From the NCBI GenBank assembly GCA_963678675.1, contig OY783196.1:16982138-17046137 (forward strand): a stretch of DNA of 64,000 nt, in the 5' to 3' direction. The stretch's first letter is position 1. Every line of letters begins with the position of its first letter. Of this stretch, positions 1 through 64,000 are shown piece after piece. A model generated the notes under the pieces. That model worked only from the letters and a program-made list of their open reading frames with translations, made no database searches and was not told the origin of the DNA. Source of the stretch: Xiphydria camelus (Eukaryota > Arthropoda > Insecta > Hymenoptera > Xiphydriidae). The position numbers and the translations under genes were made by a program.

Positions 1-722
1 TAACTATTTTGTATAACTGGTTAAAAATTCAGGCAAAAATTTTAAATAGTTATCGAGATATCATTCACACAAATTTCGAAAACCATGTTTCGAGAAAAAC
101 ACGGTCAACTGCGCGCAAAGTGGCTGTACAGCTGTGAGAAGCGTTTACGCTTAGACGGCTGTAACTCGAAAACTAATATGAGTATCGTTCTAAAACCTTT
201 CTAGGGATATTCAACATAACATTGGGGAATTCTTAAAGCAATAAAGAAAATCAATTTTTTCGACCTTCTACGTTGGGCACCCCCCTTAACCCTTCGTCAC
301 TCGCTAGAAACCTACGACCTTAGGTGGTCTCATGGCAAGCGCTGAGCCGCCGTACTAAACGGAGCACGCTGTTGTCACATTACCGGCTACTTTGCACTGA
401 ACGGGAGACGAATGTAAGTGCGTCGTGGCAACACTGTATCTCGAGTTTGTCGGAGAGCTACTCGCACTGGGCGGCTCGGCGCCGCTTTTCCGGTCGCTCG
501 GACAATTAGCATTTTTTCTTAGTTGTGCAAGAGTATTTTTTGAAAAATAGCCACGGGCCTTTTCAGAAATGTTTAAAGGGGAAGCACATATATATTTTTT
601 TCGAATTTTTCTAATAGTAAAAAATATAAAAACGGCGGCGCCGCGCTCATATAGCGAGTGACGAAGGATTAAAAGATATTACATATAATAAAAGGACCAT
701 AATAGTTTTGTATTATTACCAG
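1..722. other. ANAPC1 intron sequence (left window edge)
   Basis: No exon is recognisable here; the reading frames are broken by stops. The first ANAPC1 exon in view begins at 723 with a split codon, so this stretch is intron. It contains one inverted-repeat element (290-668), listed separately. Confidence 0.6.
290..668. mobile_element. piggyBac-type MITE, about 379 bp, TTAA target site
   Basis: The sequences at 286-306 and 652-672 are inverted repeats matching at 20 of 21 positions (left reads TTAACCCTTCGTCACTCGCT). Both ends are bounded by TTAA, the target duplicated by piggyBac elements, and the left end starts CCC as piggyBac termini do; the right end has one substitution (GGA instead of GGG). 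No transposase is encoded, so it would be mobilised in trans. It lies inside an ANAPC1 intron. Confidence 0.7.
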
Positions 723-3700
723 GTCGACCACCGGGACCGGAAATGAAAAATTATGTCGATCGAGAGTCTTATTCCTTAGCCGCTGGCTTAGCTTTAGGAT
801 TAGTAGCACTGGGATGCGGAGGTAGATCAGATCTAACTAATATTCCCGATACGTTGCATTATTATATGGTCGGCGGAAATGTAAGGCCATTTACCGGGGC
901 GCAAAAGGACAAGTACAAATCACCCAGGTAACTAAACAGATATTCGTATACGTCTGCAATATCTAAATAAACAAATCGATTAGGTAAGGTATGTACGTGT
1001 AAACTATATTTACAGCTACCAAATACGCGAAGGAGACTCGATAAATATCGACGTAACGAGTCCCGGAGCTACGATTGCACTAGGACTCATGTACTTCAAT
1101 ACAGGCAATCGCGCAGTAGCCGAGTGGATGCGTGCACCCGATACTCAGTTTCTACTAGACTTTGTTAGGCCGGACTTACTTTTGCTAAGAATACTAGCGA
1201 GGTCGCTTATTCTTTGGGACAAAATAGAACCTACCGTACAGTGGGTCGCCTGTAATGTACCCGACATCGTTTACAAGTACAGATTGCAAAAGCCAACAGC
1301 GAATATGACGCAGAACGTGGACTTGGAAACGATGAAGTCAGTATTTTTCCCTTCATATATTTATTATAAACCCCTTTTCTCTCGTACATATACTTAAAAT
1401 TACATTTTGAATTCTAGCCAAGCGTATTGTAATATTGTGGCTGGTGCTTGCATGGCCTTGGGATTGAAATTCGCGGGTACCGCAAACGTCAACGCCTTCA
1501 AAACTCTACACAATTATGCTCGGATATTCAAAACACTGACGTACAAATCCATCGCGGAATTAGCGGGCAAGTCTACGATTGAAACTTGTTTGAACGTAAT
1601 TCTGTTAGCAACAGCTGTAGTCATGGCTGGGACTGGTAATTTAAAGGTATTTGCTCTTTCCATATGGGGACATCGAGTATTAATTGTATGTGAATGATCG
1701 AATAGCTCTCTTTCTTCCTATTATAGATCATGAGAATATGTAGACACATAAGAACACGCGTGGGTCCTGCCAGTAGCGTCGTTACCTACGGCTCTCATTT
1801 GGCGACACACATGGCGCTAGGTCTTCTGTTCCTAGGTGGTGGCAGATATACCCTTTCCAACAGCCCGCGCGCCGTGGCTGCTCTCGTAATTGCTCTCTTT
1901 CCAAAGTTCCCTACCCACAGCAACGATAACAGGTAAACTTGAAGTTATTAATGGGTTCGGTTATTCACAAACTCTGTTACGGTTAGTAGCTTAATCATTT
2001 CCGAACTTAATCATATCGTCGTTAATTCGTAGGTATCACCTACAAGCACTTCGGCATCTGTATGTGCTGGCTGTTGAACCGCGCTTGCTTCTGCCCAGAG
2101 ACATCGACAATGCTGAACGCTGCTACGCAACCGTGCATCTGCATTTTAAAACGGAAAAATTGGCCGAGGGGCAGGAAACCGTCCTCCGAGCACCGTGTTT
2201 ATTACCTCAGTTAAAAAGCCTGAAGAAAGTTGAAGTAAAAGATGATCGGTACTGGGAAATCACGTTTGAGAGAGATCATAATTGGCATCAGCTGATGAGC
2301 ATGTTGAGTAGATGCGATTTTGTAGACGTTAAACAGAGAGCTGGCTGCTTATCCTATCAAGATGATCCACACGTAATGCCAATTTATATGAAATGTATTT
2401 CGAGACTAGAATCTAGAACACAATGGAAAAAAACGTATTTGTCCAATCTATCAAAAAATCCCCCAAATACACTTATTCGAGACGGGACGAATATCAAATG
2501 ATATAATTCGCACACATATTCCTAAACCGTCACTATACGAAATTTTTGCCGCATGCAACAGTGACGTTAAATCAGTAGTAACCGATGTGTGGAGCAAGTT
2601 GTAAAATATACTTTTTTCATCTTAACATAAAAATCCTAAATACTTCATCCACATAAAGCCACATTATTTCGATTTCATTTTGCTTTGAAGTTTTAAAATG
2701 CTTCTCCTTAAAAATTTAGCTTTTTTTGATATAGTGACGATTTAGGAATATGTGTGCCAACGTATTTGTAGAGACAGATATTCACGCGAAATAATCATGT
2801 TTGCAGGGCTTTAGAAGTTTAGTGGCACAAACTTTGACTACCGAAAATGTGATTGCATGGGCTGCTCGACCCGAGCACGTGACTTCGTTCACGAATGATA
2901 AGACTGTGTTAAATATGGTGAAGTACTTTCTGCACAAACTTTCAGCAGATAAGTATGAAAAGGAAGATAATCGAGAAGTAGAAAGGCGAAGTCGAGGTAA
3001 AACAAGTTTGGGACACACCAGCCAGAACTTAAGTAACGTTTCCGAGAGAGTGCCTGGTCCTTTGAAAGAGAAGGCTGACTTTTCTACTGAAGATATGGAA
3101 ATTGGGGAAGCGTCTCCAAGACTGAAGGAGTTCAAATTAATGTCTAAGAAACTGAACAATCTCCCAAAAATTACAGGATCAGAAGGATACTTTTTACAAA
3201 ATTTCGCAATTATCTTATACGAATGTGTAGTTAAAGATAAAGTCAGCCTTTTGCCATTATGGGTTAACTTATTCAAGAGCATCGAAGTTATCGAACGGCA
3301 ACCAAATAGCTACCTCGTGTGGCAAATAAAGCTTGCCTCCTCCAGAGTTCTCGGACGAAATCACCGAGAGGAAGCGAATCCACTTCTCAGCACTGAAAGC
3401 ATTTTGGGGATAAAACAAAAACTAGCATTCATTATGGACGGTTGGGAAGTTGGTAAGCATCTTTTTTAAGTGATAAATTTTTATATTAGGAATATATAAT
3501 GTGAGCAAGAAATAATTCTATCCTAAAACTTGCAGACTTAAAAGCGGTAATCAAAAGTTACTTTACGACTGGTATCATCGAAGCCGATCCCGTTACGCTA
3601 GCCAAGCTCAGTGCATACTTCACATATTATGATATCCCTTACCGAATTGAGAAAACTACAGGTAAATAATGCATCAATTAAACTTCGTGTGGAGTTGATG

Positions 3701-3828
3701 ACAATGACATGCACGTGTTTGTGCTTTCAATTTCAGTGGGTCCGTTTTCATACACGTCTCTCGAAGGTATATCGCGCGTACCAGATATTACGAGTTACAA
3801 GCTGTATATGATTTTAAACACCGATTAA
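723..3828 (+). CDS. ANAPC1: Anaphase-promoting complex subunit 1, C-terminal part
   Basis: APC1 is the largest scaffold of the anaphase-promoting complex/cyclosome, the nuclear E3 ligase that targets cyclin B and securin. Eight exons are readable: 723-927, 1016-1336, 1418-1646, 1727-1932, 2033-2372, 2807-3452, 3536-3661, 3737-3828, all with GT/AG borders and continuous phase. The protein opens with a stretch very close to vertebrate APC1 (RPPGPEM...DRESYSLAAGLALG), then the proteasome/cyclosome (PC) repeat region with RAPDTQFLLDFVRPDLLLLR, AGTGNLK, HMALGLLFLGGGRY and YHLQALRHLYVLAVEPRLLL. The last exons hold GCLSYQDDPHGFRSLVAQTL and a less conserved tail. About 720 residues are visible, roughly the last third of the usual 1,900-odd, so the gene starts left of the window. 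The 434-bp intron 2373-2806 can be read through without a stop at first, which lengthens the apparent ORF, but the DDPH/GFRSL junction places it clearly. Identification is near certain; the weakest donor is GTCAGT at 1337. Confidence 0.96.
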
Positions 3829-3917
3829 GAGGCAAAGACTGTTGTCAAAAATAGATGTAGACTTGTGATACGGTATATTGTTCCTCGCTCCATAATAATT
3901 GCACTTTTTATGTGCAA

Positions 3918-3923
3918 AATAAA
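3918..3923 (+). terminator. Probable ANAPC1 poly(A) signal
   Basis: AATAAA lies 90 bp after the ANAPC1 stop codon, a normal spacing for a short insect 3' UTR. The cleavage site itself cannot be read. Confidence 0.5.
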
Positions 3924-4211
3924 GATCTTCCTTTGTGGAATGCGAAGGAATTAGTGTCCCAAGAAGGTATAGAAATTAGTCTTACTTTAGGTTTACTCTC
4001 GTATACGTGTAGGTATAATCAAGAACTCATTTGTACCTATTAAATATTTTTTTATAAAACCAATTTAAAACAATATTAAAAAACGTCTCCTTTAATATCC
4101 TCTTTACAGTGATCATTTCACTCGACAAAACTTATGCACAGCTTTTATAAATACTTATATAAATCTTATTCTAATTTACATTTTTTTTGACTTAAGTGCC
4201 ACATATGTATA

Positions 4212-4614
4212 CAGTATGTCCTGTGGATATAAAACGCAAGTATTTGAATTTCCCCCACATTTGACTTTGGTAGTGCTTGGAATGGTGCTGTAGTTAGAGT
4301 TGGCTTCAGAAGAGTGCGCTGCGTTCTTACGAGCCGTGTTTCCGCGAAACCTGTATGATTATTTCTCATCACTTCTACACATTATTTACCATTATTTACA
4401 AATTCAGTTAATTTCGAGGTTAGACGCTTCGATCTCCCGAATTGACAGTTCCCGGGAAATCAGACGTTTTACACTTTTCGCTCTCGAAACACGGCTCATA
4501 AGAACTCAGCGCACTCTTCTGAAGCCAACTCTAACTACAGCACCATTCCAAGCACTACCAAAGTCAAATGTCAGGGAAATTCAAATACGTGCGTTTTATC
4601 CACGGGACATACTG
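4212..4614. mobile_element. TA-flanked hairpin MITE, family P (copy 1)
   Basis: The ends CAGTATGTCCTGTGGAT and its inverted partner are flanked by TA on both sides, the target of Tc1/mariner/pogo elements. The arms pair for about 150 bp each. Further copies lie at 21767-22160 and, heavily interrupted, at 14221-21597. Open frames across it are only the two strands of the hairpin and are not genes. Confidence 0.7.
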
Positions 4615-4736
4615 TACAATTATATACTACATACATTAAAGCAAAATAAAAAAATACTTGTCCGATTAAATTTTAATCATCTTTACATAAATATGGAAGA
4701 GGTAACACATGGAAGTTCTAACTTTTTTAACTTAAG

Positions 4737-5805
4737 TTAAAGGTTTAAAAAAGTTGTCCTCCTTCTATAAAATTGATCTTCGTGAACAATAGGTTTTCCC
4801 GTGATTTGACATATCAGGTGGTCGACTATCTCACCCAAACGAGTATAACAATAAAGGCAGCCAACCAAGATTCCACCCAAATGTCCGGTAAAGGAAGCAT
4901 TTGGTACCAGCAGATGTATCAAAATCAATTCACACCAAACGGCAATCTTACTGGGAACTCGAAATCCTCCTACATCATGCAGTCTATCTTTCTCTTCGCA
5001 AATGACGATTACTTTCAAGGCGAACAATACCGCGGAAAATCCGATAGCACAAGTAGTATAATACGCGTAATCCGCTGTAATTTGCGTGAGAGCGTAACCC
5101 AAAGCTACATACATTGCACTGCATCCTAATGATAGAACTGCCAAAAGGCCGAGAAAATTTGCCGTTCCGTACATGGGTTCCAAATATGAACCCTTCAAGA
5201 TGAAGGAAACCATATTGTAATAAAGATGCATATCTGAACCATGTTCAAAATTGGATAAAATGAAGGATCGCCAATCTCGATGCTTGAGAACTTTAAGCGG
5301 CGATATGCAAACATCTTCCGCATTCCAAGGAACTTCTATCAATCCGGTATACAGTAGAGCCTACAAAACCATAATTGTTTAGCAATTAAGCGAATTATTA
5401 ACAAGAGTTCTGTAATGAACGGTTTTATTGAAAGTACGAAATTTAACACTGAACATCTGAAATACTAGTGTTGACATTTCAGTTTTTAAGAATGTTATGA
5501 CATAGGAAATGGAAAGATTTCAATAACATCATTCAAACGTACAGCAGAAGTTGAACATTTTCTCGAAATTTCTTGTAATTTCGTCATCAAATATTGTGTA
5601 ATTTAAAAGAAATGGTACACTCGTAGTTGATGCAATAGGTTAACTTTCCTGCCATGAGTGTTATTTATTTCAATTTACTTACCTGTCCAATAACTCCCAA
5701 TAACGTGCCCGGTGGAATTTTGTCTAATCCGATATTTACAGCTTGCAAGCACAACAAATAAATGCCGTACTGCAGCCCTTGTTGTCGTCTCTGAGAAGGC
5801 CGCAT
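4737..5805 (-). CDS. RHBDD1: Rhomboid-like intramembrane protease, RHBDD1 (RHBDL4) type
   Basis: Two exons on the minus strand, 5683-5805 and 4737-5360 (GT/AG, phase 0), give 248 residues. RHBDD1 is an ER serine protease that cleaves membrane substrates and links to ER-associated degradation. The start MRPSQRRQQG resembles the family opening. Conserved parts include LKHRDWRSFILSNFEHGSDMHLYYNM (LYxNM: oxyanion region), the nucleophile motif GFSAVLFALK with catalytic Ser, and the histidine motif FTGHLGGILVG; several hydrophobic segments fit six membrane helices. Human RHBDD1 has a long cytosolic C-terminal tail (about 315 residues in all) with ubiquitin- and p97-binding motifs. This copy ends about 50 residues after the His motif, so those motifs seem absent or lie in an unseen exon. 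MITE P1 lies about 120 bp past the stop. Confidence 0.92.
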
Positions 5806-5974
5806 TGTACTGATAAACTAGCAACCGATCGTAAGCAGTCGTAAGTTAAAAAAACACTGTCATCTTCTCGTATTTTACCACGTGCGAGTGATGAAACAGT
5901 CGAGTCAAGTAAATGGTCCACGTGGTATCATAGCACCTGCATACACTATTATATACCTATATTACCTATACCTA

Positions 5975-6168
5975 TGTCCGCGATCACAGAGCCCATAGCA
6001 AAATTGCGAGTTTTGCATGAGCACCCCCGTGGGTCTCCTCATCTGAACTTGCTGACACGCCACACTCGCGAATGACTACGCATGCGCATTCACGCTTCTC
6101 CGGAGGAGAAGACCCACGGTGGTGCTCATGCAAAACTCGCAACCTTTGATCGCGGAGATCGCGGACAT
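5975..6168. mobile_element. Hairpin MITE, family J (copy 1)
   Basis: Left arm TGTCCGCGATCA...TTGCGAGTTTTGCATGAGCAC is mirrored on the right by GTGCTCATGCAAAACTCGCAA...GATCGCGGACATA. The middle holds TGCGCATTCACGCTTCTCCG. Other copies are 11432-11736 and 47156-47398. An (AC)n run follows at 6206-6225. Confidence 0.7.
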
Positions 6169-6205
6169 ATGACATGCGTGGTCCAATGTGCATGAAGTTT
6201 GCTAT

Positions 6206-6225
6206 AACACACACACACACACACA
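6206..6225. repeat. (AC)n microsatellite
   Basis: About ten AC dinucleotides in a row. Confidence 0.9.
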
Positions 6226-7406
6226 CATACGCTGATTATGGTTGTACCTATACAAAGTCACTATCAAGTGCTCGCTTTTTTGCGGAACGAGCCAAAGTGC
6301 AGAAGTAACTATCGATAATTCTGTAATTACAATAAAACAAAATTCGCATACACCTATTTAAAACATTGTTGGATAAATTTGTTAATCATAGAATACTCAC
6401 AGGACTAGAATTAATTTAACATCTTCATCTAGGTATTTTACTTTCAATACGATTATTTATTTAATTAATGAAACACCTCTCTCGCATTCCTTTCACAATC
6501 GTATCTTGGATATACTAGGGAAAATGAGAATACAGAAGAATTTCTTGAAGTTATTTATTAAATTATAAAAAACAATATAAATATTATATAATTTCTTTTA
6601 AAGTTTGGAAGGCACAATGGCAATTTTTTACAACTAGTTATAAAATATTCCGAAAGTGTGGCCACTCAAATATTTTAGACTAAAATTTCTGCACAATCCC
6701 CGGTTTTCCCAGTTGAGAATCTTATGTAGAAGTTTTTGTACGGATAACACATATTATAATTGAAGCGCTCCTAGGAAAATAGCAATAAGTCACATATATT
6801 ATGGCAAATTCAGTTAATTGCATAATTTGACTGGCTAAGAAGGTAACAAGCCACAACATACATGGTAACTAAACAGTTGCTATATTTGGGGATCCAAAAA
6901 AGAAATTCCTTTCGTTAGTCTGAATTTCAATGGACTACGTGTCATCAACGAATCACGAAGTTTCTTTAGAATTTTCTTACAATCGAACTTTAAATAAAAT
7001 TTTTTTAATACAAGGTACGTTCAAATGAAAATTCCAGATTTTACGCAAAATTCCCTGACTTTTTCCAGATTTGAAAAATTCCCTGACTTTTCCAGGTTTT
7101 CCAGAATTCCAGAGTATGTGGCCACCCTGTATTATTAAAAATCTGATTTGAGGATTTAAAAGCAACTTTTAAGCCAGCTTTTCTCAAAATAATCGTAATG
7201 TGGCGTATTACTATTTTCCCCAGAGGGCTTCAATTAGAATATTTCTTGAGCATCAATATATCGCTAGAATGTAACTCGCTTATTTTTCCACGATATCCCG
7301 GATTTCCCAATCTTTTCAACGAGTAGCCACCTCATCTGACTTTTTAGAAAATGCGAACGAGGGCACGAAGAACGTGTGTTAATAAATAGAACGACAAAGG
7401 AGAGAA
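6226..7406. other. Intergenic, no gene seen
   Basis: AT-rich sequence without a recognisable protein. Around 6650-6720 and 7020-7140 there are related phrases (GTGTGGCCACTC, TATGTGGCCACCCTG, repeated CCCTGACTTTTCCAG) that look like the worn ends of a transposon, but I could not define its borders. Confidence 0.4.
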
Positions 7407-7432
7407 TTATAAGCAAAAAATGCCAATGACGA

Positions 7433-8743
7433 TCAATTGGAAAAACCAGGATTGGTATGCTCGATAACGCAACGCCGACAATAGCGTTTCACGGCGCGAT
7501 AACCGATGCAGGTAACTTGCGGACACTCGCCAATATTTAATTGACGTAGACCGCGCACGTAGTAAGCAAGTGTCTCCAGACCGGCATCGGTTATGTGTTC
7601 GCATCCACAGAGGGAGAGTTTCTTCAAATTCGGGCATCCCGTTGATAAAGCTTCTAGAGTCGCGTCACCGATATCACACTTTCCAAGATCCAGAGCCCTC
7701 ATTCGCGGGCAACCGCGCGCGAGGGCGAGCGTTGCGCTGTCGCTGAGTGCTTCGCAACCGCGCGCGTTCAAATAACGCAATTTATAGCAATGTCTCGCCA
7801 CTACCAATAATCCCGCATCGGAGACCCGATCACATTTACCAACCGAGAGATAACGCAGGGACGGTCCAAGACGCGCGGCTAATTCGCGCACGCCAAAGTC
7901 GGTGACTCTCGCGCAATCGGATACCGAGAGCTGTCGAAGTACAGCGCAGTACGAGGCGATAGCGACGAGACTCGCGTCGGTGATACGAGCGCATCGTCGT
8001 AGGTAGAGACAGCCGAGGTATGGCATGCAGGAGAGCGTGAGCACCAGTCCGGAATCGTCCACACCGTGGCAATCGCTCAAATCCAGCGATTGCAACTGCA
8101 GAGGCGTCACTCGAGTGTACACTCTCGTTACTCCGACACTTCCAGTTAAATCCAATTCTCTGAGATACGGGCAATTATCCATAATAGCCGTAATGCTGTC
8201 GTCCGTGACGCGACGAAAGTGACGCAAGACCAAAGTTGTCAAACTGGAAAACGAGTGCGACGCCAATACGCTCGGTAAGCCCGTCGCACCCTCCAGCACG
8301 AGACGAGTAACGCGATTGTGGCAGCCGCGACGTACCAAAATGGAAAGAGCGGCAGCTGCGTTCTGTGGGTAACGCACTTCGACTTCCCTCCATAAAGACG
8401 GATGCCACGCAATTTCCCAAAGACGCTGACTGGTTTGCGCGAGTGCGCATCGATCCTTGGTACTCAACCATGCAAATATTCTCAAGAGCAAGTTATCGTC
8501 CAAATGGCATAATCCGATGGAACTGGTACGCTTTTGAGGTTGCAATGCCTGCTGCTTGGCGACTGTGCAAACAGTTGGAGAAGAGGAGCGACAGACATTG
8601 TTGTCGAGCGTGTGATACCCGAGATCGATTGTATCGGATCCAGGCCTGAATAAGGCCAACTTCTGTGCCAAATATCCGACCGCTCGATCCGAACTGCTCT
8701 GTTCTCCAAAGTTTGAGAGGTAAAGGGGACAGGATCCATCCAT
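7433..8743 (-). CDS. FBXL7: F-box/LRR-repeat protein 7
   Basis: FBXL7 is the substrate receptor of an SCF (SKP1-CUL1-F-box) ubiquitin ligase; in flies it restrains Fat/Dachs growth signalling. This 436-residue protein has a poorly conserved N-terminus, an F-box at about 75-120 (LDDNLLLRIFAWLSTKDRCA...WHPSLWREV), then about eleven cysteine-containing leucine-rich repeats (e.g. LRYLNARGCEALSD, MRALDLGKCDIGD, LKKLSLCGCEHITD). It ends CVIEHTNPGF, almost the exact vertebrate FBXL7 C-terminus. The coding part lies on one exon here. I chose the ATG at 8743; an AG acceptor at about 8756 leaves an open frame upstream of it, so a spliced 5' exon is possible. A good donor on the same strand at about 9191 may end a 5' exon, but it does not extend the frame. 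About 50 residues shorter than human FBXL7, all at the N-terminus. Confidence 0.94.
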   Translation of the reverse strand: MDGSCPLYLSNFGEQSSSDRAVGYLAQKLALFRPGSDTIDLGYHTLDNNVCRSSSPTVCTVAKQQALQPQKRTSSIGLCHLDDNLLLRIFAWLSTKDRCALAQTSQRLWEIAWHPSLWREVEVRYPQNAAAALSILVRRGCHNRVTRLVLEGATGLPSVLASHSFSSLTTLVLRHFRRVTDDSITAIMDNCPYLRELDLTGSVGVTRVYTRVTPLQLQSLDLSDCHGVDDSGLVLTLSCMPYLGCLYLRRCARITDASLVAIASYCAVLRQLSVSDCARVTDFGVRELAARLGPSLRYLSVGKCDRVSDAGLLVVARHCYKLRYLNARGCEALSDSATLALARGCPRMRALDLGKCDIGDATLEALSTGCPNLKKLSLCGCEHITDAGLETLAYYVRGLRQLNIGECPQVTCIGYRAVKRYCRRCVIEHTNPGFSN

Positions 8744-8756
8744 TCCATTCTCTATT

Positions 8757-10364
8757 CTGAAATTGATTTGATTCTATAGAATTTCTACTTTGACTTTCAA
8801 TAAGTAAATATAGGTATACTGTGATAAGTTGATCACCAATTGTAAGACGAGCATCATTGAATTCTCACAGCTGAATACACTTGTACCGAGACAAAATGAG
8901 AAACTTGTATGTACACTGCGATATGTGATAAATTCTAAATTATGCTTTAATAATGCTTGGCTTGGAACGAACGTAGCTATACGGCCTGTCGCTCGATGGC
9001 TTTTGCAGCCTAGTCTATTGCAGCATATTTCTATGTACCGTTTCTGCACTATACTAAAAACACGATTGTATCCTGGTTTCATAGGAAATACTTCTTTAAA
9101 AAATTGGTTTAAAAATAGCTTCCTTTGATCTTTGCACCTTCGAATATCAGTGCTAAATTAATAGTTTCGAATAGAAAAACTTATTGTTTACCTGAATGAC
9201 GACACCAGAAAAAGGTACCATCAAAAGAAGGAGTACTTTAGTGACAGTGTGCAATAATATCGAATACAACGGACCAATTCACTACCACCTCCATCTTGAT
9301 ATTATAATATCCCAATTTCTGGCACAGCTGGCAACCACTGATTTATATTTGTCGGCTAAAACTGCATCTTCAGCTTTTCTTTCTTACGCGATCAATGCGT
9401 TTAAGTTGTATTACTTGTTTAACAGGAAGCACCTTCGACGTAATATTGCACCTTTGCGAGTAGTATTCGCTGGTAACGGTTAGCATTCGTATTCACGGAG
9501 ATCACTGATCGCGGATAGTAGGTACTCTCATCTTTGGACTTCATACCCCCCCACTCTACTCCGCTGATATTTCTCATCGTTCTCCCCCTTATAAACAACA
9601 TTGCTTCTTACGACCGATCGTATCTGTTTCTGGTGACAATATATCATTGTATGATCAAAAAAAGATACTTCTCTAAACTTGTTTGCCTTATTCTTTATCA
9701 TAGCAAGACGAACAAGAAGCTAACAAAAGCCTTCTCGCATCGGTCCAAAGACCGCAGGCGGCGCGCAGCTCTTGAGTATGTCGCGTCTGCATCCAGACTT
9801 GACCTAAAATCCCTATAACTTTTGGAAGTTACTAGATTTTTGGCGGCGCATTCAAACTCTTTGTATTAACCTCTAATTATTGTCATTTTATTAAGCAAGT
9901 AAGGTATAGATGGATTGTAATAGAGAGAAAGAACGAGAACGTCGAAGACTGCGTGATAAGTTAAATAAGTCGCAGGCCACCGTGGTTTCTATTCGCGAGA
10001 TTATAAACACCTTTATTGCGTGATGGACAGGGGATCTGAGTCGCGGGCCGCTGCGAGCTCCGTTTGTAAATATGGTATCCCCTTTCGCGGACCGATAGGT
10101 CGTAGTTAATTTAGCTAGCAAGAATAGTTCTCCTTTCTTTGAGTCACGTAGGCGTGCGCGCATAAGATTTGTTATCGATACGCGCTTCGGATTGCGGGAG
10201 TTCGTGCGCGGTAGACCCACGGTCGATGAGGGCATGTTTTCTTTCGAGTGCGTGGGATTGTGCGCGCCAGAATCAGGGTCGATGCGTACTTTCTTCACAC
10301 GTGGACGCGTGGAGCGTGGATTAGATCATTGTGCGTAGACGAAGAAAGTGGGAGTAGAGTCCTT
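8757..10364. other. Region upstream of FBXL7, no coding gene recognised
   Basis: No frame resembles a known protein. The only notable site is a consensus minus-strand donor near 9191 (CATTCAG|GTAAAC), which may close a 5' exon of FBXL7. GC content rises after about 9700, leading into the repeat-bearing block at 10365. Confidence 0.4.
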
Positions 10365-10760
10365 GACTACGACTAGCGTCGAGTATCAGATTGGTTCCCC
10401 ACATTAGCGCTGAGTATCAGATTGGTTCCCCACATTAGCGCTGAGTATTTGATTGGTTCCCCGTTGTTACCGAGAGGCGGGGACTTTTGATTTAAAAGGA
10501 TGCACTTTGCCGCTCGAGGTGCACTCAGATACCGATTTATAACGACAAATTATATTCCAACTATGTGTTAAAATATAATTCATTGGTGATCACCTAATTC
10601 TTGGATTAAGAGTTTTCATTTCTCCTCTGCAATAAAACTCTTCATCTCCCGATCCCGCTCTTTCCGAGCAGAGTGGTTCAGCACTCCACGGGCACGGACC
10701 TGCCCCCTACAAACGGACCAAGAAGACCAGCCCGGCACGCAACAAGTAATATCGATAGAG
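10365..10760 (+). promoter_or_regulatory. LTR-like promoter and poly(A) block
   Basis: In order: three tandem copies of a repeat carrying GATTGG (an inverted CCAAT box), a TATA-like TTTAAAAGG about 30 bp after them, GCACTCAGAT (initiator-like), then AATAAAA at 10631 and a GC-rich tail. Promoter plus poly(A) signal within 300 bp is the layout of a retrotransposon LTR, so this may be a solo LTR. I cannot define TG...CA ends or a target duplication, and no gag-pol lies next to it. Confidence 0.3.
10381..10463. repeat. Tandem 31-bp repeat with CCAAT boxes
   Basis: Unit begins GAGTATCAGATTGGTTCCCC; two full copies (10381-10411, 10412-10442) and a diverged partial third. Each holds one GATTGG. Confidence 0.85.
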
Positions 10761-10822
10761 ACGGAGGTCTTCAACTGAAATTATGGTACAGAAGCTTGCA
10801 TTTCTACCTTGGTAGGTAGTAC

Positions 10823-11030
10823 ACCCGGGTTCATGGATTCTGAACATAGTGACTTTTCAAAATGTCATCTTTCAATATACTAACCAATGAATAATTAATT
10901 ATCATGCTTTCATTAGCCAGGGCAAAGGCCGCATTAGCTAATGAAAGTATGAGATTTAATTGCTAATTGGTTGTTACGTTTAAAAATTACATTTTGAAAA
11001 GTCACTATGTTCAGAATCCGTGAACCCGAG
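10823..11030. mobile_element. Hairpin MITE, family G
   Basis: Ends CCCGGGTTCATGGATTCTGA and TCAGAATCCGTGAACCCGAG are inverted; the inner arms (GAACATAGTGACTTTTCAAAATG) also pair. The middle resembles the family-H element next to it. Confidence 0.6.
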
Positions 11031-11048
11031 CGACTTTTTTTTAAACGT

Positions 11049-11264
11049 ACACCCGTGCTCACGGAATCTGTCGCTGGTGACTTTTTTTAAACCTTATTTT
11101 TAAACGTACTAACCAGTGAACAATTAATTCTCATGCCCTCATTAGCTACGGTGACGTCTACTCTCGTTAATGAAAGCACGAGGATTGATTAATCATTGGT
11201 TAGTACGTTTAAAAATAACATTTAAAAAAAGTCACCAGCGACAGATTTCGTGAGCACGGGTGTA
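11049..11264. mobile_element. Hairpin MITE, family H, with a half copy after it
   Basis: ACACCCGTGCTCACGG at the left is mirrored by GAGCACGGGTGT at the right, with GTCGCTGGTGAC / GTCACCAGCGAC inside. From 11265 to about 11411 there follows a second right half of the same family, ending GGCCGCGGGGGTGTA, so two insertions or an unequal exchange happened here. Confidence 0.6.
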
Positions 11265-11431
11265 CTAATAATCCTCATGCTTTCATTAACGAGAGTAGAC
11301 GCCAACGTAGCTAATGAGCGCATGAGAATTAATTGTTCATTGGTTAGTACGTTTAAAAATAACGTTTAAAAAAAGTCACCAGCGACAGATTTCGTGGCCG
11401 CGGGGGTGTACCTAGGTACCTATCTACCATA

Positions 11432-11736
11432 TGTCCGCGATCAATTTTACCATAGGAAAATTGCGATTATTGCATGAGCACCTCTGCGGGTCTCCTCGTC
11501 CAATAGAATCACCGGAGAAGCGTGACTGCGCATGCGTAGTCATCCGCGAGTGCAGTTCGACTTCGACGCGAGAATCGAAATCGAAATCGAACTGCACTCG
11601 CAAACGTCACGCCAACACTCGCGGTGACTACGCATGCGCATTCACGCTTTTCCGATGATTCTATTGGACGAGGAGACCCAAGCGGTGCTCATGCAATAAT
11701 CGCAATTTTCCTATGGTAAAATTGATCGCGGACATA
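11432..11736. mobile_element. Hairpin MITE, family J (copy 2)
   Basis: TGTCCGCGATCAATTTTACC at the left is matched by GGTAAAATTGATCGCGGACA at the right. The arms carry TGCGCATGCGTAGTCA and its mirror. It is longer than copy 1 because of a central purine-rich insertion (CGAAATCGAAATCGAA). Confidence 0.7.
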
Positions 11737-12507
11737 TGGTACTTGTATAAGGGCCGGTATTACAATGTCAGGTTAAACTGCTGGTTGAGTTAACCTTTAC
11801 CTTCAGTTTAAACCTAAGGTTAACGAAAATGCGTATTACAAAACGTTTTCTACCCAAAGTTAAGTTAACTAGGAGTGGTAGCATTTCAAGCAAATATCCC
11901 TAGATGGAACATGCCGTAAACTAGTTCATTCCTGAATTAGCGGCAAAATTTAACACGTTCCCTGCCAGACCGTTTTTATGAAGACTTTCCGCACACGCCG
12001 CGTGGGGCGTATAGGTTAAAATAAGGTTTGAATGGTTAAAAAATTATGCGCATTTGAAGTTCGTATGCTCATAACTTTTAAACATAATTTGATTTTGGAT
12101 GAATCATTGATTGATTTTGATATACGCATCGAAAAACTTTGAATTTAGAGACTTGGTTCTGAGGACCTTTTTTGCAGAGCATTTCACTTTCTTTAAAGTC
12201 GTATATTTGCACAATTGTTTACCACTAACTGGCAGAGTAGTCCCAACTTTAGAAAATAATCAATCCTTTCTCATGTTAATTAGATGGGAAAACTATTAAT
12301 TCCCTGAGCGACTTTTTAATATTTAACTTCGGCGTCGTTATTCTTTCGCGACAATTTTTTATCTATATTTAAAAAGTTTATCAGGTGCGCAAATATTGCC
12401 TTGAAACGAGTCACTCTGATGCACGTATTAAACCGATATTTAAATATTCTGTAAATGCAACGCAAAAATGTCATACTATCACGTCTGCGAATTTAATTTT
12501 TGCAGCG

Positions 12508-13053
12508 ATGGAGCCTGAAAACTCCAGAAGGGCAGCGAATTTTTCTAGCAACGAGGTGGAAATTCTTGTTGAACTTGTTTCGAAGTATCGACACATTATA
12601 GAATGCAAGAAATCTGATGCTGTCTCGTGGAAAGAGAAAGAATCCACTTGGGTAAAAGTGGCTCAAGAATTTAACAGCGCAAGTGGTGTAGTATCTCGCA
12701 CCACCAGGAATTTAAAAGAAAAATATTTAAATTTGAAAAAGACTGCGAAAAAGAAACACGCTGCAAATAAAATGTAGTTATTCAAAACTGGAGGTGGTAC
12801 ATCAGCGAGGATAAACACAACGTCAACAGTGGAAGACACTGTGAAGGGCTTGACAGGCATTGGACTGACAGGCCTTCCATCTTCGTTCGATGACGACGCC
12901 GAAGAAAGTATGATTGTAGAAGTCATCAATGAGACAAACCATCAGGATGCAGAGTCGACACTCCCTGTACCGAGCTGGTCGTCATGGTCACCAACTCTTC
13001 TTCGAGTGCCAAAATCTCATAAATTAACAGTGAATAATAATTCACAAGGTTAG
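12508..13053 (+). pseudogene. Myb/SANT-like DNA-binding protein of Harbinger element L, with internal stop
   Basis: Harbinger elements encode a Myb/SANT-like protein that carries the transposase into the nucleus and helps bind the ends. From the ATG at 12508 the frame reads MEPENSRRAANFSSNEVEIL...CKKSDAVSWKEKESTWVKVA...SRTTRNLKEKYLNLKKTAKK, a trihelix-type Myb fold over about 80 residues, followed by LFKTGGG, a phrase seen in this family. A TAG at 12775-12777 falls between NKM and LFKTGGG in the same frame, so the protein is split; downstream the frame stays open to 13053. Either the gene is dead or the stop is read through. No intron resolves the stop. Confidence 0.75.
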
Positions 13054-13393
13054 CTCGGTATCAATTATTATCACACTTCCAAAGTTCGGTTAGGTTAGGT
13101 TACATTAAAAATTAGAACTTCAAATTTTAGAAATGAAAAGAATATTTGGCGAGCCACGAAAAATATTTTTATTTTACAAACTTAATATTCAAAATTAATT
13201 TCAATTAGAGTGGATATTTATTTTTTTTGCAAAAACAGAAGAGCAGCCTAGGCAAGTTGAGGAGTTGCTGAACATAAATCCAAGCCAACAAGTAACGACC
13301 AATCATCGATTGCTTCATTTCTGAAAATATAAAGTACCAAAAAATTTAGCTGCTGCTTTAACAAATTACTTAACGTAACCGAACCTAACGTAC

Positions 13394-13849
13394 CGATTTG
13401 TGGGATGGGATATCACAGGTTCGATTTCTTGTAATAATAATTCCGTGCTTCCTTTGGAAATGCGGAACCTGTCCAAAAATTCCTCGTCATTCCACTGATC
13501 TAAATGGTTCACTCTGGGCCGAAATACTTTGGGTGCACGAGGCATTTCAATCTATAAATTAACGTTAAATTTGTGACAGTTATAATATTTATGCTTATTA
13601 TTTTGAGTATCGTTACTTTTGGCTTCCGGATTTCAGCCGCGTCTGTTCCATTTCTCGGCGCGGCTTCAACCCGGAACGAAAATGTAGCAATGCTCAAAAT
13701 GATATATACACACGTAGAGGCCGTAAATGCCTGAAATTTTTGACTATTTCTACTTTTCGTATCTACTTTGTAAGAGTACATACCAGCTCCATATAATCTT
13801 CCTCGTCGTCGGTTAATATTTCCTCAAAAATGTCAAAACTGTCCTCCAT
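13394..13849 (-). pseudogene. Harbinger transposase, first two exons only
   Basis: Exons 13784-13849 (MEDSFDIFEEILTDDEEDYM) and 13394-13551 (PRAPKVFRPRVNHLDQWNDE, RISKGSTELLLQEIEPVISH) match the N-terminal part of HARBI1-like transposases, with GT/AG borders and kept phase. After the donor at 13393 nothing resembling the DDE catalytic domain is found; the Myb-like gene comes next. A truncated relic. Confidence 0.75.
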
Positions 13850-16800
13850 ATTCGTAGCGGTACAACTTCAAACACGTAATAAAATAACCACACTCTCTAT
13901 CAAAATGTAAAACACGAGTCGTGAATGTTTACAGCTGCATTCCCGGACGTTTGTAGGTTAGAGCAGCGACCGACCACTCTGCGCATGCGTCAATCCCGAG
14001 TTAACCTGAACTCTATGGTTAACCGACAGATATCTGACGGTAAAGTTTTTCAGGAAGTTAAACTCCACTCCTTAGTTAACCACATTTTGTAATACAGTCA
14101 TTTTGGCTAACCCGAAGATTAACCTGCAACCTTCGGTTTAACCTGACATGGTAATACCGGCCCTAAGTGGCGGAGTGCAACTGTTTTTCTTGTCTTTGAT
14201 TGATTGGAGCCAACTATGTACAGTATGTCCCGTGGATAACGCAAGTACCGTATTGGCGCGTTCACACTGGGTCGGACGACGTCCGTCATCCGATAGTACG
14301 ACGCCGTACGATATCCTGTTCACATTGAACTTTAGTACGGCTACAGGACTGCAGATGGCAACAAAGTACAGTAATAAATTTTAGTGTAGGATGGAGGGTA
14401 TCAATGACATTCAATGATCAGTTAGCATTTTTTGAGACATGATAGGGTTATGGAGAGGCTTATGTCGATAGTCTTTAGGGAATTGATATATTCAGATACA
14501 TTGACGAATTAATATTATCTGTGATCAAAAATGGATATACGTAGACTATTATTGATCAGGAAGCGAATTTTATTAGTTGCTGCTTTAAACCTTATTCGTC
14601 ATAAACGAGCGCAAGCTAGAAAACGAAAAAGGAAGTATTGGATTCGCCCAACTATCACTAGACGAGATGAGCAAGGAGCAGGTACAAATCTCGTACTAGA
14701 AATGTCTCTGAATGATAAGGAATGGTATTTCAACTACATGCGTATGTCACCAGAGACGTTTTATGAATTATTAGACTTAGTGTCACCATTAATTGGGAAA
14801 CAGACGACTAATTGTAGAGAGCCACTTCCACCTCATTTAAGATTAAGTCTAATACTTCGGTAAGTTTGATATGTTAATATAATTTAACTCTGTATAATTT
14901 GATTACTATTATACATATGTATGTTGTAGGTATTTAGCTTCCGGAGATCTCATGGCATCGATGGCAATGTCATACAGAGTAGGCAGAAGCACGGTAACAA
15001 ATATCATCCGTGAAACTTGTGAATCAATCTGGAATGTATTAAATCCAATAGTATTGTTTCAACCATCAGAAAAAGGCTGGTTGGAGATAGCACAAGAGTT
15101 TGAAGAAAGATGGAATTTCCCCCATTGTGTGGGGGCAATAGATGGAAAGCATGTTGTAATACAGGTAATGTTCTTGCAAATAAACCTGTTATTTTAAATT
15201 ATGCTAAGTGTTTATGTGGTACATTAGTTTTCAGTTACCCTTTTTACTATAGAAGAGAAATGTGTATATGAATTTATTATAATATTTACAGGCACCAGAA
15301 CATTCAGGTTCTACATATTACAATTACAAGGGCCAGTACAGTATTGTCTTGATGGCAATTGCTTCCGCTTCATACCGTTTCCTTATGGTTGACATAGGTG
15401 CACAAGGTCGACATAGTGATGGTGGAACTTTTCGGAATTCCATTATGGGACAACGTTTTGCCAACAACGAAATGAGTTTGCCATCTCCATCACTACTTCA
15501 TCCTAATATACCATAACGGGTACCATATGTTTTAGTAGGAGATGCCGCTTTTCAACTAAACAAATTTACATTACGCCCATATCCAGGTAAACAATTACCA
15601 CAAAGGAAGGAAATATTTAATTATCGACTTAGGGCCAGTTTTACCAAAGCCAAGTTATACCTAGAATAAGTATACCGAGGATAAATTTATACTCTTCTTT
15701 ATACCTGGTATAAAGCGCAGGCGTTTTACCAGCTCCAAGTTTGTCTGGGATAACTATTCCAGGTATAAGCGTTGGCCATCTAAAATTATTTTTAGGTTGG
15801 TAGTAAGAAGTACGTACTGCGCATGACATTTGGTCGTTTTGACAGCTGTTCCGGCGCGATAAATGAAATTCGGAGTTGTTATTCTCAGTATAACCTAACT
15901 TTTTGTTTTTGACGTCTTTATTCTTTCATGATATAATCATAACCTGATCGTTGTGGTAAATTGTTATTAATTTTGAAATAGTTGATTGATGTACCAGTTT
16001 TTTAATCATCATCTGATGATGACATTGACGTATTACCAAGAATCAGAAATCCAAAGAAAATACGTGCCCGGTAAATAAAAGATATCTATAACAATATATT
16101 TATATTTTCGTAACAATAACTTTTATTTTCGAGTCGTCGATAAAAGCATCAGGTACAAAACACGTCCAAACATTCGATATCTCACCAACAAGAATGTGTT
16201 CAGTCTCAAAAAACTATAAGGGTCGTCACACAATAATAGTAATTACAACGTAAAATTGCACCATTTGATCCAAATCTCGTATCGGACAAAATATATTCTA
16301 AAATCTATAAACTTTTAAATCGCTACAACTTAAGATTTATCACGCGGTGACATTACTCTGAGATTACATAGAGCGGTACAATGTTATCGTTTTTTTAAGT
16401 ATACGCGACCCTATCTAAAAAGTATACAAAGAGCGTTGTACGACTTGATGTCTAATGCCGAGGTATCTTACAAAAGTGTATCAATGCAAATCTAAAATTT
16501 TTTCATATTCTACATCGTACGACGGATGTATCACTTCTGCTCCTGAAAACTGCAATCACGCGAATTGAAGAAAGGTATAATGTCTACCTAGATAAATTTA
16601 AATGTTACTTATACAAGACAATGCAATGGTAGATGAATTCTTTGGTTGATATTATTGGATACCGTTGAGATTCTCGCGATTAGAGACCCGCGTGCGTCAA
16701 TTTTAAATTTAAACTTGCATTTTCTGAGTAAAAGAGTGAAGAGAGAAAACAAAATTTTCCCGACGTTTCTATGAGCTTCTATCCTCCTATTAAAAAAGAA

Positions 16801-16942
16801 CTATAATCTAAAATGTGTCGTGCGAAATTACCTCGCAGAGAAAGACTCATTTATAAAAGAAGGCTACAATAGCCGTTCCTCGGAGCACCGTCCGACGCGA
16901 TTGCTGCGACCCAGAGAACTTGAGTATCATCGAGTTCTTAAT

Positions 16943-17385
16943 CTAGAACGAATTATCGAACGTCAACGTCGCGGTGGAATTTCTACTGTCCGGCGATTGC
17001 ATTGCGATATATCGTTTCCGTAAGATCTCTTGAAGGTCGTTGCAAGAGCTATTTTCTCGTTTGGCTCGCAAAGGTCTCCCACCCGGCGATCTGAAAAACA
17101 CGTTTAAAAGCCCACTGTGAACAAAATCAATCTTTCGCAGCCACGACATTCTGACAATGCGAAACTCCTCTTTGTTCCTGGCGAATAAAAAGTTTACCGC
17201 GATAAAATTGTTTAATCGTACCTTGTGACGAGTTTCATTTTGACTTTGTTGATGTTTTTCAGTATGTCGCCCATTGATTTCTGGGAGATCAGTGGCGGTT
17301 TATGCCGATCGATGAACTTGTAGCCCTGTAAACTAGCTCTCCTCGCGATGTTAGGAGTCGTTGGAGGTTGCTGAGGTGGCGGCAT
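16943..17385 (-). CDS. Captured exons resembling a mitochondrial fission regulator (MTFR1/MTFR2 family) C-terminus
   Basis: Exons 17222-17385 and 16943-17090 (GT/AG, phase kept) give 103 residues from the ATG at 17385: a proline-rich start (MPPPQQPPTTPN), then DILKNINKVKMKLVTRSPGG and RAKRENSSCNDLQEILRKRY, ending at a normal stop. MTFR1/2 proteins share a proline-rich stretch followed by DVLKxxNKVKLRxxxRSPGG and a short helical tail, which this resembles closely; that assignment is from memory of the family. The intron is retained, so the capture was of genomic DNA, not a processed transcript. It sits inside a transposon, so I regard it as a captured fragment, not the host gene. Whether it is transcribed is unknown. 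Confidence 0.55.
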
Positions 17386-17395
17386 ATAATAATGA

Positions 17396-17770
17396 CTAAT
17401 TAAAAGTTTTAACATTATGATAAAAACGATTACCTACAGTAATTAGCATTGATCCCGAAGCAAGAAATCTTAAAGTCGGCAATAATTTTGTTGCTGGCTG
17501 AATTGCTGCATTTCTTGGCGACCTCGAAGCAATGCGATGTCGTATTTGTCCCAATAATCTCTGACAGGTTTGTTTTTCCAAACGAAAGCAAGTGAAGAAT
17601 TCTACAACCATTGTATTCTTCGAAATAGTCAACTCTGGAATAGTTTTGTATTAGATATTGGTTATAAATTAGTAGGTATAGGTATCCTTTATTTACTTAC
17701 CGGGCACGTATTTTCCTAGGATTTCTCATTCTTTGTAAGACGTCAATTTCATCATCAGATGATGATTTGA
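17396..17770 (-). pseudogene. Harbinger transposase 5' exons in element B, frameshifted
   Basis: Two exons: one ending RMRNPRKIRAR at about 17700, and one at about 17433-17632 that reads DYFEEYN in one frame, then VEFFTCFRLEKQT and LLPTLRFLASGSMLITVG in another. The family has both in a single frame, so a 1-bp indel sits near AATGGTTGTAGAA. Copies C and D carry the same bases there. The exon is followed directly by the captured host-like sequence instead of the catalytic domain. Confidence 0.7.
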
Positions 17771-18673
17771 CAACTGGCACATCAATCAACTCTATTTCAC
17801 AACTAATAACAATTATTATGATTCTGTCACGGTTGTGATTCTGTCACGGAATAATAGACGCAAACAAAAAGTTAGGTTATCCCGAGGATAGCTAGCTTAT
17901 CCAGCGCTGAAACTGCCGGATAAGCTATCCCTGCATTTATTCCAAAGTTTATCCCATTCCAGACTTATACCATCGTGGTAAAACGCTTGCGTACAGGTTA
18001 TTCTCAGTATAGCGCTATACGGCGTTTATACCGTGTTGGTAAAACCGGCCCTTAGTAGAGCAAGAGGTGTTGTTGAAAATACTTTTGGTATCATGGCTAC
18101 ACGGTGGAGAATTTTTCGAAGACCCATGAATACCTCGTTAGAAACTACAATTTCAATAGTAAAAGCTTCCGTATGTCTGCATAATTTTTTGATGCACAAA
18201 ACCGGTTACAGTCCAGCGGGATATGGAGACTTTGTTAATAAAGAAGGTAATATAGTAAAAGGTCAGTGGAGGCAACAAGAACCTGCTGTAGGTTTAAATA
18301 ATATAACAATGGCTGGAGGAAATGCCCATTCTCGGTATGCATCCAAAATTAGAGATACATTTGCATTATACTTAGAAAATGAAGGCGCAATTCCTTGGCA
18401 ATATAATCAAGTAGCGTAACTGTAATGTATATAAGCATATATGTGGTTTTATTGTAAGAAATTCAAAATTTTAAATAAGATAAGATGTCGATAAACATTT
18501 CACCAATAGTTGAAATCACTAATAGCACAATGTTATTTTAACCCTTGTGCTGTCTGTGGATTTACAATAATAACTATCTAGGACTGATGTAAAGGCATTT
18601 AAAAAATGTTTTGTACGCGTAATTCATTTTTCGATTTCAAATTTATTTATACATTAATGAGTAAGACTATTAT

Positions 18674-20633
18674 TTATGCGTCTTCAACTTGAAATAAGTC
18701 TTGTAAAATTTTCCTTTGAAGGATCTCAAATTTCTCCTCAGATAATTTTTTCATACGACATGCCAAATAACTTGTAAAAGCAAAAACTGGATTTTGGCTG
18801 TCCAAAGTTAGAGCCGAATTAATAGCAGAGTCGGTTGTTTTTAATTGCTCCATTAGGTTATTCTGCATTGCAGCGAAGTCATCCTGCTTATTTTTGGGAA
18901 TTGTGCGTCTACGTTTTACTGAAATAAAAATGAATTAGATGCGAAACTAGGAAGATAATAGTTATTAACGATGTTAATATGTACATTCATACCTATTGAT
19001 GTTTGTGACGAGTCACTGGTGCTACCAGTGCTGACGATCGTGAAGGTAGGGCTGGGCGTTAGCAAATTGAGATCTCTTTGGTTTAAGTCTGTAATAGTAA
19101 TTATAAATTATATTAATATCTTATATTCATAAATTTGTCGATAGTGCCATTAATAAATTTATACTGAAGACTTAAGCGATGACCTATACCGTATAATCGA
19201 TTTTTTAAAGTATAGTAAATAGTATAATGTCATTGAATACTAATTTTCAGTAAGCATAGGGCAAATTCTCGGTGTGTTTGAAATCTTTCAATAATACCTG
19301 TAGAACTTGGTCCCGCCACAGTTGGAAAACTAGTGGATTGACTTTTATTTTCTTGAATCGTTTCTTCAGAATCTGTAATGAAATAATATAGATATACCAA
19401 TACATATATACCGCAACAGTACTGTTTTTAACATAATAAAATGCAACAAAAACATTACATACTTCTTTTTTACTTTCGTACATACCTTGTGATATATTAT
19501 AGTTTTCATTCCATTTTTTTTCCAATAATGGTTTTTTAAAATGTGGTTTATAATTACTGCAGGTTGTCGTCGGCACCTCAATGTTACTGTGGGTTCTACA
19601 AATTTTACACCGTTATTACACCATATACATATAATGAACTGTCAAATTACCAAATATTACATTCAAATGCAATTAGTATGAATAAAATATTGTTTACCGT
19701 TTGTAGCCTACAGCTGGACGCAGAAACTCCATGAGTTCAAAATATGGCCACGTTTCCTTTTTTGGACGACTTATCACTCCACTACCACTTCTTACATATT
19801 TTTTTTGTTCAGCACACTTGCGAACGTATGTATCACGCAAGTTTCTCCATTTCGTTTGAGATACTCCTCGTGTTACATCTGAAATTATATTTATTATCTC
19901 TTATAATTTCTTCTAATAAGTAGTTATCGAAGATTAGAATATATAAAAACTGAGAAATATTCTACAAGTATATGCTATTTACATATTAAAATTTCTTAAG
20001 AAGAAAAATTGAAAGATGTTAAAATAGTTACTAAAAATATGATCCAGCTCCGCCCATACAAGTTTTACGCTTGCTGCACTGCGCATTGTGTAGGGTAGTG
20101 TGGAATCCCATAAAATACGTTTGTGACGTATAGCATCTATAAAACTTTCAACGTCATTTATTGCGTCACCATTTTCCATTTGGTAACCCTCCTCTGCTGG
20201 AGGCTTGAACTTTAACACGCAACAAATATGCTCCGATTCGTATTCTATTGCTTCGTCGCAAAATTCACATCTCGACTGAAAGAAACAAAACAAAATCAGA
20301 AATAGTAATATTTCAGATAACAAAATTCCTAAAAGAACTCTACAAGTCGTCTTGCAGACATATTCCACAAATACTGTATAAGCTATAACAATTTTAATAT
20401 TTACTACTAAAACAGTATTAATAATTACAATGAATTATTGAAACTATAAAGCTTCTCATCTAACCTATCTTCAAGAATGGAACATTTCATTCTTAAATGA
20501 ATGTATTTCATCGATTTAATAATTTGCATTTGCAATCACTAATAGGTACAATGCTAATGCGCTTAGTTCTATGCATACATTTATGTACGTATGATATACT
20601 TACTTCAAATACGGTATCCTCAGAGGCTTCCAT
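18674..20633 (-). CDS. MADF/BESS-domain protein of Harbinger element A, intact
   Basis: Seven exons join with GT/AG borders and no stop: 20604-20633, 20032-20275, 19698-19878, 19558-19595, 19298-19372, 18993-19088, 18674-18918; 909 nt, 302 residues. The N-terminal part has four cysteines (CEFCDEAIEYESEHICC), then a MADF domain (DVESFIDAIRHKRILWDSTL, QTKWRNLRDTYVRKC, RPKKETWPYFELMEFLRP), a low-complexity linker, a basic KRRR that may be a nuclear signal, and a BESS-like C-terminus (FAFTSYLACRMKKLSEEKFE, LQRKILQDLF). In Harbinger elements such proteins bind DNA and assist the transposase. Its partner transposase on the opposite strand is dead, yet every exon here is open. Confidence 0.82.
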
Positions 20634-21197
20634 TTCTTCAGTCGTTCTTGTTCCAAATTATTTGTCCAAATGAACCGTCCGATGTGTTATCGTATACGAC
20701 GAAAATTGAATCTTGATCGATTTTTCATCCGACGTCGTACGACGACGGGCGCTCGAGTCGTCCGACGAAGTTACGCTTTCTGATTGGCTACGGGCCGTCG
20801 TACGACGGACATCGGACTCAGTGTGAATCCGGCATATGTCTGACGGCAAGCGCAACAGGAGCTGTAACCTAAAATTTGACTTCGGCAGTGTTTGGAGGGT
20901 GCTCAAGTCACTCACAAATAAGAAATAATTGACAGCTATCGAGAAATCAGACATTTTGACACTTTTCGCCCTTACGCTGCGCGAGCAGCGTTTATGAGTG
21001 ACTCGAGCATCCTCCAAACACTGCCGAAGTCAAATTTTCAGGTCACAGCTCCTGTTGCGCTTGCCGTCAGACATACGGTATTTGAATTTCCCTGACATTT
21101 GACTTTGGTAGTGCTTGGAACGGTGCTGTAGTTAGAGTTGGCTTCAGAAGAGTGCGCTGCGTTCTTACGAGCCGTGTTTCGAGAGCGAAAAGTGTAA

Positions 21198-21343
21198 AGG
21201 CCATCACACGTGAAAAAACGTAAGCAGTAACAGTAAGGATTGACCAATCAGAAATATAATTCTTACGGAATTATGCTTAAACAGGCTTTCTGATTGGTCA
21301 ATCCTTACTGTTACTGCTTACGTTTTTTCACGTGTGATGGCCT
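21198..21343. mobile_element. 146-bp Harbinger-type MITE
   Basis: Nearly perfect hairpin: AGGCCATCACACGTGAAAAA and its mirror, flanked by TAA (21195-21197, 21344-21346). The arms also share GATTGACCAATCAG. Inserted in the right half of family-P copy 3. Confidence 0.85.
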
Positions 21344-21766
21344 TAAAACGTTTGATTTCCCGGGAGCTGTCAATTCGGGAGATCGAAACGTCTAACCTCG
21401 AAATTAACTGAATTTGTAAATAATGGTAAATAATGTGTAGAAGTGATGAGAAATAATCATACAGGTTTCGGAAACACGGCTCGTAAGAACGCAGCGCACT
21501 CTTCTGAAGCCAACTCTAACTACAGCACCGTTCCAAGCACTACCGAAGTCAAATGTGGGGGAAATCCAAATACTTGCGTTATCCACGGGACACACTGTAT
21601 ACCTACTCTAGGTATTGTTAAGTTTAAAAATTCGAATCCATACTTTGCACAAATAAGATTGAAAAGATTAATAATATATTTCCCCTGCACGGTACTTAAT
21701 TCTAGAATAATTTATTATTTAAAAAACGTTACATTTTTTTATTGGATACAAAATTTATTTTATATA

Positions 21767-22160
21767 CAGTATGTCCCGTGGATAACGCAAGTATTTGAAT
21801 TTCCCCCACATTTGACTTTGGTAGTGCTTGGAATGGTGCTGTAGTTAGAGTTGGCTTCAGAAGAGTGCGCTACGTTCTTACGAGTCGTGTTTCCGCGAAA
21901 CCTGTATGATTATTTCTCATCACTTCTACACATTATTTACCATTATTTACAAATTCAGTTAATTTCAAGGTTAGACGCTTCGATCTCCCGAATTGACAGC
22001 TTCCGGGAAATCAGACGTTTTACACTTTTCGCTCTCGAAACACGGCTCGTAAAAACGCAGCGTACTCTTCTGAAGCCAACTCTAACTACAGCACCGTCCC
22101 AAGCACTACCAAAGTCAAATGTCAAGGAAATTCAAATACTTGCGTTATCCACGGGATATA
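21767..22160. mobile_element. TA-flanked hairpin MITE, family P (copy 2)
   Basis: Same ends and arms as the copy at 4212-4614 (CAGTATGTCCCGTGGATAAC at the left; TTATCCACGGGATATACG at the right, where the last bases have decayed). Confidence 0.7.
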
Positions 22161-22490
22161 CGTTCTTATTTCCGTCCGTGGAACACGTGATCCGGTGATC
22201 AACAAAAGCCACGGCCGGTTTTGTAGGTTGACGAACGTCACGTCATTATTGCAAATATTAACGGATACTAAAAAGTAAATCGACGGCTCAGATAGGAATA
22301 GTTCTCCTACATAATTAGCCCTTATTAACTAAAATAAAAGTAGAAATATACAGAATATAGTTGAGACAATTAATGACTGAATTTGTATACAATCTTCTGA
22401 CATTGCAAAGCTTCAATATCCATATACATTTTTATGAACTTAACAGGAATTAGGAGCTTTGCGCTACTTTAGTTACCGTATTGATACGAA

Positions 22491-24658
22491 TTATTTGCCA
22501 AGATAATGCGCCATGGGATCTTCGTCGCGTTTCCGCTTCATTTGGAAAGCTTCTAGCTGTTCCGTCGTCGGTTCCTTCACCTGACACATACTGTTGTAAG
22601 GACGTTTTCTTTCATCCATTCTCAATAGTCTCTCCGCTTCGCGTTGACCTTCCTCCTCTCTTCTTAGAGCTTCCTTCAACTTATCCTCCTCTTTCAGTTT
22701 CCCAGCTTTCCTCTTATTTCTTTGTTTCTCCTTCTGCTTACGCTTTTTTTCTTTCTTCTTCGACTTATAAGATTTACGTTCGGTCTTTGTCCTTCTGTCG
22801 TCGTCATCGTCGTCGTCGGAAGAGGAGTCACTGGGAGAACTACCGCTCGAAGAACCATCGCTAGCCTCTTCCTTCGTAGATTTCCTCTTACTCTCACTTA
22901 ATTCCTCATCTTGCGGGATCTCTCTATTACTAGTGTCATTAAATCCACTGGTGGTTGCAGCTTCGAATGCGCATATACCTGCTTCGCCGGTACAGTATGA
23001 ATTTTTTACGAAAGAATGACAACATCGGTAACCCCATTGTCCGGCTTGCCAAAACGAGCCCCAAACTGAAGTATGATTGTTCGGAAAGATATCCTCCTCG
23101 TATTTGGAACGTATTACTTGCCGATCTTGCCCTTTTATTATCTAAAACACATTTGAACGGTTATTCAATCGCGCTTGCTTATGGAATTGTACTGCTTTTT
23201 GTTATTACACGAGGTTGGCATGGATCACGTTACCTTGCCATATCTGGAATATTCGATATATTGTTCCGTTTGTGCGAGCAGTAACGTGGTTGGCGGTGTT
23301 TGAAGATGCTCTTCCCCGCCATACTGGTTTATAATACTATTGCGTGCTTTGTCCTTCAATTCGTCCCGCTTTTTGTCGTATTCTTGTTTGAGTAGCTCCA
23401 GTTTAGTAGGTTCCGCAAGTAAGTGAACATCAACACCTCTTTCGTGTGCTTCCCATGCAAATAATTGGGCCGTTGCATGCTGCTGCGTATCGCCTGAGAA
23501 TCTTATGAAGTTCTCTCCGTGATAAGCAACTCTGTGAGAAAATGAAATAATATAACAATTGAATGATTGAAAGTTTATAATTGAATTGAATAATTGAAAG
23601 TTTTATAGTTCGCATTAACATGTACATATTGAACTTACTCTTGTTCTGTACCGACGTATGGATTATCTCTCATAGATCTAGTTTTTGGATCATAATATGC
23701 TGAATTTGGATCTAAATTACGCAAGTATTTAGCCGTATCTTCTCTGATACGCAGATTTCTGACGGTAATTCTCTGTTTAGAATCGACTTTAGTTCCAGGC
23801 ATATCGACTTCGTCCACATATTTATCTTCATCCTTATCAGAGTCCTGCTCGTCGTCATCCTCAGCTTTAAGCTTTTCCGCTCGCATTTGTCTCTTTGCTT
23901 CTTCGATTTTTTGATACTCCTCTACGATTGCTCTATGCTCCGACGGATCGTAACCAGCCCATCTATACATTAATAATGACGTTAATTAATATTAATTTTA
24001 TATGGAAAAATTTTGTCGGGTATGAAAAGTTAAATAAAATCATTTTTGTGCATCTTACCTATCTCTTTTACCGTCATAATCTACTGACAATTCTGGTTGC
24101 ACAAACTCGTCAGGAGCTATATTCGAATTGGAAAACTTTGCACCTACTTTGCGTGGCCTTTCCATACAATCTTTCCTCTTGTGCGTTACGGCTCCACAAT
24201 TTTCACAGGCACCTTTGCGAAATTTATTTACTACTTTCGATGTGTCTACTCCACGCTTGTACCAATCGTTGAGACTGTTAAACTGCTTTTGCTTTTCAGG
24301 TTGCGGCCTTTGATGTTTCAAGGTAGGGCCCTGTCGTAATGGATGAATGTTAGTAATAACGCTTACAATTTCATAGGTATATACATATATTAATCTATGA
24401 CCGTGATAATACAAAGGGAAGAAAAGTTACCTGTGCGCCAAAGTACCAGGGTGTCGCGCTAATATATTGGGGAATATGAGGATTGATGTCCTTTCCTTCC
24501 TCGTCCACAGCAGCCGGAGCGGTACCAGCTTTCCTAGCCTCCTCCAATTCCTTGGCCTTTCTCCAGTCTTCCCTACTTTTCTTTCGAGGTTCATCTTCGA
24601 AAACGCTTTTATTCTTCAAGATTTCCGAAACGGGAGCATTTGCCGATGGTATTGCCAT
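22491..24658 (-). CDS. SLU7: Pre-mRNA-splicing factor SLU7
   Basis: SLU7 acts in the second catalytic step of splicing, helping 3' splice-site choice in the C* spliceosome. Five exons on the minus strand: 24431-24658, 24059-24330, 23639-23962, 23234-23531, 22491-23141; all phases fit and give 590 residues, close to human (586). Landmarks: [16 protein letters not shown] near the start, [15 protein letters not shown], the CCHC zinc knuckle [48 protein letters not shown] and [15 protein letters not shown]. Later come [30 protein letters not shown] and [18 protein letters not shown], then an acidic/basic low-complexity tail and the C-terminal [10 protein letters not shown]...[12 protein letters not shown]. 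Compared with human there is an extra stretch after TGEAG ([12 protein letters not shown]) that stays in frame and could hide a small unannotated intron. ATG choice follows the family. Confidence 0.97.
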
Positions 24659-24809
24659 CCTGGTTGACCAACTAACACTCTTTAGGTTCGTTCAACGCAG
24701 TTCAACGTGTTGCGTGCCAAAGCCGGTCCTCGTGGATTGCAGAGGGCAGGTCCGCGCCCATGGAGCGCTAAGGCGCTCTGCTCGAAAATGCGGGGAAAGC
24801 GAAATAAAA

Positions 24810-25666
24810 GGCCCGGTTGTACAATATGCCGATAAAAGAACCCGATAACTATCCAGCCGATAAGGTTGTCGGGAGGATAAGTGTGCGAACCGTATTACAA
24901 GCCGTAATTGTCGGTAGAATTGCTATCGGTAGAATAACATGAAGTTGGCAATAACTTTCCCCTACACCTAGTGACCATTGCTTTGATAAAACCGAGTTGG
25001 TAGTAATTTTTCCTCCATATTTAGTATTTATTGCTTTACAAGGTTGAAGAAATGTCCGGAAATGTCCTAACCTTTTTCATTGTTTGACTATAAACATAAC
25101 CTCGCAAGAAGTTCGTATCGTGTGCGTATTTGTTTACTTGTTTATCAATAATCGAATTAATAAAATAATAAAGTTGCGCGGTTTTTTATAACAATGTTTC
25201 ATTTGTATGAAACAAGTAGTAGTAGTGACGAAGAGAATGAATTGTTAGTCAATGTATTTCAAAATAGACGAAGAGAGAAGCGAATCAGAGAATAATTAGC
25301 AGTGCGCTTATTAGTTTCGTTCTCCATTGTGTTCTCCATTCTCCAAATACCACACCGAAAATACGCACACGTGAAGTTGTGAGGTTATAGGTCTGTTCCA
25401 ACCGAGCCGGAAACGGTATCGCCATGCGGAGTAGAGAAACGGTCATGCGCAGTAGACAAAATTTGTTCCACCTTTTTTACTTTCACTTCTTGGGGGTGGG
25501 GCGTATCCGTCCGACAACGAACTATTTGGTCGCTTCGGGTCCCGACAGCTATCCCGCCGACAAAGTGACCGACAGCAGTTATCTCTCGACTGTAATACGT
25601 CAAAAGCGGACTTGTCGGCAGGATAACACTATCGGGCAGTATATCGGCACGTTGTACAACCGGGCC
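24810..25666. mobile_element. Harbinger-type element M, 0.86 kb, with a relic exon
   Basis: Ends GGCCCGGTTGTACAATATGC and the inverted GTTGTACAACCGGGCC; TAA follows the right end and AAA precedes the left, so the duplication is imperfect. A short frame at 25194-25295 (MFHLYETSSSSDEENELL, stop after RIRE) resembles the first exon of Harbinger transposases. Its right TAA is also the left flank of element C. Confidence 0.7.
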
Positions 25667-25669
25667 TAA

Positions 25670-26653
25670 GGGCCGGTTTTACCAACACGGTATAAACGCC
25701 GTATAGCGCTATACTGAGAATAAGCAGTACGCAAGCGTTTTACCACGATGGTATAAGTCTGGAATAGGATAAACTTTGGAATAAATGCAGGGATAGCTTA
25801 TCCGGCAGTTTCAGCGCTGGATAAGCTAGCTATCCTCGGGATAACCTAACTTTTTGTTTGCGTCTTTATTATTCCGTGACAGAATCACAACCGTGACAGA
25901 ATCATAATAATTGTTATTAGTTGTGAAATAGAGTTGATTGATGTGCCAGTTGTCAAATCATCATCTGATGATGAAATTGACGTCTTACAAAGAATGAGAA
26001 ATCCTAGGAAAATACGTGCCCGGTAAGTAAATAAAGGATACCTATACCTACTAATTTATAACCAATATCTAATGCAAAACTATTCCAGAGTTGACTATTT
26101 CGAAGAATACAATGGTTGTAGAATTCTTCACTTGATTTCGTTTGGAAAAACAAACCTGTCAGAGATTATTGGGACAAATACGACATCGCATTGCTTCGAG
26201 GTCGCCAAGAAATGCAGCAATTCAGCCAGCAACGAAATTATTGCCGACTTTAAGATTTCTTGCTTCGGGATCAATGCTAATTACTGTAGGTAATCGTTTT
26301 TATCATAATGTTAAAACTTTTAATTAGTCATTATTATATGCCGCCACCTCTGCAACCTCCAACGACTCCTAATATCGCGAGGAGAGCTAGTTTACAGGGC
26401 TACAAGTTCATCGATCGGCATAAACCGCCACTGATCTCCCAGAAATCAATGGGCGACATACTGAAAAACATCAACAAAGTCAAAATGAAACTCGTCACAA
26501 GGTACGATTAAACAATTTTATCGCGGTAAACTTTTTATTCGCCAGGAACAAAGAGGAGTTTCGCATTGTCAGAATGTCGTGGCTGCGAAAGATTGATTTT
26601 GTTCACAGTGGGCTTTTAAACGTGTTTTTCAGATCGCCGGGTGGGAGACCTTT
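25670..26653. mobile_element. Pack-type Harbinger element C, cut off by the palindrome
   Basis: Starts GGGCCGGTTTTACCAACACG after TAA. It is the same as the right half of element B in inverse orientation: transposase exon 1 (to about 26021), exon 2 with the shared frameshift and an extra TGA (ttcactTGAtttcgt), then the captured MTFR-like exons (26339-26503 and from about 26634). The copy stops inside the second captured exon, at GAGACCTTT, exactly where the big palindrome begins; the remainder does not reappear after the palindrome. Confidence 0.8.
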
Positions 26654-27050
26654 CCCAAGTAGCAAGAAATATCTGTGCGATATCTATGAGATGTCTATAT
26701 GTCTAGAAAACGATATCTAAATTTGGCATAAACGTGGTCGAAATCTAGATATAGACATTGCGTAGATGTCGGACAGATATCCTAAGTTGACAAGAATCGA
26801 TATTCCGTATAAATATAGATGTCGCTAGACATAGTGCAGATATAGAATGAAAGATATCGGTGAGATATCTAAATATCGATAATCGAGAAATCGACGAAGT
26901 AGATATCGTTCAGTTATCGAAAATTCGATATTCAAGTATCTCTGCTACTGATCGAAAATTAGATATTCAAGAATATCTGCCACTGATCGAAAATTAGATA
27001 TTCAAGAATATCTGCCACTGATCGAAAATTAGATATTCAAAAAGAAAGTT
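26654..27050. repeat. Subterminal GATATC-rich repeats, left arm
   Basis: Many AGATATCT / GATATCTA phrases in both directions, then tandem 35-bp units (ACTGATCGAAAATTAGATAT...) at about 26948-27040. The left arm has one unit more than the mirrored block at 46132-46528. Confidence 0.8.
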
Positions 27051-27164
27051 GATCTGAAATATATGTATTGGTGTTAATCGGGAAAATCAAACACGTATAT
27101 TTGAGACACGAACTTTATTGGAAGTATGTTCATAAATCAGAATAAGGTGAGTGAAACAAATCTG

Positions 27165-27550
27165 TTATATTGAAATAATCGATTCCCTGACAGAAAGATT
27201 TTTACTAAAAGTACGTTCGAAAAGCGCAATAAGATAAGTGAAATAAACTTATCACATTTAAATAATCGATTCTCTAAAAAAAAAAAAGAATTACAGTGCA
27301 CAGCACAGTATTAGAGAATTAAGGTAAGTGAAAAAAACTTATTATATTTAAATAATCGATTCCCTGACAGAAAGATCTTTACTAAAAATACGTTCGGAAA
27401 GCGCAATAAGATAAGTGAAACAAACTTATTACATTTAAATAATCGATTCCCTAACAAAAAAGAATTACAGTGCACAGCACAGTATTAGAGAATTAAGGTA
27501 AGCGAAAAAAACTTATTATATTTAAATAATCGATTCCCTAAAAAAAAAAG
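27165..27550. repeat. Tandem repeats of about 190 bp, left arm
   Basis: Successive copies share AAATAATCGATTCCCTGACA, AAAGCGCAATAAGATAAGTG and TTACAGTGCACAGCACAGTA. The mirrored block lies at about 45664-46049. Confidence 0.7.
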
Positions 27551-28110
27551 AACTGCAATGCGAACATACCATATGTGTAGTTTACTGCAATTATTTGTGA
27601 TTAATTGCAGAATATTACAGTGAACTACAGGTATAGCGCGTATGTGGTTTACAGTAATCTTCTATAGTTGATAGCTATGAGTAGTTAACTATAGAATATT
27701 ACAGTAAACTACTCATATGATATTTTCGCACTGCAATCCTTTTTCGTGAGGATTTCAATTTCGTTAATGAGCTGCTTGCCTTACAGTTACACATATATTT
27801 GGTAATTAGCACAAAATCTTTATAAAGGTATGACCAGAAAGCACAAAGTAAGTGAAACAAAGTTATGTTTGAATAACCGCTATCAATTTCGTTAACGGGA
27901 TGTTTTCTTTATACTTATGAGTATTATTACTGTCGGCTTCCGGATGTTGATAGCTGAGTCCATATTTATTAATTTGCCGCCGTTTTGCAAATTAACGAAT
28001 ATGGACGGGGTTACTATCTGGAAGCCGAGAGTAATGTATTACTGGCTGCGAAAGCCCGACAGTCTTGAGAATTCTTTCCTATTTCTAGCTCATTTTTGGT
28101 TTTCCCTTAA

Positions 28111-28409
28111 CTCTTTGCACTCCAGGCCTGTTTACAGTACTTTATCGCGTAACGTAAACAAAGATATTGAGTTTAAACGTCGCATTTGGAGGGGACGCTT
28201 GAACCCTTAACCCGCGAGGTGCTACCAAATCGTATAACGCGAGGCCGGGGATAGCGGTCTCGCAGACCGACATCACGGGTTGAGGGTTAAGGCGACTCTG
28301 GCGTGTGTTACGGCCCACCGTCCAGTGTATGTAAAAAATAGCACGGGCGCCTGAGCGGTGCCGCGTGAATCGCCTGGGCACCGGAGTGATGTCGCAGGAG
28401 TGCAAAGGA
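28111..28409. mobile_element. TTAA-flanked piggyBac-type MITE, left arm
   Basis: TTAA|CTCTTTGCACTCCAGG at the left and CTGCAAAGGA-type mirror (GGAGTGCAAAGGA|TTAA) at the right. A further TTAACCC/GGGTTAA pair lies inside. The mirrored copy at the same place in the other arm is 44805-45103. Confidence 0.65.
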
Positions 28410-28445
28410 TTAATAGCGAATCGGACTCTAATTCGATGCAACGAT

Positions 28446-28652
28446 TTATTCAATTAGATTCCGACTCGCTATTAAACTTGCACAATATATGTTTTCCCCC
28501 TCGTTTTCTATCCTTTCTTCCTCTTCAATTTCCTCTTCTTTCTGTTGCTCCTCCTCTTCATTATATTCGTTCTCCTTATCACTTTCTTCATTTTTCCCCT
28601 CGTCATCGCCATAATTTTCTTCTTCTTCTTCTCCTTCGTTGTCATCGTTGTA

Positions 28653-28684
<32 letters not shown>

Positions 28685-28772
28685 TGCGCTGCTCGTTCAT
28701 CTCTTCTTCCAAATTGAGACGTCGCTCAACGTTAGCATTCCTGAGGACGAAAATATCGAGATTAAACGTCAT
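28446..28772 (-). other. Acidic low-complexity frame, left arm
   Basis: Reads MTFNLDIFVLRNANVERRLN, then long Asp and Glu runs built on GAC and GAG/GAA triplets. It could be an exon of the DUF4806-type gene (a possible acceptor, CCTCAG, precedes GAATGCTAAC) or only a translated triplet repeat. Mirror: 44442-44768. Confidence 0.35.
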
Positions 28773-29272
28773 TTCGTCTCCAAAACATCAAGTCATTTTA
28801 TATTGGATTCAATGCGGCAGTTGGATACGTACTTGGAGAGCTTCGATCTGATACGCGATGACGCATTCCGCAACCAATTCTTGATATGGACCTCTATGTC
28901 ATATTCACTTACATTTGGATATCTCCCGCGAACCGTATCTACAAAAAATCACGTTATTCATCAGTATATTCCCTCGAGTTATTGTTTTACGTAAACTATA
29001 TGCAAATTGATTACAAACCAAAAATTACGTCTTTCAATTTTAATTTTGAAAATACTGCTTTCCCTTTTGCCCCGGTCCAGCTGTATTTGACTGCAACTGA
29101 ATTTGATAGCAGGGAGCTCAACATTTTGTAAATCGTTCTTTTTACATCCATCCCGCCAATGAGAGAAATTCCCGCGATCTGCAATTAAAATGATGTAACG
29201 ATGAGTCGCATATTCGTAAAGGCTACGAGATGAAACGATGGACATTTCGACTACGAAGTACCGAAAGCTCAC

Positions 29273-31214
29273 CAAATCCCGCTTGTAATCTCCACGATTC
29301 AGCAGCCTCTCTATACGCTCAACTTGCTCAGGCAACGAGATTGGAAACATGTCCATGATTTCGTTTATGGTTGTGGTTCTACGAGGTTCGTTTAATACGG
29401 ACTTGCCGCGGATCAAAAATCTCCCCAGAGTGTTAAACTGGTCATTGATGTGAATCAGACCTTGTTTCAGAAAACTGAGTTCCCGCAAAACTTTTAATTG
29501 GAATTCTAAAAATTGGAGAACATTAAGGATTGATTTGCCGTCACTGTGGGATTTTTTATCCGTCTCCGTGGCATAAAGAAAGGCAGGTACCTACTAATTA
29601 CCTTTATTAGCATCGCACTCCGTTGTAGCCACGGGTGACACAGGGGTAGATTGTCGCGTTGAAACAAATCCGTTACTTCTGTCGTTTACAGAAGCTGCAG
29701 ATCCCGAGGAGTGGAATGGAAGGTCACCTACAACTACATCAAAATCAACGGTATAGACTAGCCACAATTGTTTTGGATATCGCAAGGACAAACTTACTCG
29801 ATTCGAAAATGTCTCGTTTATTAGCTTCAGTCGACAAAATTGAATCACTGCTTAAAGATTCAATTAACACTCGCTTTCCAGAGTTATCTCCGCAGAGTTG
29901 CGCAAGTCTTTCGCTGGAAGTGCTACTTGAAGCTTTACTGCAGTGATACGCGTCGACAGGTGCGGGTCGTTTTTTCTGTCCGTAACCTGAATAGATTATT
30001 TGAATGACTCAAAATAGCAGTATAACACTGAGTAAATATAAATAACTGTGTTATCCATTAAAAAAGTATGTACAGTAGACGCTCTCTTAACCGGCCTTGA
30101 CGGGACCGACCTAGGGTCGAATAACCAAAAAGCCGGTTAAAGAGAAGGTAGTGAAAAACCCATGTAAAAAACACTTTCGCAAGGAAGAAAAAAAATACAA
30201 TTTTTTCAAAACACTAAGAAAACAGAACTTTTATTCTGTATTAGAAACATACATTACAAATTAACATTTCACGAACTGTAAAAAATATGTAGGTTTTCAA
30301 GTTGCTACTTGTCTGCGGCCGCGAGCAGCAATAACAATAACAATGTATTCCTAGAAGAGGCCGGTTAAAGCGGCGCCGGGTAAGAGAGCGTCTACTGTAA
30401 TAAGTATTGGAAGCAATTGCATGAGAATGAATTTCATCGACATCAGAGTCCTTCAAATGCAACCTCTTATTACTTCAAAATTATGACTCAATATCTCATT
30501 AGCATTTGTTTCATTTATACGTTGAATGACAAAAAGGACTCACTTTTTTTTTCGCGTTGATCTCGACAATCCTGAGTCAGACTGTTTTGACATTGTTTTA
30601 AAAAAGCTGGAACTTTTGGCAATTTACTGGCTTTCGTGGCATTATTTTGGCGTTTTTCCAGATTTTTCATGCCAGATGATTGATTAAACATCGTGCTTCG
30701 ATATTCCTCTTCATCGTCTGAAGAGAAACGTCTTACTTTGCGTATTTTCCTTCTCTGCTGAGCATCGGAGTCTGTATTTAAATCCGACGTGTCCTCTGCC
30801 GTTCTGCATTTTTCTTTCGCCAGCCTATAATCATCTAGAATGATAATGTGTAATGTAATTATAAAATTATAATTATCGTCGTCCTCCTTAAGTATTTAAT
30901 ATTACGCACGCACACACGCACGCACACACACACACACACACACACAGACCTCAAAGTCCCACACACATGCAAACAGAGAGGTAGAAGGAACAAGACTTTG
31001 CTTTACCGAAAAAATTATTGCCTATAAGTCGTGCGGGAAATTTTTGCCATGTATCTGGATCGATTTTCCTTCTGATCAAGTTTCCAGCATTTGTCGTCTT
31101 GGAAGGCCACCAACAATATCCGTTCTCAAACCATTTTTTTGGTACGACTTCCACCTTACTTTCTTCAGTGAAATTCACGATTATCCACATATCGTGGTGA
31201 ATGGCTGATTGCAT
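29273..31214 (-). CDS. DUF4806-type transposon protein, left arm, open frame
   Basis: Exons 31007-31214, 30544-30834, 29798-29986, 29602-29727 and 29273-29505 join in phase with GT/AG borders. The start MQSAIHHDMWIIVNFTEESK followed by VEVVPKKWFENGYCWWPSKT and RRKIDPDTWQKFPARLIG is the opening typical of arthropod DUF4806 transposon proteins. Next come a basic, Ser/Asp-rich middle (RRKIRKVRRFSSDDEEEY), Ser-rich linkers, and the DUF4806 part (LRELSFLKQGLIHINDQFNT...MDMFPISLPEQVERIERLLN). The family function is unknown; it is found beside EnSpm-like transposases and may bind DNA or the transposase. The last exon is uncertain: two acceptors follow 29273 and neither gives a clear family ending. 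In this arm exon 3 is open, unlike the right arm. A pogo-like MITE sits in intron 2. Confidence 0.65.
30073..30397. mobile_element. pogo/Tigger-like MITE, left arm
   Basis: Ends CAGTAGACGCTCTCTTAACC and the inverted GAGAGCGTCTACTG, flanked by TA. Mirror copy 42819-43143. It lies in an intron of the DUF4806-type gene. Confidence 0.75.
30905..30945. repeat. (CA)n microsatellite, left arm
   Basis: In the first intron of the DUF4806-type gene; the mirrored (TG)n run at about 42258-42311 is 12 bp longer. Confidence 0.85.
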
Positions 31215-31443
31215 TAAAAAGAATAAGCAATATGAGAATCAACGATATAGACTAGTCGCAATTATCTTGAATAACGCGAGGACAAACTTACTTGTTCACG
31301 ATACAACTTGAAAGATTCTGGTCGGTTCTCTTGTCCGTAATTTCCCCTTTCCGTTATTTATTAATTAATGTAATTTATTAATATTATATATTATATTATA
31401 CGACGTATAATTATTATTTTATTGGACGTATACGCGAAGCTTT

Positions 31444-33710
31444 TTAATATCCATTGGTTTTCGTATGTAACAATGGAAGTGCGATTAGTTTTGGACCACG
31501 TGGAAGTATCATATATTTAGCGACAACATCGACAACTGGCCATGTTTGAAGGTGTAACAGTTGATTTTGTAATTCGTATATTTTAATAATGGAGCTATTG
31601 CAGGGTTCTGTGTAATAATCTCTTTTATCTATATACTCTCGGCCAATAATGACCAGTTCGTTGGATTCTGTCGAGTCAGCAAAATTTTCAATTTTAATTA
31701 TATTACCGTCTCTCGTCCCACAATAACAGTTAGGCTCTTTTATTCGTAATATGAAATTTTTATGCTCGAATGTTTCAAACTTGTTGACCATATTTGAAGA
31801 ATTTGGTTTGCTAGGATAATTATTGCGAGGATACAAAGATTGAGCTTTATTCGTGTTTCGCGTTTTCCTTGATATTTCATTTCTCTTCGTTAATTCTCCG
31901 TATCGTTTAATAATTTGTTCTAATGGTCGGTTTGGTCCTCGAGTTAAGCATTTTAATCGATACATGTAGTTTTCAAAATGAAATGCACTGCATGAATTTA
32001 GATTTCCATATCTCATAAAGTCGTCTGCCAAATGGTAGAGACCATGAACATTGAAACTTATTTGGTGTTCTCCATACAAAACTTTAAAGCACTCCACGAA
32101 ATGCTTCAATAACATCCGAGCATACAAAACTATTTCTTTAGTTGAACTATCATTAAGTAAAATGGACATCGCCACGTGAAGGCAGAGAAAATGATTGAAC
32201 ATATCTTCAGTAAGAATTCCCCGCAAAACTATTATTCCCGTATACAACAAAAATTGTCGAAATTCCGTCGCTTTCCATCTTCGAAAGTCTTCTATTTTTC
32301 TGGGAAGGCGGGCAAAATCTGTAGGAATGCATTTTCTTAATGAGAGGAGCCTCTCTGATAACCGTTTCACATCGCGGGCAGGTATTCGATTTGGTATTTT
32401 CCCGGATAACCACAGCATTATCAATCGTCGAACAACCCCTAAGCAAACTAGGTGCATGTAATCGAGGGGAAAGGAATCTATCATGTGAATATCAGGAATG
32501 TTCTCTAGTATAGATGTACCTTGGTGATAATTAGCATCTTCTTGATTTACAAAACTATGATGACTTCTCAATGCACCGATTTTTGGAAAACATACACGAC
32601 CTTTCAAGTACTTTCCTTTTGTCGTACATCTGTTGCAAGAATAATACCCCGAATGTCCTTTAACTTGCAAGATGTAACATCTGGCGGGGGTATCAGCGCA
32701 AATACCACTGATTTCTACCGAAATTACTTGTTCTGACGCTATTTCAAGGCCATTGGATACTACCTCACAAGCTTCGGAAACAAATTTACTTAGGAACAAA
32801 TTTACGTCTTTTGGTTTTTCGTCACCGTGATACAAACCAATAATAAAAACAGAAGCAACACCAATCGGTAACAGAGTACCAAGTATTGGCCAGAACTGAC
32901 TTGAAGAACTGTTAGTTAAGGGCAGTCCGTCAATGCCAATTATAACGCGTATACGTGAAGGTATATATTGTGACTGCTTGATTGCATTTAAAAGACCATT
33001 TTTTAATCCAAAATGACAGTAACGCCCGGGAGGTATACTTGTCGAAAATGTCGAGATTGGTGTTTGTAGTAAAGTCCGCGAATCAGTAGGTAAAATAGGA
33101 ATATTGGAAAATTGTCTTAATATTTTAAGTAGATCTGTTGCCGCCTTATGACTTATATTATTTTTTAACATCCAGTCTATTATTTGATGCTGAAAACTCA
33201 TTTCATCGAACGTTTCGTGATGGTCTTGGAGGTCTTCATTATTCGATTGGAATACTTCTTCCTCTTCTATATCATTTTCTATATTTTCATCCCTTCTGAT
33301 ATTCCAACTATCCACACTGTCCCTCATTTCCGTATAACCATGGACATTATTAAGAATCACGTTATCGCCAATGCTAACAGAATGTTCAATACATTTCCTT
33401 GAGATGTGCTTTCTAGCTTGACTTTTTCTAGCTTCACCGTTATTATTGAGAACGTTATCTATATTTTCAATAAATGAATTAGTTTGTGAATCAAATATAT
33501 ATATATATATTTATTGCAGTATTACTTTTAGTTTCTAAGTCATATATTATCATTACTTTTCGGGGAAGACTCATTGACGTCCATCAACATTCTATCGATA
33601 GGATACTCGATGTTTTCTAAATTTTCCGATGCAAATATTGACAATTTTAATCTTTTGTACTGAGCCTGACGGCTTAAAGACAAAAAGTCTTTTCTTTTTC
33701 TTGTAGACAT
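31444..33710 (-). CDS. EnSpm/Transposase_21-like transposase, left arm
   Basis: A long open frame of 638 codons (31444-33360) extends upstream as exon 31444-33458 and joins a first exon 33557-33710 through a 99-bp intron (GTAATG...TATAG), giving about 722 residues from the ATG at 33710 (MSTRKRKDFLSLSRQAQYKR). Features: an acidic N-terminal part; IIGIDGLPLTNSSSSQFWPI and DEKPKDVNLFLSKFV, the DDE-type core phrases of animal EnSpm/Transposase_21 proteins; a zinc-binding-like GHSGYYSCNRCTTKGKY; and SFPLDYMHLVCLGVVRRLIM with a His/Asp pair typical of this group. The frame has no stop. The counterpart at 39494-41760 differs by one Leu/Ser change in my comparison. Superfamily naming is by motif memory; a related superfamily is possible. 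Confidence 0.75.
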
Positions 33711-33791
33711 TATTTGAGTTTGTATATACGTAACTGAAAACAAAAAGTCAAGCTACTATGACGGTTTGAATTAACTAGATGAAATCTGTGG

Positions 33792-34442
33792 CTTGGTTCT
33801 AAAAGGGCCAATGTCAATTTTTCGATTTGGGCCAAAGGGGGCGTCCACAAACCAAGTAACGCTCTTGAGGGGGGTAGAGGGGTAAGCTACACTGTCTACA
33901 TAGTGTGACGAAGGGGGAGGGAGGATACGCGAGAAACAGTTACGTAACGGCAGACAAAAAAAATTTACTAATAAAATTTAATGCTATTCTTTAATATGGC
34001 GAAAAAATCAAATAGTTTTTGTATATAAAAACGAAAACTAAATAAATGTTATATTATTTAATATGAAAAAAAAAAATGTTAATTTTTGAAAAATTTATTT
34101 TTAAGTGCAATTGAAACGTTACGTAATATTTCAGGGGGAGGGGGAGGGGTCAAGCCAATTGTCTACATCGTGTTACATGGGGAGGGGGAGGGGGTCAAAA
34201 TTAGGGAAAAAAGCGTTACGTGATTTGTGGACGCCCCCAAAGTGCATAATCAAACTGTATTTCAAGAGAACCTTTAAATGTAGAAAGGGCCAATGTCTAC
34301 TCACAATAACAACCGTGCTATAAAAGTGCGTAGGGTCAATGTTTAAATCGAAAAAAAAACATTTAATTTTATAGGTAAGAAGGCCAATGTGGACATAGGC
34401 ATAAATTAGCATTTTATGACTTTGGCCCTTTTAGAACCAAGT
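33792..34442. mobile_element. Two nested inverted-repeat elements, left arm
   Basis: Outer pair: CTTGGTTCTAAAAGGGCCAA at about 33792 and TTGGCCCTTTTAGAACCAAG at about 34442. Inner pair: GGGGGCGTCCACAAACCAAG at about 33837 and ATTTGTGGACGCCCCC ending about 34238, with C/G-rich runs beside each. Same arrangement in the right arm at about 38762-39412. Confidence 0.6.
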
Positions 34443-34705
34443 CTTGTTTAATTCTTTTGAAGCGTTTTTTGTGTTTTCTGTAAAATTTGTGATTCTGCAG
34501 TTACGAGGTTTGATAATTAGGGTGACGATATCTGAATAGCATGATTTTTTCATCGTGAACATTAAGCAGGTTTAACTTTCGTGGCAAAATAATAAAATTC
34601 GGTCTGATAATGTTTCTCTCTGAATTAAATTTTTTCTATTATTCGATGCGTGAATCGGAGAACAACAGTCAACAAGTTAACAGGCCGGTCCGAGTCAGTA
34701 ATGCA

Positions 34706-35012
34706 AAGCCGGGATCCCACGACGCGCAGTTCGGCGAATCTCTGGATATTTGTGAAGGTTTGCAAGCCATGAGAATAGAGAAGCGCGGCTCGGCCTTGCT
34801 ATAATTCGTCGGTACATTTGACACGAATCAAAGGAATTTCGATCTCTTTGCCTAGCCGAACCATTTGGCGACCTACAGTCGAGCGATCGAGACTCGCCAA
34901 ATCACAAGCCATGGAAATACTAAAAGATCGCATATGTAGGTACTTGTATTACGCCGCACTTTGGCTCGGCGACTTGAGACTCGCCGAACTATGCATTGGG
35001 GGATCCCGGCTT
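34706..35012. mobile_element. Inverted-repeat element with AAGCCGGGATCCC ends, left arm
   Basis: AAGCCGGGATCCC at the left and GGGATCCCGGCTT at the right, with GTTCGGCGA / TCGCCGAAC inside. Mirror 38192-38498. Confidence 0.6.
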
Positions 35013-35259
35013 AAAATGCAATGTAATTCTTGTCAGTTGGAACGTGAAACTGCCTATAAACTGGCCGAGTCGAGCCTGCAATGTAACATACAATGTACCT
35101 AGACTCGTGCGGTTGGGATGGAGCCTCCGATGCCGAACGAGCGGCTTGCTTTGATGCGTCGAGAATCACATACAGGCTCGGCTCGGTAGTGAATACGTGG
35201 CTTTGTGTTTGTTCGTAAAACCGATTTTCGACCGTAACGTTGCTTCGTTCGCGTTCGTG

Positions 35260-35732
35260 CTCGAAAATAAGTTCGCAGAGTTTTACGTTTTCTTTTATTG
35301 TTTTACAACGATTTGTTTGCTGTTTCGCAAAGTGTTCATATTCACTCGAAAGAGCTTTTTTCTGCTTTACAAAACTGTTATAATTGTTTCTTCGAATAAC
35401 TTCATTTTTTATTATTTTTCAGGTTTCGAAATGGATTATCCAGAAGGCAAAAATCAGCATTTTCGACATCTTTTTTAGCAAAGATTCGCCTATGACAACT
35501 TCTCGAAAAGGGAAGAAAAGCAGATGTCGATGATGCTGATTTTTGCATTCCATTTCTAAGCTTGAAAAACAATAAAAAGAGAGTTAGGTTATTCGAAGAA
35601 ACAATTATAACACTTTTGTAGAGCAGAAAAAGCTCTTTCGAATGAATATAAGCACTTTGCGAGACAGCAAACAAATGGTTGTACAACAATAAAAGAAAAC
35701 ACATAACTCTACGAACGTATTTTCCAACCTAA
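35260..35732. mobile_element. Mariner-like hairpin, left arm
   Basis: AAAATAAGTTCGCAGAGTTT...TTTTCTTTTATTGTTTTACAA is mirrored by TTGTACAACAATAAAAGAAA...ACGAACGTATTTTCCAACCT, then AATA. The outer phrase resembles mariner ends; the left end is decayed. Mirror 37472-37944. Confidence 0.5.
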
Positions 35733-36563
35733 TACATATATACGGCTTTTATTTACAGTAAACGTACCGCACTGTACCAGAGAATGAAAAAAAAATACAC
35801 GACAAGCGAGAGAGAGAAATCCCGTTACGTCTGCGGTATTGCTTTTCCACTGCAATGTGACTGTTAATTACGTGACTATTATTTCTTCCGACAAGAGTAG
35901 TGATTTTCTCTATTGAAGTCTTCTTAATTTATTGAACATAAGATCACCGATATCTTCACTTGTACATACGTTTGACATGTTCCGAGGCAATGCGCAATTA
36001 TGCTGTCGATGCTGGTGGTGATTGCACTCATTATAATGAGTGCAATCACCGTCGGCATCGACAATCGCTTGGAATCTCCGAGGCATACTATCTACCATCG
36101 ATAGTAAAAATTGAAAGTGAAAGGCTTCTTATCAATTGTGTCAAATAATAATGTGTCGTCTTACCTGTATATACTCGTACACGTATTGTCGCCAGAGAAT
36201 AAAAAAAATACACGCATCAAGCGAGAGTGAGAACTTTCTTTCTTTATTGAACACACTTCTAAATTTTTTTAACGTAAGATCACTGTTACTCTTTATTCGA
36301 GGCGTTTGCGATGTCAAAGAGAAGCTGCTTCCTTCCGAGGCTGCGTATGAATCTGAAGAAAGCAGAACGGATATATTTCCCCCCTAATGAGCTGCTAGTA
36401 GAAGAGAGAGTCTATAGGTTCAGAGATGTAACTAGTGAATGGTAGGGATATACGTACATACGCTTCGTTTGAATAATGTTTGTGCAAAAGTCAAGAGTGG
36501 GAGAGAAAATATTATATCTCATTGGTACTGAAGGAATACCGATAAAGTGTGCGTGTGCAGTGG

Positions 36564-36640
36564 ATTAACTTTTAGCCCCCACCCTTTTCCACGCTACCAC
36601 TCCGGTTCCTTGCAGTAAGAGAAATCGAAATTGGAACAAC
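36564..36640. other. 77-bp loop at the centre of the palindrome
   Basis: Unpaired sequence between GTGTGCGTGTGCAGTGG and its mirror CCACTGCACACGCACAC. It contains TAGCCCCCACCC and CCACTCCGGTTCC. No similarity to the outer ends is seen. Confidence 0.85.
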
Positions 36641-37471
36641 CCACTGCACACGCACACTTTATCGGTATTCCTTCAGTACCAATGAGATATAATATTTTCT
36701 CTCCCACTCTTGACTTTTGCACAAACATTATTCAAACGAAGCGTATGTACGTATATCCCTACCATTCACTAGTTACATCTCTGAACCTATAGACTCTCTC
36801 TTCTACTAGCAGCTCATTAGGGGGGAAATATATCCGTTCTGCTTTCTTCAGATTCATACGCAGCCTCGGAAGGAAGCAGCTTCTCTTTGACATCGCAAAC
36901 GCCTCGAATAAAGAGTAACAGTGATCTTACGTTAAAAAAATTTAGAAGTGTGTTCAATAAAGAAAGAAAGTTCTCACTCTCGCTTGATGCGTGTATTTTT
37001 TTTATTCTCTGGCGACAATACGTGTACGAGTATATACAGGTAAGACGACACATTATTATTTGACACAATTGATAAGAAGCCTTTCACTTTCAATTTTTAC
37101 TATCGATGGTAGATAGTATGCCTCGGAGATTCCAAGCGATTGTCGATGCCGACGGTGATTGCACTCATTATAATGAGTGCAATCACCACCAGCATCGACA
37201 GCATAATTGCGCATTGCCTCGGAACATGTCAAACGTATGTACAAGTGAAGATATCGGTGATCTTATGTTCAATAAATTAAGAAGACTTCAATAGAGAAAA
37301 TCACTACTCTTGTCGGAAGAAATAATAGTCACGTAATTAACAGTCACATTGCAGTGGAAAAGCAATACCGCAGACGTAACGGGATTTCTCTCTCTCGCTT
37401 GTCGTGTATTTTTTTTTCATTCTCTGGTACAGTGCGGTACGTTTACTGTAAATAAAAGCCGTATATATGTA

Positions 37472-39412
37472 TTAGGTTGGAAAATACGTTCGTAGAGTTA
37501 TGTGTTTTCTTTTATTGTTGTACAACCATTTGTTTGCTGTCTCGCAAAGTGCTTATATTCATTCGAAAGAGCTTTTTCTGCTCTACAAAAGTGTTATAAT
37601 TGTTTCTTCGAATAACCTAACTCTCTTTTTATTGTTTTTCAAGCTTAGAAATGGAATGCAAAAATCAGCATCATCGACATCTGCTTTTCTTCCCTTTTCG
37701 AGAAGGTGTCATAGGCGAATCTTTGCTAAAAAAGATGTCGAAAATGCTGATTTTTGCCTTCTGGATAATCCATTTCGAAACCTGAAAAATAATAAAAAAT
37801 GAAGTTATTCGAAGAAACAATTATAACAGTTTTGTAAAGCAGAAAAAAGCTCTTTCGAGTGAATATGAACACTTTGCGAAACAGCAAACAAATCGTTGTA
37901 AAACAATAAAAGAAAACGTAAAACTCTGCGAACTTATTTTCGAGCACGAACGCGAACGAAGCAACGTTACGGTCGAAAATCGGTTTTACGAACAAACACA
38001 AAGCCACGTATTCACTACCGAGCCGAGCCTGTATGTGATTCTCGACGCATCAAAGCAAGCCGCTCGTTCGGCATCGGAGGCTCCATCCCAACCGCACGAG
38101 TCTAGGTACATTGTATGTTACATTGCAGGCTCGACTCGGCCAGTTTATAGGCAGTTTCACGTTCCAACTGACAAGAATTACATTGCATTTTAAGCCGGGA
38201 TCCCCCAATGCATAGTTCGGCGAGTCTCAAGTCGCCGAGCCAAAGTGCGGCGTAATACAAGTACCTACATATGCGATCTTTTAGTATTTCCATGGCTTGT
38301 GATTTGGCGAGTCTCGATCGCTCGACTGTAGGTCGCCAAATGGTTCGGCTAGGCAAAGAGATCGAAATTCCTTTGATTCGTGTCAAATGTACCGACGAAT
38401 TATAGCAAGGCCGAGCCGCGCTTCTCTATTCTCATGGCTTGCAAACCTTCACAAATATCCAGAGATTCGCCGAACTGCGCGTCGTGGGATCCCGGCTTTG
38501 CATTACTGACTCGGACCGGCCTGTTAACTTGTTGACTGTTGTTCTCCGATTCACGCATCGAATAATAGAAAAAATTTAATTCAGAGAGAAACATTATCAG
38601 ACCGAATTTTATTATTTTGCCACGAAAGTTAAACCTGCTTAATGTTCACGATGAAAAAATCATGCTATTCAGATATCGTCACCCTAATTATCAAACCTCG
38701 TAACTGCAGAATCACAAATTTTACAGAAAACACAAAAAACGCTTCAAAAGAATTAAACAAGACTTGGTTCTAAAAGGGCCAAAGTCATAAAATGCTAATT
38801 TATGCCTATGTCCACATTGGCCTTCTTACCTATAAAATTAAATGTTTTTTTTTCGATTTAAACATTGACCCTACGCACTTTTATAGCACGGTTGTTATTG
38901 TGAGTAGACATTGGCCCTTTCTACATTTAAAGGTTCTCTTGAAATACAGTTTGATTATGCACTTTGGGGGCGTCCACAAATCACGTAACGCTTTTTTCCC
39001 TAATTTTGACCCCCTCCCCCTCCCCATGTAACACGATGTAGACAATTGGCTTGACCCCTCCCCCTCCCCCTGAAATATTACGTAACGTTTCAATTGCACT
39101 TAAAAATAAATTTTTCAAAAATTAACATTTTTTTTTTTCATATTAAATAATATAACATTTATTTAGTTTTCGTTTTTATATACAAAAACTATTTGATTTT
39201 TTCGCCATATTAAAGAATAGCATTAAATTTTATTAGTAAATTTTTTTTGTCTGCCGTTACGTAACTGTTTCTCGCGTATCCTCCCTCCCCCTTCGTCACA
39301 CTATGTAGACAGTGTAGCTTACCCCTCTACCCCCCTCAAGAGCGTTACTTGGTTTGTGGACGCCCCCTTTGGCCCAAATCGAAAAATTGACATTGGCCCT
39401 TTTAGAACCAAG
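37472..39412. mobile_element. Right-arm mirrors of the nested elements
   Basis: Mirror copies of the mariner-like hairpin (37472-37944), the AAGCCGGGATCCC element (38192-38498) and the two-level element (38762-39412, inner 38966-39367). Their presence at matching places in both arms means they were there before the arms were duplicated. Confidence 0.6.
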
Positions 39413-39493
39413 CCACAGATTTCATCTAGTTAATTCAAACCGTCATAGTAGCTTGACTTTTTGTTTTCAGTTACGTATATACAAACTCAAATA

Positions 39494-41760
39494 ATGTCTA
39501 CAAGAAAAAGAAAAGACTTTTTGTCTTTAAGCCGTCAGGCTCAGTACAAAAGATTAAAATTGTCAATATTTGCATCGGAAAATTTAGAAAACATCGAGTA
39601 TCCTATCGATAGAATGTTGATGGACGTCAATGAGTCTTCCCCGAAAAGTAATGATAATATATGACTTAGAAACTAAAAGTAATACTGCAATAAATATATA
39701 TATATATATTTGATTCACAAACTAATTCATTTATTGAAAATATAGATAACGTTCTCAATAATAACGGTGAAGCTAGAAAAAGTCAAGCTAGAAAGCACAT
39801 CTCAAGGAAATGTATTGAACATTCTGTTAGCATTGGCGATAACGTGATTCTTAATAATGTCCATGGTTATACGGAAATGAGGGACAGTGTGGATAGTTGG
39901 AATATCAGAAGGGATGAAAATATAGAAAATGATATAGAAGAGGAAGAAGTATTCCAATCGAATAATGAAGACCTCCAAGACCATCACGAAACGTTCGATG
40001 AAATGAGTTTTCAGCATCAAATAATAGACTGGATGTTAAAAAATAATATAAGTCATAAGGCGGCAACAGATCTACTTAAAATATTAAGACAATTTTCCAA
40101 TATTCCTATTTTACCTACTGATTCGCGGACTTTACTACAAACACCAATCTCGACATTTTCGACAAGTATACCTCCCGGGCGTTACTGTCATTTTGGATTA
40201 AAAAATGGTCTTTTAAATGCAATCAAGCAGTCACAATATATACCTTCACGTATACGCGTTATAATTGGCATTGACGGACTGCCCTTAACTAACAGTTCTT
40301 CAAGTCAGTTCTGGCCAATACTTGGTACTCTGTTACCGATTGGTGTTGCTTCTGTTTTTATTATTGGTTTGTATCACGGTGACGAAAAACCAAAAGACGT
40401 AAATTTGTTCCTAAGTAAATTTGTTTCCGAAGCTTGTGAGGTAGTATCCAATGGCCTTGAAATAGCGTCAGAACAAGTAATTTCGGTAGAAATCAGTGGT
40501 ATTTGCGCTGATACCCCCGCCAGATGTTACATCTTGCAAGTTAAAGGACATTCGGGGTATTATTCTTGCAACAGATGTACGACAAAAGGAAAGTACTTGA
40601 AAGGTCGTGTATGTTTTCCAAAAATCGGTGCATTGAGAAGTCATCATAGTTTTGTAAATCAAGAAGATGCTAATTATCACCAAGGTACATCTATACTAGA
40701 GAACATTCCTGATATTCACATGATAGATTCCTTTCCCCTCGATTACATGCACCTAGTTTGCTTAGGGGTTGTTCGACGATTGATAATGCTGTGGTTATCC
40801 GGGAAAATACCAAATCGAATACCTGCCCGCGATGTGAAACGGTTATCAGAGAGGCTCCTCTCATTAAGAAAATGCATTCCTACAGATTTTGCCCGCCTTC
40901 CCAGAAAAATAGAAGACTTTCGAAGATGGAAAGCGACGGAATTTCGACAATTTTTGTTGTATACGGGAATAATAGTTTTGCGGGGAATTCTTACTGAAGA
41001 TATGTTCAATCATTTTCTCTGCCTTCACGTGGCGATGTCCATTTTACTTAATGATAGTTCAACTAAAGAAATAGTTTTGTATGCTCGGATGTTATTGAAG
41101 CATTTCGTGGAGTGCTTTAAAGTTTTGTATGGAGAACACCAAATAAGTTTCAATGTTCATGGTCTCTACCATTTGGCAGACGACTTTATGAGATATGGAA
41201 ATCTAAATTCATGCAGTGCATTTCATTTTGAAAACTACATGTATCGATTAAAATGCTTAACTCGAGGACCAAACCGACCATTAGAACAAATTATTAAACG
41301 ATACGGAGAATTAACGAAGAGAAATGAAATATCAAGGAAAACGCGAAACACGAATAAAGCTCAATCTTTGTATCCTCGCAATAATTATCCTAGCAAACCA
41401 AATTCTTCAAATATGGTCAACAAGTTTGAAACATTCGAGCATAAAAATTTCATATTACGAATAAAAGAGCCTAACTGTTATTGTGGGACGAGAGACGGTA
41501 ATATAATTAAAATTGAAAATTTTGCTGACTCGACAGAATCCAACGAACTGGTCATTATTGGCCGAGAGTATATAGATAAAAGAGATTATTACACAGAACC
41601 CTGCAATAGCTCCATTATTAAAATATACGAATTACAAAATCAACTGTCACACCTTCAAACATGGCCAGTTGTCGATGTTGTCGCTAAATATATGATACTT
41701 CCACGTGGTCCAAAACTAATCGCACTTCCATTGTTACATACGAAAACCAATGGATATTAA
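39494..41760 (+). CDS. EnSpm/Transposase_21-like transposase, right arm
   Basis: Exons 39494-39647 and 39746-41760, about 722 residues, the mirror of the left-arm gene with the same splice sites, core phrases and open frame. The one protein difference I found is Ser in QNQLSHLQTW where the left arm has Leu. The 638-codon part starts with GTG at 39844 only if read alone; the family-like N-terminus upstream favours the spliced ATG start. Confidence 0.75.
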
Positions 41761-42254
41761 AAAGCTTCGCGTATACGTCCAATAAAATAATAATTATACG
41801 TCGTATAATATAATATATAATATTAATAAATTACATTAATTAATAAATAACGGAAAGGGGAAATTACGGACAAGAGAACCGACCAGAATCTTTCAAGTTG
41901 TATCGTGAACAAGTAAGTTTGTCCTCGCGTTATTCAAGATAATTGCGACTAGTCTATATCGTTGATTCTCATATTGCTTATTCTTTTTAATGCAATCAGC
42001 CATTCACCACGATATGTGGATAATCGTGAATTTCACTGAAGAAAGTAAGGTGGAAGTCGTACCAAAAAAATGGTTTGAGAACGGATATTGTTGGTGGCCT
42101 TCCAAGACGACAAATGCTGGAAACTTGATCAGAAGGAAAATCGATCCAGATACATGGCAAAAATTTCCCGCACGACTTATAGGCAATAATTTTTTCGGTA
42201 AAGCAAAGTCTTGTTCCTTCTACCTCTCTGTTTGCATGTGTGTGGGACTTTGAG

Positions 42255-42257
<3 letters not shown>

Positions 42258-42297
<40 letters not shown>

Positions 42298-42311
42298 CGT
42301 GTGTGCGTGCG
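42258..42311. repeat. (TG)n microsatellite, right arm
   Basis: Mirror of the left-arm (CA)n, 12 bp longer; includes TGCG variants at its end. Confidence 0.85.
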
Positions 42312-42818
42312 TAATATTAAATACTTAAGGAGGACGACGATAATTATAATTTTATAATTACATTACACATTATCATTCTAGATGATTATAGGCTGGCGAA
42401 AGAAAAATGCAGAACGGCAGAGGACACGTCGGATTTAAATACAGACTCCGATGCTCAGCAGAGAAGGAAAATACGCAAAGTAAGACGTTTCTCTTCAGAC
42501 GATGAAGAGGAATATCGAAGCACGATGTTTAATCAATCATCTGGCATGAAAAATCTGGAAAAACGCCAAAATAATGCCACGAAAGCCAGTAAATTGCCAA
42601 AAGTTCCAGCTTTTTTAAAACAATGTCAAAACAGTCTGACTCAGGATTGTCGAGATCAACGCGAAAAAAAAAGTGAGTCCTTTTTGTCATTCAACGTATA
42701 AATGAAACAAATGCTAATGAGATATTGAGTCATAATTTTGAAGTAATAAGAGGTTGCATTTGAAGGACTCTGATGTCGATGAAATTCATTCTCATGCAAT
42801 TGCTTCCAATACTTATTA

Positions 42819-43143
42819 CAGTAGACGCTCTCTTACCCGGCGCCGCTTTAACCGGCCTCTTCTAGGAATACATTGTTATTGTTATTGCTGCTCGCGGCCG
42901 CAGACAAGTAGCAACTTGAAAACCTACATATTTTTTACAGTTCGTGAAATGTTAATTTGTAATGTATGTTTCTAATACAGAATAAAAGTTCTGTTTTCTT
43001 AGTGTTTTGAAAAAATTGTATTTTTTTTCTTCCTTGCGAAAGTGTTTTTTACATGGGTTTTTCACTACCTTCTCTTTAACCGGCTTTTTGGTTATTCGAC
43101 CCTAGGTCGGTCCCGTCAAGGCCGGTTAAGAGAGCGTCTACTG
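42819..43143. mobile_element. pogo/Tigger-like MITE, right arm
   Basis: CAGTAGACGCTCTCTTACCC ... AAGAGAGCGTCTACTG, TA on both sides; mirror of 30073-30397. Confidence 0.75.
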
Positions 43144-44441
43144 TACATACTTTTTTAATGGATAACACAGTTATTTATATTTACTCAGTGTTATACTGCT
43201 ATTTTGAGTCATTCAAATAATCTATTCAGGTTACGGACAGAAAAAACGACCCGCACCTGTCGACGCGTATCACTGCAGTAAAGCTTCAAGTAGCACTTCC
43301 AGCGAAAGACTTGCGCAACTCTGCGGAGATAACTGGAAAGCGAGTGTTAATTGAATCTTTAAGCAGTGATTCAATTTTGTCGACTGAAGCTAATAAACGA
43401 GACATTTTCGAATCGAGTAAGTTTGTCCTTGCGATATCCAAAACAATTGTGGCTAGTCTATACCGTTGATTTTGATGTAGTTGTAGGTGACCTTCCATTC
43501 CACTCCTCGGGATCTGCAGCTTCTGTAAACGACAGAAGTAACGGATTTGTTTCAACGCGACAATCTACCCCTGTGTCACCCGTGGCTACAACGGAGTGCG
43601 ATGCTAATAAAGGTAATTAGTAGGTACCTGCCTTTCTTTATGCCACGGAGACGGATAAAAAATCCCACAGTGACGGCAAATCAATCCTTAATGTTCTCCA
43701 ATTTTTAGAATTCCAATTAAAAGTTTTGCGGGAACTCAGTTTTCTGAAACAAGGTCTGATTCACATCAATGACCAGTTTAACACTCTGGGGAGATTTTTG
43801 ATCCGCGGCAAGTCCGTATTAAACGAACCTCGTAGAACCACAACCATAAACGAAATCATGGACATGTTTCCAATCTCGTTGCCCGAGCAAGTTGAGCGTA
43901 TAGAGAGGCTGCTGAATCGTGGAGATTACAAGCGGGATTTGGTGAGCTTTCGGTACTTCGTAGTCGAAATGTCCATCGTTTCATCTCGTAGCCTTTACGA
44001 ATATGCGACTCATCGTTACATCATTTTAATTGCAGATCGCGGGAATTTCTCTCATTGGCGGGATGGATGTAAAAAGAACGATTTACAAAATGTTGAGCTC
44101 CCTGCTATCAAATTCAGTTGCAGTCAAATACAGCTGGACCGGGGCAAAAGGGAAAGCAGTATTTTCAAAATTAAAATTGAAAGACGTAATTTTTGGTTTG
44201 TAATCAATTTGCATATAGTTTACGTAAAACAATAACTCGAGGGAATATACTGATGAATAACGTGATTTTTTGTAGATACGGTTCGCGGGAGATATCCAAA
44301 TGTAAGTGAATATGACATAGAGGTCCATATCAAGAATTGGTTGCGGAATGCGTCATCGCGTATCAGATCGAAGCTCTCCAAGTACGTATCCAACTGCCGC
44401 ATTGAATCCAATATAAAATGACTTGATGTTTTGGAGACGAA

Positions 44442-44529
44442 ATGACGTTTAATCTCGATATTTTCGTCCTCAGGAATGCTAACGTTGAGCGACGTCTCAA
44501 TTTGGAAGAAGAGATGAACGAGCAGCGCA

Positions 44530-44561
<32 letters not shown>

Positions 44562-44768
44562 TACAACGATGACAACGAAGGAGAAGAAGAAGAAGAAAAT
44601 TATGGCGATGACGAGGGGAAAAATGAAGAAAGTGATAAGGAGAACGAATATAATGAAGAGGAGGAGCAACAGAAAGAAGAGGAAATTGAAGAGGAAGAAA
44701 GGATAGAAAACGAGGGGGAAAACATATATTGTGCAAGTTTAATAGCGAGTCGGAATCTAATTGAATAA
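44442..44768 (+). other. Acidic low-complexity frame, right arm
   Basis: Mirror of the frame at 28446-28772: Asp and Glu runs from triplet repeats. Coding status uncertain. Confidence 0.3.
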
Positions 44769-44804
44769 ATCGTTGCATCGAATTAGAGTCCGATTCGCTA
44801 TTAA

Positions 44805-45103
44805 TCCTTTGCACTCCTGCGACATCACTCCGGTGCCCAGGCGATTCACGCGGCACCGCTCAGGCGCCCGTGCTATTTTTTACATACACTGGACGGTGGG
44901 CCGTAACACACGCCAGAGTCGCCTTAACCCTCAACCCGTGATGTCGGTCTGCGAGACCGCTATCCCCGGCCTCGCGTTATACGATTTGGTAGCACCTCGC
45001 GGGTTAAGGGTTCAAGCGTCCCCTCCAAATGCGACGTTTAAACTCAATATCTTTGTTTACGTTACGCGATAAAGTACTGTAAACAGGCCTGGAGTGCAAA
45101 GAG
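44805..45103. mobile_element. TTAA-flanked piggyBac-type MITE, right arm
   Basis: TTAA|TCCTTTGCACTCCTG ... CCTGGAGTGCAAAGAG|TTAA; mirror of 28111-28409. Confidence 0.65.
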
Positions 45104-46528
45104 TTAAGGGAAAACCAAAAATGAGCTAGAAATAGGAAAGAATTCTCAAGACTATCGGGCTTTCGCAGCCAGTAATACATTACTCTCGGCTTCCAGATAG
45201 TAACCCCGTCCATATTCGTTAATTTGCAAAACGGCGGCAAATTAATAAATATGGACTCAGCTATCAACATCCGGAAGCCGACAGTAATAATACTCATAAG
45301 TATAAAGAAAACATCCCGTTAACGAAATTGATAGCGGTTATTCAAACATAACTTTGTTTCACTTACTTTGTGCTTTCTGGTCATACTTACCTTTATAAAG
45401 ATTTTGTGCTAATTACCAAATATATGTGTAACTGTAAGGCAAGCAGCTCATTAACGAAATTGAAATCCTCACGAAAAAGGATTGCAGTGCGAAAATATCA
45501 TATGAGTAGTTTACTGTAATATTCTATAGTTAACTACTCATAGTTATCAACTATAGAAGATTACTGTAAACCACATACGCGCTATACCTGTAGTTCACTG
45601 TAATATTCTGCAATTAATCACAAATAATTGCAGTAAACTACACATATGGTATGTTCGCATTGCAGTTCTTTTTTTTTTAGGGAATCGATTATTTAAATAT
45701 AATAAGTTTTTTTCGCTTACCTTAATTCTCTAATACTGTGCTGTGCACTGTAATTCTTTTTTGTTAGGGAATCGATTATTTAAATGTAATAAGTTTGTTT
45801 CACTTATCTTATTGCGCTTTCCGAACGTATTTTTAGTAAAGATCTTTCTGTCAGGGAATCGATTATTTAAATATAATAAGTTTTTTTCACTTACCTTAAT
45901 TCTCTAATACTGTGCTGTGCACTGTAATTCTTTTTTTTTTTAGAGAATCGATTATTTAAATGTGATAAGTTTGTTTCACTTATCTTATTGCGCTTTTCGA
46001 ACGTACTTTTAGTAAAAATCTTTCTGTCAGGGAATCGATTATTTCAATATAACAGATTTGTTTCACTCACCTTATTCTGATTTATGAACATACTTCCAAT
46101 AAAGTTCGTGTCTCAAATATACGTGTTTGATTTTCCCGATTAACACCAATACATATATTTCAGATCAACTTTCTTTTTGAATATCTAATTTTCGATCAGT
46201 GGCAGATATTCTTGAATATCTAATTTTCGATCAGTAGCAGAGATACTTGAATATCGAATTTTCGATAACTGAACGATATCTACTTCGTCGATTTCTCGAT
46301 TATCGATATTTAGATATCTCACCGATATCTTTCATTCTATATCTGCACTATGTCTAGCGACATCTATATTTATACGGAATATCGATTCTTGTCAACTTAG
46401 GATATCTGTCGGACATCTACGCAATGTCTATATCTAGATTTCGACCACGTTTATGCCAAATTTAGATATCGTTTTCTAGACATATAGACATCTCATAGAT
46501 ATCGCACAGATATTTCTTGCTACTTGGG

Positions 46529-46706
46529 CATTTCCAGACTGTCGCAGCGACAAACAGAAGTGTCGTCAATCGACCATATTTCATGCATCCGACAAAACAT
46601 CTGCGACGCCTGCGACGGATCCCCCACCCGATTTTTGCACAACCAATCGGAGTGACTTGTCGTATACGACAATCCGACATGTCGGATCCGTGAAATAGGC
46701 CCCTAA
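46529..46706. mobile_element. Fragment of a Harbinger-type MITE right of the palindrome
   Basis: Ends GTGAAATAGGCCCC followed by TAA; read on the minus strand it starts GGGGCCTATTTCACGGATCC, the style of the neighbouring Harbinger-type ends. Only this end is present; the other half is missing where the palindrome begins. Confidence 0.5.
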
Positions 46707-46834
46707 GGGCCAGTTCCACAATTCGGACTTATCTAGATAAACTCGGTTTAAATCCTCATTCTCGGGCGCTCATTGGTTGGATGGATGATTTAAACTCCGT
46801 TTAAGAGTTAAGCCCGAGTTGTGGAACCGGGCCT
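46707..46834. mobile_element. 128-bp Harbinger-type MITE
   Basis: GGGCCAGTTCCACAATTCGG and CCGAGTTGTGGAACCGGGCC, flanked by TAA (46704-46706 and 46835-46837). Confidence 0.85.
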
Positions 46835-46867
46835 AAGGGAGAACCGAGTTCACTAAAGGGCCTTTTA

Positions 46868-47025
46868 GGGCGGGTTGTAACGACTTGGTTTAAACTCAGT
46901 TCTAGCTTGAACCACGTTTGAACTGAGTTTACATAAAAATGTATGATATTATGCGTGATACAAAATATACCAAGAACGGCGGTTTAAGCTGAACCGGCTC
47001 TGAACCAAGTCGTTACAACCCGCCC
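46868..47025. mobile_element. 158-bp Harbinger-type MITE S (copy 1)
   Basis: GGGCGGGTTGTAACGACTTG and its exact mirror, flanked by TTA (46865-46867, 47026-47028). The second copy is 62488-62645 and differs by only a few bases. Confidence 0.9.
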
Positions 47026-47155
47026 TTAGACGGTCATTTCCGTTCTCAGTTCAGTTTCATTTTCCGTTCCCGTTTCATTTCAGTTCGGAATGACCGTCTA
47101 AAAAGGTTCCGTTCAGTTCTCACTATTCCTAGTCGCTTCAGTTCTCTGTAGCCTG

Positions 47156-47398
47156 TCTGCGATCAAAGCACCTATAGCAAAATTGCGAGTTTTGCATGAG
47201 CACCCCTGTGGGTCTCCTCGTCCAATAGAATCACCGGAGAAGCGCGAATGCGCATGCGTAGTCATCCGTGGGTGTTGGCGTCGTCATGCCACGGTTGACT
47301 ACGCATGCGCATTCGCGCTTCTCCGGTGATTCTATTGGACGAGGAGACCCACAGAGGTGCTCATGCAAAATTCGTAATTTTGTTATGGATGCTTTTGA
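47156..47398. mobile_element. Hairpin MITE, family J (copy 3)
   Basis: TGCGATCAAAGCACCTATAG...TTTTGCATGAGCACC and mirror; the arms hold AATGCGCATGCGTAGTCA. Inserted in element E. Confidence 0.7.
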
Positions 47399-48049
47399 TA
47401 GTGTGCGTCTGTTTATTCCACAAACACGGTGAACTTTTATAAATGTCAATGAATTCGACAACAAAATCCTGATCCTTGGACATAGTGACAGACCTATACG
47501 TGCACCGCTCAAGATTTTCAAGAAAACTGACGTGAGCGGACGGCTTGAGGCATGACGCCCTTGTTTACACATAGGAATTTTAAGAAATGAAATGAAACAA
47601 ATAGGTCTATCCATCCCGTCAGTTCTCAGTTTCCGTTTCCGTTCTTCTTTCATTTTTTCATTTTTACACGTAGGGACAACTGACAGTTCGACTGAAACTG
47701 AAACTGAACTGAGAACGGAAATGACCGTCTAAAAGGCCCTTAAAGGAATTTGAGTTGAGAAATTTCAAAGAGTTATCTAAAAGCAAATAAACTCCAATCA
47801 CGACTCAAACCTTGACTGAAATATCAAAAATAAGATTTGGAAAAGAAGTTGCCTTTCCGGCATACCAGTGGTTATACAATTGATGCATTACTTGACTAGA
47901 ATTTCTCGGTTCGTTCTCCTCTTTTTGGCGCCCTCGAATACGACGCGTGCGCAGGAGTCACTTGTTAATCGAGAATCGAGGCACCCACTGACAGTGTCCG
48001 GGCGGTGGAGGAATAGTTCCGCTTATACCTATGCTCTCGTGGATAAATT

Positions 48050-51000
48050 ATGGCATTATTTCTAATCAGAGCTAAAGAATTACGTTGTCAAAATTCTCAA
48101 CTACGTTTCTTCTCCAGCAAATCAACCATGAAGGTTAGTAACATATTCCTATTGTGTGTGTTGTGTGTCTAAGGTATATTTTCTTTCTGATGTGTTACGG
48201 CATCTCGGTATACTTTCATATTTTCGTTAGCAGACCGTTGAAATTTCCAAATTTGACGAAAAACGAATTTCTGAAACAAGAAGTCGTAACCAGTCCTTCA
48301 AGCGATAGTTGCTACCTATACGAAAGCATTTTTATTTTTACTATTGTTATTTTCCGTATTATACGTGCATTCATAGAAATAGGTCGCGAATACTTTCGTA
48401 AATTTAACAATCATGTTATAAATGCAATACGCTTCATTTTCCAGAAAGGAGTAGTGCTCGGAGTCTACGAGGCAGAAGGAAAGGATAACGTCATATTGAC
48501 TCCCGCGGCTGCCAAATTTAACGAACTCGTCAAGGGCAAACTGCTGACAAATATTTGTTTGTAAGTTTTGAATTACTTTTTTATTCAGTTTCTTTACCAT
48601 TGCATGTAAACGTGTTTCGTTCGATATCTATCGATTAAGATGCAAATATGCTTTGTTTATTATTTATTTCATTTATCTAGTTGAATGGAATATCACAAAA
48701 GAATAAAATTTTTGTGGATGGATTTTAACTTGATCGTTATTTTTCGAAAAGCTAGAATGTTAATATTGACTTTCAAAGTTTGTTGGTCTTTTTTTTTTGA
48801 GCAACCTAAACTCTTTCTTCCGTATACAGTGTAAGAGAAGTCATATCAACGTGAATAATACATGGTTATTACTATTAGTTTATTTCTCAAACAGCACGGG
48901 GCAATGCCGATTTCAACCCGATGTACTGCACGATCGTTTGTTGTATTTTTAAATATTCTATTCACCTTTCCAGCCTGAAACAATTGTTATAATGCTGCCT
49001 GAGCTATACCTGATATTCGTTATTACTTTCTAATAGTCATTTCGTGTGAAGACTTTTGTTATAACGTTTTTTATCGCCCAGAGATTTGAGATTTGATAGT
49101 TTCCCCATTCCATGAGCTCACTGGCATTATTTTGATTGTTTCAGGAGAGGCTAGGCCGAGTGACGGTGTTGTATGTGCGATCTGAAAAGCTGACTGCCTG
49201 CCTTGAAAAGATTGATAAGAGATTTCTATTTATTCGATTTGAAAGTCGAACTGATCAAGCTTTGCGTTGTTCTCAAAGTACAGTTTAAAGGTCAAATTGT
49301 TAATATTTAATCGCACATTCGAATACTTACGCGTTCTGCGTGCATCCGTGAAATACAAGAGGCATCATGAAAATCATCGCTAGATTCTCCGATTGAGAAG
49401 GAAGAGCAGAAGTGTTTAATTCGACTACATTAACGTAACGGAGACATGTCGAATATTGGCAGTGGTATGCTCGGTAACGGTAGCGGAGCTAGTAGCAGTA
49501 GTGGTACGGGGGAACGCAACGGACGAAATTGTAAGCGTCACGTACATTCTACCAACATACTCACTGGAATTGGCGGTACTCTGGAGGACAAGAACAACGA
49601 TTATTTATGCCCGATTTGTTTTGAAGTAATAAACGAAGCGCATATAACGCGCTGCGGTCACACGTTCTGTTACGCCTGTATCGTTAAATCTTTAGAACTT
49701 AACGGACGATGCCCAAAATGCAGTTTTACTTTAGGACAGCAAGATATATTTCCGAACTTTTTGTTAAATGAATTAGTCTCCAAGTATAAGACAAGAATTA
49801 AAGGAGTGGCAGAACTGGGATGTTCGCGCACCGGTGACGGTAGAAGTAGAGGTGGTATAGCGGCGGCAGAGTTGTCCGTACCACAGTGCGACGGTTTGAG
49901 GGATTTCGTGGCGGCTGAAAGTGCCAACCTGACGTTACCCGATGTGAACGTAATGCTGGAGGTGCTCACGCAGAGGAAAGATCTGCTGGAAGCCGAATCT
50001 TGCGCCGCCCAAAATAAATTGCTGCACGAATTTCTCAAGCACTTATTGCAGCAAAAGGAGGAACAGAAAAGTCAGTTACAGAGAGAAGTGGCCTTGATCA
50101 AACGTGATATGGAAGAGGTCGAAAATGTCCTGAAAGACGTTCAAAGTAAATGCCCCAAAGTGGAGGATTTGAAGGTGTCGAATGAAAATGATTCGGCGCA
50201 AGTATCAGCCATTAGAAAGGAAATGATCAATCTAATAGATATAATAGATTCAAACATGGTGAAGCCGAACGAAACAGTTGCCGGAGGCGATGCTTTTTCA
50301 AGCGCAGTGAGTCAAAAACCCAGCGAACCTCCTACCAGCTCGACTTTAGCGGTACGCAGAAAAAGAATGCACGCACATTTCGAAGACTTTGTTCAATGTT
50401 ATTTTGATTCACGGGCGAAAGAGCTCTTATTTGGACAGCACAAGTCGCAGTGTCACCCGGAAACAGGACACGGAACTAGTTCCGGCTTGGATGTCTTTAG
50501 AGAAAATTTAGTAAAATTCTCCACGTACAATTCCTTGCGACCGTTAGCTACGCTAAATTACTCTTCGGATATCTTCAATAACTCGACTATAGTTTCAAGC
50601 ATAGAATTTGACAAGGATAACGAGTTCTTTGCAATCGCCGGAGTCACGAAACGTATAAAGGTTTTTGATTATGGGGCTGTAATACGGGACACCGTCGACA
50701 TTCATTATCCTTGCGTAGAAATGGTTTCCAGTTCGAAAATATCTTGCGTTTCGTGGAATTCTTATCACAAGGGCATGCTAGCGTCTTCGGACTACGAAGG
50801 GACCGTAACGGTATGGGACGCTGCCACGGGTCAAAGAACCAAAGCATTTCAAGAGCACGAAAAGAGATGTTGGTCCGTCGATTTCAATGACGTAGACACG
50901 CGCCTTATAGCGTCAGGATCGGACGACGCTAGAGTGAAACTCTGGTCGCTCAATATCGATCACTCTGTTGCTTCCCTCGAAGCTAAAGCAAACGTCTGTT

Positions 51001-54000
51001 GCGTCAAGTTTAACCCACGAAGTTCGTGCCACTTGGCGTTCGGGTCTGCGGATCACTGTGTACATTATTACGACTTGCGCAATATGAAAGAAGCTCTCTG
51101 CATATTTAAGGGTCATCGCAAGGCTGTATCCTATGTTAAATTTATTAACAAGGAGGAGATTGTATCGGCGAGCACTGATTCCCAGCTGAAGATGTGGAAC
51201 ATCAATAATCCACACTGCCTACGATCCTTTGTCGGTCACGTGAACGAGAAAAATTTCGTAGGCCTAGCAACCGATGGCGATTACGTGGCGTGCGGCTCTG
51301 AAAATAATGCGCTATACGTTTATTACAAGGGACTGACGAAGCAGTTATTGTCATATAAATTTGATGCCGTCAGAAGTGTTCTCGAACTGCAAGAAAGGAG
51401 GGAGGAAGATCTCAATGAGTTCGTTTCAGCAGTGTGTTGGAGGCAAATGTCTAATGTAGTAGTAGCTGCAAATTCCCAGGGTATTATTAAGATACTAGAA
51501 CTTGTTTGAAAAAGGACAAAATGCCTTGTGAGGCAACGCCGAGATTTGCGCACAAGTCTGATTTGTCGTGACATTACGGCAGTCATGCTGTAAGTTAATA
51601 TACATCACGTTCCCCCGTTCGTGTTATTGAGAAAAACTAACGAAGTACCATCGACTGAATTCTATGATTCGCCGTCTAGTTCTGGAGAAAAGATGGCACA
51701 AACTGAAAGAGAGCAGTCAGTTGAGGAATTTGGAGTCGTTGTGACGGATGCCCACGACTCTCGCACTTGAATTCTAATACTCACGAGCATCCGTTAATTT
51801 GTCTGAAATCAAAATGATAATGTGCTGCGATAAGAGCATAAGGAGTGAATGGTTTAACACAAGAAATCTTGATTTGAATCGATCATTTGTTCACGATACG
51901 AAGTCACGAATAGACTGAATTGTAATAGTTAGAATGTGTAGTATAGCGATAACGGTATGTTCTTGAGTAAAGTGATAGTTGATAGAGAAATGAAAAATTC
52001 TCTTACTGTCCGTTAGCTACGAGATGCCTGTGGTTTTACTTAGTTAACGAATATTATACTTCCTAAATGTCCTCTTGTTACAGGAATAACGGTAACTATT
52101 AATATTATAGTTATGATAGAGTCATTGTTAATTAATTGTCGAAATTTTCGATTATTTTTATAGGTGATGTAGCGAACAAATTATTTTATTAAAAAACAAC
52201 GCCCTTCCATCAGGGCGACATGATACGTTAGGTCTGATTAGTTTTCACCTGAAGCAATGGTAGAGATTGCTTCGAGTCAAAGTAATTGGTACGCCTGTAC
52301 TGACGCTTTAACTTAGAGCCGTAAGAAAGTAAGAATAACAAATTGTTGTTATTAAGAGCAATAATCGATTTCTCATTAGACTAGCAGTTTTGATTTGTGC
52401 CAATTTAGACGAAATAGAAGCTCCACTTGTTTATAGTGCAAATTACTTTTTTTCTTTCTATTCCGTAGATCTTCATCTCAATTAGCAGGTAGACAGTCGA
52501 GCAGTGCTAAGTTCCTATTGTTATCGTCACAGTCGGACAACGTTTTGTCAGTTGCACAGTGATTAAAAAGTGTTACTAAACAAACGATAGCGTACATCGA
52601 CTCTCATCTCAAGTTACGGGAAATTCAATCACGTCCTTCACACACTTAGAAAAATGCATTACGAAATAAGAAGACTAAAAATCAGCTGAAATTACGTATC
52701 CGCAGACATAGACCAGACTAGAATTGTGGTTACTATTATAAATGTATGCAGGCAGATATTCCGTCATGCATTAATATTACATACAGCTACAAATACCGGT
52801 AGTCATTATATCTACGGCTCAAGTTTCAATAGAATAGTACAGTGTAAAGGAGACAGATTTTGTTCTTCATCCTTAACATAATCAGACTGGAGCAGAGCAC
52901 ATTATGCCAGTAGAATAGTTTAAAGTATATTATTGTAAAGTAATGTATAGTTCGTAATAGCTCGAAGAGTTAGCCCTTGGATTTCCAAGCTGTGTGCACC
53001 CTACAAGTCACTCTTTCAGGAGAAATCTTTACGGACATGAGAGATTTATGTTACGTTTCTTTTAGTCATCTCTTATGATATATTCATTGATTTCTTATCG
53101 GTAGAAATAAAATATCTCTTGTTCTTCACGAAAAAGTAATTATTTTTGCGGGGTGAATCGCGCACCCAACTTGTACACCTGTATTATAAATTCGTCATTG
53201 TCATAACTAATTACTAAGTATGTAAATCATTATCATCAGAAAATATGTAGTATTAATGTATGAATAGCAATGGTACATGTATACAGGATCTTTAATCCCA
53301 ACAAGCGCAACATATTTGAATTTCCCTGACATTTAATTTCGGTAGTGTGTGGACGGTGCTCGAGTCATTTATAGTTAGAGTTCATTTATAGTCAGAGCAC
53401 TCTTCTAAAGCCAACTCTAACTATAAATGACTCGAGCACCGTCCACACACTACCGAAATCAAATGTCAGGGAAATTCAAATCTGTTACGCTTGGGATTAA
53501 AGATCCTGTATACGTGCTTGGATCTCCGGGGGTTTAGGATAGTCAAATTTCCAGTAATTGCTCGAGGGGTGCGCCACGTACCCCACTCGGGCAATTGTAT
53601 TACAAAAAAAAATATTTTAGGCATCCGAGGGTTAATGTAAATTTTTAGTGACGTTTCAAGCGATTATAAGTGAAAAATGCTAAAATGAATGTAAAGAATA
53701 GTATATTTTTAGATCATATTTTAAACATATGAACAATGTATCACATTTGATCAATGTCCAAGAAGCCTAGTTTATTGTGATTAAATAAATTTATTAATTG
53801 GTGTCTGATTACACATGTAGAAGAGTTGGTGAAAATTGTTTAGATATCCTTCTATTCTCCTATTCTGCATTTCGTATTTTTTGAATAGCATTTATTAGTG
53901 CATTTTGTTAATCGTTAAGAAGTAACAAATTCGCCTGATATGTACTACTTCAGAGCTGGGCCAAAGATAAAGAAGGCAGAGACTAGAGTGTTCTGGGGCT

Positions 54001-55935
54001 TGGAGGATTCCGAATACGTAGGCGTTGCCGTCGTCGGTCTAGGCAAGCAAAGTGTTGGGGTCAATGTGCTCGAGGAGCTTCACGAGGGCAAAGAAAATGT
54101 ACGAGCAGCGGCCGCAGGTTAATATCAACATTTCAATATCAAAACCGACCAAATGAGTATTTAGCGATGGATATACGAAGACTTTTTTATTAAAACATTC
54201 ATTCCGTGTCGATAGCGGGCTGTCGAGCATTAGATTCCGTTGAAATCAAAGATATAAAGTTAGAACCATTGGGTGATGCTGAAGCAGCTGCAGAGGGTGC
54301 GGGTCTTTCATCTTGGTTCTTCCAAGAATTGAAGAACAAAGAGAAGCAAAAAGTCTTACCAAACATCTCGCTTTATGGAATCGAAGAAGAGTGAGTGCAA
54401 CTTCCGTAATTGTCTTTCGAAAATGTACTCAGAACGAAATGAGTGATAATTGCATTCGTGTTTTCCGCGGAAGGCAACAATGGGAAACTGGAGTGATTCA
54501 AGCCGAGGCACAAAACTGGGCACGTCTGCTCTCGGATACGCCTGCCAATCTAATGACACCCACGATATTCTCGGAGAAAGTATCCGAGACGCTGAGATCT
54601 CTTGGTATCGAAGTACAAATACACGATAAGACATGGGCCGAACAGAAGAAAATGGGATCGTTTCTCAGTGTGGCTCGCGGTAGCTGCGAACCACCGAAGT
54701 TTTTAGAAATCTCCTACAAAGGAGCGACGAATAGCTCGCAGAAACCAATAGTCTTCGTGGGAAAGGGAGTGACTTTTGATTCTGGCGGCATCAGTATCAA
54801 GGTAAGAAATGATCGTATGAACGATACGCGATATGACGGTAATATCTATACAATTCAAAACGATCAGGGAGCAGCTTTGATGGACGAGATGCGCGCTGAT
54901 ATGGGAGGTGCGGCATGTGTGGTCGCTTCTATAAAAGCAGCCGCTCATTTAAAACTGAACTTGAACATCATCGGATTGATCCCGCTCACGGAGAATTTAC
55001 CATCGGGATCTGCCACAAAACCGGGTGACGTGGTTGTTGCGATGAATGGAAAGACTATCATCGTCGATAACACTGATGCCGAAGGACGCCTTATTCTTGC
55101 CGATGCACTTTGTTACGCTCAAGAATTTCAGCCACGGTACTCATGACGTTTACATTACGAACCTAGCAAAATGATCAATTTTCGATTCCAATTAAAAACT
55201 CGTCTGTTTTAAAGTTTTTTGAAGCTTAAATCTTTTGGTTTCGGAAGATTATTTGTACACACTTTGGCCCCTGCGATTGACGATAAACTTTTCAAGTCTA
55301 TTGAGTTTAGTCAGGATCGAAGAGAGACTATATCTTGAGATTTTCTCATTTATAAATCATTGTAATATTTCCGCATAAACTAATCTTATCGATGATGCAT
55401 CCTCGTCCATACATAGTTTTATCCTGGACATCGCTACGCTAACTGGTGCGATGAGAATGGCCTTGGGAGGTGCGGCAACTGGTGTTTTCACAAACAGCAA
55501 TGAACTTTACGAAACACTGAAGAATGCTGGGACGATAACCGGCGACCGCGTATGGCGATTCCCGTTGTGGCAGCATTACAATGATCGAATAGCGAGTAAG
55601 TTACATGAGCATTATGCTTCGTCGTCTCCCATTTTTTATCATCACCTTTACACGTAACAGTGCGGCGTATAATGATTAAACGACACTACATCTTGAATTC
55701 GTTTACAGAGTCTACCAAAGCTGCAGACTTGAACAATATAGGAAAGGGCAAGGGTGGCGGTTCTTGCATGGCAGCGGCTTTTCTACGGGAATTTGCAGGA
55801 AACGATGTGCCATGGCTGCATTTAGATATCGCTGGTGTTATGGGACCAGGAAATGATGATTTTCCATATATTCCCGCTGGAATGACGGGTCGTCCAACGC
55901 GTACACTCATTCAATTCTTGCGCCAAATTTGTTAG
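48050..55935 (+). CDS. LAP3: Leucyl aminopeptidase (M17 family), with N-terminal targeting-like segment
   Basis: M17 aminopeptidases remove N-terminal residues, notably Leu, with two metal ions, as hexamers. Eight exons: 48050-48133, 48445-48560, 53954-54117, 54216-54390, 54474-54801, 54868-55136, 55417-55595, 55709-55935; 1,542 nt, 513 residues (human LAP3 519). Exon 1 ([20 protein letters not shown]) is Arg-rich without acids before KSTMK and looks like a mitochondrial presequence; LAP3 also exists in cytosol. Exon 2 begins [15 protein letters not shown]. The catalytic half has [17 protein letters not shown] (metal Lys and Asp), MRADMGGAA (Asp) and [14 protein letters not shown] (Asp, Glu, Arg), then [20 protein letters not shown] and [17 protein letters not shown], ending [17 protein letters not shown]. 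Intron 54802-54867 is 66 bp, in frame and stop-free. Intron 2 (5.4 kb) holds COP1. Confidence 0.95.
49446..51509 (+). CDS. COP1: E3 ubiquitin ligase COP1 (RFWD2), intronless
   Basis: COP1 is the RING-type substrate receptor that, with DET1/DDB1/CUL4, sends transcription factors such as Jun and ETS proteins for degradation. The 687-residue frame has a Gly/Ser-rich start, a C3HC4 RING (C55, C58, C70, H72, C75, C78, C89, C92; [21 protein letters not shown]), a coiled coil at about 185-240 ([20 protein letters not shown]), and seven WD40 blades from about 370 ([70 protein letters not shown]) to the end KILELV. Length compares with 731 in human. The whole coding region is one exon, lying in intron 2 of the aminopeptidase gene on the same strand. 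A 5' UTR exon or promoter lies somewhere in 48.6-49.4 kb; I see no coding exon there. Confidence 0.97.
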   Translation: MSNIGSGMLGNGSGASSSSGTGERNGRNCKRHVHSTNILTGIGGTLEDKNNDYLCPICFEVINEAHITRCGHTFCYACIVKSLELNGRCPKCSFTLGQQDIFPNFLLNELVSKYKTRIKGVAELGCSRTGDGRSRGGIAAAELSVPQCDGLRDFVAAESANLTLPDVNVMLEVLTQRKDLLEAESCAAQNKLLHEFLKHLLQQKEEQKSQLQREVALIKRDMEEVENVLKDVQSKCPKVEDLKVSNENDSAQVSAIRKEMINLIDIIDSNMVKPNETVAGGDAFSSAVSQKPSEPPTSSTLAVRRKRMHAHFEDFVQCYFDSRAKELLFGQHKSQCHPETGHGTSSGLDVFRENLVKFSTYNSLRPLATLNYSSDIFNNSTIVSSIEFDKDNEFFAIAGVTKRIKVFDYGAVIRDTVDIHYPCVEMVSSSKISCVSWNSYHKGMLASSDYEGTVTVWDAATGQRTKAFQEHEKRCWSVDFNDVDTRLIASGSDDARVKLWSLNIDHSVASLEAKANVCCVKFNPRSSCHLAFGSADHCVHYYDLRNMKEALCIFKGHRKAVSYVKFINKEEIVSASTDSQLKMWNINNPHCLRSFVGHVNEKNFVGLATDGDYVACGSENNALYVYYKGLTKQLLSYKFDAVRSVLELQERREEDLNEFVSAVCWRQMSNVVVAANSQGIIKILELV
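51510..53105 (+). other. COP1 3' UTR (presumed)
   Basis: AT-rich non-coding sequence from the COP1 stop to the first canonical AATAAA in good context at 53106. No further gene was found in it. Confidence 0.5.
53106..53111 (+). terminator. Probable COP1 poly(A) signal
   Basis: AATAAA followed by TATCTC and a T-rich stretch, about 1.6 kb after the COP1 stop and before the next aminopeptidase exon. Confidence 0.45.
53284..53508. mobile_element. TA-flanked hairpin MITE related to family P
   Basis: CAGGATCTTTAATCCCAA and TTGGGATTAAAGATCCTG, flanked by TA. The arms (TTTGAATTTCCCTGACATTT, GCCAACTCTAACTA) share phrases with family P and element Q. It lies in intron 2 of the aminopeptidase gene. Confidence 0.75.
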
Positions 55936-56368
55936 GGAAGCACGTTCACGACTACCACTGTAATTAGCATTCATCGTGTGCATCTGTTCGATCCCTTTAT
56001 ACATATATATACATACACGTATATACGCATAATAGTATACATGCATTATAAGTTAATACGTATAGACTGACAACAGTACAATGCAACAAACAAAATGAAG
56101 AATGATTCGCAAAGTTAAAAGGTCTCTTTGTAAATAAGAAGCATGTAAACTCTTGTCTCGCCTTGTTAAATTTTTATAGCCGATGGTGTTCTAACAAGTT
56201 TAAGCAATCTTCCACTGTATAATGAGCGCGTTGGTCCATTCGTTCAATGATTTTAATTTTTTTTTTCAGTTTTATATCGTAGATGAAGACTAATGTATCA
56301 TAGTATCGTTGTACAGATCAATGGAAGAATAAGCCATGTTTATACTGATTTGTGGCAGTAATTAATGT

Positions 56369-56374
56369 AATAAA
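56369..56374 (+). terminator. Probable aminopeptidase poly(A) signal
   Basis: AATAAA 434 bp after the stop codon. TTTATT signals of the opposite strand at 56416 and 56434 could close a long MED28 3' UTR, which would make the two genes end tail to tail. Confidence 0.5.
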
Positions 56375-56439
56375 CTCATGCAAAGTATACGTCAAGTTCA
56401 ATGAATTAGTCAATTTTTATTCTTTAGATACCTTTTATT

Positions 56440-57731
56440 CACGCGCGATCACCATATTAATTATCGTGCAAGTTATAATTACACACATACACACGCATAC
56501 GGTACTCATAAGAGAGAGCTAATGATTACATGGCAAGTAAGAAATATTTCACTTAAAAGAGAGTCATTGATCAATATATGTGTCATCCATCGTTAATTTT
56601 ATTTACATACGAACGTTAAAAACTGACTAAATTTAACTAAGATTATCTTTCTATGTACAGTCACTTTGCCGCAATAATATCTACCAGTAGAGAAACCATC
56701 ATAAGGTATTCAGCATAACTAAATGTTGAGTTTCCCGACATTTTCACGTACATATTTTCGTTTTCCCTGAGCGGGATGAGGAGGAAAAAGAATAATTTTG
56801 CCTGTGATTCAAGAATTGTCAAGTTCATTTTCAGATGTTCCTTGACGTAACTCCACCATCCCATGAATTTTACAATACCACTTTGCCGACAGTAGTAGTG
56901 TGTACCGAATGATTACTTGAGAGGGTGTTTCTCCTGTAGTGGTATATCCGGTCTACACGTCAAACCTCGTGAAAATGTTCACAAATTTAAAAAAGAAGAG
57001 ATTACGTCTTGATAGTCGAGAAGTAAGAATAATTTAACGAATTCGTACATACAAAAAATATATTAGCAAAGCTATTGCTATTTGAGAAACTGAAAGTTCA
57101 CCATTCATGTTCGACTGCGAATCGATCTCCGTCGTTCCTTACATTCGTACAAATCGTCGAAACTTTTAAATGCACCCAAATTAATTCACAGTGTTTATTC
57201 GTACTGGAATTAATATTCGAGGAATTACATGCTCCCTTTGCGGAACCCTGTACCCTTCTTTATATTTAAAAAAACAACGCCGTCGTTTTACATTTCTGAG
57301 CAAACGTTTTACGATACAACATGGTTCAACCACGTCGTACGAAGGACAACTCAGTCGGAATGAGTTATTTATAAAGTACAGAGGGCATTTTCTTATCGAG
57401 TAAAACACCTACAACGGAATGCATCTTATTACGTACATGTAAAATTGCACGATCACGACAAAAAAAGAAAATAGGCCCGCCAATAATGTACGTCGCACTC
57501 TCTTCGTAAAATTCTAAAGGCGGAGAGCTATATTTACGTGCAAGACGGCGGAGGTGGTTGTTGTTGCTGAGAGGGAAGGGGCGCAGCGGCTGCAGCTGCA
57601 GCGGCAGCAGCGTACGACGAGGGATCCGAAGGATCAAGGAGGGGCGGCGGTGGTGGCAAACTGCCGCCTCCACCTCGACCCCTTCCTCGACCTCTTCCTC
57701 GACCTCGACCCCGCCCCCTCCCCCTTCCGCG
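56440..57731 (-). other. Region between LAP and the MED28 stop; possible MED28 3' UTR
   Basis: No coding frame is recognisable. 57540-57730 is GC-rich with a CTCGAC-type repeat just after the MED28 stop. Minus-strand AATAAA (plus TTTATT) lies at 56434 and 56416. Confidence 0.35.
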
Positions 57732-60700
57732 TCAACTCTGCCTTTCTGGCATTCCTATGTTGCTCGTCGTCTTCTCCAGGAATGCGAGAGGTCCTTGAAG
57801 GGCACCACTGCCAACGCCAACCGTAAATCCGGGAGATCTACCGCCGGTCACTCCTACGCTACCCTGGCCCATAAACATTCCTTGCTGGCCGACCGGGACA
57901 CCGACTCCTTGTAAACCTGATGGCGGCGGAGCACCGGTACCTTGCTGCACCTGCAAAATTGAACGCAATGAGAGATGGAGTAATCTCGAATGATTAATTC
58001 TATTCGTACAAAACGAAGAGTGACAGAGAACATTGATAAACTTCACGTAACGATTAAACTGCATGCATAGGCTAAATTTGTCGAAAACTAATTGATTGAA
58101 ATCGCTATTGGTAAAAGATGATCTACATTATTTTCATTGGTACTATTACTACCTTACGAGTCTACTTCTAAACGATAATATTGTTCTGATATAATCGAAA
58201 GTACACTCGATACGCGTGCATGTATCAAGTTCGACCTAGAAAGATAGATGAACCTATGAGGCCAACGGACACAAACAGATCAACAAAGAAACTATACGAC
58301 CACAAGGACGAGGATATAGGCGACCGGTAGGCAGGTGAATGAAAGAAAGCACAACGTTTCACCGTGAATAGAGCTTTATTCTAAAGATATCTACTTGCAT
58401 GTAATGACAACATAAGTGGAACATCCATAAGCTTGCAGCTACCGTGTCTGAAGTAGGTGTAAGCTTGTCGCACTATTGGATTTCTACGATCTAGGCATTA
58501 AGAAGGACACCTACTTGTAAGTTCGAAGAGCGATACATCAAAGCATTTGCGCGAGGAGTCGATCGCTCAATCTTTGTCGCGACTCGTTTCGCTCGCTGCT
58601 TTTATCGGGACTCGTAAGAATTACAGGTACCTTTTCTTCGGTGTCTCCTTTGTGCAAATACAGATTACGTGCATGCATATGTGTACATGCAGAAAGTGTG
58701 TACCGCCTTATTAACAAAGAAACCTACGAATACTAAGGAAAAACACATGACTTAAGTGGTAAATTCTGCAAGTACGAAAAGACGGTACGAAAGAAAAATC
58801 AATCGAGATGGTACTGAAAGAGATTAAAAAATAGAAAGGAACACAAAACTATATCATTCGACGGCGAACCCATATACCATGATAAAGTAAAAAAGATGCG
58901 GGTCTACGTGTTGTTCTGGGTGTCGAATTTCGTATGTCACACGTAACTCATAGATATCTCGTATGATTAGAAATTATCTCAGGTCTTCGCGCTAAGGCTC
59001 AAGCTATCGGTCTTTAATCGCTTTCCTCCACCTCCTTCCGGTATTATCTTTTTATCAGATTTATTATATTTTTGGCTAGGCATTTGTACGCATTTCCTCG
59101 TCAATCGTTTTGGCACCGTTCTTCCACTCCTCTTTGCGAGTCTATTTCCAATACTCTATAGTTTCCTCGGTGCAAAAATGGTTTGCACTTCCAAATCCTT
59201 GTACCAATGTCAAGTACGTTTACAAGTGATTCGCGCGGCCCTTGCAATGAAACAATAAGAGCACTTTTCCTCTCGCCTCTTATACAATATGATTTCACGG
59301 TAGAAATCCTATAAGGCACTGAATTGACACAACAATGATGCCCGTTGCTACTTGTATAATCGATCGATCTATTTCTAGGATAGCCTCTAAATAGTTCCGC
59401 GTCCTCGACAATGATAGGGTTGATAAACGATATTTAACTGTCGATTTATCGATGGTAACACACTGCATCCTCTTTGATATTAAAACCAAGGACTTTTACT
59501 TAACGGCTACTCTTCACACATACATTTGTGTACACGCATGTCCAAAGTCTTAAAGAATAGAACACGACGAATAAGCGCACCGTCAAGTTTCGACCGTTAT
59601 AACAACAATGATAAAAATACATGATACTCGGAGATACGAATAATTAAAACATTTGGAAGGTACAATAAAACAAGAAATAAATCTTCGTAATAAATTCTAT
59701 AGATAAATTAATGTCTATTTACAGGAAGGCCGGCATAGCTGGTTTAATCGGTAACGAGAGATAGCGCTTACTCTTACATTTACGCATTTCCTATCGCGCG
59801 TCTACGTTAACGGCTAGCGTTTAGCGTATGCTTCTTAGAATGCAGTAATCATATATGTTGTAATGCTTTCTCTCTCGTTATTTACTCCCCCTCTTTTTGG
59901 CACATCGGAACACACACCCGCAATGGTTTACGCTCGCGCGCGGCTCGACGGTATTTGTAACGGTATTACTTAAATACCTGTTGTTGATGCAGCTGCTGTT
60001 GTTGCATCTGGTGCTGCTGAAGCTGCTGTAATTGTTGTTGTTGCTGTAGCTGTTGCTGATGCTGTAGCAATTGTTGTTGTTGCTGCTGCTGCTGTTGCTG
60101 GATCGTGGAACTTCCGCCGCCATTTCCCCCTTGTTGGCCTTGTCCGCCTTGGCCACCATTCGCCAGGCCTGCAGACAATAGCGCTCATATAGCTCATCTC
60201 TCGGTAATAAAACAGTCTCCCTCACCGTTAGGTGCAGGTCCCTGTGCGGGTGATTTGGCCCAGCCTTGCAGATCGGCTAATAAATTTTGCCAGACTGCAA
60301 TTTTATCGTAATGCCTTTTTATCAAGTCTTCCTTTCGAATCAGCTCCAATTTCAAATCGTTTATATCTTCCTTTACTACTAATTCTGGTTTCAATGCGGA
60401 AAGGAGAAATCTTTTCTGCAGAAAGAACGCTTCCATCTGCCGTGCCAAGTCGATAAATCTCAATGTGACCTGCTCGACTTCCGCGCGAGCCTCGTCCTTA
60501 TCCGCGGTTACTCCGCCACACGTTCCTATGCCATTGCTTCCGTGGCTTTCATCCTTCGTCAAGATGTTCAAGCATTGCTGTTGGTTGCAAGTTACTCGTC
60601 ATTTATCGCGAAGCGATTAACGTAACACTTAATTTCATCAATTCTCCATCACGTGAAGGTGGATAGAAATAATAACCGTTGAGTCAACAAGTGTAAACTC

Positions 60701-60859
60701 CACTTTACGATACGTTCCTACTTCTTTATACGTTATGTGGAGGAATTTTCTTCAATCGTTATCGAAATTGGCAGGCAAATAATTTGTAATGAAAATTACC
60801 TGGAATGCTTCTTCGAATTCGTCGACGAGATTTCCGTTGCCGTTCGTTGGTGTCGCCAT
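57732..60859 (-). CDS. MED28: Mediator complex subunit 28
   Basis: MED28 belongs to the head of the Mediator coactivator that bridges activators and RNA polymerase II; it also occurs in the cytoplasm. Four minus-strand exons, 60800-60859, 60226-60577, 59978-60168 and 57732-57950, sum to 822 nt and 273 residues with clean phase. The start MATPTNGNGNLVDEFEEAFQ followed by QCLNILTKDE fits the insect family; the core helices are VEQVTLRFIDLARQMEAFFL and QKRFLLSALKPELVVKEDIN, then LELIRKEDLIKRHYDKIAVW. After the core come a Gly/Gln linker and a long poly-Gln tract (about residues 160-200, CAG/CAA mixed), then a Gly-rich last exon ending LAFLEKTTSNIGMPERQS. Longer than human MED28 (178) because of the Gln/Gly tail. 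The 2-kb last intron (57951-59977) holds no gene that I can see. Confidence 0.93.
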
Positions 60860-61151
60860 TGATCGACTTATACTATTTATTGTCATAAGGAAATACGTGC
60901 GGAGAATCTAATGTATGTAACTATACTCGATTTTAGAGATACGTATTTATTTTTCTACAAATTCAGATATGCCTATACATATACATATTTATACTAACGC
61001 TGTGCGCATCACTCATGAATAAAAACGTAGACTGCAGCGACCTAGCGACATACCTATGCCATCTAATGAAATTGAAGCAAGGTGGCGCTAAATATTGACT
61101 AACATTTTTTAGATATTTGTATACAATATATATATCAACCCAGACACGAAG

Positions 61152-61223
61152 TCCTCGGTAGTATAGTGGTCAGTATCCCCGCCTGTCACGCGGGAGACCG
61201 GGGTTCGATTCCCCGCCGGGGAG
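61152..61223 (+). tRNA. tRNA-Asp (anticodon GTC)
   Basis: 72-nt cloverleaf: acceptor TCCTCGG pairs with CCGGGGA (one T-G pair), D arm with GTAGTATAGTGGTCAGTAT (A box), anticodon loop CTGTCAC, T arm GGGGTTCGATTCCCC (B box) and discriminator G. No intron, no encoded CCA. A run of nine T from 61228 gives the Pol III stop. Confidence 0.97.
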
Positions 61224-61227
61224 GCTT

Positions 61228-61237
61228 CTTTTTTTTT
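61228..61237 (+). terminator. Pol III terminator of tRNA-Asp
   Basis: Uninterrupted T run a few bases after the tRNA 3' end. Confidence 0.8.
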
Positions 61238-61355
61238 AATATATAAATTCCTTTTTTTAACGTAATAAATATGTACTTATACATTCCTACTGCAGGATTT
61301 CTTGTAAACTATGACTCTCATAAATCATGACTTACATTACGAACGTTACGCGCAT

Positions 61356-61357
<2 letters not shown>

Positions 61358-61398
<41 letters not shown>
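61358..61398. repeat. (TA)n microsatellite
   Basis: About 20 uninterrupted TA units. Confidence 0.95.
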
Positions 61399-61402
<4 letters not shown>

Positions 61403-61566
61403 AGTATAGTCTCTTTATTGCTCTCATGTGCTACATATTATTATGTCCTAAATATATATATTTTCTCATCCTTCTATCCTTCTATTATATAAAATAGTTT
61501 TCGAATAAATGTGTCGCCAAAAACCCTGACGGGGGGGACCGGATGCGCGAAGTACGGACGGTTGTT

Positions 61567-62286
61567 AAAGGAAGAGGAGGAGGAGGAGGAGGAGGAGGAG
61601 GAGAAGTAGAAGAAGGAGGAAAAAAAGGAACAGAAGAAGAAGGAAGAGGAGAAGGAGAAGAAGAAGAAGAAGAAGAAGAAGAAGAAGAAGAAGGAGAAGA
61701 AGTAGAAGAAGAAGGAGAAGGAGAAGAAGAAGAAGAAGGAGAAGGAGAAAGAGGAGAACAAGAAGAAAAAGAAGTAGATTAAGAAGAAGAAGAAGGAGAA
61801 GAAGAAGAAGAAGGAGGAGGAGGAGAGGAAGGAGAAGGAGAAGAAGGAGAAGCAGAAGCAGAAGGAGAAGGAAAGGAGAAGGGGAAGAAGAAGAAGAAGA
61901 AGAAGGAGTAGAAGAGGAAAGAAGAGGAGAAGGAGAAGAAGGAGGAGAAGAAGGAGAAGAAGAAGGAGGAGGAGAAGGAGAAGGAGAAGAAGGAGAAGGA
62001 GAAGAAGAAGACGCAGAAACAGAAGAAGGAGAAGGAGGAGAAGGTGAAGGAGGAGAAGGAGAAGAAGAAGAAGAAGAAGAAGAAGAAGAAGAAGGAGAAG
62101 AAGAAGGAGAAGAAGAAGGAGGAGGAGGAGAAGGAGAAGGAGAAGAAGGAGAAGGAGGAGAAGAGGAAGAAGAAGAAGGAGAAGGAGAAGGAGGAGAAGA
62201 AGAAGAAGGAGAAGAAGGAGAAGAAGGAGAAGGAGAAGGAGGAGAAGAAGAAGAAGATGATGATGATGATGAAGAAGAAGAAGGAC
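61567..62286. repeat. Polypurine tract, (GAA/GGA)n, 0.7 kb
   Basis: Almost every plus-strand base is A or G, in GAA, GGA and GAG triplets, with rare T or C. Frames of up to 295 codons exist on the other strand but encode only Leu/Ser/Phe/Pro runs and are not credible genes. Confidence 0.95.
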
Positions 62287-62384
62287 GTATTGAACGGAAA
62301 AGACAGCAACGACGTGATGCTGCTGCAAAAGCTTGGGGGAGCACCGCGACAGCGGCGCAGTGGCGATAACCCCCCCGGGGATTG

Positions 62385-62420
62385 ACGAGCGAAGCGAGTA
62401 GGGGGCGGAGCCCCCTAGTT
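62385..62420. repeat. GC-rich short hairpin motif
   Basis: GACGAGCGAAGCGAGTAGGG followed by GGCGGAGCCCCCTAG: AGGGGGC / GCCCCCT pair with a 3-base loop. It lies at the edge of the polypurine block. Confidence 0.6.
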
Positions 62421-62487
62421 AATTTAAAAAAAGAGAGTGGCGTCGGGTTCAAAGGCCCATTCTGCCCAAGGAAGAGGCTGTGTATAA

Positions 62488-62645
62488 GGGCGGGTTGTAA
62501 CGACTTGGTTTAAACTCAGTTCTAACTTGAACCACGTTTGAACTGAGTTCACATCAAAATGTATGACATTATGCGTGACACAAAATATACCAAGAACGGC
62601 GGTTCAAGCTGAACCGGCTCTGAACCAAGTCGTTACAACCCGCCC
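62488..62645. mobile_element. 158-bp Harbinger-type MITE S (copy 2)
   Basis: Same length and ends as 46868-47025; flanked by TAA (62485-62487, 62646-62648). Confidence 0.9.
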
Positions 62646-62910
62646 TAAATCGCGCAACGCATTTGGAAGGGGGGGGGGGGGGTCTCTTGTGCCGCAGATC
62701 GTCGAGAAGAGGGGGGAGGGGGATCTCTCGGAGAATTACGCGATATTCTTTATTTGCAAAGATACTATAACATATTGTGGTAAAAATTAAAAATTCTAAT
62801 TTTTGCCTTTAATGTCAGAGTATCAAATTCCAATCCTAAATTGCGTAGAAGAGAATTTTTGGAAATATGAAGAGGGATGAGCGCGCATTTCGTAAATAAT
62901 ATTCTACTAA

Positions 62911-64000
62911 GGGCCGGTTTTACCAACACGGTATAAACGCCGTATAGCGCTATACTGAGAATAACCTGTACGCAAGCGTTTTACCACGATGGTATAAGTC
63001 TGGAATAGGATAAACTTTGGAATAAATGCAGGGATAGCTTATCCGGCAGTTTCAGCGCTGGATAAGCTAGCTATCCTCGGGATAACCTAACTTTTTGTTT
63101 GCGTCTTTATAGGGGGATTGGATACTTCACAAACGTAGCTTTTGTTTGTGTTACACATGTACATATAGAGAATGTACATCCAAGTTTCGCCAAGAAATCC
63201 AGCTTGGTGGCGCTGCTTGTACTTACCTTATGATAACGATTTTCCACGGAAAGAATTTATTTAAATGCTTTGAAATCCATATTCTATTATAATTGAGGCA
63301 ATATTGATTAAATCTCATAGGTAAAACACTTCAATTATTATCCAAAATAACGTGTAAACAGCGCTTATACCACGGGCATCTGCTTAATGCTTGATGCGTG
63401 CCACAGATGGCACTCTATCTGTTTTGTGCAGTTACCCAATCGCCCTATTATTCCGTGACAGAATCACAACCGTGACAGAATCATAATAATTGTTATTAGT
63501 TGTGAAATAGAGTTGATTGATGTGGCAGTTGTCAAATCATCATCTGATGATGAAATTGACGTCTTACAAAGAATGAGAAATCCTAGGAAAATACGTGCCC
63601 GGTAAGTAAATAAAGGATACCTATACCTACTAATTTATAACCAATATCTAATACAAAACTATTCCAGAGTTGACTATTTCGAAGAATACAATGGTTGTAG
63701 AATTCTTCACTTGATTTCGTTTGGAAAAACAAACCTGTCAGAGATTATTGGGACAAATACGACATCGCATTGCTTCGAGGTCGCCAAGAAATGCAGCAAT
63801 TCAGCCAGCAACAAAATTATTGCCGACTTTAAGATTTCTTGCTTCGGGATCAATGCTAATTACTGTAGGTAATCGTTTTTATCATAATGTTAAAACTTTT
63901 AATTAGTCATTATTATATGCCGCCACCTCTGCAACCTCCAACGACTCCTAACATCGCGAGGAGAGCTAGTTTACAGGGCTACAAGTTCATCGATCGGCAT
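62911..64000. mobile_element. Pack-type Harbinger element D, continues past the window
   Basis: Starts GGGCCGGTTTTACCAACACG after TAA and follows element C closely: transposase exon 1, exon 2 with the same frameshift and the same TGA, then the captured MTFR-like exon (TGCCGCCACCTCTGCAACCT) running off the right edge. A 336-bp element splits its left part. Confidence 0.8.
63111..63446. mobile_element. 336-bp inverted-repeat element inserted in element D
   Basis: AGGGGGATTGGATACTTCAC at the left and GTGCAGTTACCCAATCGCCCT at the right are imperfect inverted repeats. Comparison with element C (GTCTTTATTATTCC) shows the empty site; AT is duplicated at the junctions. Family not identified. Confidence 0.7.

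Follow-up and report, generated by a model that had tools for sequence, protein, structure and literature searches.

Within the window, the whole 64,000-nucleotide stretch of DNA analysed here (contig C20), lies a 20-kb unit that reads as a near-perfect palindrome, which raises the question of whether such a structure is a real mobile element and, if so, how it could have arisen and moved. The lengths of the arms and loop, their coordinates, and the abrupt end of the symmetry, as described in an earlier note on this DNA, were all confirmed to the base. The layout is as follows.

26654..36563, + strand: left arm (9,910 bp), running inward from its tip CCCAAGTAGC at 26654 to 36563
36564..36640, no strand: central loop, 77 bp
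36641..46528, - strand: right arm, length 9,888 bp, with its tip at 46528
26916..27561, + strand: subterminal tandem repeats of the left arm, 35-bp and 87/177-bp units
45679..46266, - strand: subterminal tandem repeats of the right arm, 35-bp unit count one lower than in the left arm
35263..35724, + strand: MITE-like imperfect inverted repeat nested in the left arm
37480..37941, - strand: MITE-like imperfect inverted repeat nested in the right arm

The longest inverted block spanned 9,632 columns at 99.7% identity (E = 0), far exceeding chance, and symmetry stopped abruptly at CCCAAGTAGC on both sides, with the arms differing from each other by 7 substitutions and 5 indels. The nested insertions reported as common to both arms were recovered: one is the inverted repeat just listed (35263-35724 and 37480-37941), the other a stretch at 35963-36097 with further copies across the genome.

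Palindromic chimeric artefacts are documented, and inverted chimeras are known from whole-genome amplification, according to the available text of PMC6218980. An assembly or library origin, with chimeric inverted molecules or the erroneous joining of two dispersed copies behind the palindrome, would follow this precedent, and the window flanks, two different interrupted repeats with no target site duplication (TSD), are what a misjoin predicts. However, our genome search for other copies, as the earlier note had proposed, revealed a second palindrome on another contig (C1:20901298-20921742), ending at the same tips, with the 2-bp TT on both sides (the chance of such a 2-bp match is 6.8% at this base composition). 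It shares the tip-to-tip limits and the exact 77-bp loop, along with the next 8 right-arm bases, while carrying its own 1.1-kb deletion in the right arm, its own 1.3-kb and 215-bp insertions, and 15 differences at which the arms of one copy agree against those of the other (AABB). Additionally, the 7 substitutions and 5 indels between the window arms are not expected from a single folded molecule, and the search for single-arm copies, covering the loop matches listed and 65 scored transposase matches, found none available for misjoining. A single-molecule fold-back artefact was rejected on two grounds, the differences between the arms and the centre common to both loci, and chimeric reads are an unlikely source of the palindrome; the artefact explanation in its broad form appears very improbable. 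We judge the palindrome real because of the second palindrome, not because of the flanks; the earlier reasoning, which took the lack of mirroring in the flanks as sufficient to dismiss an artefact, was unsound, as two dispersed copies of a multi-copy element could be misjoined. Segmental duplication of the window region was also ruled out by the TT-bounded tips and by the C1 flanks (10.3 kb left, 9.3 kb right), which had only dispersed repeats in common with the window, at non-corresponding places. The C1 locus, which has this centre and a 2-bp TSD, upheld the view of a real EnSpm-type element with full-length inverted repeats.

The genes carried by the two arms were placed as follows.

33557..33710, - strand: putative transposase exon 1, left arm, N-terminus like that of relative P0001
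31444..33458, - strand: left-arm transposase exon 2, splice site judged by eye, coordinates obtained by mirroring the right arm
39494..39647, + strand: putative transposase exon 1, right arm
39746..41760, + strand: right-arm transposase exon 2, giving 722 aa when spliced
28826..31238, - strand: DUF4806-type gene, left arm, mirror position
41966..44388, + strand: right-arm DUF4806-type gene, divided by eye into several exons, conserved at 44036-44388

An uninterrupted 638-aa open reading frame (ORF) in each arm agrees with the full transposase gene per arm noted before, and the addition of the upstream exon, with splice sites placed by eye, extended the frame to 722 aa in each arm, with 1 residue distinguishing the two. 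In the predicted model, exon 2 is a RAG1-like core followed by a BAH-like C-terminal domain. The window transposase had no Pfam match and no PDB sequence match, and one scan each of viral and prokaryote collections returned no relative. In support of the proposed DUF4806-type gene, a tblastn query made from the DUF4806 section of a relative matched 44036-44388 (E = 2.3e-8), although a Pfam scan of six window ORFs gave no DUF4806 match; its right-arm version lacks 2 bp, near 43335, that are found in the left arm.

With its CCC tips, RAG1-like transposase, and DUF4806-type gene, the window element is a TRC-type CACTA (En/Spm) transposon. The tips, CCCAAGTAGC, start with CCC and were seen at every arm end of the two palindromes, four in all, as well as in a short element on C14, and the 2-bp TSD is TT at the C1 palindrome and TA at the C14 element. 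An RNase-H DDE core, as in the TRC group, was present, and the motif [LVI]Dx[LM]HxxxLG occurred in 25 of the 28 aligned proteins (LDYMHLVCLG in the window protein). At E <= 0.1, DUF4218 was matched by 19/28 of these proteins and Transposase_21 by 3/28, and the window protein matched neither. The short terminal inverted repeats around a single gene set that mark the TRC group are replaced here by a repeat that is the whole arm. In this genome, a relative of 714 aa has a single transposase copy within the 7.4 kb read, its right end lying outside.

Foldback elements possess repetitive terminal inverted repeats and are prone to rearrangement, and the same holds for the window element; unlike them, however, the window arms hold complete, open transposase genes. 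Y-chromosome palindromes are large, have a short spacer, and keep their arms alike by arm-to-arm gene conversion; the window palindrome is likewise large, with a short spacer and arms kept alike, but is itself a mobile element present at two places. The available texts list FB4 as a Foldback element (PMC8277862) and record Y-chromosome palindromes (PMC6218980). Among animal TRC elements, represented by SmTRC1 and the Tribolium and Aedes TRCs (PMC1636069) and by Hydra Spongebob (PMC4298943), the portions available to us give terminal repeats of 10-54 bp around one gene set. The window element resembles these in its CCC tip (Tribolium CCCTAGTAGCACCGAATAT vs window CCCAAGTAGCAAGAAATAT; PMC1636069), in its 2-bp TSD where present (a TSD is given for 7 of 14 SmTRC1 copies; PMC1636069), in the LDxMHxxxLG motif, and in splicing, as in SmTRC1, but its terminal repeat is a complete 9.9-kb arm and each gene occurs twice. 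Galileo, a P-superfamily element of Drosophila, likewise has terminal repeats grown from internal sequence into part of the transposase ORF, and its authors suggest that the repeats take part in recombination and conversion (PMC3573991, PMC4168063, in the text available). Its longest repeat in those texts is, in contrast, about 1.26 kb in D. mojavensis, in D. willistoni the repeats have taken up just part of the ORF (>500 bp in one copy), and it belongs to a different superfamily with a 7-8 bp TSD (PMC3573991, PMC4168063), as opposed to TT at C1 and none at the window. No fully palindromic CACTA element was described in the titles and abstracts of the open-licence literature searched.

The comparison of all four arms revealed 28 variable gap-free columns, comprising 15 AABB columns, 13 columns private to a single arm, and no ABAB or ABBA column. 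All 15 AABB columns fell within 29843-34908, and 11 of the 13 private columns within 26771-29410, leaving 2 private substitutions in the inner part. The two classes differed in position (Mann-Whitney p = 5.5e-4; 8.2e-4 once three columns close to a CA repeat are dropped), neighbouring columns being only partly independent in this border-free test as in a Fisher test by region, whose p = 3.6e-6 is overstated by its border at the first shared column. Six indel differences were likewise AABB, one of them in the outer part, in a trinucleotide repeat near 28653. Because the 15 AABB columns occurred with no cross pattern, the arms appear to have been homogenised inside each copy, albeit incompletely, and arm-to-arm gene conversion best fits this sequence pattern. 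Full homogenisation is contradicted by the inner private substitutions, by inner private indels near 29880, 30922, and 33494, and by the 1.1-kb deletion retained in the C1 right arm. Part of the effect could stem from assembly or polishing, the outer arms being anchored in unique flanks. In the window alone, arm differences clustered tipwards (post hoc Kolmogorov-Smirnov p = 0.012 for 12 differences and 0.09 for the 7 substitutions), a result superseded by the comparison of four arms.

The substitutions switched from private to shared fairly sharply, between 29410 and 29843, and truncated copies on C14 and C24 ended nearby, at 30194 and 30143. Both observations would suit an independent origin of the two palindromes from elements with terminal repeats of about 3.2 kb, their interior copied in inverted form with no need for conversion, and the recruitment of internal sequence by Galileo terminal repeats offers a parallel (PMC3573991, available text). 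Such a history would require the same junction twice, whereas the 77-bp loop and the next 8 bases are identical, and none of the 65 scored matches revealed an element whose 3.2-kb terminal repeats enclose a single interior; we consider it quite unlikely.

The account we favour, a single formation of the palindrome followed by movement as a palindrome, conversion of the inner arms, and a later exchange at the window, seems highly probable as a whole. A TRC-type CACTA cut-and-paste transposon would have become a near-perfect palindrome once, most likely through an inverted duplication centred on the 77-bp stretch that arose by fold-back or template switch while a break or gap was being repaired, thereby losing one native end and gaining two identical ones. 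With the same tip and subterminal repeats at both ends, the transposase could handle the entire 20 kb as one element, and transposition in palindromic form may have produced at least the window and C1 copies. Arm-to-arm gene conversion inside each copy would then have reached up to about 6.7 kb from the centre, leaving the outer 3.2 kb independent. Of the two origins suggested previously, fold-back or inverted duplication within one copy suits the short loop better than fusion of complete elements does, as no second tip was detected at the inner ends and the loop is unmatched elsewhere among the matches listed. The only match of the centre to the inner end of the arm was 6 bases, unconvincing as microhomology.

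Fusion would mean that two complete elements landed tail to tail with 77 bp between them, so that their second ends meet at the centre, and the inner end of the right arm, CCCACTGCAC, is suggestive, given that TRC tips begin with CCC. However, the inner 600 bp had no inverted match longer than 10 bases to the outer 1,000 bp, the search of the inner end for a partner to the outer tip gave none, and no second tip or terminal repeat was detected inside the arm or at its inner ends. Moreover, the loop continues neither of the repeats flanking the window copy (E and R, below), has no place outside the two palindromes among the matches listed, and recurs with the entire unit between the outer tips at C1, rendering tail-to-tail insertion extremely improbable. 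For a diverged copy on C28, the 60 kb of sequence read contained neither a transposase nor a second tip, and the ancestral form was not recovered. Places on C10 had only short inner-arm pieces in common with the element.

The flanks of the window copy bear on its later history.

25670..26653, + strand: repeat E (about 2,420 bp when complete), broken by the left tip at its base 984
15632-18051: complete repeat E, with a TTA duplication
46529..46706, + strand: repeat R, broken by the right tip

The window tips sit in two different interrupted repeats, the left in E and the right in R. At least 38 other places match R from its base 1-7, and the three R copies read extend leftwards as ..CAC ahead of CATTTC. 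Because the window copy lacks a target duplication (TT vs CA at its tips) and its tips lie in different repeats, it probably combines parts of two insertions; a later exchange or deletion between insertions in E and R would have removed the target duplication. A pattern search for the reciprocal product returned 0, and of five near-identical tips listed, none but the window's joins E or R. The left flank of the C14 element ends in CA, as a duplication at the right tip would, yet it does not correspond to the left part of R.

The transposase of the palindrome family accounted for 4 of 65 scored genome matches (652 candidates), namely two arms in each of two palindromes, and all four frames were open. 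A self-repairing transposon might be envisaged, favoured as a palindrome since it serves as its own repair template, with conversion of the inner part, which holds the transposase, helping to keep the coding sequence open and two identical ends sufficing, but we regard this as doubtful. Open frames alone are no proof of self-repair, because 42 of the 61 other TRC matches were also open (19 had stops). Short elements with like tips at both ends were common in this genome, with at least about 30 opposite tip pairs among the matches listed.

Whereas terminal repeats are short in the TRCs described in the texts available, those of this family cover the whole element and all its genes, and the element has apparently still moved, implying that a CACTA-type transposase can use two identical ends. 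The two palindromes offer a natural case of gene conversion inside a mobile element, measurable against an independent copy. Pairs of such palindromes can align in either orientation, making deletions and rearrangements possible, and the window copy resembles such a product.

Self-comparison of the window reproduced the inverted block and coordinates of an earlier note made from sequence alone, and arm-to-arm alignment bore out its arm lengths (9,910 and 9,888 bp) and 77-bp loop; the symmetry does end abruptly at CCCAAGTAGC on both sides, as that note had described. The arms, which carry open frames, differ in this alignment by 7 substitutions and 5 indels; one indel is a 35-bp tandem unit, another removes or adds 12 bp of a CA run, and the other three measure 1, 4, and 2 bp.

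26654-36563, left arm
36564-36640, 77-bp loop between the arms, from the arm-to-arm alignment
36641-46528, right arm

In its tip, its LDYMHLVCLG motif, and the 2-bp duplication seen at C1, the element matches CACTA transposons of the TRC type known from animals. The Tribolium TRC tip is given as CCCTAGTAGCACCGAATAT... (PMC1636069), and CCC tips with a 2-bp TSD are described for a Hydra TRC (PMC4298943).

Another palindromic copy with the same centre, which the earlier note had proposed seeking, is present on contig C1 (C1:20901298-20921742). Its left arm is complete, loop included; beyond the loop, 8 right-arm bases are followed by a deletion up to 35415 and then by the remaining right arm with a 1.3-kb insertion. 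TT flanks both tips, a 2-bp match with a 6.8% probability of arising by chance at this base composition. The C1 copy implies transposition with two identical ends. In agreement with this, short elements (~0.5 kb) bearing tips 81-89% like those of the palindrome at both ends are common in this genome, amounting to at least about 30 pairs by hand count, for example:

C20:10257719-10258241, short same-tip element on the window's contig
C14:14406181-14406679, short same-tip element on another contig

In a genome search, the tip region matched both window arms, C1 twice (in opposite orientation, 20.4 kb apart), C14, C24, and a diverged C28 copy. Reading 40 kb at each of C14 and C24 revealed only the outer 3.5 kb of one arm and the outer 3.3 kb, respectively; these truncated copies (C14:14416367 and C24:23058577) stop at element positions 30194 and 30143, only ~50 bp from each other. 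The palindrome centre occurred only on C20 and C1 among the matches listed (40 of 429 candidates scored). Four of 65 scored matches to the family's transposase (652 candidates) were the two arms of the two palindromes, and it occurred nowhere else among them; the remaining 61 showed 36-44% identity, 42 without and 19 with an internal stop, and included two opposite-strand pairs less than 30 kb apart, each of which we read as joining different families. A single-arm ancestor was not found among the genome matches scored. A 714-aa TRC relative gave 23 equal-score matches (e.g., C1:17329615, C14:5321300), and the two copies read were 100% identical over 7.4 kb, which marks a very recent burst.

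The left tip of the window element sits within a dispersed repeat, E, and its right flank is part of another, R.

14525-18417, gene that we take, by motif, to encode a Harbinger-like transposase, interrupted by the complete E with its TTA duplication
15632-18051, complete repeat E, TTA on both sides
25670-26653, broken repeat E, cut at base 984
61571-62285, tandem array elsewhere in the window; its minus strand carries two long open frames, of 284 and 295 aa, that overlap each other

The missing 1.4 kb of the cut E was sought to the right of the element and was absent. A 154-bp piece of E (26500-26653) is 100% identical at no fewer than 32 further places, and E therefore spread recently. R has at least 40 matches besides the window, two of which share one place on C22, leaving at least 39 distinct places, 38 of which begin at flank base 1-7; the three copies read extend leftwards as GGCGGCA(C/T)CAC, which is absent at the window. 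Tips lying in two different broken repeats thus mark two insertion events. Such flanks are what a deletion or an exchange involving two copies would produce, with no need for a reciprocal product, which was sought in the genome and not found. The locus may instead have been misjoined in assembly from two palindromic copies, but the palindrome itself would still stand, as C1 shows it independently.

The window and C1 arms were aligned together, excluding any column gapped in any arm, which also removed the inner 1.1 kb absent from the C1 right arm and the window's own difference at 35498. Among 28 variable columns, 15 separated the window pair of arms from the C1 pair (AABB), 13 were private to one arm, and none were ABAB or ABBA. 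The outer part (26654-29842) held 0 AABB and 11 private columns, and the inner part (29843-35415) held 15 and 2, with the border chosen after the data were seen; in a border-free test, AABB columns lay more inward than private ones (Mann-Whitney p = 5.5e-4, rising to 8.2e-4 when three AABB columns close to the CA repeat are left out). Six indel differences were AABB, including one that falls outside the inner part, in a trinucleotide repeat near 28653, and eight were private (near 26947, 27210, 27276, 27827, 28996, 29880, 30922, and 33494), the last three falling in the inner part. Hand calculation from this comparison puts the divergence between the arms of a copy at ~0.16-0.19% for the outer part and 0.02% for the inner. 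Between copies, the inner part differs by ~0.27%, or by 0.22% once the three columns close to the CA repeat are set aside.

The loop common to both copies indicates a single formation of the palindrome. If so, the arms cannot have separated later than the copies did, and AABB sites would therefore need homogenisation within each copy. Such homogenisation is strong but incomplete, because private indels and columns persist in the inner part. Gene conversion reaching ~6.7 kb from the centre fits this pattern. If one arm were instead rebuilt from the other whenever the element jumped, AABB substitutions would be expected in the outer part too, and 0 were observed there. Read assignment during assembly could account in part for the inner-arm identity within a copy.

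The palindrome probably originated when sequence beside a short loop was duplicated in inverted orientation, in a manner resembling the template-switch or gap-filling models of TIR transposons (PMC8277862). The closest precedent is Galileo, whose terminal repeats recruit internal sequence, the longest given for D. mojavensis being ~1.26 kb (PMC3573991, PMC4168063); in the palindromic element, recruitment into the terminal repeats is complete.
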